Source: Ferruginibacter sp. | Lineage (GTDB): Bacteria > Bacteroidota > Bacteroidia > Chitinophagales > Chitinophagaceae | Direction of reading: 5' to 3' | NCBI GenBank assembly: GCA_013141115.1 | Contig: JABFRP010000002.1 | Span: 310,001 to 374,000 of the forward strand | Length of the DNA stretch: 64,000 bases | Part shown: positions 1-64,000 of the stretch, piece by piece | Position numbering within the stretch: position 1 is the stretch's first letter | Layout: each line of letters begins with the position of its first letter | Notes under the pieces: model-generated | What the model was told of the DNA's origin: nothing | What the model saw: the letters and a program-made list of their open reading frames with translations, nothing else | Database searches by the model: none | Made by a program: the position numbers and the translations under genes

Positions 1-1
1 A

Positions 2-283
2 GAAACTGGCAAGGTAATGGAGATCATCTACCCGCAACCCGATGCAAAAATTTATGTACCGCTGGAAATAAATGGCGAAAAAGGTAAAACTGTTTTTAGT
101 GCAGCCCATCGGCGCAGTGGCGCAAAAATATTCTGGAGCCTGGACGATAATTTTATTGGCACCACACAAAACTTTCATCAAATGGCTTTAAACCCTTCGC
201 CGGGCAAACATATTATTACATTAGTGGATGAAAATGGATTAAGCGCAAGCAGGCCATTTGAAATATTGGCAAAAGAGCATTGA
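2..283 (+). CDS. pbpC: Penicillin-binding protein 1C, C-terminal fragment (truncated by left window edge)
   Basis: Frame is open to the left edge; C-terminal BiPBP_C-like segment (IYPQPDAKIYVPLEINGEKGKTVFSA..HRRSGAKIFWSLDDNFIGTT). Confidence 0.75.
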   Translation, partial: ETGKVMEIIYPQPDAKIYVPLEINGEKGKTVFSAAHRRSGAKIFWSLDDNFIGTTQNFHQMALNPSPGKHIITLVDENGLSASRPFEILAKEH

Positions 284-304
284 TCTTGTCTAAACTAAAG
301 AAGT

Positions 305-415
305 TTTGCCACGGATTATACAGATTTTCACGGATAGAGCATTCAGACTTTCACTTTACATTATGCCGAAAAACCACAGATCATAATCCGTGTTAATCTG
401 TGTAATCCGTGGCCG
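305..415. repeat. Imperfect 28-bp inverted repeat (308-335 / 386-413) of the 'ccacggattaNacagatt...aatctgtgtaatccgtgg' type
   Basis: Reverse complement of 308-335 matches 386-413 at 25 of 28 positions by eye. Confidence 0.7.
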
Positions 416-472
416 CCCTAAAATAATTTTGTGTAAAGGTTTTACACACTGCATCATGATAAAAAAATTATC

Positions 473-2368
473 ATGAAAGCTTTATTTACCCGGCTACTGC
501 TAACAGCAAACTGTATTGTGTTATTACAAATTACCATTGCACAAATTGCTCAAAAAACTATTGATACTAAAATTGAAAAAGCCACCGTATTTTTAAATGG
601 TGCTCAAATAAACCGTTCCGGAAAAACAACTGTAAGCCCCGGCAATTCGGAGATCATATTCAAAGGCATTTCTCCCTACATCAACAAACAAAGTATACAG
701 GTAAAAGCTGAAGGTAACTTCACGGTATTATCTGTAGTACATAAACTCAATTATTTACAGGAGCAAACCAAACAGGCTGATGTACAAAAAGTAGAAGAAC
801 AAAAAGAACTGGTACAGGATAAGATAAACATGGAAACCAACATGATGAGCATTTACCAGAATGAAGAAAACCTTTTAGCAAAGAACCAGGCTATCGTAGC
901 GCAAAATACCGGTTTAAAAACTACCGATCTAAAAGAAGCTGCCGACTTTCACCGCCTGCGGTTAACCGAACTTAAACTTAAAGAAACTGAAGTAAGTAAA
1001 ACGCTGAAAAAATTAAATACAGAAATGGCGAAACTTAACAAGCAACAGGACGAGCTAAATAAACAAGCCAGCACGGCCACCAGTGAAGTAGTGGTTACCG
1101 TGCAAAGCGCAGCAACTGCGAATGCAGATTTTACACTCAGCTATTTTGTTGATAAAGCCGGCTGGTATCCCACTTACGATATAAGGGTAAAAGATATCAC
1201 TCAGCCAATTACCATGGCCTACAAAGCTAATGTGTACCAATCGTCGGGTGAAGACTGGAAAGAGGTAAAACTTACTTTATCTACTGCCGACCCCAAACAA
1301 AATGGTGAAAAACCAAACCTGCCCACCTGGTACTTACATTATTTTACTCCACAGTATTACGGCATCAACAATTCCAGCAGCAATACCTACAATCCTAATG
1401 TAAGAGAAGTTGCAGGAAGAGTGACCAATCAAAACGGGCAAGCCGTTTCGTACGCCACTGTTATGGTTAAGGGCACTAAAAACGGAACAACAACTGATGC
1501 CAATGGTAATTTCAGGATAAGCATTCCTTACAATTCTTCTACCATTGTTTTTTCTGCAGTTGGTTTGCAAACACGGGAATTATTTATTTCATCTAATCAA
1601 ATGAATATTGCTATGCAACAATCCAATCAAAATTTAGAAGAAGTAGTGGTAGTGGGTTATGGTACCCGTCGCTCAGATGACGATAATGATTTTACTGGCA
1701 GTTATGCAAAAGCCAGAAAAGAAGCTACCATTCCTTTAACTATTTCAGAAAGACAAAACACTACCAGTTTTTCTTACGATATAGAAATACCTTATACCAT
1801 TTTAAATGATGGCAAAACATCTACCGTAGAAATGAAACAAATGGAAGTGCCTGCCTTATATGAATACTATTGTGCCCCCAAATTAGAACAGGATGTTTTT
1901 CTTACCGCAAAAATTACCGACTGGGCTGATCTTAATTTGCTGGAAGGCGAAAGCAATTTATTTTTTGAAGGTACATTTATTGGCAAAGCAATGATCAGCC
2001 CTAAAACAGCAGGCGACACACTAAGTCTTTCTTTAGGCCGTGATAAAAACATTGTTGTAAAAAGAACCAGCATTAAAGAATTTAGCAAAAAACAATTTTT
2101 GGGCAGCAACAAAATTGATTACAGAACTTTTGAGATCAGCATCCGCAATAATAAAAAACAATCCATCAACTTAATTGTGGAAGATCAGTACCCTGTAAGC
2201 ACCATGAAAGAAGTGGAAGTAGATAAAATAGAAAATAAAGAAGCAGAGTTGGATACCGAAACCGGCAAATTAAAATGGACCATACAACTGGATGCTGGTA
2301 AAGAAAAGAAAACAGGTTTTAAATATTCCGTAAAATATCCTAAAGGCAACACTATTATTTTGGAATAA
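473..2368 (+). CDS. MuiA/DUF4139 family protein with embedded carboxypeptidase-regulatory-like domain
   Basis: Signal peptide, coiled-coil N-terminal half, DUF4139-like C-terminal half; internal VAGRVTNQNGQAVSYATVMVKGTKNGTTTDANGNF...EEVVVVGYGT. Confidence 0.75.
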   Translation: MKALFTRLLLTANCIVLLQITIAQIAQKTIDTKIEKATVFLNGAQINRSGKTTVSPGNSEIIFKGISPYINKQSIQVKAEGNFTVLSVVHKLNYLQEQTKQADVQKVEEQKELVQDKINMETNMMSIYQNEENLLAKNQAIVAQNTGLKTTDLKEAADFHRLRLTELKLKETEVSKTLKKLNTEMAKLNKQQDELNKQASTATSEVVVTVQSAATANADFTLSYFVDKAGWYPTYDIRVKDITQPITMAYKANVYQSSGEDWKEVKLTLSTADPKQNGEKPNLPTWYLHYFTPQYYGINNSSSNTYNPNVREVAGRVTNQNGQAVSYATVMVKGTKNGTTTDANGNFRISIPYNSSTIVFSAVGLQTRELFISSNQMNIAMQQSNQNLEEVVVVGYGTRRSDDDNDFTGSYAKARKEATIPLTISERQNTTSFSYDIEIPYTILNDGKTSTVEMKQMEVPALYEYYCAPKLEQDVFLTAKITDWADLNLLEGESNLFFEGTFIGKAMISPKTAGDTLSLSLGRDKNIVVKRTSIKEFSKKQFLGSNKIDYRTFEISIRNNKKQSINLIVEDQYPVSTMKEVEVDKIENKEAELDTETGKLKWTIQLDAGKEKKTGFKYSVKYPKGNTIILE

Positions 2369-2453
2369 GTTATTGCAAAAGGCATAGTTGTATAAAAGAG
2401 ATGCGGCATTATAAAAAATCTCCTTAATTTTAAAAAAAATAAAACATACAACT

Positions 2454-4049
2454 ATGCCAATACGTATGGAAGATGATCCGCAGGATCAGCAGGATTTTAA
2501 CGACAGTAATACCTCTGGTGGTGGTGGAAGAAGTGCAGGAGGTGGTGGTGGAATGTTAAGTTTATTACCCATGTTGCTTAGCCTTTTTGGTGGTGGCCGT
2601 GGCGGAGGGGGTAAAAAAATCATATTGCTGTTAGTGGTTGCAGCCGCTGCATATTTTTTCTTTTTCAGGAATGGCTCTGGCGGTGGGATTACCGATACGG
2701 TGAAAAATCTTTTTTCGCAAAGCGGTTATAGTTTTAGCCCTGATGAATTTAAAAAAGCCAGCGTGTATGAGGGGCTGGCAGATGACAACACCAAAAACCC
2801 TTTACCCGAAAGCGTTTCTTTATTGCGCTTTGCCCCCGACAGGCAAAACCAGGGCAAGCAAGGCAGTTGCGTAGCATGGAGCAGTGTGTATGCCGCAAGA
2901 ACTATTGTGGAAGCAGCGTCTACCGGGCAAAGCGGCAACAGCACCGCTTACAGTCCTGCATTTGTATACAACCAAATTGGATTAGAAGGTTGCCAAGGCG
3001 CTTACATACAAAACGCCATGGAATTTATGACCAACAAAGGTGTAGTTCCTTTCAATACTTTTCCTTACGATGATAATGATTGCAGTAGGCAGCCAAGTTC
3101 TTCTATGGCCAGCAGTGCAACACAAAACCGCATGCATGGTTTTACAAGATTAACTGATGGTGCAGGAGTAGATGGTATTAATGTACGTGCAGTAAAAGAA
3201 CATTTAGCAAAAGATGCACCGGTGGTAATTGGCATGATGGTAGGTGGAAGTTTTATGCAGGATATGATGGGTAAAGAATTGTGGGCACCAACTAGTGAAG
3301 ATCGCAGCCAGATGGGATTTGGTGGCCATGCCATGTGTGTGATAGGTTACGACGACCGTAAACAGGCTTTTCAGATTATGAACAGTTGGGGCCCAGAATG
3401 GGGTGTTAATGGTGTGGGCTGGGTACGCTATGCCGACTTTAAAGAATTTGTACGTGAAGCTTATGGTGTAGACCCTATGCCCAAGCGTGGTGCCGCAGTA
3501 AGCGTTCCGTTTGAAGCAGCTATTGGTTTAGTAAAGAATGATGATAAACAATATATTCCTTTAAAATTAAAGGCCGGTAATGTTTTTGAAACAGTGGGCA
3601 AAGTAGCACCGGGCACTAAATTTAAAATGGAAATAAAAAATAGTACCGAGTGCAATATTTATATTTTTGGACAGGAAACTGACGGCAGCAGTTATACTTT
3701 ATTTCCTTATCCCGATAAAACTGATGCCACTAAAACTTCTTTCTCGCCTTATTGCGGTATTACCGGTTATCGTTTATTTCCACGTGGTAAAAGTTTAGTG
3801 CCGGATAATGTGGGCACTAAAGATGTATTTGCTGCAGTGGTAACCAAACAAGCTATTGATTGGTTTGCTGTTAATAATGCTATTTCAAAAAGCACACAAA
3901 CCAGTTATGCTGCAAAAGTTGCAGAAGCGCTGCAACAAAATGGACAATCCAATGTTCGTTATGCAACTGGTAACAGTGGCACTATTAATTTAAAAGCAGA
4001 TAATGGTACCCCCAACGCAGTAATTTGTATTGTAGAAGTGAATAAGTAA
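2454..4049 (+). CDS. C1 (papain-like) family cysteine peptidase with Gly-rich N-terminus and TM segment
   Basis: Active-site-like motifs QGSCVAWS, GGHAMCVIGYDD and NSWGPEWG; N-terminal poly-Gly followed by one TM helix. Confidence 0.8.
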   Translation: MPIRMEDDPQDQQDFNDSNTSGGGGRSAGGGGGMLSLLPMLLSLFGGGRGGGGKKIILLLVVAAAAYFFFFRNGSGGGITDTVKNLFSQSGYSFSPDEFKKASVYEGLADDNTKNPLPESVSLLRFAPDRQNQGKQGSCVAWSSVYAARTIVEAASTGQSGNSTAYSPAFVYNQIGLEGCQGAYIQNAMEFMTNKGVVPFNTFPYDDNDCSRQPSSSMASSATQNRMHGFTRLTDGAGVDGINVRAVKEHLAKDAPVVIGMMVGGSFMQDMMGKELWAPTSEDRSQMGFGGHAMCVIGYDDRKQAFQIMNSWGPEWGVNGVGWVRYADFKEFVREAYGVDPMPKRGAAVSVPFEAAIGLVKNDDKQYIPLKLKAGNVFETVGKVAPGTKFKMEIKNSTECNIYIFGQETDGSSYTLFPYPDKTDATKTSFSPYCGITGYRLFPRGKSLVPDNVGTKDVFAAVVTKQAIDWFAVNNAISKSTQTSYAAKVAEALQQNGQSNVRYATGNSGTINLKADNGTPNAVICIVEVNK

Positions 4050-4066
4050 AATTAAACCCCATTCAA

Positions 4067-4558
4067 TTGAAAAAAATATTCATTGCAATTTTTTGTTTTG
4101 TCGCTTACACAAGCAATGCACAAACCGAGGGCAGCAAATTATACAACCCATCTGCCGATGCAGAAAATGACATTGCCGCTGCAATTACAAAAGCAAAGGC
4201 CGAAAAGAAACATGTATTGTTACAGGGCGGCGGTAACTGGTGCAGCTGGTGTATTGAGTTTGCCCGTTTTTGTAAAGAAGATAGAAAAATAGATTCGGTT
4301 ATTAAGTCTTCTTATGTATGGTACCATTTAAATTGGAGCAAAGAAAACGAGAATAAAAAACTGTTTGCAAAATATAATTATGCCCAGCGTTTTGGCTTTC
4401 CGGTATTTATTATTTTAGATGGTAATGGCAACCGCATACATACGCAAAACAGCGAGTATTTAGAGAATGGTAAAAAGAGTTACGACAGAAATAAAGTGCA
4501 GGCTTTTTTAGAAATGTGGAGCCCCAATGCACTTAACCCTAAAATGTACGGCGATTAA
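4067..4558 (+). CDS. Thioredoxin-fold family protein (TTG start, secreted)
   Basis: Signal peptide; GGNWCSWCIEFARF CxxC-type motif; thioredoxin-like C-terminus FGFPVFIILDGNGN. Confidence 0.75.
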   Translation: MKKIFIAIFCFVAYTSNAQTEGSKLYNPSADAENDIAAAITKAKAEKKHVLLQGGGNWCSWCIEFARFCKEDRKIDSVIKSSYVWYHLNWSKENENKKLFAKYNYAQRFGFPVFIILDGNGNRIHTQNSEYLENGKKSYDRNKVQAFLEMWSPNALNPKMYGD

Positions 4559-4595
4559 ATACAATCTGAAATCGCCAATCTAAAATCTACAATCC

Positions 4596-5075
4596 ATGAG
4601 TGCAAATAAATTCCTTAATCTCATCAACAACCGCTTTAAATTCAACCTGTTTTTATTTTCTAAATTACCCAGTGCATTTTTTTGTGGTGTACGGGTACAA
4701 TTTGCTGATGAAAATAAATGTGTTGCCACCGTTCCGTTTAAATGGTTAAGCCAAAATCCTTTTAAGAGTACTTATTTTGCCTGCCTTAGTATGGCTGCCG
4801 AAATGACGACAGGTGTTTTGGGCCTTGCACATATTTATAAAAGAGATCCTGCAGTAAGTATGCTGGTGGTAAATATCAGCGGCAGCTTTTTTAAAAAAGC
4901 AACTGGCAAAACCACTTTTATTTGCAACGATGGCCTGCTGATAAAACAAACTATTGAAGATGCCATCTTTGATGGGCAGGGTAAAACCGTAACTGCAAAA
5001 AGTACCGGTACCAATGCTGCTGGTGAAGTGGTGGCAGAATTTTTAATTACCTGGAGTTTTAAGGCAAAGCAATAA
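4596..5075 (+). CDS. DUF4442-like hotdog-fold protein
   Basis: Length and motif pattern (FKWLSQNPFKSTYFACLSMAAEMTTGVL) typical of DUF4442/thioesterase-like proteins. Confidence 0.6.
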   Translation: MSANKFLNLINNRFKFNLFLFSKLPSAFFCGVRVQFADENKCVATVPFKWLSQNPFKSTYFACLSMAAEMTTGVLGLAHIYKRDPAVSMLVVNISGSFFKKATGKTTFICNDGLLIKQTIEDAIFDGQGKTVTAKSTGTNAAGEVVAEFLITWSFKAKQ

Positions 5076-5086
5076 AGTGAACATCT

Positions 5087-5560
5087 ATGTTAGCCCAAAA
5101 AATCACACTGCTTGCTTTATTATCGCAAATGGTTTTTTTTATAGTTTACTTTTTTTATACCCAGAAAATTTATAATAATAGTTTAAAGACCTTGCTGGTT
5201 TTCTCTGTTACATTTTCCACTGCATTGACACTATTTTGCCTTGACCAAAATAAAGAAGACCTTTTTAAAATTATTCCTTGTAGCTGCATCTGCCTTGTAT
5301 ATTACCTGCTACTTACATTGCTTAAAGCAAACTATAAAACACTAAATAATTTTTTTATACAAAAAGGTTGGGTTAAGGAAAAATATAATGGTAAAGATTT
5401 TACATTTGTTATCCTGGCTCACGATGAAATTCCTGATTATTGGGATGAAAAAAAAGCTGTACCCCCATCCAGCCTGGATAAGTTCATTACCTTTTTCCTT
5501 TTTATTATACCTATCCTGCTTGTTTGGCTAGTTGCCACAATACTTATTGCCCTTTTTTGA
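5087..5560 (+). CDS. Hypothetical membrane protein
   Basis: ORF with several hydrophobic helices; no family recognised. Confidence 0.6.
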   Translation: MLAQKITLLALLSQMVFFIVYFFYTQKIYNNSLKTLLVFSVTFSTALTLFCLDQNKEDLFKIIPCSCICLVYYLLLTLLKANYKTLNNFFIQKGWVKEKYNGKDFTFVILAHDEIPDYWDEKKAVPPSSLDKFITFFLFIIPILLVWLVATILIALF

Positions 5561-5619
5561 TTGGTCTATCTCCAGGTAATGCGGTTTCATATAAAATGCT
5601 CTGGGGTGTTTATCCATAA

Positions 5620-5655
5620 AAAAGAGGTTCGTTTTTAACGAACCTCTTTTAAAAA
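5620..5655. terminator. Bidirectional intrinsic terminator between convergent genes
   Basis: Perfect 14-bp stem aaaagaggttcgtt / aacgaacctctttt with ttt loop, A-rich and T-rich on either side. Confidence 0.85.
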
Positions 5656-5670
5656 TAATATGCCTTGCTT

Positions 5671-8600
5671 TTAGTTATTGCCCCTTACCGGGTAAGGAGG
5701 TCTTACCGGTGTAACCGGCGGATTTTTTTCCAGTTCTTTTAAAGCCACTTCAATAGCTTTTAGTAATTGTGGGTCATTACCTTTTATTACTTCAGATGGG
5801 GTTTGCTCTACCTCAATATCAGGTGCAACACCAACATTCTCTACAATAAAACCATCTTTTGTCCAGATGGCCAGATTTGGCGCCGTTACGGAACCGCCAT
5901 CAATAAATTCAGGAAATCCTAAAATACCGACAAGGCCGCCCCAGGTTCGTTTGCCCACCAAAGTACCCACTTTAAACTTCCTGAACATCCATGGCAACAT
6001 ATCACCTCCCGATCCTGCAGTTTCATCAATCAGCATTACTTTAGGCCCTTGTATAGATGCACTTGGTGTTTTAAGATCTTTACCATACCGTAGGTTCCAG
6101 TAAGCCTGCTGCGGATTTAATAATAAGTTGATGTAATAATCTGCCAGTTGTCCGCCGCCATTAAATCTTTCATCTACAATGATGGCTTTTCTGTTAGCCT
6201 GCGGATAAAAATATCTTTTAAAATAATCATGTCCCAAATCTGCAGTGTTAGGTACGTACACATATGCAACCTGCCCATTGGTGGCTTCAGTAACTTTTTT
6301 CAAATTGCCTTCCACCCAGTCACGGTTGCGTAGAGCCGATTCGCTTTCAACCGGAACTACTTTTACAGTTCTGGATGCTGTACCATCGGCATTGCTGCTA
6401 ACAGTAAGCTCTGTTATTTTACCTGCTGTATTTTCAAAATAACGGTACAGGTCTTCTTTCGCATTAATGTCGTTGCCGTTTACGGCAATAATGTAATCGC
6501 CTGTTTTTACATTAACACCAGGTTCGGTTAAAGGCGATTTTAAATTTGGGTTCCAGTTTAATCCGCCGTATATCTTTTTAATTTGATAACGATTATTGTT
6601 TACGGTATAATCTGCGCCAAGTAAACCGCCGCTTACTCTTTGTGGTGTGTACAACTGATCACCGGGATTTGAAATGCGGTGGTGGCCAACTCCTAATTCG
6701 CTGCACATCCATTGTATCAAAAGATTTAAGTCGCTCCTGCATGCCAGATCGGGTAAAAAAGTTTCGTACTTCTTTTTAACTGCATTCCAGTTAGCACCAT
6801 GCATACCGGGATCGTAAAAATAATCCCTGTTTACACGCCATGCTTCTTCAAATATATTTTTCCATTCTGCAGCAGGGTCGGTTTTTATTTGAATAGCTCC
6901 GGTGTTAATATTTCCTTTACCGGGTGCCGGCTTACTGCCTGCATCTGTTACCACCCAGCTGTTACCAATGCTGTACAGCATTTTTTTACCGTCAGCAGAA
7001 ATAATATATCCATCCATTGCAGTAACCTCTGCATCTTTACGGGCTTTTAAATCGTATTTATGTAACATACCGCTGCCCTGGTTGCTGGCAGGATAAACAA
7101 CATAATATATTTCACCTTCTTTTCCTGCACCCAATTGTCCGTAATTATCTGCGGCAATGGGCAGATCAACAATCCTGTTTTCAATACCATCCCAATCAAT
7201 ACGCAACTGGTCATCTTTTTTATCAGGTGTCGCCAATTTTTTATCAGCAGGTTTGCCCGCTGCTGCAGTATCTGGTTTTATAGCTTCTTCATCATTTTCT
7301 TTTGCAAAAGGAGAAATGGTTTCTTTTTGCAGTGTAACCAAATAAATAGAATTGGTTGATCGCATATCAGCATTAGATTGATCGAACCAATTGATAACAG
7401 GTCCTGCATCGGTAGAAGCAAAAAAGTAAAGATACTTTCCGCTTTTATCAAACTTAGGGTCCGATGCATCACTTAAACCATCTGTTAACGCAAACGATTT
7501 TTTCTGTTCTATCGAATAGAGATAAACACGTTTAAATTGTGTTTCGGTTATTTTAGTGTAGGCAATCCATTTGGAATCGAATGACCAACTGCCATGCATA
7601 TACCGGAATGGCCCGGGTACATATAATTCATCTGCATCTATTTTTGTAATGGCTCCTGATGCAATATCTACAACATAAAAATTTCTTGCATTATCAGTAA
7701 AATTTATTTTTTTACTGTCCGGCGACCATTCGGGGTAGGCATAAAATCCTGTACCGGTAAGTTTAAAAACTTTTGCTTCACCTTTTCCATCCTGTGGTTT
7801 TAAGTACAACTGGTATTCGCCGCTGGCATCAGAAAAGTAGGCGATTGTTTTTCCATCTGGCGACCAGGAAGGATATTTTTCATGTGCGCTGGTGGTTTGT
7901 GTAAGATTCCTGAAATCTCCTTTTTCTGCAGGTGCAGTAATAATTTCACCACGACTGTCAAAAACAACTCTTGCACCAGTAGGAGAAATATCTCCTGCAC
8001 GGATATAATCACCACCTCTTACAAAGCGGCCTCTTAATTCCAGTAGATCTGCAGCAATACCAATTTTTAGTTTAGTTGCAGATGATCCATTCAATGCATA
8101 ACTATGCAAATATCCGGCCTGTTCAAAAACAATATTTCCATTTGCAGCACCGGCATTCAGCACCGGAAAATCTTTATACTTAGTTAACTGGTCAATTTTT
8201 TTTGTAGCTGTATTGTAGGCAAATAAATTAAATTCTCCATTACGGTCGCTTCTGAAATAAACGGTGTTACCAATCCACAAAGGATTTACATCATTACATC
8301 CTTCGGCAGGCTGAGGAATTTTCACAACGCTTTTATCAGCAAAAGAAAAAATATGTATAATAGATATTGTACCGCCCCTGTAATGTTTCCATTGTTTAAA
8401 GGCATCACTTAAAGGTGTATAAGCCATTTGTTTTCCATCAGGCGAATAGTTTGCCCAAAATGCGTTGGGTATTTCTAATTGCGTAGCCATGCCACCAGTA
8501 ATTCCTACAGTAAATAATTGAGCATAGCGGCCTGTAAATACATTTCTTTGCGAAGCAAAGAGTACTGCTTTTCCATCAGGTGTAAATCCTCTTACAATAT

Positions 8601-8943
8601 CTGGCGAAGGATGCCAGGTAAGGCGCCTGGGTACGCCGCCTTCTACCGGAATTATAAATACATCTGTATTGCCATCGTATTGTGCACTAAAGGCAATTGT
8701 TTTTCCGTCTGGTGAAAATACAGGGGCAGATTCAACACCTCTGTCCACGGTTAATCTCCTGGGTTGCGATCCGTCGGCTTTGGCCACCCATAGATCTTCT
8801 GCATAAATAAAGGCAATATTATTTGCACTGGCAGCAGGTTGAGAAAGCATCCTGGTATCGGTATTATCAATTGCAAAAACGGGTGTGATAAAGCTTAATA
8901 TACAGAATAGCATAAAGCAATAAAATTGTTTACAGCGTGGCAT
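5671..8943 (-). CDS. Tricorn-protease-like S41 family peptidase (WD40-like repeats, PDZ, S41 domain)
   Basis: Repeated SPDGK.I.. beta-propeller motifs in N-half; GSGGDMLPWMFRKFKVGTLVGKRTWGGLVG S41 motif. Confidence 0.9.
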   Translation of the reverse strand: MPRCKQFYCFMLFCILSFITPVFAIDNTDTRMLSQPAASANNIAFIYAEDLWVAKADGSQPRRLTVDRGVESAPVFSPDGKTIAFSAQYDGNTDVFIIPVEGGVPRRLTWHPSPDIVRGFTPDGKAVLFASQRNVFTGRYAQLFTVGITGGMATQLEIPNAFWANYSPDGKQMAYTPLSDAFKQWKHYRGGTISIIHIFSFADKSVVKIPQPAEGCNDVNPLWIGNTVYFRSDRNGEFNLFAYNTATKKIDQLTKYKDFPVLNAGAANGNIVFEQAGYLHSYALNGSSATKLKIGIAADLLELRGRFVRGGDYIRAGDISPTGARVVFDSRGEIITAPAEKGDFRNLTQTTSAHEKYPSWSPDGKTIAYFSDASGEYQLYLKPQDGKGEAKVFKLTGTGFYAYPEWSPDSKKINFTDNARNFYVVDIASGAITKIDADELYVPGPFRYMHGSWSFDSKWIAYTKITETQFKRVYLYSIEQKKSFALTDGLSDASDPKFDKSGKYLYFFASTDAGPVINWFDQSNADMRSTNSIYLVTLQKETISPFAKENDEEAIKPDTAAAGKPADKKLATPDKKDDQLRIDWDGIENRIVDLPIAADNYGQLGAGKEGEIYYVVYPASNQGSGMLHKYDLKARKDAEVTAMDGYIISADGKKMLYSIGNSWVVTDAGSKPAPGKGNINTGAIQIKTDPAAEWKNIFEEAWRVNRDYFYDPGMHGANWNAVKKKYETFLPDLACRSDLNLLIQWMCSELGVGHHRISNPGDQLYTPQRVSGGLLGADYTVNNNRYQIKKIYGGLNWNPNLKSPLTEPGVNVKTGDYIIAVNGNDINAKEDLYRYFENTAGKITELTVSSNADGTASRTVKVVPVESESALRNRDWVEGNLKKVTEATNGQVAYVYVPNTADLGHDYFKRYFYPQANRKAIIVDERFNGGGQLADYYINLLLNPQQAYWNLRYGKDLKTPSASIQGPKVMLIDETAGSGGDMLPWMFRKFKVGTLVGKRTWGGLVGILGFPEFIDGGSVTAPNLAIWTKDGFIVENVGVAPDIEVEQTPSEVIKGNDPQLLKAIEVALKELEKNPPVTPVRPPYPVRGNN

Positions 8944-9256
8944 AGTTTTTAGTTAAGCGTGAAGAAAATCAGGGCTATAATATTATATACAAAAATTGAG
9001 AATCCAAAATTTGATTTGGCGGGTACGGACCATTTGCAACTGCAGGGATGTGCTATTTTACCTGCTGTAATATTTAACATAAGCATCCGCTATTAGAATA
9101 GCTGCTTCTCTCCCTATATTTACCTAAATTGCATCCTCAAAGTTCAATAGGCTGAACGGTGCCGAAAGAAATACACTGATGGTTGATAAAAATTTAAAAG
9201 CCAATAATGCCAAGGCTTACTTTAACCATCAACCATGAATTATTAACCAATTTTTT

Positions 9257-11602
9257 ATGCAAAAAGAAGAACTACGCAAGCAACAAGCCTTAGAGTATCA
9301 TTCCAAAGGGCGGCCCGGTAAAATAGAGGTAGTACCTACCAAAGAAGCCAAAACACAAAGAGATCTTTCATTAGCCTATTCACCCGGCGTGGCAGTGCCC
9401 TGCATGGAAATTTTTGCTAATCCGGAGGATGTATATAAATACACCGCTAAAGGAAATTTGGTAGGCGTTATCAGCAATGGCACTGCAGTTTTAGGCTTGG
9501 GCAATATTGGGCCCGAAGCTGGTAAACCCGTGATGGAAGGAAAGGGTGTACTCTTTAAAATATTTGCTGATATTGATGTATTTGACATAGAGATCAACGA
9601 AACAGATCCGGAAAAGTTTGTACAAATAGTGCAGGCTTTAGAACCCACTTTTGGGGGCATTAATTTAGAAGATATTAAAGCACCCGAATGTTTTTATATT
9701 GAGCAGGAATTAAAAAAGCGCTGCAAAATCCCTATCATGCATGATGATCAGCATGGTACTGCAATAATTTCTTCTGCTGCGTTATTAAATGCGATAGAGC
9801 TGCAAAAAAAGAAGATAGGCAAAGTGCAGATAGTAGTGAATGGTGCCGGAGCTGCGGCAGTTTCCTGCATGCGCTTATATATTAGTTTGGGTGCCAGCAG
9901 AGAGAATATAAAAGTGTACGACAGTAAAGGATTGATACATGCAGGCCGTACCGACCTGGATGAAACCAAACAAGGATTTATTTCTACCTCCAAAGCATTA
10001 ACGCTTGCAGAAGGTATGAAAGAAGCCGATGTATTTATTGGTTTGAGTAAAGGCAATGTAGTTACACCCGAAATGGTAAAATCAATGGCTAAAAATCCGA
10101 TCATTTTTGCCATGGCCAACCCCGACCCGGAGATCACTTACGAAGCGGCTACTGCTGTACGTAAAGACCTGATAATGGCTACCGGAAGAAGTGATTATCC
10201 TAACCAGGTAAATAATGTATTGGGCTTCCCGTACATTTTCCGTGGGGCATTAGATGTAAGAGCTACCACTATTAACGAAGCCATGAAACTGGCTGCAGTA
10301 AAAGCTTTGGCAGAATTAACCAAAACGCCGGTGCCGGATATTGTAAATTTAGCGTACAACGAAAAAACAATTACGTTTGGCCCCGATTATATTATTCCCA
10401 AACCGGTTGACCCAAGATTGTTGGCCACTGTGGCACCCGCAGTAGCTAAAGCTGCAATGGAAAGTGGCGTGGCCAAAAACCCGATTACCGATTGGGAAGC
10501 ATACGAACTGCAACTGAACCAAAGATTAGGATTGGATAACCAGTTAAGCCGTGCCATTGGTAATAAAGCCAGGAAAGATCCGAAGAGAGTGGTATTTGCG
10601 GATGCGGAGAATTTAAAGATCATTAAAGTAGCACAGCTTGCGCAGGAAGAAGGCGTGGCCTACCCTATTTTATTAGGCGATAAAAACAGGATATTAAAAA
10701 TTGCTGCCGATAATGGCATCGACCTGGAAGGTATGCCCATCATTAACCCTAAAGATGATGAGAATGAAGAACTGCGTAAACAATATGGCGATTTATTATT
10801 TGCCAAACGCCAGCGCCGTGGTGTAAATAAATACGAGGCCTATAAAGCCATGAAAGATCGCAACTATTTTGGTTGTATGATGGTTGAAACCGGCGAAGCA
10901 GATTGTATGATCAGTGGCTTAAGCAGAAATTACCCTGATACCATAAAACCTGCATTACAGGTAATTGGTACCGAGGAAGGCGTTAAAAAAATTGCGGGCA
11001 TGTATATCATGTTCACCAAACGTGGTCCTTTGTTTTTAGCCGATACCACCATTAATTTTAATCCTACTGCCGAAGAACTGGCAGAGATTACTTTATTAGT
11101 AGCCAAAGAAGTAAGGGCATTTAATATTAAGCCACGTATTGCCATGCTCAGCTACTCCAACTTTGGCAGCAGCGAAGGTGAAGAAGCAAAATTAGTGCGC
11201 AGGGCCAGGGTTATTGTAAAACAGAGAGAACCTGATTTGGTTTGTGATGGTGAAGTACAGGGCATCATGGCTTTTAATAAAGAAATTTTAAAAGAAAATT
11301 ACCCTTTCTCCGAACTAGTGAATGGAGAAACCAATACCCTTGTTTTTCCTAACCTTGCTGCAGGTAATATTGCCTATAATTTATTGCAGGAAGTGGGTGG
11401 CGCAGATGCTATTGGCCCGGTTTTATTAGGTTTAAAAAAGCCGGTGCATGTATTGCAATTAGGCAGCTCCATCCGTTCTATTTTTAATATGGTATTAATT
11501 GCCGTGGTAGATGCACAAATGAAAAGCAAAACAGATACCAGGGAAGTAATTAAGCAAAGCAAGTGGTGGAAAAAGTTTAGAAAAACCAGTCACGAATTAT
11601 AA
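9257..11602 (+). CDS. maeB: NADP-dependent malic enzyme (malic enzyme + phosphotransacetylase-like domain)
   Basis: 781 aa; [24 protein letters not shown]-terminal Pta-like domain. Confidence 0.93.
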
Positions 11603-11698
11603 TTTCTGATTTCGGATTTTAGATTTTAGATTTGCCGGCAAGACAGTTACTAACCGGGATTTGAAACCTAAAATCTCAAATCGCCAATCTAAAATCAA
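11603..11698. repeat. Interspersed 'aatctaaaatctcaaatcgccaatctaaaatc' repeat, inverted arms
   Basis: gattttagattttagattt and aaatctcaaatcgccaatctaaaatc; same family at 4560-4594 (atctgaaatcgccaatctaaaatctacaatcc). Confidence 0.6.
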
Positions 11699-12436
11699 AT
11701 GAGTTTTTTCACCCATTTCGGTCGCTACCTTTTAATGCTGAAAGGCATGTTTACCAAACCGGAAAACATGCGCATGTACTGGAAAGAATTTATGCATCAG
11801 TGTGTTGAAATTGGCATTGGTGCTTTAGGCATTGTAGTCATCATTTCTTTTTTTATGGGTGCGGTAAGTGCAGTGCAAACTGCCTACCAGTTGGTAAGCC
11901 CCATCATTCCAAAATCTACCATTGCACAAATTGTACGGGATACCGTTATACTGGAGTTTGCCCCTACATTAGTTTGTATTGTACTGGCTGGTGTAATTGG
12001 TAGTAAAATAGCCAGCGAGCTGGGCAATATGAGGGTAAGCGAACAAATTGATGCGCTGGAAATAATGGGCATCAATACCAAAGCCTATTTAATATTGCCT
12101 AAAATTGTGGCAGCCTTAATCACCATTCCTTTACTGGTTATTTTATCTATGGCATTGGGTATTTGGGGTGGCCGTATTGCCGGCACGGCATCGGGTATAC
12201 TTTCTGCGGATACATTCGACAGGGGATTGATAGAAAACTTTATGCCTTTTAATGTGCGGTTTGCCATGTATAAGGCCATCACTTTTGCATTTATCATCAG
12301 CAGCATTCCTGCTTTTTATGGTTATTTTGTAAAAGGTGGCGCATTGGAAATTGGCCGCAGCAGTACTAAAAGTGTAGTGGTAAGTTGTGTAATGATATTA
12401 TTTGCGGATTATTTGTTGGCGGCGATATTTTTATAA
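11699..12436 (+). CDS. MlaE-type ABC transporter permease
   Basis: MlaE_permease pattern: FFMGAVSAVQTAYQL, ELGNMRVSEQIDALEIMGI. Confidence 0.9.
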   Translation: MSFFTHFGRYLLMLKGMFTKPENMRMYWKEFMHQCVEIGIGALGIVVIISFFMGAVSAVQTAYQLVSPIIPKSTIAQIVRDTVILEFAPTLVCIVLAGVIGSKIASELGNMRVSEQIDALEIMGINTKAYLILPKIVAALITIPLLVILSMALGIWGGRIAGTASGILSADTFDRGLIENFMPFNVRFAMYKAITFAFIISSIPAFYGYFVKGGALEIGRSSTKSVVVSCVMILFADYLLAAIFL

Positions 12437-12453
12437 GTTGGCCTCAAAATTCT

Positions 12454-12900
12454 ATTACACTAATTATAGCGAATTACACGAATTAAATTCATATGCATGT
12501 CTGAACTGTTTTTTAAAGAAGAGTCTTATAAAACAATAGGCATCTGCATGAAAATCCATACTGTACTTGGTTTAGGTTTAAAAGAGATCAATTATAAAGA
12601 TGCCATGGAAATGGATTTTGCTGAAGAAAATATCAATTACGAGAGAGAAAAGCGGTATGTAGTAAAATATAAAGAGAAAGTTTTAAGAAACCCTTATGTA
12701 GCAGACTTTATTATTGATAATGCTATTATTGCAGAGGTTAAATCAGTTCCTGCAATATTGGATACTCACAAAGCTCAGGCATTAAGTTATCTTGCTGTAT
12801 CTAATTTAAAACTTGCATTACTAATAAATTTTGGTGAAAGGTCTTTAACCTATAAACGTATTGTTTTATAATTGGTGTAATTCGCTATAATTAGTGTAAT
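12454..12900. mobile_element. Putative cassette: GxxExxY gene bounded by perfect 26-bp inverted repeats (12454-12479 / 12875-12900)
   Basis: attacactaattatagcgaattacac and its exact reverse complement gtgtaattcgctataattagtgtaat flank the ORF. Confidence 0.6.
12497..12871 (+). CDS. GxxExxY family protein (PDDEXK_3-like)
   Basis: GLKEINYKDA motif, DFIIDNAIIAEVKSV PD-(D/E)xK-like core, about 124 aa. Confidence 0.88.
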   Translation: MSELFFKEESYKTIGICMKIHTVLGLGLKEINYKDAMEMDFAEENINYEREKRYVVKYKEKVLRNPYVADFIIDNAIIAEVKSVPAILDTHKAQALSYLAVSNLKLALLINFGERSLTYKRIVL

Positions 12901-12916
12901 TAAAAAAACATCTGGC

Positions 12917-13726
12917 ATGATCGAATTTAAAAACATAAAAAAATCTTTCGACGATAAAGTTGTATTGAACGATGTTAGCCATGTAATGGAAACCGGTAAA
13001 TGCAATCTTATTATTGGCACCAGCGGCAGTGGCAAAACGGTATTGCAAAAATGCCTGGTAGGTTTATTTGAACCCGATACCGGCGAAATTACTTACGACG
13101 GACAAAGCTTTACCGATATGAACAGCGATGCCCGTAAAGAACTGCGCCAGCAAATTGGCATGCTGTTCCAGGGATCGGCATTGTTTGATAGTATGACGGT
13201 GGAGCAGAACATTATGTTTCCGTTAGACATGTTTACCCAAAAACATTTTGATGAAAAGCTGCAAAGGGTAAATGAAGTTTTAGCAAGAGTTAATCTTAAA
13301 GAGGTAAATAAAAAATACCCGGCCGAACTAAGTGGCGGTATGAAAAAACGTGTGGGTATTGCCCGGGCCATTGTGCTTAATCCCAAATATTTGTTCTGCG
13401 ATGAACCCAACTCCGGCCTCGATCCTCAAACCAGTATGGTAATTGATAAACTCATCATGGACATTACCCGTGAGTTTAACATGACCACCGTTATTAATAC
13501 CCACGACATGAACAGTGTAATGGAAATTGGCGAAAATATTTTATACATGTACCAGGGGCAAAAGGAATGGAGCGGCACCAACAAAGAAATTATTTTTAGC
13601 AAGAACGAACGCCTGAACAGCTTTATTTTTGCCAGCGAATTTTTACAGGACGCTAAAGACATGCGTATGCTGGAAGCGAAAGGAAAAATTAGTGATGACA
13701 GGAATATGGATGAGTTGATGAAGTGA
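12917..13726 (+). CDS. ABC transporter ATP-binding protein (MlaF-like)
   Basis: Walker A GTSGSGKT, signature LSGGMKKR, Walker B YLFCDEP. Confidence 0.92.
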   Translation: MIEFKNIKKSFDDKVVLNDVSHVMETGKCNLIIGTSGSGKTVLQKCLVGLFEPDTGEITYDGQSFTDMNSDARKELRQQIGMLFQGSALFDSMTVEQNIMFPLDMFTQKHFDEKLQRVNEVLARVNLKEVNKKYPAELSGGMKKRVGIARAIVLNPKYLFCDEPNSGLDPQTSMVIDKLIMDITREFNMTTVINTHDMNSVMEIGENILYMYQGQKEWSGTNKEIIFSKNERLNSFIFASEFLQDAKDMRMLEAKGKISDDRNMDELMK

Positions 13727-13755
13727 AAAACAGATAACTACAACTTTAAATTCAT

Positions 13756-14400
13756 TTAGGTAATTCTAACTTCTTCAAAATATTCAGCAATTACATACGC
13801 TTGCATAAAATTTTGATCGTCAGGCCATATATCTGGCGTACTAAAGAAAAGAACATAGTAGTCTATTCGTTTTTTTTCAACTTCATTTATCTCATATTTA
13901 ATGCCGTGTTTGTCGAATACTTCAAAGCAGCTTTTTTGCAGCCTGTTGGGGATTTTTAATTGATTTTCTCTTTGCGTTTTTAATGTCTCTGGCAAACTTG
14001 AATATAATCTATGAAAATCTATCCAATCCCCACATATACTTTTGTGAGCAATATACAAATCCCCCATAAACTCTGGTATGTTTTCGCACGTTCCCTTAAC
14101 TGAATAATAAGAAGAATCATCATCATCCCATAAAACCGGATGATCCTTAAGCAGCTTTATTTGGGTGTGTGGAATTTTTGGATGCTCAATTCCTTTACTA
14201 CCCCAAGTTCCTTTACAACTTATTTCCCAAGTCTGGGTTTCAGTACGTTCCCCATAGTCAAACTCTATAAAAATTTCAAGCCTTATTTTCAATTCAGTAT
14301 TTTCCCAAGGTGTAAATAATACTTCGAGAATTTTTATCCCTCCACCTTTAAGATATCCTTCCGAACTTGTAATTGTCTGAATTTGATCTAACATCAACAC
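13756..14400 (-). CDS. Hypothetical protein
   Basis: 214-aa ORF with no overlapping + strand candidate. Confidence 0.55.
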   Translation of the reverse strand: MLMLDQIQTITSSEGYLKGGGIKILEVLFTPWENTELKIRLEIFIEFDYGERTETQTWEISCKGTWGSKGIEHPKIPHTQIKLLKDHPVLWDDDDSSYYSVKGTCENIPEFMGDLYIAHKSICGDWIDFHRLYSSLPETLKTQRENQLKIPNRLQKSCFEVFDKHGIKYEINEVEKKRIDYYVLFFSTPDIWPDDQNFMQAYVIAEYFEEVRIT

Positions 14401-14618
14401 AATTTTAATTTTAATGATTCGCTTTCAAATATACTTAAGTTATATACACTATTCTCCGCTTCAATAAACGCCCAATCAGCGATATGTCATTGAACGGAGC
14501 GTCGCCACTGCAGCTCCATCAAAGCCCAAAAGCCCGCCCCCAAAATATCCCTTTCTTTAATAACCCGTCTGCCCTATCTTTGCGCCACATTTTTAACTAA
14601 TTAATTCTTATTTTAACC

Positions 14619-15494
14619 ATGTCAGTTCTTGTTAATAAAAGTTCTAAAATAATTGTACAGGGTTTTACCGGTACCGAAGGCACTTTTCATGCCACACAAA
14701 TGATTGAATACGGCACCAACTTAGTAGGTGGCGTTACGCCGGGTAAAGGTGGCAGCACACATTTGGATAAGCCGGTATTTAATACTGTGGCCGATGCCGT
14801 TAAAACTACAGGCGCTGATGTGAGCATTATATTTGTACCACCGGCTTTTGCAGCCGATGCCATTTTAGAAGCTGCAGATGCAGGTATTGCTTTGGTGGTT
14901 TGTATCACAGAAGGTATCCCGGTACAGGATATGGTGAAAGTGAAGAATTTTTTACAAGGCAAAAACACCCGTTTAATTGGGCCTAACTGCCCCGGCGTAA
15001 TTACTGCCGATGAATGTAAAGTGGGTATTATGCCCGGCTTTATCTTTAAAAAAGGAAGAATTGGTATCGTATCTAAATCGGGTACATTAACCTACGAAGC
15101 GGCTGACCAGGTAGCTAAAGCAGGTTTGGGTATCAGCACAGCTATTGGTATTGGTGGCGACCCTATAATTGGTACTACCACTAAAGAAGCAGTAGAATTA
15201 TTTATGAACGATCCTGAAACCGATGCCATTGTTATGATTGGTGAAATTGGCGGAGGTATGGAAGCAGAAGCTGCACACTATATAAAAAGTACAGGCAATA
15301 AAAAACCAGTAGTTGGTTTTATTGCTGGTCAAACAGCGCCTCCGGGCCGCCGTATGGGGCACGCCGGTGCAATTGTTGGAGGCGAAGATGATACCGCTGC
15401 AGCAAAAATGAAGATTATGGCAGCATGTGGTATTCTTGTGGCAGCAAGCCCTGCAGATATTGGTAAAACAATGGCTGAGGCATTAAAAAAATAA
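14619..15494 (+). CDS. sucD: Succinate--CoA ligase subunit alpha
   Basis: [63 protein letters not shown]. Confidence 0.95.
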
Positions 15495-15544
15495 TCACAC
15501 CTCTTTTGTAAGGCTGAATTTATCAAAGCCTTGTCGAAATCATA

Positions 15545-15578
15545 AAACAAAAGCCCCAAAATCATGGGGCTTTTGTTT
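15545..15578. terminator. Intrinsic terminator (bidirectional) after sucD
   Basis: 14-bp stem aaacaaaagcccca / tggggcttttgttt. Confidence 0.85.
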
Positions 15579-15600
15579 ATATATAGAATCCAAAGGAGTA

Positions 15601-16104
15601 TTAGAAACGCCTGTCATCACGATCATCATCTCTTCTTCTATCGTCATCCCATCTTTTATCATCACGGCCGTAACCATTACCATTGTTGTTAAACAATTTC
15701 TTTTCGGTAATATTTACCTGTCCGTAATTATTGATGTTTAACGACGTTTCCATTCCTGGCTTAAAAAACAGCACTGAATTAAATACTGCTCTTTGTTTTT
15801 GTTTGCCAAAGAAACCGCCTCTGCTTTCGTACACCGTAACCGTATGACGGCCCGGAGCCATTGCACCAACCATAATACTGTTATCACGTCTTGTGTTGCG
15901 GTTATTATCGTTTAACTGGTACTGTACGTTATCTACCATCACCGTAAAACGCTTTTCGGTAAAGGCCTTAATTACTAAAGCACTGCTTTTATAATTGTTG
16001 TTACGGTTATCGTACTTTGGTCCTCTGTCGTTACCGCCTTGCCATTGTGCAAACCCCGAAGTGATAATTCCCATCAGGGATAAAAGTGTAAAAATTTTTT
16101 TCAT
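15601..16104 (-). CDS. Hypothetical secreted protein with Asp/Arg-rich C-terminus (start revised to MKKIFTLLS)
   Basis: Signal peptide MKKIFTLLSLMGIITSGFAQ; C-terminal DDKRWDDDRRRDDDRDDRRF tail. Confidence 0.65.
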   Translation of the reverse strand: MKKIFTLLSLMGIITSGFAQWQGGNDRGPKYDNRNNNYKSSALVIKAFTEKRFTVMVDNVQYQLNDNNRNTRRDNSIMVGAMAPGRHTVTVYESRGGFFGKQKQRAVFNSVLFFKPGMETSLNINNYGQVNITEKKLFNNNGNGYGRDDKRWDDDRRRDDDRDDRRF

Positions 16105-16146
16105 TGTAATAAATTTTAAAAGTGAAAAATACAATCGCAGTTTAAT

Positions 16147-16167
16147 CCTGAGCGTAGTCGAAGGGTT
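16147..16167. repeat. Interspersed repeat core cctgagcgtagtcgaagggtt
   Basis: Near-identical copy occurs inside the A2M CDS at 19239-19259. Confidence 0.6.
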
Positions 16168-16362
16168 ACTGCTTACCGGTAATTATCCAAACGCTGTGCC
16201 ATCGTGCCAGAAAACACACTTAATAAAACGTTAAAGAAAAATACCGCCTTGCTATTATGCAATAAGTACTACTTGTACATCTGATTACTGTTGCAGTAAC
16301 TTTATTATTGTTACGCAACCGCTCAGTAACAAATTGTATCTTGTAATTAAAATAAGTTCCTT

Positions 16363-19300
16363 ATGTTTTTAAAGAGAATTTTACTGGTATTATTTACCTG
16401 TTTAGCATTTACCACCATGGCACAAACAACAAACAACTATTTACCCAACTGGAAAAAAGCAGAAGCCTTTGAAAAGAAAGGCTTAACCAAATCGGCATTG
16501 GCAGAAGTAATGGTAATATATAATCTTGCCATAAAAGAAAATAACGATGCACAGCAAATAAAAAGTTGCATGTATCAAATTAAATACCGCAACATGGTAG
16601 AAGAAGACAGCCATGAGAACAATATTTTTTTTGTAGATACTTTAATTGCAAAAGCAAAAGCACCTGCAAAAAACATTTTACAAAGTATGCAGGCCGAAAT
16701 GTTTTGGCAGTATTTACAAAACAACCGCTGGAAATTTTACGACCGCACCAAACTAAAAGAAGAAAAAAGTAAAGACATTACCACCTGGAGTATTGATAAG
16801 GTACACAACGTAATTGGTAAATTGTATAAAGCATCTTTACAAAATGATGCTGTTTTAAAAACCAGCAAGCTGGATGCTTTTGCTCCCATAATAATTAAAG
16901 GAGAAAACACCCGCCAGTTAAGGCCAACACTGTACGATTTTTTAGCTCACCGTGCTTTGGCCTATTTTGTAACTGATGAAAACCAGTTGACCAAACCGGC
17001 TTATGAATTTAAAATAAATGATAGTAAAGCATTTGCGCCAGTAAATGAATTTGTGAACGCTTCTTTTAAAACAAAAGATACCGCATCATTACAGCACAAA
17101 GCCATTTTGTTATTACAAGACATTTTAAAATTTCATATTGCAGATGCAAAGCCAGATGCATTAATTGATGCCGATTTAATACGACTGACTTTTATAAATC
17201 AATATGCAGTAGTTGAAGGCAAAGAAAAATTACACGAAGCAACATTAAAAGCTATTGAAGATAAATATGCTGACAATGCAGCCGCAGCACAAGCCAGCTA
17301 TTTAAGGGCACAAATTTATTATACCCGTGGTCAGCAGTTTGCAGCCAATACTCAAACAGAGCACCAATACGAAATAAAAAGAGCCAGGGAATTATGCGAA
17401 GCGGTAGCAAAGAAATTTCCTAAAAGCGAAGGCGGCATTAATTGCCAGAATTTGATCGGTAATATTCTGCAGCCAACGTTAAATATTGAAACAGAAAAAG
17501 TAAATACCATTAATGATCCCTTCCGCACATTGGTGAATTATAAGAATGTACCTAAAGTGTATTTCCGCATTATTAGAACCAGCAGGGAAGAAATAAAAAA
17601 GATCGATCGCAGAGATTACGATAAAATATGGAAGGATTATGTGGCCATGAAGTCTGTTAAAACCTGGAGTATTGCTTTACCCGATCCGCAAGATCACCAG
17701 CAGCATGCCACAGAAATAAAAGTAGATGGTTTAGGCACTGGTGTATATTTTATCCTGGCAAGTTTGGATGAAAAATTTTCTTTAGATCAAAATATTTTAG
17801 CCAAACAAACTATTTATGTAAGCAATATCAGCTACATACATAATAATAGCAACGAGTATTATGTATTGCATCGTGATAACGGGCTACCATTGCCCAACAC
17901 ACAAGTACAGGTATGGGATACCAAATACAATTACGAAACGGGTAATAACAACGAAATAAAAGCAGAAAAATATACCACCGATAAAAACGGTATGTTTAAA
18001 ATGAAAGACAGTAAAGACTACCGCAACATTTTACTGCAGTTAAAAAAAGATACTGACGAATTGTTTATGGATGATAATGAAGGCTACAATACTTACAACA
18101 GCGTTGAACCAACCGAAACCAAACCTCAATCATTTTTATTTACCGACCGCAGCATTTACCGCCCCGGACAAACCTTGTATTTTAAAGGCATTGTAATAAA
18201 GAAAAACAACGGTACTAAACAAACAGCAGTATTACCCAACTACAAAACAAAGATTATTTTACGTAATGCCAATTATCAAAAAGCGGCAGAGCTTACAGTA
18301 ACTACCAATGAATATGGCAGCTACAAAGGTTCGTTTAAATTACCCGAGGGTGTATTGAACGGCAACTTCAGTTTATTTGATAGTGCAACCAATGCACAGC
18401 AAAATTTTAGTGTAGAAGAATACAAGCGCCCTAAATTTTTTACCGAAATAGAAAAACCAAAAGGCACTTACCGCTTAAACGACAGCATAAAAATTACCGG
18501 AACCGCTAAAGCGTATGCTGGTAATAATATTGATGGTGCTAAAGTAAAATACCGTGTGCTGCGTAAAGTGCAATATCCTATCTGGTGGGATTGGGGATAT
18601 TTTAAACGTGGCGGTTTTGGCCGCAACGAACAAACAGAAATTACCAATGGTGAAGCAGTGACGGATGCAAAAGGCGAATTCAACATAACTTTTAAAGCGT
18701 TGCCCGATGAAAGCGTGGACAAAAAAAGCCAGCCCATATTTTATTACGAAGTAAGTGCCGATGTTACCGACATTAATGGCGAAACAAGAAGCGGCACTAC
18801 TTCTGTTGCTGTAGCCTACCAAATGCTGCAACTGAATATTGATATGCCGGAAAAAATTATTGCAGATAGTTTAAAACAATTAACTATCCGCAGCACCAAC
18901 CTGAATGATATTTTTGAAAAGGCAAACGTAAATGTCACCATCATCAAAGTAAAATCTCCCACAAAAATTTACAGGGAGCGTTATTGGGATATGCCCGACC
19001 AGTTTACGATGAGCAAAAATGAATACAGCAGCTTCTTTCCTTATGATGTGTATAAAGACGAAGACCAGATGAGCAAATGGCCACTGGGTGATAAGGCGTT
19101 GGATAAAACAGACAGTACTAAAGAACAGGGGAATTGGGAATTGGGAATTAGGAATTGGGATGCAGGCTGGTATAAAATTATTGCTACCACAAAAGATAAG
19201 TATGGAGAAGAAGTGAAGGCAGAAAAGTATATCCAGGTCCTGAGCGGAGTCGAAGGGTCATTGGGCAAGGGGTCGAGCGTAGTCGAGAACCCGGTAAATA

Positions 19301-22300
19301 TTAATGTGGTTAAACAAACAGTACAACCCGGAGAAAAAATTCAATACACTATCAGCACTGGTTTTGAAAACATCTGGCTCGTACATTCTTTATCTAAAAT
19401 GAATAACCAGTCTGTTACTACTTATCAAAGCATAACAAAAAATAAATCTGCGTCATTTGTGGAATCTGCGGGAGAACAAGACCGTGGCGGTATGGCCATC
19501 AGTTACGCATTTGTACAACACAACCGCACTTACAAAGGCAGCGAAAATTTTTATATCCCCTGGAGTAATAAAGAATTAAATATTACTTACGCTACCTTCC
19601 GTGATAAATTATTGCCCGGCGCTACAGAAAAATGGACCGTAAAAATTACCGGTAACAAAGGAGAAAAAGTAGCCGCAGAAATGTTAGCAGGCATGTATGA
19701 TGCATCACTTGACCAGTTTAAACCGCACAACTGGTATAAGCCAAATATCTGGCCTTACTTCTACAATTCAGTAAGCTGGACGGAGAATGGTTTTGAAAAA
19801 GTAGAATCCGATGAATATAGCAAAGTGGAAGAAGGTTATGCGGAAGCAATTGAAAAAACTTATGACCGCTTAGGGATGTATAGAACAAATAATGAAGAAG
19901 AACCTTTGTGGTGGTTAAATCCTTTAGAGTATTATAATTACAAAAGTCTCTCCCGAGGAGAAGGAGTTTTTTTTAGTGCCGCAGCACCTCCTCCACCGGG
20001 AAGAGGTGTGAGAGATGACCAGATAATATCAACTAAAATGGCGGCAGCAGAAAAGAAGGAAGTTGTTCAACTGAAATACACTGCGCCGGAAATTGTAAAA
20101 GATGAAGATAAAATGGGTGATTTTAATACTAAAAACGAGCAGTCATCAATTAATAACGATGCCGTTCAAATCCGCAAAAATTTCAACGAAACGGCTTTCT
20201 TCTTCCCGGATCTTAAAACAGATACTGAAGGCAATATCAGTTTTGAATTTACCATTCCAGAAGCATTAACCAAATGGAAACTGATGACGCTGGCACATAC
20301 CAAAGATCTGGCCAGCGGCTACAGCGAAAGAACGGTAGTAACACAAAAGCCATTAATGGTACAACCCAATGCCCCACGCTTTTTACGGGAAGGGGATGCG
20401 ATGGAATTCAGCGCTAAAATTGTAAACCTCAGCGATAGCGAAGTAACCGGCACCGCACAATTAGAATTATTGGATGCCGCTACCAACAAACCGGTGGATG
20501 GCTGGTTTAAAAATGTTTTTCCCAACCAATATTTTACTATTGCTGCCGGGCAAAGCTTTGCTATAAAATTCCCGATGGAAGTGCCGTTCAACTTTAACTC
20601 GGCAATGACTTATCGCATAATAGCAAAAACAACCAATGCAAGTGATGGCGAAGAAATGGCACTGCCTGTTTTAACCAATCGCATGCTGGTTACAGAATCA
20701 ATGCCGCTGAATGTTCGCAACACTACAAGTAAAACATTTAAGTTTGATAAATTATTAAACAGCGGCAGCAGCACTACCCTTTTCAACCATGCGCTTACGG
20801 TAGAATATACCAGCAACCCGGCCTGGTATGCAGTACAGGCTTTGCCTTATTTAATGGAATACCCTTACGAATGTGCCGAGCAAACCTTTAACCGTTATTA
20901 TGCTAATGCTTTGGCAACCTATATCAGCAATAGCATGCCAAAAATTAAAACGGTATTTGAAAAATGGAAAACCATTGATACTGCGGCGTTGCAAAGTAAT
21001 TTAGAAAAAAATCAAGAATTAAAATCGGCTTTGCTGGAAGAAACACCATGGGTATTGGCTGCACAAAACGAGAACCAGCAAAAGAAAAATATAGCGTTGT
21101 TGTTTGATATGGTAAAGATGAGCAGCGAAATGAATAAAGCATTTAACAAACTAAAAGAAATGCAGAGCAGCAATGGCGGTTTTGTTTGGTTTAAAGGTGG
21201 CCCCGATGATCGTTACATTACCCAATATATCATCACCGGCATTGGCCATTTACGCAAACTAAATGCACTTACCGGCGACTATTACGAAAAAATAAAACCC
21301 ATAGTTGATAAAGGCATTATTTATCTCGATAAAAAAATAAAAGAAGATTACGATTATTTAATTCGTTATAAAACTAAATTAAGCAATAACAATTTAAGCA
21401 GTACGCAAATTCAGTATTTATATATGCGTAGTTTCTTTCCTGAATATAAAATTGCAGATGCATCAGCCACAGCGTATAATTATTACAAAGGGCAGTCGCA
21501 AAAATATTGGTTAAGCAACAGTAAATACATGCAGGCCATGATAGCATTAGCATTGCACCGCAGTAAAGATGTTGTTATACCAAAAGCTATCATCAAATCT
21601 TTAAAAGAAAATGCCATCAACAAAGAAGAGATGGGCATGTACTGGAAAGAATGGACCACCGGTGGCTATTACTGGCACCAGGCACCCATAGAAAGCCAGG
21701 CCATGATGATAGAGGCGTTTAGTGATATTGATAAAAACAATAGCACTGTTGATGATCTTAAAACCTGGTTGCTAAAACAAAAACAAACACAAAACTGGAA
21801 AACCACCAAAGCCACCGCCGAAGCTTGTTATGCATTATTGTTAGGTGGTAGCAACTGGTTAGCCGAAGAAAAAGAAGTAGTGATTAATTTAGGCAGCACA
21901 ACCATTAAAAGCGCAGATGATGCCACACAAGCCGGTACCGGTTATTTCAAAAAAACAATAACAGCCGAAAAAGTAAAACCAGAGATGGGCAATATTTCAG
22001 TAACCCTAAACTCCTCAACTACTCCGCAGGATGCTGTGCATAAACCCCTAAACTCTTCAACCACAAGCTGGGGCTCCGTTTACTGGCAATATTTTGAAGA
22101 TTTAGATAAGATCACTTCTGCCGAAACACCATTAAAATTGAAGAAGCAATTATTTATTGAAAGAAATAGCGACAAAGGCCCTGTGCTGGAAGCATTAGCA
22201 GATGGAGCGGCATTAAAAGTAGGTGATAAAGTAAAAGTGCGTATCGAATTAAAAGTAGACAGGGATATGGAATATGTACATATGAAAGATATGAGGGCCG

Positions 22301-22548
22301 CTTGTATGGAACCCGTGAATGTGATCAGTCAATATAAATACCAGGGCGGTTTGGGTTATTACGAAAGCACAAAAGATGCTAGTACCAATTTCTTTTTTGG
22401 TTGGTTAAATCGTGGTACTTATGTTTTTGAATACCCAATGTTTGTTACACATGCTGGCAATTTTAGCAATGGCATTAGCACCATACAATGTATGTATGCA
22501 CCGGAGTTTACAAGTCATAGTGAGGGCATCAGGGTGAGTGTGGAATAA
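16363..22548 (+). CDS. Alpha-2-macroglobulin family protein
   Basis: 2061 aa; MG domains, FTDRSIYRPGQTLYFKGI, thioester-type motif YPYECAEQTFNRYY (CxEQ). Confidence 0.92.
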   Translation: MFLKRILLVLFTCLAFTTMAQTTNNYLPNWKKAEAFEKKGLTKSALAEVMVIYNLAIKENNDAQQIKSCMYQIKYRNMVEEDSHENNIFFVDTLIAKAKAPAKNILQSMQAEMFWQYLQNNRWKFYDRTKLKEEKSKDITTWSIDKVHNVIGKLYKASLQNDAVLKTSKLDAFAPIIIKGENTRQLRPTLYDFLAHRALAYFVTDENQLTKPAYEFKINDSKAFAPVNEFVNASFKTKDTASLQHKAILLLQDILKFHIADAKPDALIDADLIRLTFINQYAVVEGKEKLHEATLKAIEDKYADNAAAAQASYLRAQIYYTRGQQFAANTQTEHQYEIKRARELCEAVAKKFPKSEGGINCQNLIGNILQPTLNIETEKVNTINDPFRTLVNYKNVPKVYFRIIRTSREEIKKIDRRDYDKIWKDYVAMKSVKTWSIALPDPQDHQQHATEIKVDGLGTGVYFILASLDEKFSLDQNILAKQTIYVSNISYIHNNSNEYYVLHRDNGLPLPNTQVQVWDTKYNYETGNNNEIKAEKYTTDKNGMFKMKDSKDYRNILLQLKKDTDELFMDDNEGYNTYNSVEPTETKPQSFLFTDRSIYRPGQTLYFKGIVIKKNNGTKQTAVLPNYKTKIILRNANYQKAAELTVTTNEYGSYKGSFKLPEGVLNGNFSLFDSATNAQQNFSVEEYKRPKFFTEIEKPKGTYRLNDSIKITGTAKAYAGNNIDGAKVKYRVLRKVQYPIWWDWGYFKRGGFGRNEQTEITNGEAVTDAKGEFNITFKALPDESVDKKSQPIFYYEVSADVTDINGETRSGTTSVAVAYQMLQLNIDMPEKIIADSLKQLTIRSTNLNDIFEKANVNVTIIKVKSPTKIYRERYWDMPDQFTMSKNEYSSFFPYDVYKDEDQMSKWPLGDKALDKTDSTKEQGNWELGIRNWDAGWYKIIATTKDKYGEEVKAEKYIQVLSGVEGSLGKGSSVVENPVNINVVKQTVQPGEKIQYTISTGFENIWLVHSLSKMNNQSVTTYQSITKNKSASFVESAGEQDRGGMAISYAFVQHNRTYKGSENFYIPWSNKELNITYATFRDKLLPGATEKWTVKITGNKGEKVAAEMLAGMYDASLDQFKPHNWYKPNIWPYFYNSVSWTENGFEKVESDEYSKVEEGYAEAIEKTYDRLGMYRTNNEEEPLWWLNPLEYYNYKSLSRGEGVFFSAAAPPPPGRGVRDDQIISTKMAAAEKKEVVQLKYTAPEIVKDEDKMGDFNTKNEQSSINNDAVQIRKNFNETAFFFPDLKTDTEGNISFEFTIPEALTKWKLMTLAHTKDLASGYSERTVVTQKPLMVQPNAPRFLREGDAMEFSAKIVNLSDSEVTGTAQLELLDAATNKPVDGWFKNVFPNQYFTIAAGQSFAIKFPMEVPFNFNSAMTYRIIAKTTNASDGEEMALPVLTNRMLVTESMPLNVRNTTSKTFKFDKLLNSGSSTTLFNHALTVEYTSNPAWYAVQALPYLMEYPYECAEQTFNRYYANALATYISNSMPKIKTVFEKWKTIDTAALQSNLEKNQELKSALLEETPWVLAAQNENQQKKNIALLFDMVKMSSEMNKAFNKLKEMQSSNGGFVWFKGGPDDRYITQYIITGIGHLRKLNALTGDYYEKIKPIVDKGIIYLDKKIKEDYDYLIRYKTKLSNNNLSSTQIQYLYMRSFFPEYKIADASATAYNYYKGQSQKYWLSNSKYMQAMIALALHRSKDVVIPKAIIKSLKENAINKEEMGMYWKEWTTGGYYWHQAPIESQAMMIEAFSDIDKNNSTVDDLKTWLLKQKQTQNWKTTKATAEACYALLLGGSNWLAEEKEVVINLGSTTIKSADDATQAGTGYFKKTITAEKVKPEMGNISVTLNSSTTPQDAVHKPLNSSTTSWGSVYWQYFEDLDKITSAETPLKLKKQLFIERNSDKGPVLEALADGAALKVGDKVKVRIELKVDRDMEYVHMKDMRAACMEPVNVISQYKYQGGLGYYESTKDASTNFFFGWLNRGTYVFEYPMFVTHAGNFSNGISTIQCMYAPEFTSHSEGIRVSVE

Positions 22549-22554
22549 TTTTTT

Positions 22555-22638
22555 ATTACACCAATTAGAACTAATTACACGAATTGATTTATTTCAATTC
22601 GTGTTTTTGTTTTAAAACAATTCGTGTAATTTGTGCCA
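22555..22638. repeat. Degenerate 'ORF-less' copy of the attacac..aattacacgaattg inverted-repeat family; inner hairpin may act as terminator
   Basis: aattacacgaattg (22573-22586) vs caattcgtgtaatt (22618-22631); inner hairpin cacgaattga..tcaattcgtg followed by tttttgtttt. Confidence 0.6.
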
Positions 22639-22656
22639 ACAGAAAATTATTGAACC

Positions 22657-23055
22657 ATGGCTGACGAGCAAAACTATTCCATTTCCCTCCGTTTTAGAAA
22701 AATGGAAAACCTGCACATTGTTTTTTGGTTATTAAAAGATATTAGTTGGTGCATGGTATGGCGGCCTTTGGGCATTGCAATGACGATTCCCACATTGGCC
22801 ATCGCCATCTGGATAGCATTTAAAAACAAAGGTTTTGTAAGTGAAGTTTGCCACAACTTTGCCATCGTATTCTGGATAAGTGCCAACAGCCTTTGGATGA
22901 TCAGCGAATTTTTTGCCTTTGATGAAACCGTTATTCTATTTGGTTTAACTGGTAAGCAAACAGCCATGATCCCTTTTTGTATTGGCCTGCTTTTTTTAAT
23001 TTATTATTATTTGATCTGGCGGCCAAGACATAGAAATGTAGTGGAAACGATGTGA
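22657..23055 (+). CDS. Hypothetical membrane protein
   Basis: 132-aa ORF with several TM segments. Confidence 0.6.
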   Translation: MADEQNYSISLRFRKMENLHIVFWLLKDISWCMVWRPLGIAMTIPTLAIAIWIAFKNKGFVSEVCHNFAIVFWISANSLWMISEFFAFDETVILFGLTGKQTAMIPFCIGLLFLIYYYLIWRPRHRNVVETM

Positions 23056-23218
23056 TTTTTTTGATACCAACTTTAGTTTTTTATGGCATCATCGTTGCGT
23101 CGCACTCTTGTAAATTAAATTTTTACTGAGCTTTTATTAAAGCGATTACTAAACTACGATTTAGTTATTTTGAAAGCGATATCTTTCAGTATCTGACCAA
23201 TACTAAAACCGACTGTTT

Positions 23219-24898
23219 ATGAAACAAATTTTCTTGCAATTTTTTGCTGCAATTTTTATGTACAGTTGCACCAGTGATAAACCTGCAGCTATATCCGGGT
23301 TATTAAATGAACAAAATTTAGCCTCGCAATTTTTTACCATAAACACCGAAGCAGATACCACACTGCTTACAAAAAGCGGTTGCATAATAAATATCCCAAA
23401 GGGCGCCATTACCAGCAGCAGCCAAAATATAAAACTTGAAATAAAAGAAGCATTAAGCAATACTGATATAGTAATGGCAGGGTTAAGTACTATGAGTGGT
23501 GGCCAGGCATTAAGCAGTGGTGGTATGGTGTATTTTAATGCCGCTGAAGGTTATACTATAGAAATAAAAAAACAAATTGAAGTATTGGTGCCCACAAAAA
23601 ATTATAACAGGGATATGCAGGTTTTTAAAGGTGATACCGTTAATGGAAAAATAGACTGGAAAGCTCCTGAAGCATTACCGCAAGATTCTACTACTGATAA
23701 AGTGGATGCTGGGAAGGCACTGTTTTTAAATAATTGTGCAAGTTGCCATAAAGTTGATAAAGATTTTACTGGACCTGCTTTGTATGGCATTACAGATAGA
23801 TTACCTTGGGAGTGGGTGTACGCTTTCTCCAAGCATAATTCTGAATTTTTTAAATGGAATGACTGTATTGAAGGTGAAGGTTCATTTTTAGAAAGAATTA
23901 ATGATTCAACAAAGCTGAGACAAGCGAAAGAACATGGACACATCTTAAGTGAAGGTGAAAGAGCATGCATATATCATCAATGTCAAAAACGTAAATATGG
24001 CTCAGAGATGACATCTTTTCCTATGCTAGAAGAAGGTGATATGAAAAATATTTATTCCTATGTAAAAAGTGAAAGCGATAAACGACCTGAATTAAAAGAC
24101 AAATTTGCAAAAAATTGCTGCGATAGTTGTGTGGATTATATAGAGGCAAGCCTTGGTTTATTAGCTCAAAAAGAAAAGTTAAAAGAAGGCAATGGACAAT
24201 TTTTTAACTTAAACAGGATAATTACAGTTCCTGTGCAGGATACTACCATTTATGAAGAGGATACTACTTCTACTACGCTTTATAACAAAATAACTCCTAC
24301 TTCAGTACAAGCAACTTTCTATACCATCAATATAAAAACTGTTGGCTGGTATAATATTGATATTTTAATGAAGAACTACAATGATTGTATGGAAAGTGAA
24401 TTATTTGTAAGGCTTCAAGGAAATTATAATCTTGACGTAAACATTAATTTAATAATTCCACAGTACAAGGCCTTTGTAGAAGGTGGAAAATTAAAAGACA
24501 GTACACAATACGGCTTTGATGAAAACGATGGTAAAATAATGTTACCGCAAAATGCCAAAGCATACATTATTGCTTTTGCTGAAAAAGACGATAAACTCAT
24601 TTTTGCAAAAAGAGAATTTAATACCCAAACCAAACAAACTGTTGAACTGCTGTTTACCGAAATAAGTAAAAAGCAATTAAAATCTGAAATTTCTAGCCTC
24701 AAACTGGACAATGTAGATGCAGAAGTAAAAGACAGTAAAAATGCAGCGGAAATAAGAGCGGTTGATAAAAAAATAAATGCAGCAGACAAGATAAAACCCA
24801 AAAATTGCAATTGTGATTTTTTAATGCCTTCAAAAGCTTCTACAGATTCTACGTATGAGACATTATTCAAAATTGGAGATTCTACAGCCATAGATTAA
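23219..24898 (+). CDS. Lipoprotein-like protein containing a c-type cytochrome domain
   Basis: Lipobox-like IFMYSC; NNCASCHKVDKDFTGPALYGI heme motif; downstream MTSFPMLEEGDMKNIYSYV possible Met ligand. Confidence 0.7.
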   Translation: MKQIFLQFFAAIFMYSCTSDKPAAISGLLNEQNLASQFFTINTEADTTLLTKSGCIINIPKGAITSSSQNIKLEIKEALSNTDIVMAGLSTMSGGQALSSGGMVYFNAAEGYTIEIKKQIEVLVPTKNYNRDMQVFKGDTVNGKIDWKAPEALPQDSTTDKVDAGKALFLNNCASCHKVDKDFTGPALYGITDRLPWEWVYAFSKHNSEFFKWNDCIEGEGSFLERINDSTKLRQAKEHGHILSEGERACIYHQCQKRKYGSEMTSFPMLEEGDMKNIYSYVKSESDKRPELKDKFAKNCCDSCVDYIEASLGLLAQKEKLKEGNGQFFNLNRIITVPVQDTTIYEEDTTSTTLYNKITPTSVQATFYTINIKTVGWYNIDILMKNYNDCMESELFVRLQGNYNLDVNINLIIPQYKAFVEGGKLKDSTQYGFDENDGKIMLPQNAKAYIIAFAEKDDKLIFAKREFNTQTKQTVELLFTEISKKQLKSEISSLKLDNVDAEVKDSKNAAEIRAVDKKINAADKIKPKNCNCDFLMPSKASTDSTYETLFKIGDSTAID

Positions 24899-25030
24899 CA
24901 GCGATAATGTTACTAACTGCCTGCCCTTACAATAAAAAGCCCTATATAAAGAGGCTTTGATTTCACTTTTCTGTCTATGCTTCAAATCGTATCTTTGCCG
25001 CCAATTCATAATTAATAATTATAATCGATA

Positions 25031-26875
25031 ATGTACAGAACTCACACCTGTGGCGAATTAAGGCTAACCGATACAACCAAAACCGTAACCCTTGCCGGAT
25101 GGGTACAAACTGTTCGTAAGTTCGGCAGTATCACTTTTGTGGACTTAAGAGACCGCTACGGCATTACCCAATTATTATTTTCCGAAGCATTAAATGCCGA
25201 CCTGGATGCTAACCCGCTGGGCAGAGAATTTGTGTTACAGGTGAACGGCACCGTAAACGAACGCAGCAGCAAAAATGCCAATATACCTACCGGCGAAATT
25301 GAGCTACTGGTAGCTTCATTTAAAATTTTAAATAAATCTGCAGTTCCTCCATTTTCTATACAGGATGATACTGATGGTGGTGATGAGTTGAGAATGAAAT
25401 ATCGTTATTTAGATTTACGTAGAAATATTGTAAAGAAAAATTTAGAGCTTCGTTACGCCGTTGGCCGCAGTACCAGGAATTATTTGCACGAAAATAATTT
25501 CATGGATATTGAAACACCTTTCTTAATTAAAAGCACTCCCGAAGGTGCAAGAGATTTTGTGGTGCCGAGCAGAATGAATAGCGGACAGTTTTATGCCTTA
25601 CCACAATCACCACAAACTTTTAAACAATTATTAATGGTAAGTGGTTACGACCGTTACTACCAAATTGTAAAATGTTTCCGTGATGAAGATCTGCGTGCCG
25701 ACAGGCAACCCGAGTTTACACAAATAGATTGCGAAATGTGTTTTGTGGAGCAGGAAGATATTTTGAATATGTTTGAAGGATTGGTAAAACGCATTTTTAA
25801 AGATGTAAAAAACATCGACTATACCGAAGCCGTGCAGCGCATGACCTGGGAAGAAGCCATGTGGAATTATGGTAACGATAAACCAGATATCCGTTTTGAT
25901 ATTTCGATCTGTAACTTAAAATTTCCTGCACATACTTTTCCTACTAAAGAAAGCCAATCAGCATTAATTGATGGCGTAAGCTTTGGCGTATTTGATGATG
26001 CAGAAACTGTGGTTGCGATAGCAATACCCGGTTGCAGCGAATACACCCGCAAACAAACGGATGAATTAACTGAATGGGTTAAGCGCCCTCAAATTGGTAT
26101 GAAGGGATTGGTATTTATTAAATGTAATGCCGATGGAACTTTTAAAAGCAGCGTAGATAAATTTTATAATGAAGAAAAATTAAAAGCCATTGCTGCTGCT
26201 GCCAATGCAAAAGCAGGTGATCTTATTTTAATTTTAGCTGGCGCAGAAGAAAAAACAAGAAAATCGATAAGCGACCTGAGAATGTTTATGGCTGATAAAC
26301 TGGGCATGCGAAAAAAAGACGAATTCAAATTACTGTGGGTATTAGACTTCCCGTTATTTGAATTTGCCTTGGAAGACCAGGACGGCGGTGGCGCCGGCCG
26401 TTGGGTGGCAAGGCATCATCCGTTTACAAGCCCCAAACCTTCGGATGTTGATATCATGATAAACAATAGCCCCAAGGTGGAAAACCTTGATAAATATTTG
26501 GAACATCCTTATGCAAGCATTAAAGCCAATGCTTATGATATGGTATTAAATGGCAATGAAATTGGTGGCGGTTCTATCCGTATTTTTCAAAGAGAACTGC
26601 AGGAAAAAATGTTTGCCGCATTAGGTATGGATGCCGAAGAGCAACAACATAAATTTGGATTTTTATTAGGAGCATTTGAATATGGTGCACCGCCGCATGG
26701 TGGTTTGGCATTTGGTTTCGACAGGTTGTGTGCAATTTTAGGCGGCAGCGAAAGCATCCGTGATTTTATTGCCTTTCCTAAAAACAACAGTGGCCGTGAT
26801 GTAATGATTGATGCACCAAGTACCATTGATGCAAAGCAGTTTGAAGAGTTGCAGATAAAGCTGGATTTGAAGTGA
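25031..26875 (+). CDS. aspS: Aspartyl-tRNA synthetase
   Basis: [41 protein letters not shown]. Confidence 0.95.
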
Positions 26876-26953
26876 TAGAACACAGATAACGCTGATTGGA
26901 CTGATTGATACTGATTTTTATTACAGCGAAGAATTAAATAATAATTATATTAG

Positions 26954-26985
26954 AAGCCTGGTAGCAATTGCTGCCAGGCTTTTTC
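26954..26985 (+). terminator. Intrinsic terminator after aspS
   Basis: aagcctggtagcaattgctgccaggcttttt hairpin plus T-run. Confidence 0.75.
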
Positions 26986-27000
26986 TTTAAACAAATTCAG

Positions 27001-27930
27001 ATGATACCAGATTACCAAACATTAATGTTGCCTTTGTTGAAGTTTATTAACGATGAGAAAATTCATAATACTCAAGAGATAATTAATCATCTTGCTAAAG
27101 TATTTAATTTAACGAAAGAAGAATTAAATGAGTTTGTACCCAGTGGGCAACAAAAAATTTTCGCTAATAGAATTAGTTGGGCAAAGTCTCACTTAAAAAT
27201 GTCTGGTGCCATTGAAAATATGACAAAAGGAAATATTAAAATAACTGATAAAGGCAAACTCATACTTGCAGAAAATCCTCAGCAAATAAATATAAAATAT
27301 TTAATGTCGTTTTTCCCTGATTATGGAGAAAGGGTAAGGAGTTTTCGTTTTAAGAAAAAAGATGATTCCGAAGATACAATTGTAAAAGATGAGAAGGAAG
27401 CAGATATTAATGAAACCCCAGAAGAACAAATTGAAAGTGGTTATCAAAAAATACGTGAGACTTTAGAGCAAGAACTTTTATCAAAATTAAAAACTGTTGA
27501 CCCTTATTTCTTCGAAAGAATTGTAGTTGAACTTTTAGTAAAAATGGGTTACGGTGGTTCGATACAAGATGCAGGCAGAGCCATTGGCAAAGCTGGTGAC
27601 GAAGGAATTGATGGCATAATAAAAGAAGATAAACTTGGGCTTGATGTAATTTATATTCAGGCTAAGCGATGGGAAGGCGTTGTAGGCAGACCAGAAGTAC
27701 AAAAATTTGTGGGAGCTTTAGCAGGACAAAGAGCTAAAAAAGGCGTATTTATTACTACATCAAACTTTACCAAAGAAGCAACCCAATATGCTATGCAAAT
27801 GGATACCAAAATTGTTTTGATTGATGGTGAAAAATTAGCGCAATACATGATCGATTATAACCTTGGTGTGTCTGTTCAAAACACCTACGAAATAAAGAAA
27901 ATAGATTCGGACTATTTTGAAGAAGAATAA
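27001..27930 (+). CDS. mrr: Mrr-type restriction endonuclease (start revised from 26968 to 27001)
   Basis: Mrr N-terminal winged-helix pattern; catalytic GDEGIDGIIKED..IYIQAKRW. The 26968 start lies inside the aspS terminator hairpin. Confidence 0.85.
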   Translation: MIPDYQTLMLPLLKFINDEKIHNTQEIINHLAKVFNLTKEELNEFVPSGQQKIFANRISWAKSHLKMSGAIENMTKGNIKITDKGKLILAENPQQINIKYLMSFFPDYGERVRSFRFKKKDDSEDTIVKDEKEADINETPEEQIESGYQKIRETLEQELLSKLKTVDPYFFERIVVELLVKMGYGGSIQDAGRAIGKAGDEGIDGIIKEDKLGLDVIYIQAKRWEGVVGRPEVQKFVGALAGQRAKKGVFITTSNFTKEATQYAMQMDTKIVLIDGEKLAQYMIDYNLGVSVQNTYEIKKIDSDYFEEE

Positions 27931-27987
27931 TTTCAAATTGCCTTAACACAATTCTTCCTATCTTTTCATTCGTAAAAAACCTTAACA

Positions 27988-28866
27988 ATGAAATTGTTCA
28001 GATACCTTCTCCTTATTATAATCATTTCATTTTTTATTTCCTGCAAAAAAACAACCGACAACGGCGGGGGCGGAACAAATACTACCGCAGCACAAATTTT
28101 ACCCAATGTTGCCTATGGCACCGATGCAGCGCAAAAGATGGATGTGTATTTACCCGCTAACAGAACTGTTGCCAGCACCAAAGTAATGGTAATGATACAT
28201 GGCGGCGGCTGGAGCACTGGCGACAAAATAGATTTTGCTTCTTTTATTGATACTATGAAAAGGCGTTTACCCGATTACGCTATTTTTAATATCAACTATC
28301 GTTTATCTACCGGAACAGCCAATCTTTTTCCCACACAGGAAAACGATGTAAAGGCAGCACTGCAATTTATTTTTAACAAATCTGCTGAGTACCTTATCAG
28401 CGACAAATATGTATTGATTGGTGCAAGCGCAGGCGCACATTTAGCTATGTTGCAGGGCTATAAATATACTACACCGGTAAAACCAAAAGCCATTGTATCT
28501 TTTTTTGGCCCCAGCGATTTAACTGACATGTATAACAATCCTGCCGGTGGTAATCCTGTATTATCATTGGTACTGGCACAAGCAATTGGCGCCACTCCTG
28601 CTACCAATGCAGCATTATATGCCAGCTCAAGCCCGGTAACTTTTATTGCTGCCGGAGTGCCTCCCACTATTTTATTACATGGCAGTGCCGACCCATTGGT
28701 AAACTATAGCCAATCGGTTGCAGTAAAAAATAAACTAACCGCAGCCGGCGTTGTTAACCAATATGTTTTATACCCCGGCAAAGGCCATGGCGATGATTGG
28801 GGTAATGCTATTTATGCTGATGCCTTTAATAATATACAGGCTTTTTTAGTGGCTAATGTGCAGTGA
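27988..28866 (+). CDS. Alpha/beta hydrolase (lipoprotein esterase/lipase-like)
   Basis: Lipobox FFISCKK; HGGGWSTGD oxyanion motif; GASAGAHLA nucleophile elbow; GKGHGDDW. Confidence 0.85.
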   Translation: MKLFRYLLLIIIISFFISCKKTTDNGGGGTNTTAAQILPNVAYGTDAAQKMDVYLPANRTVASTKVMVMIHGGGWSTGDKIDFASFIDTMKRRLPDYAIFNINYRLSTGTANLFPTQENDVKAALQFIFNKSAEYLISDKYVLIGASAGAHLAMLQGYKYTTPVKPKAIVSFFGPSDLTDMYNNPAGGNPVLSLVLAQAIGATPATNAALYASSSPVTFIAAGVPPTILLHGSADPLVNYSQSVAVKNKLTAAGVVNQYVLYPGKGHGDDWGNAIYADAFNNIQAFLVANVQ

Positions 28867-28895
28867 GGAAATATATTCATCAAAATAAATGCATT

Positions 28896-29495
28896 ATGAA
28901 AAGCACAATTTACTTGCTATTCATTTTTTTATTTAATACTGTATATGGGCAAAACTCATTACTAAAAGACAGTTTTAATTACGAAGTAAAAAAAGTAACC
29001 GGCGATTTAAACAAAGACAAAATAAATGATATTGTAATAGTAACACAAGATACTATCAATGATAAATCACCTTATAAATTACAAATCTATTTTGGCCAAC
29101 CTAATGGTGAATTAAAATTGATAATTACAACTGTAAAAGCAATTGAACAGCAGTTTCCAGATGGAAAAGAAGGCTATAAAACTGGAAACGGATTTGATGG
29201 CATAGCTATTAAAAAAGGAAAATTTAGCATCAGTAACCAATTATTAAGAGGAAATTTTGAACATCAATTTAGATTTCAAAATGGAAATTTTGAATTAATT
29301 GGTTTTTCTAAAGTTAGTTCAGATGGACAGGGAACAATAACTTCCATTGACTTTAACCTTTCAACAGGCTTAAGGATTGAAACAAGAGAACGATATGACA
29401 CTGATAAAGTTTTGAGTAGAAGTAAAAAGAAAGTAGTGATAAGGCCATTGCCAAAATTACAAGAATTTACACCGCTTGAAAATGAATGGTATTAA
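28896..29495 (+). CDS. Hypothetical secreted protein (start revised to MKSTIYLLF)
   Basis: Signal peptide followed by GDLNKDKINDIVIVTQD FG-GAP/VCBS-like segment. Confidence 0.65.
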   Translation: MKSTIYLLFIFLFNTVYGQNSLLKDSFNYEVKKVTGDLNKDKINDIVIVTQDTINDKSPYKLQIYFGQPNGELKLIITTVKAIEQQFPDGKEGYKTGNGFDGIAIKKGKFSISNQLLRGNFEHQFRFQNGNFELIGFSKVSSDGQGTITSIDFNLSTGLRIETRERYDTDKVLSRSKKKVVIRPLPKLQEFTPLENEWY

Positions 29496-29581
29496 AATAT
29501 TAATGCCGGGTCATTAACCTGCATACAATAATCTATATAATTCAATTTACCAGTACTAACTAAAACCGGTAAATTTGTTAC

Positions 29582-30850
29582 ATGAATCTTCCCCCACTTG
29601 CCGAACGTTTACGCCCCACATCGCTGGATGAATTAACCGGGCAACAACACCTTACAGGTAAAGGAAGTATTTTGCGTAAAGCTATCGAAGCTGGTAAAGT
29701 ACCCAGCATGATATTATGGGGGCCACCGGGTGTGGGCAAAACCACTATTGCCAATATTATTGCCCATACTTTACAAGTACCGTTTTATACGTTAAGCGCC
29801 ATCAGCAGCGGCGTAAAAGAGGTACGTGAAGTAATTGAGCTGGCCAAAAAGCAGCCCGGTACTTACGGGGTTATTTTATTTATTGATGAAATACACCGCT
29901 TTAATAAAGGCCAGCAGGATGCATTATTAGGTGCAGTTGAAAAAGGTATCATCACATTAATTGGCGCCACTACAGAAAATCCTTCTTTTGAAGTAAACAG
30001 CGCCTTGCTGAGCAGAACACAAGTGTACATTTTAAAAGCACTGGATGAAAAAGATCTGATCGCATTGTTGCAACATGCCATAAAAGATGATGTGGTTTTA
30101 CAAACCAAAAAAATAGTATTAAAAGAAACAGAAGCCATCATTAACATTTCGGGTGGCGATGCAAGAAAGTTACTGAACCTTTTAGAATTAGTAACGGATA
30201 CCTTAGGCAACAATGCGGTAATAACCGATAACGCCGTAATGGAAATTGCACAACAACGCATTGCATTGTACGATAAAAAAGGCGAGCAGCATTATGATAT
30301 TATTTCTGCTTTTATAAAAAGCATAAGAGGCAGCGATCCCAATGCGGCGGTATATTATTTGGCAAGAATGATAGAAGGCGGCGAAGATGTAAAATTTATT
30401 GCCAGAAGATTATTGATACTGGCCAGCGAAGATATTGGCAATGCCAACCCCAATGCCTTATTATTAGCCAACGCTACATTTGATGCTGTAAATAAAATTG
30501 GTTATCCTGAATCACAATTAATATTGTCGCAGTGTGTTATTTATTTAGCATCAAGTGTAAAAAGTAATTCGGCCACGGTTGCCATTAGCGCTGCCATGGC
30601 GGCGGTAAAGCAAGGCGGCGATCTATCGGTGCCCTTACATATCCGCAATGCCCCCACCAAATTAATGAAGCAGGAAGGTTATGGCAAGGGGTATGAATAT
30701 TCTCATAACTACGAAAATAATTTTTCGCCGCAGGAATATTTACCTGATGAAATAAAAGGTACTGCTTTTTATAATCCCGGCAGCAATGCCAGGGAAGAAG
30801 AGATGAAAAAATATTTAAAAAGCTTATGGAAAAACAAGTATGGCTATTAA
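29582..30850 (+). CDS. rarA: Replication-associated recombination protein A (RarA/MgsA AAA ATPase)
   Basis: [48 protein letters not shown]. Confidence 0.93.
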
Positions 30851-32174
30851 AGCATACACTTATTTTGTAATGATGATAAAATTAAAACTGCATTTACTTT
30901 TTTGTTTTCTCCTGCCTGGCTTGTTTGCTGTTGCACAAATTGATACTACTCCGGTTTTTAAAGGCGCTGTAAAAGCCAGCCGGCAAAAAACTTACAGCAA
31001 TATTGTAAAGAACTCGATTATAAAAAATTTATCGCTGCCATTAACAGATAGTACTGAAGAGAATTGGGAAGATGCATTTTATGCAATGGAGCTCATCAAT
31101 TATAAACAGCTTTGGGTGAATGAAAAAATAAAGATGGCATTTGACAGTGCGGAGAAAAGAAGTACTGGTTTTCAAAGGGCTTTAATGGAGTTGGCTTATA
31201 CAAATTATACTGCTGAATTTAAACCCAATATCAATAAATTATTTCTGGTTACAAAAAATGCAAAAGTATTGGCTATGTGTGCAGAGTATTTATTGAGATC
31301 CGACAAATCACTAAAAAATATAGACAAAATTGGATCTGTAATTTTAAAAAGAAGAATTGAAGATTTCGATAACCAGGAATCAGCCTCCCTAATTCAATAT
31401 GAATTACTATGGCCCATTATGCAACTTGCCGAAAAAGAAAGTTATAAAGTAAAACTCTCCCCCGGAAAATTGTTAAATACAGAATTCCTGAAAGGCAACG
31501 TTGTACTTTACAGCATTCAGCGAAAAAACAGAAACTATCCCGGCATTATCATAGTAAAAGACACCAATGGGAATTTTATTACTACTGCACCAAATAAAAT
31601 ATTTTCTCTTACTCAATTAGCAAGAAGCATCACCAACATGCCCGGTTACTTAACCAATGGCAATACACCACAAGGCATTTTTAGAATGTACGGCTTTGCT
31701 GTAAGTAAAAGTGCTGCTATTGGCCCAACAGAAAATATTCAATTGACCATGCCCTTTGAAACTTCGGTACAGCATTTTTTAAAAGACAGTACAATTGTTG
31801 ATTCTGTATGGACGCCTGAATTATACGAAAGACTATTACCGGATGCTCTAAAAAAATACCATCCGCTATTTGGAACTTATTATGCAAGTGCCATTGGCCG
31901 CACCGAAATTATTGCGCATGGCACCACCGTTGATCCGGCATATTACAAAGGGCAAACTTTTTATCCTTACACTCCTACGCAGGGTTGCTTATGCACCAAA
32001 GAAATCTGGAGTGATATAAATGGTAAGCGCATAATAAGCGATCAGCAAAAATTAGCAGATGCCGTAAAAAAAGCCGGTGGCGCCGATGGCTATTTAATTG
32101 TATTTGAAATTGACGACCAGCAAAAACCGGTAAGCATTGATGAAATACTGCCTTACTTAAAAATAAAGCAATAA
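30840..32174 (+). CDS. Secreted protein, possible divergent L,D-transpeptidase-like
   Basis: Signal peptide; IIAHGTTVDPAYYKGQTFYPYTPTQGCLCTKEIW resembles the HGT...(S/T)xGC arrangement of YkuD domains. Confidence 0.5.
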   Translation: MAIKAYTYFVMMIKLKLHLLFCFLLPGLFAVAQIDTTPVFKGAVKASRQKTYSNIVKNSIIKNLSLPLTDSTEENWEDAFYAMELINYKQLWVNEKIKMAFDSAEKRSTGFQRALMELAYTNYTAEFKPNINKLFLVTKNAKVLAMCAEYLLRSDKSLKNIDKIGSVILKRRIEDFDNQESASLIQYELLWPIMQLAEKESYKVKLSPGKLLNTEFLKGNVVLYSIQRKNRNYPGIIIVKDTNGNFITTAPNKIFSLTQLARSITNMPGYLTNGNTPQGIFRMYGFAVSKSAAIGPTENIQLTMPFETSVQHFLKDSTIVDSVWTPELYERLLPDALKKYHPLFGTYYASAIGRTEIIAHGTTVDPAYYKGQTFYPYTPTQGCLCTKEIWSDINGKRIISDQQKLADAVKKAGGADGYLIVFEIDDQQKPVSIDEILPYLKIKQ

Positions 32175-32183
32175 TATTACAAG

Positions 32184-32212
32184 AAAGTCAGGTTTTTAAA
32201 ACCCTGGCTTCC
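32184..32212 (+). terminator. Candidate hairpin terminator
   Basis: aagtcaggttttt / aaaaccctggctt imperfect stem. Confidence 0.4.
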
Positions 32213-32242
32213 TTAGTATTTGCTTCATCTAAAATCACAATA

Positions 32243-32620
32243 ATGAAAAAAGATATTACAAGCAGGGCGGATATTGAAAAATTAATTATTGACTTTTACG
32301 AAAAAGTGAAACTGGATAAAACCATTGGTTTTATTTTTACCGAAGTGGTACCCATTAACTGGGCGCATCATATTCCGGTAATAGTTGATTTTTGGGAAAG
32401 CATTTTACTGGACAATCCGGTGTATAAAAAAAATGCAATGGAAGTGCATTACGATCTGAATAAAAAAGTACCCTTGCAAAAGGAACATTTTGACAGCTGG
32501 CTGCATTTATTTATTTCCACTGTGGATGAATTGTTTGAAGGCAAGATTGCAGCGCTGGCAAAAACAAGGGCCAAATCAATCGGGCATTTAATGCTGTTTA
32601 AAATGAGTAATGCAAACTGA
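32243..32620 (+). CDS. Group III truncated hemoglobin
   Basis: 125 aa; IEKLIIDFYEKVKLDKTIGFIF, HFDSWLHLFISTVDELFEG. Confidence 0.85.
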   Translation: MKKDITSRADIEKLIIDFYEKVKLDKTIGFIFTEVVPINWAHHIPVIVDFWESILLDNPVYKKNAMEVHYDLNKKVPLQKEHFDSWLHLFISTVDELFEGKIAALAKTRAKSIGHLMLFKMSNAN

Positions 32621-32792
32621 TGGCACGCAGAGGGGCAGAGAACGCAAAGGGAGGTGAAAAAAATGAAGTAGCAATTGGATGATTAAAGATTTACTGTTGA
32701 AGAGTGCGACGCCACAAATGCTGATACAGGCAAAAATGTTCGTCCCCAAAAAAAACAAAGCATATTGAATTTAATAACACAGCTATTTACTA

Positions 32793-33293
32793 ATGGAGCA
32801 ACAATCTAAGTTCCCCGCCAACGAGTTTGGGGAACAGGGGCCTTTGGAATTGCACTGGGCACTTAAAAAATTTGACCAATTAACTGTTGTAGAACTGTAC
32901 GCCATTTTACAATTGCGTAGCGAAGTATTTGTGGTAGAACAAAATTGCCCCTACCAGGATGCGGACAATAAGGATCAAAAAAGTTTTCACTTTATGGGCT
33001 GGGATGGAGCCACACTGGTGGCTTACACACGTATAATTCCGCAGGGAATTTCCTATACCGAGGCCAGTATTGGTCGTGTTGTTACTAATCCAAAATATCG
33101 TGGCACCGGGGCTGGTAAACAATTAATGAAACGTAGTATAAATAATACGTTTGAATTATTTAATTGCACAACAATAAAAATAGGCGCTCAATTATACCTT
33201 AAAAAATTTTATGAAGACCTGGGTTTTGTGCAGTGCAGTGAGCATTACCTGGAAGATAATATCCCACATATAGAGATGCTGCTATCAAAATAA
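32793..33293 (+). CDS. GNAT acetyltransferase, ElaA-like
   Basis: LQLRSEVFVVEQNCPYQDADNKDQ; ASIGRVVTNPKYRGTGAGKQLM. Confidence 0.88.
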   Translation: MEQQSKFPANEFGEQGPLELHWALKKFDQLTVVELYAILQLRSEVFVVEQNCPYQDADNKDQKSFHFMGWDGATLVAYTRIIPQGISYTEASIGRVVTNPKYRGTGAGKQLMKRSINNTFELFNCTTIKIGAQLYLKKFYEDLGFVQCSEHYLEDNIPHIEMLLSK

Positions 33294-33437
33294 TCGGTTT
33301 ATCAAACAATATTTAACAAAAGCTTCCGTTATTGGTAAGTGGTATTGTAAATTTTCTTTGGGGGTATAGCATTGCAGCGCATTTACATTATTGCACCAAC
33401 AATCCAATTTCTGTAGAAAAACTAAATCTGAATTCTG

Positions 33438-34436
33438 ATGAAACCAAGTTTACCCAAATCTGCTGGTAAAGCCCTGTTGCTTTTGTCGGTTTGCTTTTTA
33501 CTCCTTAGCAAATCAAATGCCCAAGCTTTTATTTTTGGTAATGAAAAAATTAAATTTGAAGCCGGATTAAATTTTGGCCCAAGTTTCTTTTTAGGCGACC
33601 TGGGTGGCAATGCAGGAAAGGGAAAAAATAATTTAAAAGATCTTAATTTGGAATTTACCAAATTAATGAAGGGTGCATACATAACTATGTATCCCAATAA
33701 ATGGGTTGGCTTAAGATTAGCCGCCAGCCTTACTTATCTTGAAGGTGATGATGCTACCATTAATACAAATGGCATTGATGAATTATGGCGCAAGCAACGT
33801 AACCTTGATTTTAGAACCAATGTTTGGGAAGTTAACGGTGCCGTAGAAATTTTTCCCACCATGATATTCAGCAATGATCCGGAAAATGAGCCAAGGTTAA
33901 GACCTTATGGTTTAATTGGTGCAGGTGTTTTTCATTTTAATCCACAAGGTTCTCTTAAAGCTGCTAATGGCGATAAGATATGGTACGACTTGCATAAATT
34001 ACGTACCGAAGGACAAGGCATGGCAGAATACCCTTACAGTAAACCTTACCAGTTAACACAAATGAATGTATTGTATGGTGGTGGTTTAAAATATTATTTA
34101 TCAGACAGGGTAAATATTGGTGCAGAATTTTTATACCGTAAAACATTTACTGACTATATTGATGATGTAAGTCAGAAATATATTGACCCCAGGAATTTTG
34201 CTAAATATTTACCTGCTGGCGATGCAGCTTTAGCATCAAGATTGTACGATAAAACTATTGGCATTATTTACCCTGGAATGACGAGGTGGCCGGAAGGCAC
34301 ACAACGTGGTGATTTAAAAAACAAGGATACTTATTTTTCTGTTATTGCAAAAGTAGGTTTTAGGCTGGGCCCAATTTACGAAAGCTCATTTGCAAGAAGT
34401 GCAGCAAGGCAAACAAGATGTCCATCAGTTTATTAA
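33438..34436 (+). CDS. Outer-membrane beta-barrel protein (DUF6089-like)
   Basis: Signal peptide; GGNAGKGKNNLKDLNLEFTKLMKGAYITMYPNKWVGLRLAAS; repeated aromatic beta strands. Confidence 0.75.
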   Translation: MKPSLPKSAGKALLLLSVCFLLLSKSNAQAFIFGNEKIKFEAGLNFGPSFFLGDLGGNAGKGKNNLKDLNLEFTKLMKGAYITMYPNKWVGLRLAASLTYLEGDDATINTNGIDELWRKQRNLDFRTNVWEVNGAVEIFPTMIFSNDPENEPRLRPYGLIGAGVFHFNPQGSLKAANGDKIWYDLHKLRTEGQGMAEYPYSKPYQLTQMNVLYGGGLKYYLSDRVNIGAEFLYRKTFTDYIDDVSQKYIDPRNFAKYLPAGDAALASRLYDKTIGIIYPGMTRWPEGTQRGDLKNKDTYFSVIAKVGFRLGPIYESSFARSAARQTRCPSVY

Positions 34437-34456
34437 ACTTTGTAAAACCAATAACT

Positions 34457-34552
34457 ATGAACAATAATTTACACATCAACCCAACTACATTAAAAGCAGC
34501 TTTTGTTTTAGCAACCTGCATGTTTTTAATATTGCATTACATTAAAGTATAA
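34457..34552 (+). CDS. Candidate 31-aa single-TM microprotein
   Basis: ATG..TAA reading MNNNLHINPTTLKAAFVLATCMFLILHYIKV; not in supplied ORF track because of length. Confidence 0.35.
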   Translation: MNNNLHINPTTLKAAFVLATCMFLILHYIKV

Positions 34553-34752
34553 AAGGTATTTATAAAGAGTATGTAGTACAAAGTGATACAACAGAAGTCA
34601 GCCCCCGAGGAACCGAGGAATTTATTTATTTTCCTTGCTACCCCTGAAACCACAATCTTAAGATTTCGTTACTATCCTTTGAACTAATTTTTGTGATTTA
34701 ATCTATTTCTTATAAAAAGTCCATTCGTCTTTATGCGGATGGATTTTTTATT

Positions 34753-35304
34753 TCAGTCATCTTCCGGATCAAAATTTTCAAAAAAATTCTTTGCGTCAAA
34801 TGGCTCATCATCAGGAAAAGAGGCGGGATCGTTAAACAAATGCCATTCATCGGGCAGGTCGTGTTGCTTATCAAAAGCAGTTATCCAATCAATAAATATT
34901 TTTCTGAACGCTTCTATTTCATTTCGCAGTACATCAATATATTGCTGCTCTATGCCATGAAATTCTTTACAAGCCCATAACTGTTCCCTCAACTGGCAAA
35001 TATTTACTTTAATAATAACAGCATTCTCCATCATCAGGCTGTAATATTCCATAGCTGCTGCGCCTGCTATTTTTGCAGGCACCAGATGAGCGTTCTGCAT
35101 CATCAAACTTTTTGTACTTGCCCCATCATCATCTTCTTCGGGCATCATATCACAAATAGTTCTTGCCAAATTTAAAATGTCGATACTTTTTTTATACAGG
35201 GCTTTGCCATGTTGCTTTACCGGTTTCCAGCTTTCACTTTTTTCATCATCGTCTTCATGCATACCATTGTAGCTAAAAAAACTTCCTATGTTTTCATCAC
35301 TCAT
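34753..35304 (-). CDS. Hypothetical protein, acidic C-terminus
   Basis: 183-aa ORF upstream of and co-directional with uvrA (- strand). Confidence 0.6.
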   Translation of the reverse strand: MSDENIGSFFSYNGMHEDDDEKSESWKPVKQHGKALYKKSIDILNLARTICDMMPEEDDDGASTKSLMMQNAHLVPAKIAGAAAMEYYSLMMENAVIIKVNICQLREQLWACKEFHGIEQQYIDVLRNEIEAFRKIFIDWITAFDKQHDLPDEWHLFNDPASFPDDEPFDAKNFFENFDPEDD

Positions 35305-35315
35305 ATTTACATGAT

Positions 35316-38186
35316 TTATTTTAGTTCCGCTTGCAAAAATTTTCCTGTAAAACTTTCTTTTACTTTTATCAAACCTTCCGGCATACCTTCAAACAATACT
35401 CTTCCTCCGCCATCGCCGCCTTCGGGGCCAATATCAATAATATGATCGGCCACTTTTATTACATCCATATTATGTTCAATTACTAATACGGAGTTTCCCC
35501 TGTCTACCAATTTATATAATACTTCCAGTAAGTGTTGTATATCCTGAAAATGCAAACCCGTTGTAGGTTCATCCAAAATATAAAAAGTTTTGCCCGTATC
35601 TTTTTTTCCCAACTCGGTAGATAATTTTACACGCTGTGCTTCGCCACCGCTTAGTGTTACAGCACTTTGGCCCAAAGTAATATAACCAAGCCCAACTTCC
35701 TGCAGCACTTTTATTTTTCTGAAAATATAAGGCACTGGCTGAAAAAATTCTACGGCTTCATCCACCGTCATATCCAGCACATCACTAATGCTTTTTCCTT
35801 TGTAGCGAATTTCCAGGGTTTCCCTGTTGTATCTTCTGCCATTGCATTTTTCGCAATGCACATATACATCGGGTAAAAAATTCATTTCAATTACCCTCAT
35901 ACCACCGCCTTCGCACACATCGCACCTGCCTGTTTTTACGTTGAAGGAAAAACGGCCTGCATTATAACCTCTTATTTTTGCTTCGGGCACTGCAGCAAAT
36001 AATGTTCTGATATCGGTAAAAAAACCGCAGTAGGTTGCAGGGTTACTCCGTGGTGTACGGCCAATAGGGCTTTGATCAATTTCAATTACTTTATCAATCA
36101 ACTCCATGCCCTTAATACTTTTATAAGGAAGGGGATTTGCTTTTGAATTATAACAAAATTTATTCAGCAGTGGATATAAAGTTTCATTTATTAAAGTAGA
36201 TTTTCCGCTGCCACTAACACCAGTTACCACAATTAATTTACCCAACGGAAATTTTACCGAAACATTTTGCAAGTTATTACCACTTACGCCTGTCAGTTCT
36301 ATAAATTTTCCATTTCCTTTTCGCCTTTCTTTAGGTATGGCAATACTTTTTTTACCACTTAAGTATTGTGCCGTATCCGAGTTTGATTTTAAAACAAATT
36401 CCGGTGTGCCTTCGCTAACAATTTGCCCGCCATGCTTACCTGCTTTGGGGCCAATGTCTACCAGATAATCTGCAGCCAGCATAATATCTTTATCATGCTC
36501 TACCACCAAAACACTGTTACCAATATCACGTAAATTTTGCAGCGCAGTAATTAGTCGCTGGTTATCTCTTTGATGCAACCCAATACTGGGCTCATCTAAA
36601 ATATAAGTGATGCCCTGTAACTGACTGCCAATTTGTGTGGCTAAACGAATACGCTGGCTTTCGCCACCACTTAATGTTCTGCTGGGGCGGCCAACAGTGA
36701 GATAAGTTAATCCTACATCTAATAAAAACTGTAAGCGCTCTCTAATTTCTTTCAGCACATCTTTGGCTATGGAGTTTTGCTTTTTATCCAACCGCAATTC
36801 AAGTCCGTCAAACCATGCCGCCAAGTTATCTAAATTCATAGCGCTTAACTCTGCAATATTTCTTTCATCTACTTTAAACCATAAGCTCTCTTTTCTTAAA
36901 CGTGTGCCATTGCAGGTAGTACAGTCAGATAACTGCATATATTTTTCTACCCAGGTTCGTAATGCTTCGTTGCTGTTGGGCGAACTGAACCATCTTTTAA
37001 GCATAGGAATAATGCCTTCGTAGCTACCGGTATATTCCAATGGCACTGTATCATCACTAAGATCTAAATTTAAATCGCCATTAATATTTTGGTCGCCGTA
37101 CAACAGCAGATCCAATTGCTCTTTTGGTAAATCATTTAATGGTTTGCCTAAATTAATTTTATACTTTTTAGCAAATACCACCACTTGCTGGTACACACTT
37201 GCTTCACGCTCTTCGCCCAACGGAATAATACCGCCTTCTTTTACTGTTTTGGATTTATCCGGCAGCACTTCATCCATATCAATGCTATATACATTACCCA
37301 AACCTTTACAAGTGGGGCAGGCTCCATAAGGACTGTTGAATGAAAATGCATTAGGTGAAGGTTCTTCGTAACTGATGCCGGTATCAATACACATCAGTTG
37401 TTTACTAAACTGTACAATTTTTTCATTGCCTTCCACCAGTAAAAACAATAAGTCTTTACCCAACTGCAAAGTTTTTTGCACACTCTGGCTCAGGCGAAAT
37501 TTCATATCATCATTTACCGGCAATCTGTCTACCACCAATTCTATATCATGAATTTTATAACGGTCCACCTGCATTTTAGCCACCAGGTCTTTTACTTCTC
37601 CGTCAACCCTTACTTTTAAAAATCCTTTTTTTCTTACTTCTTCAAACAGTTCCCTGTAATGCCCTTTTCTTCCCCGTACCAATGGTGCCAGTAAACTGAT
37701 CTTTTTATTTTCGTAGCGGTCAAAAATGGCGCTCACAATTTCTTCTTCGCTAAACTTTACCATTTTTTTGCCAGTGTTGTAACTGTATGCCTCCCCCACT
37801 CTTGCATATAACAAGCGCAAAAAATCATAAATTTCCGTAACGGTACCAACAGTGCTTCGTGGATTTTTATTGGTAGTTTTTTGTTCGATAGAAATTACAG
37901 GCGAAAGCCCGGTGATCTTATCCACATCGGGCCGTTCCATATCGCCAACAAACTGGCGGGCATAAGCACCAAAACTTTCCATGTAACGGCGCTGGCCCTC
38001 ATTATAAATGGTATCAAACGCCAATGATGATTTACCACTGCCACTAAGGCCGGTAAAAACCACCAATTGATTTTTAGGAATCTTAATATCAATATTTTTA
38101 AGATTGTGTTCCCTTGCACCAAATACTTCAATAAAATCGTTGTTGCTGATCGCTTCCGTAACGGATGCCTTTTTTATTTTACCCAT
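35316..38186 (-). CDS. uvrA: Excinuclease ABC subunit A
   Basis: 956 aa; two ABC modules, GLSGSGKSSLAFDT, zinc-finger CPTCKGLG and CDVCEGGGMRVIEM. Confidence 0.96.
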   Translation of the reverse strand: MGKIKKASVTEAISNNDFIEVFGAREHNLKNIDIKIPKNQLVVFTGLSGSGKSSLAFDTIYNEGQRRYMESFGAYARQFVGDMERPDVDKITGLSPVISIEQKTTNKNPRSTVGTVTEIYDFLRLLYARVGEAYSYNTGKKMVKFSEEEIVSAIFDRYENKKISLLAPLVRGRKGHYRELFEEVRKKGFLKVRVDGEVKDLVAKMQVDRYKIHDIELVVDRLPVNDDMKFRLSQSVQKTLQLGKDLLFLLVEGNEKIVQFSKQLMCIDTGISYEEPSPNAFSFNSPYGACPTCKGLGNVYSIDMDEVLPDKSKTVKEGGIIPLGEEREASVYQQVVVFAKKYKINLGKPLNDLPKEQLDLLLYGDQNINGDLNLDLSDDTVPLEYTGSYEGIIPMLKRWFSSPNSNEALRTWVEKYMQLSDCTTCNGTRLRKESLWFKVDERNIAELSAMNLDNLAAWFDGLELRLDKKQNSIAKDVLKEIRERLQFLLDVGLTYLTVGRPSRTLSGGESQRIRLATQIGSQLQGITYILDEPSIGLHQRDNQRLITALQNLRDIGNSVLVVEHDKDIMLAADYLVDIGPKAGKHGGQIVSEGTPEFVLKSNSDTAQYLSGKKSIAIPKERRKGNGKFIELTGVSGNNLQNVSVKFPLGKLIVVTGVSGSGKSTLINETLYPLLNKFCYNSKANPLPYKSIKGMELIDKVIEIDQSPIGRTPRSNPATYCGFFTDIRTLFAAVPEAKIRGYNAGRFSFNVKTGRCDVCEGGGMRVIEMNFLPDVYVHCEKCNGRRYNRETLEIRYKGKSISDVLDMTVDEAVEFFQPVPYIFRKIKVLQEVGLGYITLGQSAVTLSGGEAQRVKLSTELGKKDTGKTFYILDEPTTGLHFQDIQHLLEVLYKLVDRGNSVLVIEHNMDVIKVADHIIDIGPEGGDGGGRVLFEGMPEGLIKVKESFTGKFLQAELK

Positions 38187-38277
38187 TTGTACTTACTTAT
38201 TGTAAAGATAAAACAAAAACTAAAGTATTTAGTTGTGTATTATTTGTTTTATTAATTTGCAGCTTCAATTTAACTGT

Positions 38278-38838
38278 ATGGCATTAAATTTATTTGGTAA
38301 GAAAGAAGACGAAGCTCCCGAAAGTATTTTTACCGACCGAACCTATATGAGCGTGGCGGCAAAAACCAATGCCTGTATTACATTAGCCAAACAGCAACCA
38401 GGTACTTTATTCATTTGCTGGTTTAATGAAACCCTTAAAAAATTAAAAGCTGCATTTGTTGCAAATGGCATTGATGAAATGACGGTAATTGATGCCAGGC
38501 AAATGCATAGCGGTATGCTAAATAATAAAACAGCCGTTTTTGCAGAACATTATCCATTGCACGAAAAAGAGATAGCATTGGTAGAGCACTGGCCTCTACA
38601 AAAAATAATTGTGTACAGCTCGATGGATGAACCTTTATTTAAACATTTGGGCAGCGAAAAAATGATACCCTTAATGAAACTGCTGGGTATGAAAGAAGAT
38701 GAAGTAATTGAACATTCTTTTGTAAGCAAATCGATAATAAAAGGACAGGCAAAAATTGCAGCTATGGTTAGTTTGGAACAACCAGCCAATTCGCAGGAAG
38801 AATGGCTGGAGAAGAACCTTAAAAATTATGATTCCTGA
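38278..38838 (+). CDS. Hypothetical protein (start revised to MALNLFGKKE)
   Basis: In-frame ATG at 38278 gives a conserved-looking N-terminus. Confidence 0.6.
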   Translation: MALNLFGKKEDEAPESIFTDRTYMSVAAKTNACITLAKQQPGTLFICWFNETLKKLKAAFVANGIDEMTVIDARQMHSGMLNNKTAVFAEHYPLHEKEIALVEHWPLQKIIVYSSMDEPLFKHLGSEKMIPLMKLLGMKEDEVIEHSFVSKSIIKGQAKIAAMVSLEQPANSQEEWLEKNLKNYDS

Positions 38839-38892
38839 AACACAATACAGTAAAGGCTTTCAGACTTCTTTACAATTATTTTACATTTTTTA

Positions 38893-38925
38893 TTTGGCAG
38901 TTTCAACCTTGTCATTATATCTTTG
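38893..38925 (+). promoter_or_regulatory. Bacteroidota-type promoter of SAM riboswitch transcript (-33 TTTG, -7 TATCTTTG)
   Basis: TTTG at 38893-38896, 21-nt spacer, TATCTTTG at 38918-38925, just upstream of the riboswitch. Confidence 0.65.
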
Positions 38926-38945
38926 CGCCAGTTCTTTAAACATCT

Positions 38946-39064
38946 CTTATCAAGAAAGGCAGAGGGTAATGGCCCGATGAAGCCTTGACAACCAGCCGTG
39001 GTATGTGTCTCACAGACCACAGCAAAGGTGCCAATTCCATCCGCCAGCTGGCGGAACAGATAAG
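38946..39064 (+). ncRNA. SAM-I (S-box) riboswitch
   Basis: cttatcaagaaaggcagagggtaatggcccgatgaagccttgacaaccagcc...aaaggtgccaattcca...gataag matches the S-box core; P1 closes cttatc/gataag. Confidence 0.93.
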
Positions 39065-39100
39065 TCAGATCTTCAGCCTAAATACTTTCATCAAAATATT

Positions 39101-39133
39101 AAAGCTCATCTGATTTACGGATGAGCTTTTTTT
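39101..39133 (+). terminator. Riboswitch expression-platform terminator
   Basis: aaagctcatc tgatttacg gatgagcttttttt. Confidence 0.88.
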
Positions 39134-39165
39134 ATGCCCCGGGCTGAAGCCCGGAGCAATTCAAT
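39134..39165. repeat. GC-rich palindromic repeat gccccgggctgaagcccggagcaattc
   Basis: Near-perfect palindrome directly after the riboswitch terminator. Confidence 0.55.
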
Positions 39166-39249
39166 CCAGCCCGTCATACTCTCGTTCCTGATAATTGTGT
39201 TGATTTACTATTTAACCAATAAACGAATTAACTAATAAACTGATCAAGA

Positions 39250-40503
39250 ATGTCAACAAATCAATTAAACATCGGCCTGTTTGGCTTTGGCGTGGTAGGA
39301 AAAGGCTTATACGATGTATTACACAGCACGCCTACATTACAATCTTCTATAAAAAAGATCTGCATTAAAAATGCAGATAAAAAAAGAGCTATTGCTGCAG
39401 AAAATTTTACCAGCAATGCACAAGAATTGTTACAGGATGGCAGCATTAATGTGATTGTAGAATTAATTGATGATGCCGATGCCGCATTTGAAATTGTAAA
39501 AACCGCTTTACAAAATGGAAAAGCCGTTGTAAGTGCCAATAAAAAAATGATAGCAGAACATTTTCAGGAATTGCTGGAACTGCAAGAGAAATACCAGACG
39601 CCTTTTTTATACGAAGCTTCCTGCTGTGCCAGTATGCCCATCATTCGCAACCTGGAAGAATATTATGATAACGACCTCCTGCAATCGATAAGAGGTATTA
39701 TCAATGGCTCTACCAATTTTATTCTCACCAAAATATTTGATGAACAACTGGAATTTAATGAGGCCCTGCTTTTAGCACAGCAACTGGGCTTTGCCGAAAG
39801 TAATCCAAAATTGGATATCGGGGGTTTTGATGCGGCCAATAAATTAGCTATTTTACTGGCACATTCCTTTGGTGTGGTTACTAAAACGGATGCCTTTATT
39901 TTTAATGGTATCGAAAATATTTCTTTAAATGATGCGGTTGTAGCTAAGGAAAAACATTATTCCATTAAACTGGTGGCCAATGCACAAAAATTAGCCGATG
40001 GTAAACTGGCCGCATTCCTGTTACCACAATTTGTAGCCGAATCGGATGACCTGTACCATGTAAAGAATGAATTTAATGCCGTAACTACAGAAAGTACTTT
40101 TTCGGATAAACATTTCTTTAAAGGAAAAGGCGCTGGTGCCTTCCCTACTGCTTCTGCAGTATTGAGCGATATTTCTGCATTGCGGTACGATTATAAATAC
40201 GAATACAAAAAGATACATCACCAAACAGATACAGTATTAAGTAATCAATTTTATCTAAAAGTATTTGTTAGTGTGGATGATATAGCCAAGTTAAACAAAG
40301 AAGATTTTGAGTGGATAGAAGAATGGCATAACGAATTTAATTTTAGCTGGCTGACCGGCGTTATTCACGCCGATAAATTATTCAGTAAAGATTGGTGGAA
40401 GCAAACCGGGGTCTCGTTGATACTTTACCCCGAAGCCATTATTGAAAATATTGACTATAAAAAAATAAGCAAGCGCAGCCTTGAACTGGCTGGTGTGGTA
40501 TAG
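39250..40503 (+). CDS. hom: Homoserine dehydrogenase
   Basis: GLFGFGVVGKGLYDVL; GIINGSTNFILTKI; GKGAGAFPTASAVLSDI. Confidence 0.93.
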   Translation: MSTNQLNIGLFGFGVVGKGLYDVLHSTPTLQSSIKKICIKNADKKRAIAAENFTSNAQELLQDGSINVIVELIDDADAAFEIVKTALQNGKAVVSANKKMIAEHFQELLELQEKYQTPFLYEASCCASMPIIRNLEEYYDNDLLQSIRGIINGSTNFILTKIFDEQLEFNEALLLAQQLGFAESNPKLDIGGFDAANKLAILLAHSFGVVTKTDAFIFNGIENISLNDAVVAKEKHYSIKLVANAQKLADGKLAAFLLPQFVAESDDLYHVKNEFNAVTTESTFSDKHFFKGKGAGAFPTASAVLSDISALRYDYKYEYKKIHHQTDTVLSNQFYLKVFVSVDDIAKLNKEDFEWIEEWHNEFNFSWLTGVIHADKLFSKDWWKQTGVSLILYPEAIIENIDYKKISKRSLELAGVV

Positions 40504-40615
40504 GAAAATATTAAGTTGGCAACGTTTTCGTAAATGCGATATCAGTATTTTGGCAAACTTTTATACTGTTTATTAATATTTATCTAAAATTAACCCGGTA
40601 AACAAATAAAAGAGG

Positions 40616-40643
40616 TTGTTTTAATAGTTAAACATTATCTTTG
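40616..40643 (+). promoter_or_regulatory. Candidate promoter of the cys block (TTG - 17 nt - TATCTTTG)
   Basis: TAnnTTTG match at 40636-40643 whose last base begins the GTCTA-N9-TAGAC operator. Confidence 0.6.
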
Positions 40644-40661
40644 TCTACTAATTATATAGAC
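40643..40661. promoter_or_regulatory. GTCTA-N9-TAGAC palindrome, copy 1 (upstream of cysH)
   Basis: gtctactaattatatagac. Confidence 0.7.
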
Positions 40662-40670
40662 TTTAATGCT

Positions 40671-40736
40671 ATGCTCTATATCTCTCACATAAGCTGTATG
40701 TGCAAATGTTGCAATCAAATGGTTTACCGTTGTTGA
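40671..40736 (+). CDS. Candidate 21-aa Cys-rich leader peptide upstream of cysH
   Basis: ATG..TGA: MLYISHISCMCKCCNQMVYRC (5 Cys in 21 aa), between operator copy 1 and cysH. Confidence 0.5.
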   Translation: MLYISHISCMCKCCNQMVYRC

Positions 40737-40776
40737 ACCTGTATAGCAATTATTTTTCCATTATATAATATTAAAA

Positions 40777-41511
40777 ATGTCACATTCACAGCAAAATAGC
40801 ATCTCAGAATTACTCTACCAGTCCAATGGACTAGGCATCGCTGCATTTATACAATTACTTACCAATAAATTTCCCGGGCAGGTTACTTTTTCTTCCAGCT
40901 TTAGTTACGAAGACCAGGTGGTAACACATGAAATATTGAACAACCAATTACCGGTTAAAATTTTCACTCTGGATACCGGCCGCTTATTTGCCGAAACTTA
41001 TTCGGTTTGGAACAGTACCAACGACAAATACAACACTAAAATAAAAGCTTACTATCCGCAGGCAAATACCTTACAGGAATTTGTAGAGGCTAAAGGCCCC
41101 AATTCATTTTACGAATCGGTGGATAACAGGAAACAATGCTGCTTTATCAGAAAAGTGGAACCTTTAAAAAGAGCTTTAGCAGGTAATGCTGTTTGGATCA
41201 CCGGTTTACGTGCCGAGCATTCTGCAGACAGAACCAATTTACCCATTATTGAGTGGGATGAAGCCAATCAAATAATAAAATACCATCCCATATTACACTG
41301 GACTACGGAAGAAGTAAAAAAATATATCAGTGTAAATCATGTTCCTTACAACCCTTTGCACGATAAAGGCTTTGTAAGTATTGGTTGTGCCCCATGTACA
41401 AGAGCTATTAAACCAGGAGAAGATTTCAGGGCCGGCCGCTGGTGGTGGGAAGATGCAGATAAAAAAGAATGCGGCCTTCATGTGCATGAAAACACCACGC
41501 TATCAAGTTAA
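40777..41511 (+). CDS. cysH: Phosphoadenylyl/adenylyl-sulfate reductase
   Basis: FSSSFSYEDQVVTHEI; RKQCCFIRKVEPLKRAL; GFVSIGCAPCTRAIKPGEDFRAGRWWWE. Confidence 0.95.
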   Translation: MSHSQQNSISELLYQSNGLGIAAFIQLLTNKFPGQVTFSSSFSYEDQVVTHEILNNQLPVKIFTLDTGRLFAETYSVWNSTNDKYNTKIKAYYPQANTLQEFVEAKGPNSFYESVDNRKQCCFIRKVEPLKRALAGNAVWITGLRAEHSADRTNLPIIEWDEANQIIKYHPILHWTTEEVKKYISVNHVPYNPLHDKGFVSIGCAPCTRAIKPGEDFRAGRWWWEDADKKECGLHVHENTTLSS

Positions 41512-41528
41512 AAATTTTTTAAACAGCA

Positions 41529-41547
41529 GTCTACTAATTTTATAGAC
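41529..41547. promoter_or_regulatory. GTCTA-N9-TAGAC palindrome, copy 2 (cysH-cysD gap)
   Basis: gtctactaattttatagac. Confidence 0.7.
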
Positions 41548-41557
41548 TAATAAATAT

Positions 41558-42466
41558 ATGAGCAAACACACATTAAACTATTTAGAGCAACTGGAAGCCG
41601 AGAGCATTCACATTTTTAGAGAAGTGGCGGCACAGTTTGAAAGGCCCGCACTCTTATTTAGTGGCGGTAAAGATTCCATTACGTTAGTGCAACTTGCAAA
41701 AAAAGCATTTGCACCCGGTAAAATTCCCTTTCCATTGGTACACATTGATACCGGCCACAATTTTCCGGAAGCTCTGGAATACCGTGACAGGTTTGCAGCA
41801 GAAATGGGTGCTACATTAATTGTTCGCAATGTTGCTGATACCATCAAACAAAAAAACCTGACCGAACCTAAAGGAAAATTTGCCAGCCGCAACTGGTTGC
41901 AGACTTATACATTACTGGATACCATTGAAGAGTTTGGCTTTGATGCCTGCATTGGTGGTGCAAGGCGTGATGAAGAAAAAGCAAGAGCGAAAGAAAGAAT
42001 ATTTTCGGTAAGGGATGAGTTTGGACAATGGGACCCTAAACTGCAAAGGCCCGAACTCTGGAACATCTTTAACGGCAAAATTAATAAAGGCGAAAATGTA
42101 AGGGTATTCCCTATCAGCAACTGGACAGAGCTGGATGTGTGGAATTATATCCGGTCGGAAAATATTCCTTTGCCTTCTATATATTTTTCACACGAACGTG
42201 AAGTAATAGAGTTTGAAGGGCAGTTAATTGCTGTATCTCCTTTTATAAGAATTGATGAAAGCGATGTGATCGTTAAAAAACAAGTGCGTTACCGTACCGT
42301 TGGTGATATGACCTGTACTGCTGCGGTAGAAAGTCTTGCTGTTACTTTAGAAGAAGTGGTAAGTGAAATTATGATTACCCGTATCAGCGAAAGAGGCGAA
42401 ACAAGAATTGATGATAAGGTTACAGAAGCGGCAATGGAAGACAGGAAGAAGGGCGGATACTTTTAA
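41558..42466 (+). CDS. cysD: Sulfate adenylyltransferase subunit 2
   Basis: LEAESIHIFREVAAQFERPALLFSGGKDSI; DACIGGARRDEEKARAKER. Confidence 0.96.
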   Translation: MSKHTLNYLEQLEAESIHIFREVAAQFERPALLFSGGKDSITLVQLAKKAFAPGKIPFPLVHIDTGHNFPEALEYRDRFAAEMGATLIVRNVADTIKQKNLTEPKGKFASRNWLQTYTLLDTIEEFGFDACIGGARRDEEKARAKERIFSVRDEFGQWDPKLQRPELWNIFNGKINKGENVRVFPISNWTELDVWNYIRSENIPLPSIYFSHEREVIEFEGQLIAVSPFIRIDESDVIVKKQVRYRTVGDMTCTAAVESLAVTLEEVVSEIMITRISERGETRIDDKVTEAAMEDRKKGGYF

Positions 42467-42603
42467 GCGTAGGGTGGGTCACTCCTTAAAGAGTGGCTCA
42501 CCCGGTAAAGCAGCATAGTATAACCAAATTCAAAAGCTATTATTCATCATTGACAATTCACTATTCACCCATAATATTTTAACTAATTAAATAAAAGCAA
42601 CTA

Positions 42604-43845
42604 ATGGATATTTTAAGATTTATAACTGCAGGAAGTGTTGATGATGGTAAAAGCACATTGATCGGCCGCTTGCTATATGATAGCAAAAGCATTTTAGCCG
42701 ATCATTTGGAAGCAATTGAAAAAAGCACCAAGAATAAAGAGAATGGCGAGATAGACCTTGCTCTGTTAACCGACGGACTTAGAGCAGAAAGGGAACAGGG
42801 TATTACCATTGATGTGGCCTACAGGTATTTCAGCACCGATAAAAGAAAATTTATTATAGCCGATGCGCCTGGCCATGTACAATACACCCGTAACATGATA
42901 ACCGGTGCAAGTAATGTTGACCTGGCCATCGTATTAATTGATGCAAGACATGGTGTGGTGGAACAAACCCGCCGGCATAGTATCATCTCTTCCCTGCTGG
43001 GTATACCGCATGTAGTGGTGGCCATTAATAAAATTGATTTGGTTAACTACTCGGAAGATGTATACGATAATATAGTGATCGAATACAGTAAACTGGCCAA
43101 ACAACTGGGCATTGAAAATGTTACCTATATTCCGCTGAGTGCATTAAATGGCGACAATATTGTAGACAGATCTTTAAAAACGCCCTGGTACGAAGGCAAA
43201 GCACTATTAGAATTTTTAGAAGGGATAGAAATTAAAGATGCCGTGAATCTTACGGATACCAGGTTCCAGGTACAATATGTTATTCGTCCGCAAACAGAAG
43301 CATTACACGATTACCGTGGTTATGCAGGAAAAATTACCAGCGGTATTTATAAAAAAGGCGACAAAGTAAAAGTATTACCGGCAGGCATTGAAACTACAAT
43401 TGATAAAATTGAAATTGCCGGTGTGGAAGTAGAAGAAGCATTTGCCCCTCAAAGTGTAACGCTTTTATTAATTGAAGATATTGATATCAGCCGTGGCGAT
43501 TCGATAGTTAAAACTACTGAGGACATTGCGGCTACCAATGAAGCAGACGTATTATTTTGCTGGATGGGCGACAAACCATTGCAAAATGGCAACAAATATT
43601 TGCTGCAGCATAATAACCGCCGCGTAAGAGCGGTAATTAAAAACCTGGAATATAAAATAGACGTGAACAGTTTGGAACACATTGAAGATGTGCAGCAGGT
43701 AAAACTGAATGAAATAGTAAAAGCATCAATAAAAACGGCGGCACCTATTGTATTTGACCCCTATAAAAAGAACCGCAGCAATGGCGCTGCCATATTAATA
43801 GACGAAACCAGCAATGCAACAGTAGCAGCAGTTTTATTTCAATAA
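42604..43845 (+). CDS. cysN: Sulfate adenylyltransferase subunit 1 (GTPase)
   Basis: GSVDDGKSTLIGRLLYDSK; DAPGHVQYTRNMITGAS. Confidence 0.96.
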   Translation: MDILRFITAGSVDDGKSTLIGRLLYDSKSILADHLEAIEKSTKNKENGEIDLALLTDGLRAEREQGITIDVAYRYFSTDKRKFIIADAPGHVQYTRNMITGASNVDLAIVLIDARHGVVEQTRRHSIISSLLGIPHVVVAINKIDLVNYSEDVYDNIVIEYSKLAKQLGIENVTYIPLSALNGDNIVDRSLKTPWYEGKALLEFLEGIEIKDAVNLTDTRFQVQYVIRPQTEALHDYRGYAGKITSGIYKKGDKVKVLPAGIETTIDKIEIAGVEVEEAFAPQSVTLLLIEDIDISRGDSIVKTTEDIAATNEADVLFCWMGDKPLQNGNKYLLQHNNRRVRAVIKNLEYKIDVNSLEHIEDVQQVKLNEIVKASIKTAAPIVFDPYKKNRSNGAAILIDETSNATVAAVLFQ

Positions 43846-43851
43846 CAAAAA

Positions 43852-44682
43852 ATGGAACAACAATTTTATCAATCAATAGTAAATTTTAAAAAACAACAGG
43901 GTTGTTCATTTCCTGATGCTGCAAAGGCAAAGGATTTTGTAGTAAAACTTTTTGAAGTTTTGTTCATCTGTAAAACAGAAGCGGATAATAACAGCTTTGA
44001 AATTGAATCGCAGTTAAAAAAATTAGAAGTTCAATTACAATTATTACTCTACCCTGTTTTGCACAGCGAGGTGCAATGCAATGAACAAACAACAAAATTC
44101 TTTGAAACCATACCGGCACTGTATAAAAAACTATTGCTGGATGCAAAAGCCATTTTCGAAGCCGACCCGGCAGCAAAAAATATTGATGAAGTATTAATTG
44201 CCTACCCCGGTTTTTTTGCCATAGTGGCCCATCGTATTGCGCACCAGTTACAGCAACAGAAAGTCCCTTTGCTGCCACGTATCATCAGCGAATATGCACA
44301 TAGCAAAACAGGCATCGACATTCACCCTGCTGCAACCATTGGCGAATCATTTTGTATCGATCACGGTACTGGCATTGTAATTGGCGAAACCACTATCATT
44401 GGTGATCACGTAAAAATATTCCAGGGTGTTACATTAGGCGCATTGAGTGTGCAAAAAGAAAAAGCGAGTGAGAAAAGGCATCCTACTATTGAAAACAATG
44501 TGGTCATCTATTCCGGTGCAACCATTTTAGGGGGAGCCACTGTTGTAGGCCATGATAGCGTTATTGGCGGCAATGTTTGGCTTACCAAAGCCGTGCAGCC
44601 TTTTTCAATTGTATACCAGCAATCAGATATCACCATACAGGATAAAAAAACATTTACAGAACCTTATAATTACTTTATTTAA
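43852..44682 (+). CDS. cysE: Serine O-acetyltransferase
   Basis: Left-handed beta-helix: GIDIHPAATIGESFCIDHGTGIVIGETTIIGDHVKIFQGVTLGALS. Confidence 0.93.
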   Translation: MEQQFYQSIVNFKKQQGCSFPDAAKAKDFVVKLFEVLFICKTEADNNSFEIESQLKKLEVQLQLLLYPVLHSEVQCNEQTTKFFETIPALYKKLLLDAKAIFEADPAAKNIDEVLIAYPGFFAIVAHRIAHQLQQQKVPLLPRIISEYAHSKTGIDIHPAATIGESFCIDHGTGIVIGETTIIGDHVKIFQGVTLGALSVQKEKASEKRHPTIENNVVIYSGATILGGATVVGHDSVIGGNVWLTKAVQPFSIVYQQSDITIQDKKTFTEPYNYFI

Positions 44683-44691
44683 AACATAACA

Positions 44692-45603
44692 ATGAAAGCA
44701 AATAGTATTTTAGAAACCATAGGCAACACGCCGCATGTAAAGATCAACCGTCTTTTTGGCAACAGCCACGAAGTGTGGATCAAATTAGAAAGAAGTAATC
44801 CCGGTGCAAGCATCAAAGACCGTATTGCATTAGCAATGATAGAAGATGCAGAAAGCAAAGGCTTATTAAATAAAGACAGCGTAATTATTGAGCCCACCAG
44901 TGGCAACACAGGCATTGGTTTGGCATTGGTAGCGGCAGTAAAAGGTTATAAGATCATTTTGGTAATGCCCGAAAGCATGAGCATCGAAAGGCGCAGGCTG
45001 ATGAGTTTATATGGTGCTGAATTTGTTTTAACACCAAGGGAGAAAGGCATGAAAGGCGCCATTGAAAAAGCTAACGAATTAGCAGCAGAAACAAAAAACA
45101 GTTGGGTGCCGCAGCAGTTCGACAATCCTGCTAACGCAGAGATACACCGCAAAACAACAGCCGTGGAAATTTTAAATGATTTCCCTGGAGGATTAGATTA
45201 TATTATAACTGGTGTTGGTACCGGTGGACATATCACCGGCGTGGCAGAAGTACTGAAAGCAAAATGGCCTGATCTTAAAGTGTTTGCAGTAGAGCCGGAA
45301 TTATCACCTGTATTAAGTGGTGGCGCTCCATCACCGCATCCATTACAGGGTATTGGTGCAGGATTTGTGCCTTCTATTTTAAACAGCAAAATTTTAGACG
45401 GTGTAATACAGGTAGGCAAAGATGAAGCCTATGCATATGCACAACGTAGCGCAAAAGAAGAAGGCATTTTTGTGGGTGTTTCCACAGGCGCTTCATTAGC
45501 GGCTGTTGCAAAAAAATTAACAGAGATACCTGCAGGATCAAAAGTGCTGACCTTTAATTATGATACCGGCGAAAGATATTTGAGTATTGAGGGATTGTAT
45601 TAA
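44692..45603 (+). CDS. cysK: Cysteine synthase
   Basis: [42 protein letters not shown]. Confidence 0.95.
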
Positions 45604-45749
45604 GAACCCCCTCCGCCCCCTGAAGGGGGAACTGATTGCGAAGAAGATATAGGCGAAGATTAGATTTTATAAAAAGTATTTCAAAAATAAAGTTACCCCT
45701 TCCAGTCCCTCTCCTTAGGAGAAAGGTTGGGGTGAGGTTAACAGACCAG
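45604..45749. repeat. Composite intergenic repeat (ccccctccgccccctgaaggggga...ccctctccttaggagaaaggttggggtgaggtt)
   Basis: Palindromic ccccctgaaggggg and ctctccttaggagaaagg; related sequences at 48268-48400 and within the A2M CDS. Confidence 0.6.
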
Positions 45750-46550
45750 ATGACAGAAACAAATAAAAATACCGGCAAAGTAATTCTTGCCGCTGCAGGT
45801 TGCGGCGACCCGGAATTAATTACTGTAAAAGCAGCCCGCTGGTTACAACAGGCGGATATTGTTTTAACGGATCGCTTAGTGAGTGAGAAAATTTTACAGG
45901 AATATGTGCGGCCTGGTGTTGAAATAATTTATGCAGGTAAACAAAATAACAAAGCTGCATCGGTGCCGCAGGAAGACATTAATCAACTACTGGTGAAATA
46001 TGCTTTGCAGGGAAAGTTAGTGGTACGTTTAAAAGGTGGAGACATTGCCTTTTTCAGCAATGTGCTGGACGAATTGCAAACGCTTACAGACAACAATATT
46101 CCTTTTGAAATCATTCCAGGCGTAACGGCTGCTTCCGGCGCTTCGGCTTATGCCGGCATTCCGCTTACCGCAAGAGAGCATGCAACATCTGTACGTTTTC
46201 TCACTTGTTATAAAACGGATATGCTTAACAATGAATACTGGGCCGAATTAGCTGCAACAGCAGATACGCTGGTTTTTTACATGAGCAGCGAAACACTGGA
46301 TACCGTTGTTGAAAATTTAACTGCACGTAAAATTGATGCAGCAAAATTATTAGCCGTGGTGGAACAGGCCACCACGCCACAACAAACTGTTGCTGTTTGC
46401 AATTTGTATGAGTATGCAAACACATTAAAGGGAAAAGCATTTGCTTCGCCTACATTGGTGATCATTGGAAAAGTGGTAGCACTGCATAACAAATTTGCCT
46501 GGCAAAAAAATGCGATCAATAACGAATTATACTTTAAACCCGTTAGTTAA
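45750..46550 (+). CDS. cobA: Uroporphyrinogen-III C-methyltransferase (start revised to 45750)
   Basis: VILAAAGCGDPELITVKAARWLQQADIVLTDRLVSEKIL; VRLKGGDIAFFSNVLDE; EIIPGVTAASGASAYAGIPLT. Confidence 0.93.
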   Translation: MTETNKNTGKVILAAAGCGDPELITVKAARWLQQADIVLTDRLVSEKILQEYVRPGVEIIYAGKQNNKAASVPQEDINQLLVKYALQGKLVVRLKGGDIAFFSNVLDELQTLTDNNIPFEIIPGVTAASGASAYAGIPLTAREHATSVRFLTCYKTDMLNNEYWAELAATADTLVFYMSSETLDTVVENLTARKIDAAKLLAVVEQATTPQQTVAVCNLYEYANTLKGKAFASPTLVIIGKVVALHNKFAWQKNAINNELYFKPVS

Positions 46551-46568
46551 AAAAACAAATTACCAACA

Positions 46569-48266
46569 ATGCTGGCCGACGTAAAATTAAAAGTACTGGA
46601 AGAGTTAATTAAAAATTCAAGCAACGAAGAGTTGATATGGATGAATGGCTATTTGAATGGCATTGTAAAAAATAAATTAGTGCAGGCTACGGTACCCATT
46701 AGTGACGCAGTATCAAAAAAGATCACCATTGTTTACGGTACAGAAACCGGCAACTCAAAAAAACTGGCTACCGATTTTGCAGCAAAAGCAAAACAAAATC
46801 ATGTACACGCCAAAGTGGTGGGTATGGATCAGTACCGCTTAACTGACCTGGCAAAAGAAGAATACTTATTAGCCGTTATCAGCACCCACGGCGAGGGTGA
46901 ACCACCTGCAGCGGCAAAAAAGTTTTACGATCATATTCATAACAATGGTTTTAAATTAGAAAAACTGCAGTACAGCGTACTGGCATTGGGCGATACTTCT
47001 TATCCCCTGTTTTGTAAAACGGGAGAAGAAGTGGATGAGCAATTAAATAAGCTCGGCGGCAACCGCATTGCCCCTTTACAAAAATGCGATGTGGAATATG
47101 ATGAAGAAGCCAACAGCTGGATCAATACTGTTTTAAAAAATATCACTGCTAAAAAAACTGATGAAGTTGTTGTAGTTCCGGCAGTGGCAACGCCGGCAGC
47201 TAAAAAAGGCAAGCAGGCTTATACCGGAAAAATATTAACTAAAATAAATTTAAACGACAGGGGTTCAAACAAAGAAACTTATCATATTGAAATTGAAGCA
47301 GCAGGTTTGGATTACCAATGCGGCGATTCTATTGGCATTGTTCCCGAAAATGATTCGCAGGTGGTTACCGATATTATTGCTGTTACCAATGCGGATGGCA
47401 ATAAAAGTGTAGAATTCAAAAAAGAAAAATTTACGATTTACGAACTGCTGAAAAGAAAGATCAATATTTTTCATTTAACAGAACGGTTGATTCAACAATA
47501 CGCTACAGTAACCGGTCACGAAATTCCGCATGGCCGTGCCGACCTGCTTGATATTTTAAAAGCTTATCCCGTTAAAAACGCAGCACAGTTTGAAGAGATA
47601 CTGGTAACATTAAATGGCATCTCGCCAAGATTGTACACCATTGCTTCCTCCCCTGCAGCACATGAGGGTGAAGTGCATATTGTGGTGGTTAAGGATACTT
47701 TTATTGCGGATGATAAAAAAAGATTTGGCCTTTGTTCGGATTATCTTAGCCAGTTAAAACTAAACAGCAACCAGCAATTTTTTGTGCAGCCCAACAAAAG
47801 ATTCCGATTGCCTGCCGAAAATAAAGATATTATTATGGTTGGGCCGGGCACCGGTATCGCCGCATTCCGTTCGTTTTTAGCCCAGCGTGACGCAACAGGT
47901 GCAACAGGCAGAAACTGGTTATTTTTTGGAGAACAATATTTTGCAAGTGATTTTTTATACCAGACAGAGATACAGAACTGGCATGAGACAGGTGTACTTA
48001 CAAAAATAAACCTTGCTTTCAGCCGTAATCAAAAAGAAAAAATTTATGTGCAGCACAAAATGAAAGAGCATGCTGCCGAATTGTATGAATGGTTGAATGG
48101 AGGCGCTTCATTTTTTGTATGTGGCAAAAAACACCCCATGAGTACAGATGTGGAACATGCATTGTTGCAAATAATAGAACAACACGGTAATAAAACACTG
48201 GAAGAAGCAAAACATTTTTTGCACCTGATGGAAGAAGAAGGGAGGTATGAGAAGGATGTGTATTGA
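46569..48266 (+). CDS. cysJ: Sulfite reductase flavoprotein subunit (CysJ-type)
   Basis: Flavodoxin domain YGTETGNSKKLA..STHGEGEPP; GPGTGIAAFRSFLAQRDA NADP-binding; 565 aa. Confidence 0.93.
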   Translation: MLADVKLKVLEELIKNSSNEELIWMNGYLNGIVKNKLVQATVPISDAVSKKITIVYGTETGNSKKLATDFAAKAKQNHVHAKVVGMDQYRLTDLAKEEYLLAVISTHGEGEPPAAAKKFYDHIHNNGFKLEKLQYSVLALGDTSYPLFCKTGEEVDEQLNKLGGNRIAPLQKCDVEYDEEANSWINTVLKNITAKKTDEVVVVPAVATPAAKKGKQAYTGKILTKINLNDRGSNKETYHIEIEAAGLDYQCGDSIGIVPENDSQVVTDIIAVTNADGNKSVEFKKEKFTIYELLKRKINIFHLTERLIQQYATVTGHEIPHGRADLLDILKAYPVKNAAQFEEILVTLNGISPRLYTIASSPAAHEGEVHIVVVKDTFIADDKKRFGLCSDYLSQLKLNSNQQFFVQPNKRFRLPAENKDIIMVGPGTGIAAFRSFLAQRDATGATGRNWLFFGEQYFASDFLYQTEIQNWHETGVLTKINLAFSRNQKEKIYVQHKMKEHAAELYEWLNGGASFFVCGKKHPMSTDVEHALLQIIEQHGNKTLEEAKHFLHLMEEEGRYEKDVY

Positions 48267-48267
48267 G

Positions 48268-48600
48268 TCCCCTCCTTCCCTACAGGATTGCAGGGAGGAA
48301 CTATGGAGGAGATCTTAGCGAATTTGACCTCACCTATCCTCTCCTTCAGGAGAGGGAAATGGAGCAGAACTTAGCGAAGATTGTGAAGGAGATTATGCTT
48401 TTAGCTCCGTAGGAGCGGCATTTTGGTAAAAAGACAGAAAGCGTTTTGCAAAGCCCCGGAGGGGCGACATTTTCTAAAGCAAAACACAATTAAAGTTCAA
48501 TAAAGATTTACAGTATAAGAGTGATTATTTCACTTTTTTACTAAAAAAATGAAATAACAAACAGCCGTTGCCAATGAAGTTCAATAGAATTTATCAGCCC
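48268..48600. repeat. Intergenic repeat cluster: ccctcc..gggagg units plus agctccgtaggagcggcattttggta / agccccggaggggcgacattttcta units
   Basis: Direct and palindromic similarities within the cysJ-cysI gap. Confidence 0.65.
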
Positions 48601-48620
48601 GGCTCAAAAGAAAAATAAAA

Positions 48621-50288
48621 ATGGCAGCAAAAAATAATTTATCGGCAATTGAAAAAATAAAAACCGCCAGTGATGGCCTCAGGGGAACTATAAAAGAAAG
48701 CTTAACTGACGAGATCACCGGTGCTATTCGCGAAGATGACCAGGCAGTAATAAAATTTCATGGTATGTACCAGCAGGATGACCGTGACAGAAGAGAAGAA
48801 CGTGCAGAAAAAAAACTGGACCGTTTGTATTCTTTTATGATACGGTTAAGATTACCGGGTGGTTTTATCAGTGCAAAAAAATGGATCGCTGCCAATGAAA
48901 TTGCCAATGAGAATTCCACCGGCGTTATTAAAATTACCACCCGGCAAACCATACAATTGCATGGCATTGTAAAATCAAAAATTAAACCCACCATCAGTGC
49001 GTTTAATAAAGCCAACTTAGATTCTATTGCTACCTGTGGCGATATCAACCGTAATGTTACCTGTGCATCGCACCCGGTGCAATCGCCCTTACATGCCGAA
49101 ATATTTTCGTATGCCAGCAAGATCAGCGACTTGCTTTTTCCAAAAACAAAAGCCTATTACGAAATATGGATTGATGATGAAAAGATAGCCGACAAAAATG
49201 AGGAAATTGATCCATTATACCAGGACAGGTATTTACCCCGAAAATTTAAAATCGGCATTGGTATTCCCCCTAATAACGAAGTGGATGTTTTAATAAATGA
49301 TGTAGCACTGATTGCTGTTATAGAAGACGAAAAATTAAAAGGATTTAATATTGCTATTGGCGGCGGCTTATCGGCCACGCATGGCAATGCAGAAACTTAT
49401 GCAAGACTGGCAACAGTAATTGGCTTTGCAGATACAGAAGAAAAAATTTTAAAAACTATTTACGAAGTGGTAACGGTGCAAAGGGATTTTGGTAACCGCA
49501 GCGATAGAAAATTAGCCCGTTTAAAATACACTGTTGATAAATTGGGCGTAGAAAAGTATAAAGAAGAAGTGGAGAAAAGGACTGGCTTTAAATTAGAACC
49601 TGCAAGGCCTTATACTTTTGATGAACGCAAAGATTATTACGGCTGGCATAAAGCAGCCAACGGATTATGGTATTACACATTATTTGTAGAGAATGGAAGA
49701 GTATTGGATGATGAACAAGTGGCGATGAAAACAGCACTTTTGGAAATTGCCAAAACAGATAAGTGCAATTTTTTATTTACCAGTAGCCAGAATATTATTA
49801 TCAGTGATGTTGCGGAGGCCGATAAAGAAAACATTAATGCATTACTGGAATCATTTAACTTGGTTGAGCACACTGATAAGGCTTCACTGTTGCGCAAAAA
49901 TTCCATTGCCTGTGTGGCATTGCCTACCTGTCCGCTGGCATTGGCAGAAGCACAACGTTATTTGCCGGAGCTCATCAGCAAAATTGAGCCATTGCTAGAT
50001 AAACATGATTTAAGTAACAACGATATTATTTTACGCATGACCGGCTGCCCCAATGGTTGCGGCAGAAGTGCGGCTGCAGAAATTGGTTTTATTGGCACTG
50101 CACCCGGCAAATACAATTTACATTTGGGCGGCGATAATGAAGGGCAACGATTAAATAAAATTTATAAAGAAAATTTAGAAGAGGCAGCAATTTTAACGGA
50201 ACTGGATAGCTTATTTGCTACCTTTAAAAAAGAAAAAAACAGTAAAGAAAGGTTTGGTGACTTTGCCATAAGAAAGCAACTGGTATAA
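48621..50288 (+). CDS. cysI: Sulfite reductase hemoprotein subunit (CysI/nitrite-sulfite reductase)
   Basis: [49 protein letters not shown] siroheme/4Fe4S motif. Confidence 0.93.
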
Positions 50289-51523
50289 TGATAAACTATA
50301 ACGACATACTGCAACAAAAAATAGCGGCTTTAAAAGAAAGCGGCAGTTACCGTTATTTTTTAGATGTAAATAAAAGTGCCCAGCATTTTCCCCGTTTTTA
50401 TTACGAGAATGAAATGGGCGAAAAAAAGATGGCGGTTAACTGGTGCAGTAACGATTATATGTGTATGAGCGTGCATGAGGATGTGATAGGCAAATTAAAT
50501 TTTGTATCACACCGCAGCGGTGCAGGCAGTGGCGGCACCAGGAACATTTCGGGCACTACCATTTATCATAAGGAGTTAGAAAAAACATTATCGGCATTAC
50601 ATAAAAAAGAAGCCGCACTTTTATTTAGCGGCGCTTATATTGCCAATCTTACTGCTTTAAGTACACTGGGTAAATTATTTACCAATACGGTTTTTATTTC
50701 TGATGAAGAAAACCATGCTTCCTTAATTGAAGGGATGAAGGGCTGCCATGCCGAAAAATTTATTTTCCGGCATAATGATACCAACCATTTAGAAGAAATT
50801 TTACAAGGCGTTGCCGCAGACAGGCCAAAGATCATTGTTTTTGAATCGGTATATTCTATCAGCGGTACTATTGCCCCGGTGGAAGAAATTATTTTACTTG
50901 CCAAAAAATATAATTGTCTTACTTATATTGATGAAGTGCATGCGGTGGGTTTGTATGGCGAAGATGGCGGCGGCATTACATCACAATTGCATTTGCAACC
51001 TGGTATTGATATTATTAACGGCACATTGGCAAAAGGCTTTGGCGTTATAGGCGGATATATTGCGGCCAGTAAAAATATTGTGGATGCCGTAAGAAGTTTT
51101 GGAAGCGGATTTATTTTTACCACTTCGCTGCCCCCGGCTATTTGTGCAGCGGCAACAAAAAGTATTGAGTTGCTGAGCAATCAAAATGAATGGCGTATAA
51201 AATTTCATCACAACATACAATTATTGCGCAGCAAATTAAAAGCACATCATGTTGATTTTAATGATAACGCTTCTCATATTACTACCATAACTATTGGTGA
51301 TGAGGTTGCCTGCAAACAAATTGCAGATAAATTATTAAGGGAATTTGGGCTGTACCTGCAGCCGGTAAATTATCCCACGGTAAAAAAAGGCAACGCCTGT
51401 TTAAGAATAACTGTTACACTAAAGCACGACGAAACTGAAATGACCTACCTGGCAGAAAGTTTAAAAAAACTGTTAGCTGCTTTTACTAACACCGGGCATC
51501 ATCATCAACAACAAAATTCTTGA
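50288..51523 (+). CDS. hemA: 5-aminolevulinate synthase (ALAS)-like alpha-oxoamine synthase
   Basis: [74 protein letters not shown]; overlaps cysI stop and is followed by hemB. Confidence 0.85.
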
Positions 51524-52515
51524 GTCAATCTTACCATAGCAACCGCCGCAGGATAAGAGCTAACCAGCACATTCGTGAGTTGGCAGCAATGCTGCAGTTA
51601 AATCATAAAGAATTTATTCAGCCTTTATTTTTAGATGAAAGTATCAGCAAGCAAACATCCATTGCAACTTTAAATGAAATCAATGCTGATACCCTTGAAT
51701 CTTTACTACAGCAAATAGCAAACGACTTACAAAAAGGCATCAGCAAATTCTTATTATTTCCGGTGCCGTTAAAAAAGGCTGAAAACAATTTTGATTACAG
51801 TTTTGTAACAAAAGCCTTACAACAAATAAAAAATAAATTTGGCAATACTGTTTGGATTGCAGCAGATGTTTGCCTTTGTGCGTATACCAGTCACGGGCAT
51901 TGCGGCATTTTAAACCCTGAAAAAGATAAAGTTTTAAATGATGCATCGGTAAAAGAATTAGCCAATTACTCATTACAATTAGCACAAGCCGGTACCGATT
52001 GCATTGCGCCAAGCGATATGATGGATGGGAGAATTGGTGCCATCAGGAATATTTTAGACAATAATCAACTGGATGAAGTAAGCATTATGAGTTACTCTGC
52101 AAAATTCAGTTCGCAATTTTACGGGCCATTCCGGGATGCTTGTAAATCAACACCCGGTAACAACAATAAATTACAAGACAGAAAAACTTACCAGGCTTCT
52201 TCATTCAATAAAAACGACGCCATACTTTCAACATTAAGAGATATTGAAGAAGGTGCAGATATTGTAATGGTAAAACCTGCCCTGCCCTATTTAGATATTA
52301 TTCATGAACTGAGTGAAACGATACAACTTCCCTTAGCAGCTTATCATGTAAGTGGCGAATACCAGAGTATAGAATTGCTGGTACAAAATAATATTATTGA
52401 AAGAGATAAAGCACATCTGGAAATTTGGACGGCATTAAAAAGAGCTGGCGCCAACATCATTATATCTTATGCAGCAAGGCATGCTAAAGAATGGATAGAA
52501 AAAATTGAATACTAG
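51520..52515 (+). CDS. hemB: Porphobilinogen synthase (delta-aminolevulinic acid dehydratase), TTG start overlapping previous stop
   Basis: [16 protein letters not shown] zinc-site motif; [25 protein letters not shown]. Confidence 0.93.
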
Positions 52516-52530
52516 TCTTGTCTCCGCCAG

Positions 52531-52547
52531 TCCCGATAATATCGGGA
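52531..52547. repeat. Short perfect hairpin tcccgat-aat-atcggga in hemB-sirC gap
   Basis: 7-bp arms, 3-nt loop. Confidence 0.55.
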
Positions 52548-52594
52548 GAGGAAATGGAGATGATTATGTTATATACATTGGCAAAATTAATTTC

Positions 52595-53179
52595 ATGCAA
52601 AACAGCAATAATTTATTCCCCATATTTTTAAAATTAGAAAACCTCCGCATATTGATTGTAGGCGGTGGTTATGTGGGTATGGAAAAATTGGAAGCGGTTA
52701 TTTCTAATTCACCCGCCACAGCAATTACGTTGGTGGCCACACAGATTAGCGATGCCATAAAAGAAGTAGCTGCACAATATCCAAATATTACTTTAGTAGA
52801 AAAGCCATACGACATAAATGACCTAGCGGATAATGATATAGTAATTGCAGCTATAAATGACCCCGTAATAAGCCAACAAGTAGTAACAGATGCTAAAAGC
52901 AAAAAAATTCTGGTTAATGCTGCCGATAAGCCGGATTTATGTGATTTTTATTTAAGCTCTGTTGTAAAAAAAGGCAATCTTAAAATTGCCATCAGTACCA
53001 ACGGCAAATCGCCTACTATTGCAAAAAGGGTAAAAGAAGTATTGAATGAAACTTTACCAGATGAAATTGATGCCCTTTTAGATAACATGCAAAGTATACG
53101 TAATAAACTAAGTGGTGATTTTGCAGAAAAAGTAAATCAGTTGAACGAACTTACCAAAAGCCTTATAGATAAGAAATAA
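52595..53179 (+). CDS. Precorrin-2 dehydrogenase / sirohydrochlorin ferrochelatase-like (start revised to 52595)
   Basis: FPIFLKLENLRILIVGGGYVGMEKLEAVI; STNGKSPTIAKRVKEVL. Confidence 0.9.
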   Translation: MQNSNNLFPIFLKLENLRILIVGGGYVGMEKLEAVISNSPATAITLVATQISDAIKEVAAQYPNITLVEKPYDINDLADNDIVIAAINDPVISQQVVTDAKSKKILVNAADKPDLCDFYLSSVVKKGNLKIAISTNGKSPTIAKRVKEVLNETLPDEIDALLDNMQSIRNKLSGDFAEKVNQLNELTKSLIDKK

Positions 53180-53196
53180 AAATTTTTATAATAATA

Positions 53197-53215
53197 GTCC
53201 ACTAATTTTGTAGAA
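53197..53215. promoter_or_regulatory. GTCTA-N9-TAGAC palindrome, copy 3 (degenerate, upstream of TSUP gene)
   Basis: gtccactaattttgtagaa (two arm mismatches to the other copies). Confidence 0.5.
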
Positions 53216-53273
53216 TAACAATTTTCCTTAAATTTACATTTAATCGCTATACAGGTGATTGCAATATAAAGTT

Positions 53274-54323
53274 ATGACACAGCATACACCTGATCCAATA
53301 GATGATTTAATAGAATCGAGTGCCACCGAAGAGTTACAGGAAAAATATATTGATCTTGTAAATGAAGAGAATAGCAAGAGCAGGTATATAAAGTGGCTTA
53401 TCATTGTATTAGTACTTGCTGGTATTGCCGCTGCTATAATAATAACTTTTACACAAACCTCTCCGGAAACAGATACTAAAGTTTATAAATTTCTTGAATC
53501 TTTTGTAACAAAAAGTTTCCTGTTATACTTATTAGTGGGCCTTTTTGCACAAATGGTTGACGGAGCATTGGGCATGGCTTACGGTGCTACCTGTACTGCT
53601 TTTTTAGCCAGTCTTGGAGTAGGTCCTGCACAAAGTAGCGCCAGTATACATATTGCCGAAGTGTTTACCACGGGAGCTTCTGGTATATCCCACTTCAGGT
53701 TAAAAAATGTAAATAAAAAATTATTCCGTGGCCTGGTAATACCGGGTATTATTGGTGCAGCTACCGGTGCATTAATATTGAGTTTACTGGAAAAAGGCGG
53801 ATACGTGACCGAAGAACAGTTTCAAAAATATTTTAAACCATTTACTACTATCTACACTTTAATACTGGGTGCTATTGTAGTAAGAAAAGCGTTTCAAAAA
53901 AAACCACTTAAGCCACGCAAAACAAAAATCACACCACTGGCATTAGTAGGTTCATTCTTTGATGCTATAGGTGGCGGAGGATGGGGCCCAATAGTTACCT
54001 CTACATTATTAGGCAGGGGTCGCAGCGTTAATTATACTATTGGTTCTGTAAATGCTGCTGAATTTTTTGTTGCATTTTCCAGTTCAGTGATCTTTGGTTT
54101 CTTTTTAGGTTTAGACCCTGGCTTATGGCAGGTAATATTGGGATTAATAATTGGTGGTGTATTTGCTGCTCCACTTGCAGCTTTCCTGGTAAGAAAAATA
54201 AAACGTAAGCCATTGATGATCGCTGTAGGTTTTTTTATTATTTTTCTTAGCCTTAATACACTTACAAAGCTGTATTTAAAATTTGATATTTTCAATATTA
54301 TTGCAAGTGCTTTAATAAAGTAA
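53274..54323 (+). CDS. TSUP (TauE/SafE) family sulfite/sulfur-compound permease (start revised to 53274)
   Basis: LFAQMVDGALGMAYGATCTAFLASLGVGPAQSSASIHIAEVFTTGASGISH; two-repeat membrane topology. Confidence 0.88.
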   Translation: MTQHTPDPIDDLIESSATEELQEKYIDLVNEENSKSRYIKWLIIVLVLAGIAAAIIITFTQTSPETDTKVYKFLESFVTKSFLLYLLVGLFAQMVDGALGMAYGATCTAFLASLGVGPAQSSASIHIAEVFTTGASGISHFRLKNVNKKLFRGLVIPGIIGAATGALILSLLEKGGYVTEEQFQKYFKPFTTIYTLILGAIVVRKAFQKKPLKPRKTKITPLALVGSFFDAIGGGGWGPIVTSTLLGRGRSVNYTIGSVNAAEFFVAFSSSVIFGFFLGLDPGLWQVILGLIIGGVFAAPLAAFLVRKIKRKPLMIAVGFFIIFLSLNTLTKLYLKFDIFNIIASALIK

Positions 54324-54476
54324 TTTTAAGCATTGGCATTACAACTTAGAATGGCAACATCACTTACTTTTTTCTCCTGCACAATAAATTTAATTACCAG
54401 TAGCGGGCCATATAATTTCTATAAAATATATTTTATAGCTTAATGGATATAATCCAAAAAATATTTTTAAATTAAA

Positions 54477-54495
54477 GTCTATAAATTTTGTAGAC
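54477..54495. promoter_or_regulatory. GTCTA-N9-TAGAC palindrome, copy 4
   Basis: gtctataaattttgtagac. Confidence 0.7.
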
Positions 54496-54536
54496 TAATC
54501 AAAATCTCCTTATCTTTACACACAAATAACCAATTA

Positions 54537-54617
54537 ATGAAACAGCATACAGCTATTATATACACGTCCTCTCTTACGCAACGATGTTGCCCCCGAATGC
54601 GATTTTATCTGATCTAA
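54537..54617 (+). CDS. Candidate 26-aa leader peptide upstream of TonB receptor
   Basis: MKQHTAIIYTSSLTQRCCPRMRFYLI, between operator copies 4 and 5. Confidence 0.4.
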   Translation: MKQHTAIIYTSSLTQRCCPRMRFYLI

Positions 54618-54634
54618 ATTTTTTTACCTAATTA

Positions 54635-54653
54635 GTCTACTAAAATAATAGAC
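54635..54653. promoter_or_regulatory. GTCTA-N9-TAGAC palindrome, copy 5
   Basis: gtctactaaaataatagac. Confidence 0.7.
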
Positions 54654-54683
54654 TTTAATATCCCCACATAACAAATCAATAGT

Positions 54684-57248
54684 ATGAAAAGAGTTTTAGC
54701 ATTTTTATTAGCCCTGTTACCATTATTGGCAGTGGCACAACAAAATTATACGCAGCAATTGAGCGGCCGCGTAGTAAACGAACACGAAGAAGCGATACCT
54801 TCAGCAAGTGTATCGATAAAGGGAACTTCAGCAGGTACTGTTGCAGATGTTACCGGAAGGTTTTCGCTTACAATCAATCAAAAATTACCTTATACAATAG
54901 TAGTTTCTTCAACAGGATATATACCCAGGGAAGTTATAATTAAGGATACCGAAACAAACGATATATTAATTCATTTACAATCAAAGTACCAGCGTGATAC
55001 CATTATCATTACCTCAAGGCGCCGCAGGGAAGTACTGCAGGATGTTCCCATTCCTATTACAGTAATAGGTGGTAAACTGGTAGAAGATGCAGGAGCTTTT
55101 AATGTTAACCGTGTAAAAGAACTTATTCCCTCAGTGCAATTGTATACCTCTAATCCACGCAATACCGGTGTAAATATTCGTGGTATAGGTTCGCCATTCG
55201 GCCTAACCAATGATGGCCTTGATCCGGGTGTGGGTATTTATGTAGATGGTGTATATTATGCCCGCCCTGCAGCAGCAACATTTGACTTTATTGATATTGA
55301 TCAGATAGAAGTTTTACGTGGCCCGCAAGGAACTTTATATGGCAAGAATACTACAGCCGGTGCCATTAGTATAACCACACACAAACCAAGTTTTAAACCC
55401 GGAGGCTCTTTTGAAGTAAGCTATGGTAATTACGGTTACGTTCAGGCTAAAGCATCTATCACCGGCCCTTTAAGCAAAAAGCTTGCGGCACGTTTTTCTT
55501 TTTCGGGTACACAGCGTGATGGCTTAGTTGATAATGTACGCACTTTAAAGAAAACAAACGATATTAATAACCTTGGTCTTCGTGGCCAGTTACTATATAA
55601 ATTATCTGACAAAACAAGCATTATATTAAGTGGCGATAACTCACGCCAGCGCCCTGATGGTTATGCACAGGTGGTAGCGGGTGTTGTTAAAACAAAACGT
55701 GCAGGTTACCGCCAGTTTGATTCCATCATTGCGGCCCTCAATTATCAATTGCCAAGCCGCAATGCTTTCGACAGAAAAATTGACCATGACGTTCCCTGGA
55801 ATTCGGGTAACGACTTAGGTGGTGTGTCGCTAAATGTTGATAGCAAAATAGGGCCAGGCACATTAACTTCTACCACAGCCTGGCGTTACTGGAATTGGGA
55901 TCCGTCTAACGACAGGGACTTTACCGGATTACAAGCTCTGGCTAAATCTCAAAATCCTGCTAAGCATAAAAACTGGTCACAGGAGTTTAGATATGCAGGT
56001 GAGTTCTCCTCCCGTTTAAGTGGTGTGGTGGGTTTATTTTATATTGACCAGGAAGTAAAAATTACAGGTACTGAAGAGTCAGGGAGAGATCAATGGCGCT
56101 TTTCGCAAAGTTCTACAAGCAATAACTGGAAAACACCGGGGCTTTTGGATGGATATGGTATTAACACCAATGCCTCCATCAAATCTCAAAGTGCCGCAGC
56201 ATTTGCAAACGTAGATTGGGAAGTAATAGATCGTTTACATGTATTACCCGGTATTCGCTTAAACTATGATAAGAAGGTAGTGAGTTACAACAGGAAAACA
56301 TACGGTGGTTTACAAACTAATGATGCTGCATTACTGGCTATAAAGAGAGGTGTGTATGCCGACCAGGCTTATGATGCCAATGCTGATGAGACCAACCTCA
56401 CTTATCAAATTACTGTAGCGTATAAAGCAGATAAGCGCATTAATGCTTTTGCAACTTATGCTACCAGCTTTAAGCCTGTAGGCGTTAATGTGGCGGGTTT
56501 GCCCACCCTTACTAACGGTGATGCTGATGTTGATCTGTCGGTTATTAAACCCGAAGATGTTAAGACGGTACAAGTTGGTGTTAAAACCAGCCCCTTTGAT
56601 AATTTCACCCTCAATTTAACTTTCCATAATTCTGATATTAAAGATTATCAAACCAATGTGCAATCGCCGCAGTTAGGTGTTAACCGTGGCTATATTGCTA
56701 ATGCCGAAAAAGTAAATGTAAAAGGTTTGGAACTTGATGCCAACATCAAAGCTAATCAAAGCTTTACCTTTTACGGAGCTGTTGCTTATACAGATGCCAA
56801 ATATGTTAAGTTTACCAATGCACCATTACCGCTGGAAGAAACAGGATTAACAGTAAATAATGTGCAAGTAGCTTTTAAAGATATTTCGGGTGGAGCGCTT
56901 CCTGGTATTTCTAAATGGGCGGGATCATTGGGCGGAGAGTTTACTACTCCAACTGCTTTCTTAGGTAAAGCCGGTAAATTCTTTACTGCAATAGAAAGTT
57001 TTTACCGCTCTTCATTCTCTTCCAGCGCATCACCTTCGGCATTTTTAAATATAGATGGCTATACATTGGTTAACGGAAGACTTGGTTTCAGGTCGGTTAA
57101 TGGATTATCTGTTTTTGTATGGGGGCGTAATTTGTTCAACAAAGATTATTACGAACAACTATTACCTGCAGGTGGTAATGCCGGCCATTATGGAGCTGTT
57201 TTAGGAGACCAAAGAACTTACGGCGCAACTTTACGCTACACATTCTAA
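54684..57248 (+). CDS. TonB-dependent receptor with N-terminal carboxypeptidase-regulatory-like domain
   Basis: Plug DVPIPITVIGGKLVEDAGAFNVNRVKELIPSVQLYTSNPRNTGVNIRGIGSP; terminal YGATLRYTF. Confidence 0.92.
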   Translation: MKRVLAFLLALLPLLAVAQQNYTQQLSGRVVNEHEEAIPSASVSIKGTSAGTVADVTGRFSLTINQKLPYTIVVSSTGYIPREVIIKDTETNDILIHLQSKYQRDTIIITSRRRREVLQDVPIPITVIGGKLVEDAGAFNVNRVKELIPSVQLYTSNPRNTGVNIRGIGSPFGLTNDGLDPGVGIYVDGVYYARPAAATFDFIDIDQIEVLRGPQGTLYGKNTTAGAISITTHKPSFKPGGSFEVSYGNYGYVQAKASITGPLSKKLAARFSFSGTQRDGLVDNVRTLKKTNDINNLGLRGQLLYKLSDKTSIILSGDNSRQRPDGYAQVVAGVVKTKRAGYRQFDSIIAALNYQLPSRNAFDRKIDHDVPWNSGNDLGGVSLNVDSKIGPGTLTSTTAWRYWNWDPSNDRDFTGLQALAKSQNPAKHKNWSQEFRYAGEFSSRLSGVVGLFYIDQEVKITGTEESGRDQWRFSQSSTSNNWKTPGLLDGYGINTNASIKSQSAAAFANVDWEVIDRLHVLPGIRLNYDKKVVSYNRKTYGGLQTNDAALLAIKRGVYADQAYDANADETNLTYQITVAYKADKRINAFATYATSFKPVGVNVAGLPTLTNGDADVDLSVIKPEDVKTVQVGVKTSPFDNFTLNLTFHNSDIKDYQTNVQSPQLGVNRGYIANAEKVNVKGLELDANIKANQSFTFYGAVAYTDAKYVKFTNAPLPLEETGLTVNNVQVAFKDISGGALPGISKWAGSLGGEFTTPTAFLGKAGKFFTAIESFYRSSFSSSASPSAFLNIDGYTLVNGRLGFRSVNGLSVFVWGRNLFNKDYYEQLLPAGGNAGHYGAVLGDQRTYGATLRYTF

Positions 57249-57300
57249 TCAACTATCAAAATTTTTAATTTTAAAAAACAAAATAGTCTTTCATTTTTAG

Positions 57301-57423
57301 CATAGCAAGCAATCGTTAAAGGCGCCCTTATTCTTAAGGGGGCTTTACATAGCCCTGTGGCCGAGAGGAAAGGTTAGGATTTGCAAAATCTTTTACGTTG
57401 GTTCGAATCCAACCGGGGCGTCA
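57301..57423 (+). ncRNA. Tandem structured RNA unit 1 (5' hairpin module plus tRNA-like domain)
   Basis: About 50-nt leader (catagcaagcaatcgttaaaggcgcccttattcttaagggggctttacat) followed by tRNA-like 57351-57421; related to unit 2 about 190 bp downstream. Confidence 0.55.
57351..57421 (+). tRNA. tRNA-Cys(GCA) or tRNA-Cys-like structure
   Basis: Cloverleaf by eye: acceptor AGCCCTG/CGGGGCG (A1:G72 mismatch), D-arm GCC/GGT, anticodon loop TTGCAAA, T-arm GTTGG-TTCGAAT-CCAAC, discriminator T. Confidence 0.55.
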
Positions 57424-57491
57424 AAATAAAATTACAGTCAATACAGTTTTACAATAAAATTTAACCGACTAAACTAAAACGATTACAAGAG

Positions 57492-57611
57492 CATAGCAAA
57501 CGATCGTTACGGCGCCCTTAGTCTTAAGGATGCCCTTAAATAGCTCTGGCCTTTGGAGGCTACGTGATCTCATAAATTACAGATGGTGGTTCGAATCCAT
57601 TCAGAGCGTCA
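57492..57611 (+). ncRNA. Tandem structured RNA unit 2 (5' hairpin module plus tRNA-like domain)
   Basis: Leader catagcaaacgatcgttacggcgcccttagtcttaaggatgcccttaaat, same length as and homologous to unit 1 leader. Confidence 0.5.
57542..57609 (+). tRNA. tRNA-like structure with CAU (Met-type) anticodon loop
   Basis: Acceptor AGCTCTG/CAGAGCG (same A1:G72 mismatch), anticodon arm GTGAT-CTCATAA-ATTAC, T-arm GGTGG-TTCGAAT-CCATT; D-arm reduced (no positions 8-9). Confidence 0.35.
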
Positions 57612-57656
57612 AAAGAAAAAATTATAACTTGCAATAAAATACAATTACAAGTACTG

Positions 57657-58424
57657 ATGACAAAGAAACTATTTACAACAATTACCTTAAGCATTATTGC
57701 AATTTTGTTTTGCAGCAATATCAATGCACAGGTAAAACAAACGGAAGATGTAAATCAAATTTGGACAGGATATTTTAACCAAACCCGCTTTACCAATAAA
57801 CTGGGTATGTGGGCGGATCTGCATTTACGAACCAAAGAAGATTTTGCCACTAATTTTTCTACAGGTATTGTAAGGCTGGGGCTTACTTACTACATTAATG
57901 ATGTTACAAAATTTACATTAGGCTACGCTTATGTAAATCATTTTCCGGCAGATGCACATAAAAAAATATCGCAGCCCGAACACCGGCCCTGGCAGCAAAT
58001 TCAATGGCATACCAAATACGGTAAAAAAAGAATGATGCAATGGTTCCGGCTGGAAGAACGGTACCGGCGAAAAATATTAAACGATTCCACATTGGCCAAT
58101 GGCAGCAGCTTTAACTGGAAACTGCGTTACAATATCTGGTACGATATACCACTTACAAAAAAAGGTATTGTGCCCAAAGCCTGGTCTTTTGTATTGAATG
58201 ACGAGTTGCATATTAATTTTGGTAAACAAATAGTGAATAATTATTTTGACCAGAACCGCTTTTTTGCAGGATTTAAATACCAGCTCTCTGATCACAATAA
58301 CCTGCAGTTTGGCTACATGAATGTATTTGTACAAACTGCGGCAGGTAATAAGTACAGAAATATTAATGCTGCAAGGGTATTCTTCTTTCAAAATTTAGAC
58401 TTGAGGAAAAAGAAAACACTATAA
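57657..58424 (+). CDS. DUF2490-like outer-membrane protein
   Basis: Signal peptide; QIWTGYFNQTRFTNKLGMWADLHLRTKEDF; terminal NAARVFFFQNLDL. Confidence 0.8.
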   Translation: MTKKLFTTITLSIIAILFCSNINAQVKQTEDVNQIWTGYFNQTRFTNKLGMWADLHLRTKEDFATNFSTGIVRLGLTYYINDVTKFTLGYAYVNHFPADAHKKISQPEHRPWQQIQWHTKYGKKRMMQWFRLEERYRRKILNDSTLANGSSFNWKLRYNIWYDIPLTKKGIVPKAWSFVLNDELHINFGKQIVNNYFDQNRFFAGFKYQLSDHNNLQFGYMNVFVQTAAGNKYRNINAARVFFFQNLDLRKKKTL

Positions 58425-58451
58425 ATTATTTAACTAAGAAAAACAACAATC

Positions 58452-59342
58452 ATGGATAAAATATATTTAAGCGATGCAGGCCCCAAAGTTTCTCCTGCTA
58501 TTTATGGCTTCTGGAGGTGGAGTACAGAAGTGGATAATACAGTAGAAACAATGGAAAAAATTGTGAACCTGTGTCTTGAGCTGGGCATAAATACTTTTGA
58601 CCATGCAGATGTGTACGGCTCGTGGAAAAGTGAAGAAGTGTTTGGTAAAGTGCTGGCACAAAGATCTTTTAAAAGAGAAGATATTGTGTTGTTTACCAAA
58701 TGCGGATTAAATATTCCCAACCCGGGGAATCCTGATATCCGTATTAAACATTATAATACTTCTAAAGAACATATTGTACAAAGCGTGGATAATTCTTTAC
58801 GCAAATTAAAGACCGACTATATCGATATTTTTTTATTGGATCACCTGGATCCTGTTTCTAATTTGGAAGAAACCGCCCTGCAACTTGACCAGTTAAGAAG
58901 CTCGGGTAAAATAAAAAATATCGGTGTTGCCAACTTTACTGTTTTTCAACACCAGTTGCTGGCTTCTTATTTAAGAACACCGATCGTTACCAACCATATC
59001 GAATTAAATTTATTAAATACGGCTGCATTAGATAATGGCCAGCTGGACTATATCAAACAAAAATACATGCGGCCATTAGTATCTGCCCCACTTGCAGGCG
59101 GACGAATAGAAACCGGTACCGATAAACTAGCCATAAGAGTGCATCAGAAACTGGAAGATATTGGTAAAAAATATGGTGCCAATGTAGAATCAACTGCTGT
59201 AGCATGGTTAATTAAATTAGGCGCCTTACCTATTATTGGCACTACCAACGAACAAAGAATAAGAAATATCGTAAATGCTTTTTCTGTCGATCTGGACAGG
59301 CAGGATTGGTACGAATTATACCTGGCTTCCAAAGGCGAATAA
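58452..59342 (+). CDS. Aldo/keto reductase
   Basis: GINTFDHADVYGSWKSEEVFG; LKTDYIDIFLLDHLDP; GTTNEQRI. Confidence 0.92.
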   Translation: MDKIYLSDAGPKVSPAIYGFWRWSTEVDNTVETMEKIVNLCLELGINTFDHADVYGSWKSEEVFGKVLAQRSFKREDIVLFTKCGLNIPNPGNPDIRIKHYNTSKEHIVQSVDNSLRKLKTDYIDIFLLDHLDPVSNLEETALQLDQLRSSGKIKNIGVANFTVFQHQLLASYLRTPIVTNHIELNLLNTAALDNGQLDYIKQKYMRPLVSAPLAGGRIETGTDKLAIRVHQKLEDIGKKYGANVESTAVAWLIKLGALPIIGTTNEQRIRNIVNAFSVDLDRQDWYELYLASKGE

Positions 59343-59409
59343 TTATTTCTATCAACATTAAAATGGGATTAAACTTTTTATAATAAAATAAAAATGGCCG
59401 GGTTGTATT

Positions 59410-59440
59410 CAAATAGTCTATAATTTTGGTAGACTATTTG
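59410..59440. promoter_or_regulatory. GTCTA-N9-TAGAC palindrome, copy 6, with extended 11-bp perfect arms
   Basis: caaatagtcta-taattttgg-tagactatttg. Confidence 0.75.
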
Positions 59441-59467
59441 AGTAGCCTTACAAAATAAAAACTTTAA

Positions 59468-59743
59468 TTGATGATCTTATCATACAACAATATGCAACAA
59501 CTTTTACCTTCCATAATTGAAGGGCAGGTGATTTGCAATGCCGACATACCTGTTGGTGGTGCCCATGTATATTTTGTTCCCAGGCTGGAAGAATCTATCA
59601 CTACAGATGAAGGTGCATTTAAAATTGCCACCTGGATGCCATTACCAATAACATTAATTATTTGTCATAAAAATTACCAGAGCTGCAAGCTTACCGTTTC
59701 AAACACTGCACAAAAACTGGTCATCAAATTAAAGGAAAAATAA
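59468..59743 (+). CDS. Small carboxypeptidase-regulatory-like domain protein
   Basis: IEGQVICNADIPVGGAHVYFVPRLEESITTDEGAFKIATWMPLPITLIICHKNYQS. Confidence 0.65.
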   Translation: MMILSYNNMQQLLPSIIEGQVICNADIPVGGAHVYFVPRLEESITTDEGAFKIATWMPLPITLIICHKNYQSCKLTVSNTAQKLVIKLKEK

Positions 59744-59752
59744 AATTGCCTT

Positions 59753-60961
59753 ATGCACATCAATATTCTTGGATTTGCGATCCCCCTATTTGTTGGTTTA
59801 ATTTTAACCGAATATGTCATTTCCAAAAAGAAAGGGCTACCCTATTTTAATTTGCACAGTTCTATTGCCAACATTAGTATTGGTATTGCCGAAAGGCTGG
59901 CTGATGTTTTTGTGGCTGGTATATTTTATTATGTATACGATACTGTGCAGAAAAATTATGGGCTATTTAATATTAACTCCGGTGTATTTGTATGGATACT
60001 GTTGTTTTTAGCTACCGATTTTATCTGGTACTGGTATCATCGTCTGGGACATGAAATAAATATTTTCTGGATGGCGCACATTGTACACCACCAGAGCGAA
60101 GATTATAATTTAACTGTATCGGCACGTATAACCGTTTTCCAGGCCATACTACGTCATGGCTTTTGGCTGATACTACCATTGCTGGGTTTCAATGCCGGCA
60201 TGATAACAATAATACTTTTAGTACATGGCCTGTATCCATTCTTTATTCATACCCGTTTAATTGGCAAGCTGGGCATACTGGAATATATTTTAGTTACACC
60301 ATCACATCACCGTGTACACCATGCCAGCAACGAAAAATATTTAGATAAAAATTATGGCGATGTCCTCATCATCTGGGATAAACTGTTTGGCACTTTCCAA
60401 AAAGAAGAGGAAGCCCCGGTATATGGATTAACCAAACCGCTGAACACCTATAGTTTTCTATGGCAGCATTTTCATTTTTTTATAGAAATTGGGCTTGCCG
60501 TAAAACATACCCGTGGCTTTACAAAAAAACTAAAAGTGCTATTTGGCAAACCCGAAAAAGTAGACCCCTCTCTTCGTAAAAAGGCAGAGGAGATATTCAG
60601 CATTCGTCAAAGCCAGGTAACCATTGACAAGCCATTGAACAAGTATGTAGTTTGGCAAATGATCGTTTTGCTGATCAGCCTTTCTGTTTTTATTTTATTT
60701 GAGCAGTACACTTCTGTTAAAATAAAAGTGGCTTTTTCGCTGGTTACTATTTTAACACTCATTAATTGCGGCGCCATAATGGAACAAAAGCGCTGGGTAT
60801 TTTATATGGAATATATCAGGTTAGCAGTATTACTCTATTTGCCTTTTTACTCTACCAGTTACTGGCAAATGAAAACAGCACTCATCATTTTTGTATTGTG
60901 TATAATCATTTCTTACTACAACACTTTGCAGAAAAACTATTACCGTTATGTATTAAAATAA
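59753..60961 (+). CDS. Sterol desaturase / fatty acid hydroxylase family protein
   Basis: Histidine motifs HRLGHE, HIVHHQSED, HHRVHHASN. Confidence 0.92.
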   Translation: MHINILGFAIPLFVGLILTEYVISKKKGLPYFNLHSSIANISIGIAERLADVFVAGIFYYVYDTVQKNYGLFNINSGVFVWILLFLATDFIWYWYHRLGHEINIFWMAHIVHHQSEDYNLTVSARITVFQAILRHGFWLILPLLGFNAGMITIILLVHGLYPFFIHTRLIGKLGILEYILVTPSHHRVHHASNEKYLDKNYGDVLIIWDKLFGTFQKEEEAPVYGLTKPLNTYSFLWQHFHFFIEIGLAVKHTRGFTKKLKVLFGKPEKVDPSLRKKAEEIFSIRQSQVTIDKPLNKYVVWQMIVLLISLSVFILFEQYTSVKIKVAFSLVTILTLINCGAIMEQKRWVFYMEYIRLAVLLYLPFYSTSYWQMKTALIIFVLCIIISYYNTLQKNYYRYVLK

Positions 60962-61211
60962 AACTACCGACAAAATACAGCTGGTAAAATCAGCCAGTTT
61001 ATTTCTGACGCAAGTGTTCCGCTTTAGCGGCTTACTTGATGCCACTTGATTCTGCCGGAACGAGTCTGGGTTTAGAAAAAAATGTTGATTATATTTACTA
61101 CAGTTTAATACAGCAGCGCCATTGATTAATAATACTAATGAACATGGGTTGCTAACAATTGAGCATTTGTAATACTAAATCCGGACACAGTCCGGCAGAA
61201 TAAGTAGACAC

Positions 61212-61269
61212 AGGTGATCCTTCGGAACACCTGCGCCAGAGGATGATCCTTCGGAATAACTGCGCCAAG
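61212..61269. repeat. Two tandem 29-bp repeats (gRtgatccttcggaaNaNctgcgccaga/ag)
   Basis: aggtgatccttcggaacacctgcgccaga and ggatgatccttcggaataactgcgccaag. Confidence 0.65.
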
Positions 61270-61291
61270 GGGGGTAAAACATCAACAAACA

Positions 61292-61792
61292 ATGAAAATG
61301 GGACAACAGAAATTATTGAGGGAAAAAGTAATTAAGCTTTTTTATTTTTTGGCTTGCTACTTTTCTGTTTCGGGATGCAAATTTGATGAGAAGGTAATAA
61401 ACTATTTCATTCCTAGGGATTTTACAGGAAACATAGCTATAATATACAACAATGATTATCATTCTTGTGATGAAAGTTTAGTTAATTACCAAATACCAAA
61501 CGATGGTATACTGAAAGTTAAGTGTAGCTTCACTGATGGGGCGATAATTTCTAATTATATTCAAGAAAATAGCCTAGGCAATTACGACACATTAGACGTA
61601 GAAAATCCAGTTTTTAAACATGATACATCAAAAAATAGAATTTACTTTCCTAGAATTTTAAGTTTTTCTAAAGGAGTATCTAAAGAAGTTTATGTAAAAA
61701 CATTTTACATAGGCAAAGAAAAGGCTTCGAACTTGGAAAAAGATAGATTTTTTTTTGAGCGACGTCTCGAAGATTTAATAATTACTAAATAG
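61292..61792 (+). CDS. Hypothetical lipoprotein
   Basis: Hydrophobic N-terminus with lipobox-like FSVSGC. Confidence 0.55.
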   Translation: MKMGQQKLLREKVIKLFYFLACYFSVSGCKFDEKVINYFIPRDFTGNIAIIYNNDYHSCDESLVNYQIPNDGILKVKCSFTDGAIISNYIQENSLGNYDTLDVENPVFKHDTSKNRIYFPRILSFSKGVSKEVYVKTFYIGKEKASNLEKDRFFFERRLEDLIITK

Positions 61793-61888
61793 GAAGTTGG
61801 GCTTTCGTGGCAATGGGTCAGAAATGTTGTTACAAAAATAAACAATTAATTATCAGAATTAATTAAGCTTCACTGTTGGAGGTATCTT

Positions 61889-61978
61889 CGCCTTCGTTGG
61901 TAGCCAAGCTTCAACCAGCACGAGCCCTTGTTGGTATCGAAGCAAGGATAGTAAGCGTTGGCGTACCAACAACAACGG
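61889..61978. repeat. REP-like palindromic unit A (left)
   Basis: cgccttcgttggtagccaagcttcaaccagcacgagcccttgttggtat...gtaccaacaacaacgg; hairpin arms ttgttggta/taccaacaa. Confidence 0.75.
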
Positions 61979-62093
61979 GCAAAACAAAAAGAGCCGCAAT
62001 TAAAAATAGCCATCGCTGCAAGTTTTACAACAAGGTTTTGTTACTAAAGCTGTCAACTTTCACCCATAATAATTTTTCAAAATAATGTAAGGC

Positions 62094-62456
62094 TTAATCA
62101 TCAGCGTTAGTAAGTATACCAAAATCATCAATACCTGTGGCATAAAACTTTGCAGAGGAGTAATAGTAATCTTCTGGTAAAGTACACAAACCTGCTTTCA
62201 CAGGATTGTACTGAATATACTCAAGTTTCTGATTAAACACTTTAGAAGAACGCAATTCAATTGATAATGAATTACGTTCCCAAAATTGATACGTTCTATC
62301 TTTTGCAGCTACTTTAAATTGCTCTAGCAGAACAAGATTATTTTTCTGTAAATCTATTTTAAATTCTTGAGCCGTATACTTTAATAAACTATGCTGTATG
62401 GTTTGTAATGTTTGCCCTGGTAGCGGCTGCCATATCAGGTGCAGATGGTTATTCAT
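62094..62456 (-). pseudogene. 5'-truncated REP-associated tyrosine transposase (Y1_Tnp/RAYT-like)
   Basis: 120 aa from MNNHLHLIWQP; lacks the first 53 aa present in the second copy; homology ends at 62485 against a REP-like unit. Confidence 0.85.
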
Positions 62457-62486
62457 TATGACAAATGCATAGAGTTTTATTCTTTA

Positions 62487-62572
62487 GCCTTTGTTGGTAG
62501 CCAAGCTTCCCTCAGCACGAGCCGTTGGTATGCAGCCAAGCTCCATGTGCGGCGGCGTGCCGAACTGTATTT
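62487..62572. repeat. REP-like palindromic unit C (at truncation junction)
   Basis: gcctttgttggtagccaagcttccctcagcacgagccgttggtatgcag...; same head as units A and B. Confidence 0.7.
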
Positions 62573-62578
62573 CCTTCC

Positions 62579-62669
62579 TCGCCTTTGTTGGTAGCCCAGC
62601 TTCAACCAGCACGAGCCGTTGTTGGTATCGAAGCAAGGATAGTAAGCGTTGGCGTACCAACAACAACGG
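62579..62669. repeat. REP-like palindromic unit B
   Basis: tcgcctttgttggtagcccagcttcaaccagcacgagccgttgttggtat...gtaccaacaacaacgg. Confidence 0.75.
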
Positions 62670-62784
62670 GCAAAACAAAAAGAGCCGCAATTAAAAATAG
62701 CCATCGCTACAAGTTTTACAACAAGGTTTTGTTACTAAAGCTGTCAACTTTTACCCATAATAATTTTTCAAAATAATGTAAGGC

Positions 62785-63306
62785 TTAATCATCAGCGCTA
62801 GTAAGTATACCAAAATCATCAATACCTGTGGCATAAAACTTTGCAGAGGAGTAATAGTAATCTTCTGGTAAAGTACACAAACCTGCTTTCACAGGATTGT
62901 AATGAATATACTCAAGTTTCTGATTAAACACTTTAGAAGAACGCAATTCAATTGATAATGAATTACGTTCCCAAAATTGATACGTTCTATCTTTTGCAGC
63001 TACTTTAAATTGCTCTAGCAGAACAAGATTATTTTTCTGTAAATCTATTTTAAATTCTTGAGCCGTATACTTTAATAAACTATGCTGTATGGTTTGTAAT
63101 GTTTGCCCTGGTAGCGGCTGCCATATCAGGTGCAGATGGTTATTCATTATAACAAATGCATAGAGTTTTATTCTTTTCTGCTTCACTAAAAACTGCAAGC
63201 TTTTAATGATTTCATTCTTGTAGCGGTCGCCTTGTAACAATGGTTTCCATTCTAAAATGGTTGCGGTAAAAAATTGTGGCCAGTATTCCGGATAAATTTG
63301 TGGCAT
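62785..63306 (-). CDS. REP-associated tyrosine transposase (Y1_Tnp/RAYT-like), full length
   Basis: 173 aa; HUH motif NNHLHLIW; YIHYNPVKAGLC. Confidence 0.9.
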   Translation of the reverse strand: MPQIYPEYWPQFFTATILEWKPLLQGDRYKNEIIKSLQFLVKQKRIKLYAFVIMNNHLHLIWQPLPGQTLQTIQHSLLKYTAQEFKIDLQKNNLVLLEQFKVAAKDRTYQFWERNSLSIELRSSKVFNQKLEYIHYNPVKAGLCTLPEDYYYSSAKFYATGIDDFGILTSADD

Positions 63307-63410
63307 AGTGCTTACAAATTAATTAATTTGTATTAAAATAACAGTAGCAAATATCTATTTGATGTACGTGCCGTTTAGTATTTGGTTTGTGGCAGTGTTA
63401 GTGGCGCAAT

Positions 63411-63495
63411 GTTGTTGGTACGCCTGCGCTCATTTACCTCTGCTGCATACCAACAACGGCTTGTGCTGGTTGAAGCTTGGCTACCAACGAAGGCG
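63411..63495. repeat. REP-like palindromic unit D (inverted relative to A and B)
   Basis: gttgttggta...taccaacaac hairpin, then cggcttgtgctggttgaagcttggctaccaacgaaggcg, the reverse complement of unit A head. Confidence 0.75.
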
Positions 63496-63506
63496 AAAAA
63501 GAGTAG

Positions 63507-64000
63507 ATGACTAAAATAAATGTTATGACAGATAATTGGCGTTTTAAAACTAAATCAATAACAAAATACAATCCTCTTTATAGAGATGAAAACGGAAATT
63601 TTACAAAAAATGAATGGATTGTTTTTTTTCAAATCGGAGTTGTTTTTGATGAAAGAGTATTAACTTTTGAATCTTACCTGGAAGTAGAAGATAAATACAT
63701 TAAGGCAATTCTTTTATTTTTTAAATTTCACAATACTAGTAAAATAATTCTCAACAGCCTTGAAAAGAACAGTTTTCCAGAATATCCATACGAAGATAAA
63801 AAGGAATTGTTACTAGTTTATAATAAACTAAACGAGAACCATCATATAACACAGAATGAGCTTCCTATAGTTGCAAAGCTAATTTTAAGAAATTTAATTT
63901 GGGCTGAACTATTTGACAATGCTTCCAAGGAAATTGCAATTCGATTTGGATATGATTTTTACATGTATTTTAATTCTAATAAAAATCTTGACATTTTATT
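63507..64000 (+). CDS. Hypothetical protein, truncated by right window edge
   Basis: ATG at 63507, frame open to the end: MTKINVMTDNWRFKTKSITKYNPLYRDENGNFTKNEWIVFFQIGVVFDERVLTFESYLEVEDKYI...; absent from supplied ORF track because no stop is reached. Confidence 0.6.
   Translation, partial: MTKINVMTDNWRFKTKSITKYNPLYRDENGNFTKNEWIVFFQIGVVFDERVLTFESYLEVEDKYIKAILLFFKFHNTSKIILNSLEKNSFPEYPYEDKKELLLVYNKLNENHHITQNELPIVAKLILRNLIWAELFDNASKEIAIRFGYDFYMYFNSNKNLDIL

Follow-up and report, generated by a model that had tools for sequence, protein, structure and literature searches.

Features of the locus

The window analysed here (the whole 64,000-nucleotide stretch of Ferruginibacter sp. DNA, C1:310001-374000) carries a sulfate-to-cysteine gene block preceded by a SAM riboswitch, a TonB-dependent receptor gene, two tandem tRNA-like units each with its own leader, and a series of genes that recur beside related tRNAs in other genomes (Table 1). 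The block encodes homoserine dehydrogenase, PAPS reductase, CysD, CysN, a CysE-like protein, CysK, SUMT/CobA, CysJ and CysI (CysD and CysK being named by sequence resemblance only), together with 5-aminolevulinate synthase (ALAS), HemB, siroheme dehydrogenase and TauE. At the tRNA-like element itself, Rfam returned no match to a riboswitch or T-box, and nothing but tRNA; the SAM riboswitch lies 18 kb away.

Table 1. Positions of the features in the window
Feature	Positions	Strand	Basis
SAM riboswitch before homoserine dehydrogenase	38944..39066	+	RF00162, 68.2 bits
Sulfate-to-cysteine block	39250..54323	+	Profile and sequence matches
TonB-dependent receptor, immediate upstream neighbour	54684..57248	+	Pfam; conserved neighbour
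Leader 1: AGCATAGCAAGCAATCGTTA plus hairpin GCGCCCTTA..TTAAGGGGGC, 3-T tail	57300..57350	+	Related elements at 3' ends of other genes
Unit 1: tRNA-Cys' (GCA), 72 nt, A1.G72, U73, U33	57351..57422	+	ARAGORN, RF00005, family model
Leader 2, homologous to leader 1	57491..57541	+	Alignment
Unit 2: tRNA-like paralogue, anticodon loop CTCATAA (CAU), A1.G72, U73	57542..57610	+	Family model, MFE fold, one homologue
DUF2490 protein, immediate downstream neighbour	57657..58424	+	PF10677; orthologue survey
Aldo/keto reductase, recurrent neighbour	58452..59342	+	PF00248
Small CarboxypepD_reg-like protein, recurrent neighbour	59471..59743	+	PF13715, E 6.5e-5, below Pfam cut-off; cluster in 16 loci
FA_hydroxylase membrane protein (OlsE-like), recurrent neighbour	59753..60961	+	PF04116, E 3e-28; NF052566 below cut-off

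Two further features of the window deserve mention in their own right. Inside the sulfate-assimilation block, ALAS (TIGR01821, 492 bits, above cut-off) is followed by HemB (50288-52515), and in several relatives ALAS, HemC/D-like, HemB and siroheme genes also lie in that block, an arrangement that apparently gives Bacteroidota a C4-pathway route devoted to siroheme. Towards the end of the window, two near-identical IS200-like (Y1_Tnp) transposase reading frames, one of them truncated, lie about 0.7 kb apart on the reverse strand (62094-62456 and 62785-63306).

The two tRNA-like units start 191 nt apart and can be aligned over both leader and tRNA, so that the block must have been duplicated as a whole. 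Their acceptor stems differ by paired changes (AGCCCTG/CGGGGCG in unit 1, AGCTCTG/CAGAGCG in unit 2), both possess a TTCGAAT T-loop, and their anticodon loops read TTGCAAA and CTCATAA, respectively. In all of these respects, as in the shared A1.G72 mismatch and U73, the description given by an earlier, sequence-only reading of this DNA (two homologous units with Cys and Met anticodon loops and covarying acceptor stems) is accurate. Its suggestion of a genuine tRNA-Cys accompanied by a paralogue also holds, the paralogue being a divergent one. Unit 1 is called tRNA-Cys(GCA) by ARAGORN, scores 48.6 bits with the Rfam tRNA model (RF00005) and 91.5 bits with a model of the family described below, and forms a class I cloverleaf with a 7/5 acceptor/T-stem and a 4-nt variable loop, in which a G1-C72 first pair is absent and replaced by A1.G72. 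Unit 2 is missed by ARAGORN and reaches only 20 bits with the Rfam model (cut-off 29); the family model finds it at 30.4 bits (E 1e-5), and its minimum free energy fold shows every arm of the cloverleaf, the D-arm having 4 bp and the D-loop 4 nt (GCCT-TTGG-AGGC). An identity argument built on a G15:G48 pair was discarded, because position 48 is C.

An extra tRNA-Cys gene

The genome (5.44 Mb in 5 contigs) contains about 50 tRNAs above the Rfam cut-off, including a canonical tRNA-Cys at C3:238914 (GGTCCTT...AGGGACC-T) and at least four other CAU tRNAs. A third tRNA-Cys(GCA) lies in an array of 15 divergent tRNA genes at C1:890132-892183, which looks like the arrays of mobile elements or phages. 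A search with PF01406 yielded a single CysRS gene, at C1:1283853, about 0.9 Mb from the window, and no second one in the genome. With a canonical gene elsewhere and one synthetase gene, unit 1 is thus an additional, second type of tRNA-Cys (here termed tRNA-Cys'), and the notion that it might be the only tRNA-Cys of the genome can be set aside. The same is true throughout the family, where all 42 of the 42 carrier genomes tested possess a canonical-type tRNA-Cys at another locus. The idea that the A1.G72 tRNA of Pedobacter is the only tRNA-Cys of that genus was likewise abandoned, since the Pedobacter genomes checked also carry a canonical GGTCGAG-type gene.

A conserved family of mismatched tRNA-Cys genes

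A BLAST search of 299 genomes of the family, with unit 1 and its leader as the query, identified close homologues of unit 1 in other genera, most of which share A1.G72 and U73, while the remaining positions of their acceptor stems vary in paired fashion. When these 299 genomes were searched by pattern, and 85,488 species genomes were scanned with a yield of 109 stretches, carriers turned up in Chitinophagaceae, Pedobacter, Sediminibacterium, Desertivirga and some Cytophagales/Flammeovirgaceae. Among the 81 distinct sequences of the main class (class A), several pair types each are found at 3:70, 5:68, 6:67, 50:64 and 51:63; U33 is present in 80, and GCA, A37 and U73 in all 81. Pair 1:72 is A.G in 80 of the 81, although the scan pattern required A1, G72 and U73, so that the fixation of these bases is partly due to how the class was selected; the same agreement on A1.G72 is seen in the BLAST set and in loci found through DUF2490, neither of which was selected on that pair. 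A mismatch at 1:72 is also a feature of initiator tRNAs; their three G-C pairs at 29-31:39-41 are absent, 31:39 being U-A in most class A sequences. The recurrence of the gene in a small number of related operon types of many Bacteroidota species indicates that the extra tRNA is real and conserved.

The gene is nevertheless dispensable, being missing from most of the 299 family genomes in the pattern search and broken in two others. In a Lacibacter-type genome (G218, locus L327, near 1440-1475), the T-loop is split by a palindromic insertion of about 20 bp (CCTGCC..GGCAGG), and in a second genome (G155, locus L332) a degenerate copy is without a normal anticodon arm.

A smaller group of 18 sequences (class C) has A1-U72, G73 and a nearly identical acceptor stem (AGTTACG/CGTAACT). 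GCA is retained in all 18 and U33 in only 5, the other loops reading TGGCAAG, ACGCAAG, TAGCAAA and so on; RNAs of this kind should decode poorly. In a tree from a short alignment these sequences form one clade (support 0.85). They are a derived sister clade of class A in the same gene setting, which has lost U73 and, for the most part, U33.

Unit 2 is far rarer. A specific model detected it in 2 of 93 genomes of the genus, namely this one and a second Ferruginibacter genome (G129, locus L130), in which the CAU unit lies between a TonB receptor gene and a DUF2490 gene, near siroheme and TauE genes, and is called tRNA-Met by ARAGORN. Between the two copies, a G-U pair at 49:65 has become C-G and D-stem pairs have changed together; unit 2 is thus a tRNA-like gene that is maintained in at least two species, if a rare one. 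The prospect raised at the outset, that unit 2 might be a non-conserved, decayed copy, does not hold in the strict sense of a sequence private to this genome, and a widespread Met partner is rejected on the same count. The twin arrangement of Cys and Met units is found in this genome only, among the genomes searched.

Genes that accompany tRNA-Cys'

For a test of linkage, the 20-kb regions around 50 tRNA-Cys' loci of Chitinophagaceae were compared with canonical tRNA-Cys loci in 20 of the same genomes. Orthologues of the window genes (sulfur genes, the TonB/DUF2490/aldo/keto reductase group, or the CarboxypepD-reg or FA-hydroxylase genes) are present at 45/50 tRNA-Cys' loci versus 0/20 canonical ones, in genomes that are related, so that the loci are not independent, and with CarboxypepD-reg queries that were derived from the tRNA-Cys' loci themselves. 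The proposed association with sulfur genes is upheld as a conserved one, strong against the matched control (29/50 versus 0/20), but it is incomplete, because an approximately equal number of loci lie beside the CarboxypepD-reg/FA-hydroxylase pair, with or without sulfur genes. Within 3 kb, CarboxypepD-reg or FA-hydroxylase genes are found at 23 of the 50 loci, and TonB, DUF2490 or aldo/keto reductase genes at 20. Gene order around the tRNA varies between genera, which indicates that the neighbourhood is not one frozen block. In Pedobacter, tRNA-Cys' is not near these sulfur, TonB or FA-hydroxylase genes in the loci examined.

The gene is frequently packed tightly against its neighbours, often lying 0-30 nt, and in many loci 4-28 nt, from a reading frame on the same strand and sometimes overlapping its stop codon. 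Eighteen of 30 FA-hydroxylase orthologue loci have a flanking tRNA-Cys' (directly 3' of the gene in 17). Class C tRNAs (for example, loci L356-L371) immediately follow FA-hydroxylase genes on the 3' side. At four loci (L358, L361, L365 and L368) the TGA or TAG that ends the FA-hydroxylase reading frame extends into the first base or bases of the tRNA, so that the hydroxylase mRNA would lose its stop codon when the 5' end of the tRNA is processed. A survey of 30 DUF2490 orthologue loci recovered eight intact copies of tRNA-Cys', the split and the degenerate copies described above (one each) and the CAU unit of G129; at many of the 30, the TonB and DUF2490 genes are adjacent with nothing between them. 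In several Ferruginibacter genomes the tRNA follows homoserine dehydrogenase, and in three of these the dehydrogenase gene is preceded by a SAM riboswitch, like its counterpart in the window.

The leader element

The hairpins of the two leaders lie at approximately 57321-57343 and 57510-57533; relative to dinucleotide shuffles, the stem of the first is significant (z -3.9) and that of the second is weaker (z -1.75). The sequence-only reading had regarded the leader as part of the tRNA units. Its distribution contradicts this: the same combination of CAAGCAATCGTT and a hairpin occurs where other genes end, on the 3' side and with no tRNA, and also downstream of other tRNA-Cys' genes, and it precedes the tRNA in only 7 of 114 class A contexts (following it in 12) and in none of 18 class C contexts, so that it cannot serve as a hallmark of the tRNA. 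The 14-mer AGCAAGCAATCGTT is found in the genome 4 times exactly and 9 times with at most one mismatch, versus 1 in a reversed control, and several of these sites, like others in relatives, lie at gene ends where the motif is followed by a hairpin and a long run of T without any tRNA. Whereas several of the copies at other gene ends have at least 7 T, the T-run before the tRNAs is short, with 3 T in leader 1, and no terminator is called in 57150-57750. In our reading, the leader belongs to the 3' end of the gene upstream and has been weakened in places where transcription has to go on. A pairing of leader and acceptor strand as a switch was also considered and dropped: unit 1 folds in this manner in silico, its homologues do not do so consistently, and no leader-tRNA pairing was conserved when they were folded.

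Taken by itself, the element resembles a terminator that is repeated, with a conserved motif ahead of it, and it matched no known family. It is dispersed across Chitinophagaceae, with examples at window positions 57304-57318, at C1:1208378, C3:58172 and C2:117655, and in loci L071 and L076-L078 of relatives.

Possible roles of tRNA-Cys'

The best explanation, which we favour tentatively and at somewhat less than an even chance, is that unit 1 is an auxiliary tRNA-Cys that is co-expressed with the supply of cysteine. The tRNA would travel as a 'gene' among the others in a sulfur-related operon set that comprises the TonB receptor, DUF2490 protein, aldo/keto reductase, CarboxypepD-reg protein and FA-hydroxylase, often with cys or met genes. 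No promoter is evident for the tRNA alone; it would be transcribed with its neighbours, released by RNase P and 3' processing and matured with CCA, and those members that retain U73, GCA and U33 would be charged by the housekeeping CysRS. The purpose would be to furnish extra Cys-tRNA when the cysteine-supply operon is on, thereby matching Cys-tRNA to cysteine supply. Unit 2 would be a lineage-specific tandem copy with an anticodon changed to CAU and a shrunken D-arm, while the leader, copied in the same duplication, would be a 3' element that belongs to the gene upstream and resembles a terminator, with a U-tract weak enough to allow read-through.

In favour of an auxiliary tRNA-Cys are the canonical copies elsewhere, the compensatory changes, the linkage, the close same-strand reading frames and the SAM riboswitch upstream; against it are the finding of just one CysRS gene, the dispensability of the tRNA gene and its position away from sulfur genes in Pedobacter. 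Pair 1:72 can matter to CysRS, the ordinary form of which rejects A1:U72 according to a review on unusual tRNAs (PMC7609411); this, too, counts against a role in supply. Such a role does not account for the A1.G72 mismatch, for the loss of U33 and U73 from class C or for the overlaps with stop codons, all of which keep readings based on RNA processing or on a non-translational function alive. A bolder proposal, possible if doubtful, is that tRNA-Cys' is a dedicated operon-encoded tRNA in which the fixed 1:72 mismatch marks a use other than elongation (as a cysteine-status signal, or as a Cys donor or processing element for sulfur assimilation and the FA-hydroxylase pathway), a use that would have outlived decoding or Cys charging in one Bacteroidota clade.

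It is rather unlikely that the tRNA shape acts mainly as a processing mark ('tRNA punctuation'), a site for RNase P and RNase Z to split an operon transcript, with charging and decoding secondary and with the hairpin ahead of the tRNA shielding the 3' end thus created on the TonB mRNA. Such a role would suit the class C tRNAs, which keep the cloverleaf and acceptor stem while losing U33 and U73, as well as unit 2, its G129 homologue and the degenerate L332 copy, in which the acceptor and T-arms persist but the D or anticodon arm is reduced; it would also suit the hairpins that, in several TonB-tRNA loci, stand about 7-11 nt before the start of the tRNA, and the four FA-hydroxylase genes in which 5' cleavage would cut the stop codon. 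However, RNase P requires none of the U33, A37, U73 and GCA that class A keeps, GCA is invariant even in class C, and in relatives many TonB-DUF2490 pairs have no tRNA between them.

A non-translational, regulatory Cys-tRNA, in which the 1:72 mismatch would make a poor elongator that serves as a sensor, decoy or dedicated donor for sulfur status or the FA-hydroxylase pathway, is unlikely. The mismatch is indeed fixed while other acceptor pairs covary, the partnership with CarboxypepD-reg and FA-hydroxylase genes is tight, and class C retains GCA without U73 and mostly without U33; yet no enzyme that uses an aminoacyl-tRNA was recognised among the recurrent neighbours, class A possesses the full set of decoding features, and conserved leader-tRNA pairing is lacking. 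That the gene is a redundant duplicate, hitch-hiking by chance in a drifting neighbourhood, is improbable: its patchy distribution and broken copies would fit, but compensatory changes extend over dozens of species in several families and its neighbours are non-random. Finally, a pair of mimics that jointly sense or compete for the charging of both sulfur amino acids is very improbable, for although both anticodons lie side by side in a sulfur locus and the CAU unit of G129 occupies the same TonB-DUF2490 slot, this reading needs a twin pair that, among the genomes searched, one possesses, in a genome with several other CAU tRNAs, and unit 2 is without the A73 of a typical tRNA-Met.

Comparison with known systems

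Transfer RNA genes are usually seen as housekeeping parts whose position in the genome is without meaning. Here, in many genera, an extra, mismatched tRNA-Cys accompanies sulfur-assimilation, outer-membrane and lipid-hydroxylase-like genes, whereas the ordinary tRNA-Cys does not, providing a testable case of a tRNA that is either coupled to the provision of the amino acid it carries or co-opted for another job. Class A, class C, the CAU unit and the broken copies constitute a natural series along which the features for decoding, for charging and for processing are lost one without the other.

Both tRNA genes inside protein operons and tRNA-Cys variants with an altered 1:72 pair are already known; in the open-licence literature, nothing was found on an additional class I tRNA-Cys that has A1.G72 and is linked to sulfate assimilation, nor on a tRNA-Cys linked to Chitinophaga. 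Canonical bacterial tRNA-Cys(GCA) shares with tRNA-Cys' the GCA anticodon, U33, A37, U73, a 13:22 mismatch in the D-arm and a class I cloverleaf, but has G1-C72 and A49-U65 where tRNA-Cys', as an extra copy inside metabolic operons, has A1.G72 and usually G49-C65. A synthetase operator mimic of the thrS type sits in the leader of its cognate synthetase gene, unlike a locus so distant from the CysRS gene. In the metY-nusA-infB operon of Escherichia coli, a tRNA gene heads a protein operon. That arrangement (cf. PMC6511841) shares the packing of a tRNA beside same-strand protein genes and differs in the tRNA involved, in the metabolic and outer-membrane genes and mismatched acceptor end seen here, and in that co-transcription here is presumed. 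The punctuation of mitochondrial transcripts by tRNAs (for example, PMC4394434) likewise involves tRNAs that lie a few nucleotides from, or overlap, the ends of reading frames, with mRNA processing being only a proposal in the present case. The selC* tRNA-Cys variants (Mukai et al. 2017, reviewed in PMC7609411) are also a second type of tRNA-Cys, with an altered 1:72 in some species, U73 and GCA (or UCA); they display a tRNA-Sec-like 8/4 structure with a long variable arm and are linked to selB*/cysS* in some groups, whereas tRNA-Cys' is a normal 7/5 class I tRNA with a 4-nt variable loop, in a genome with one CysRS.
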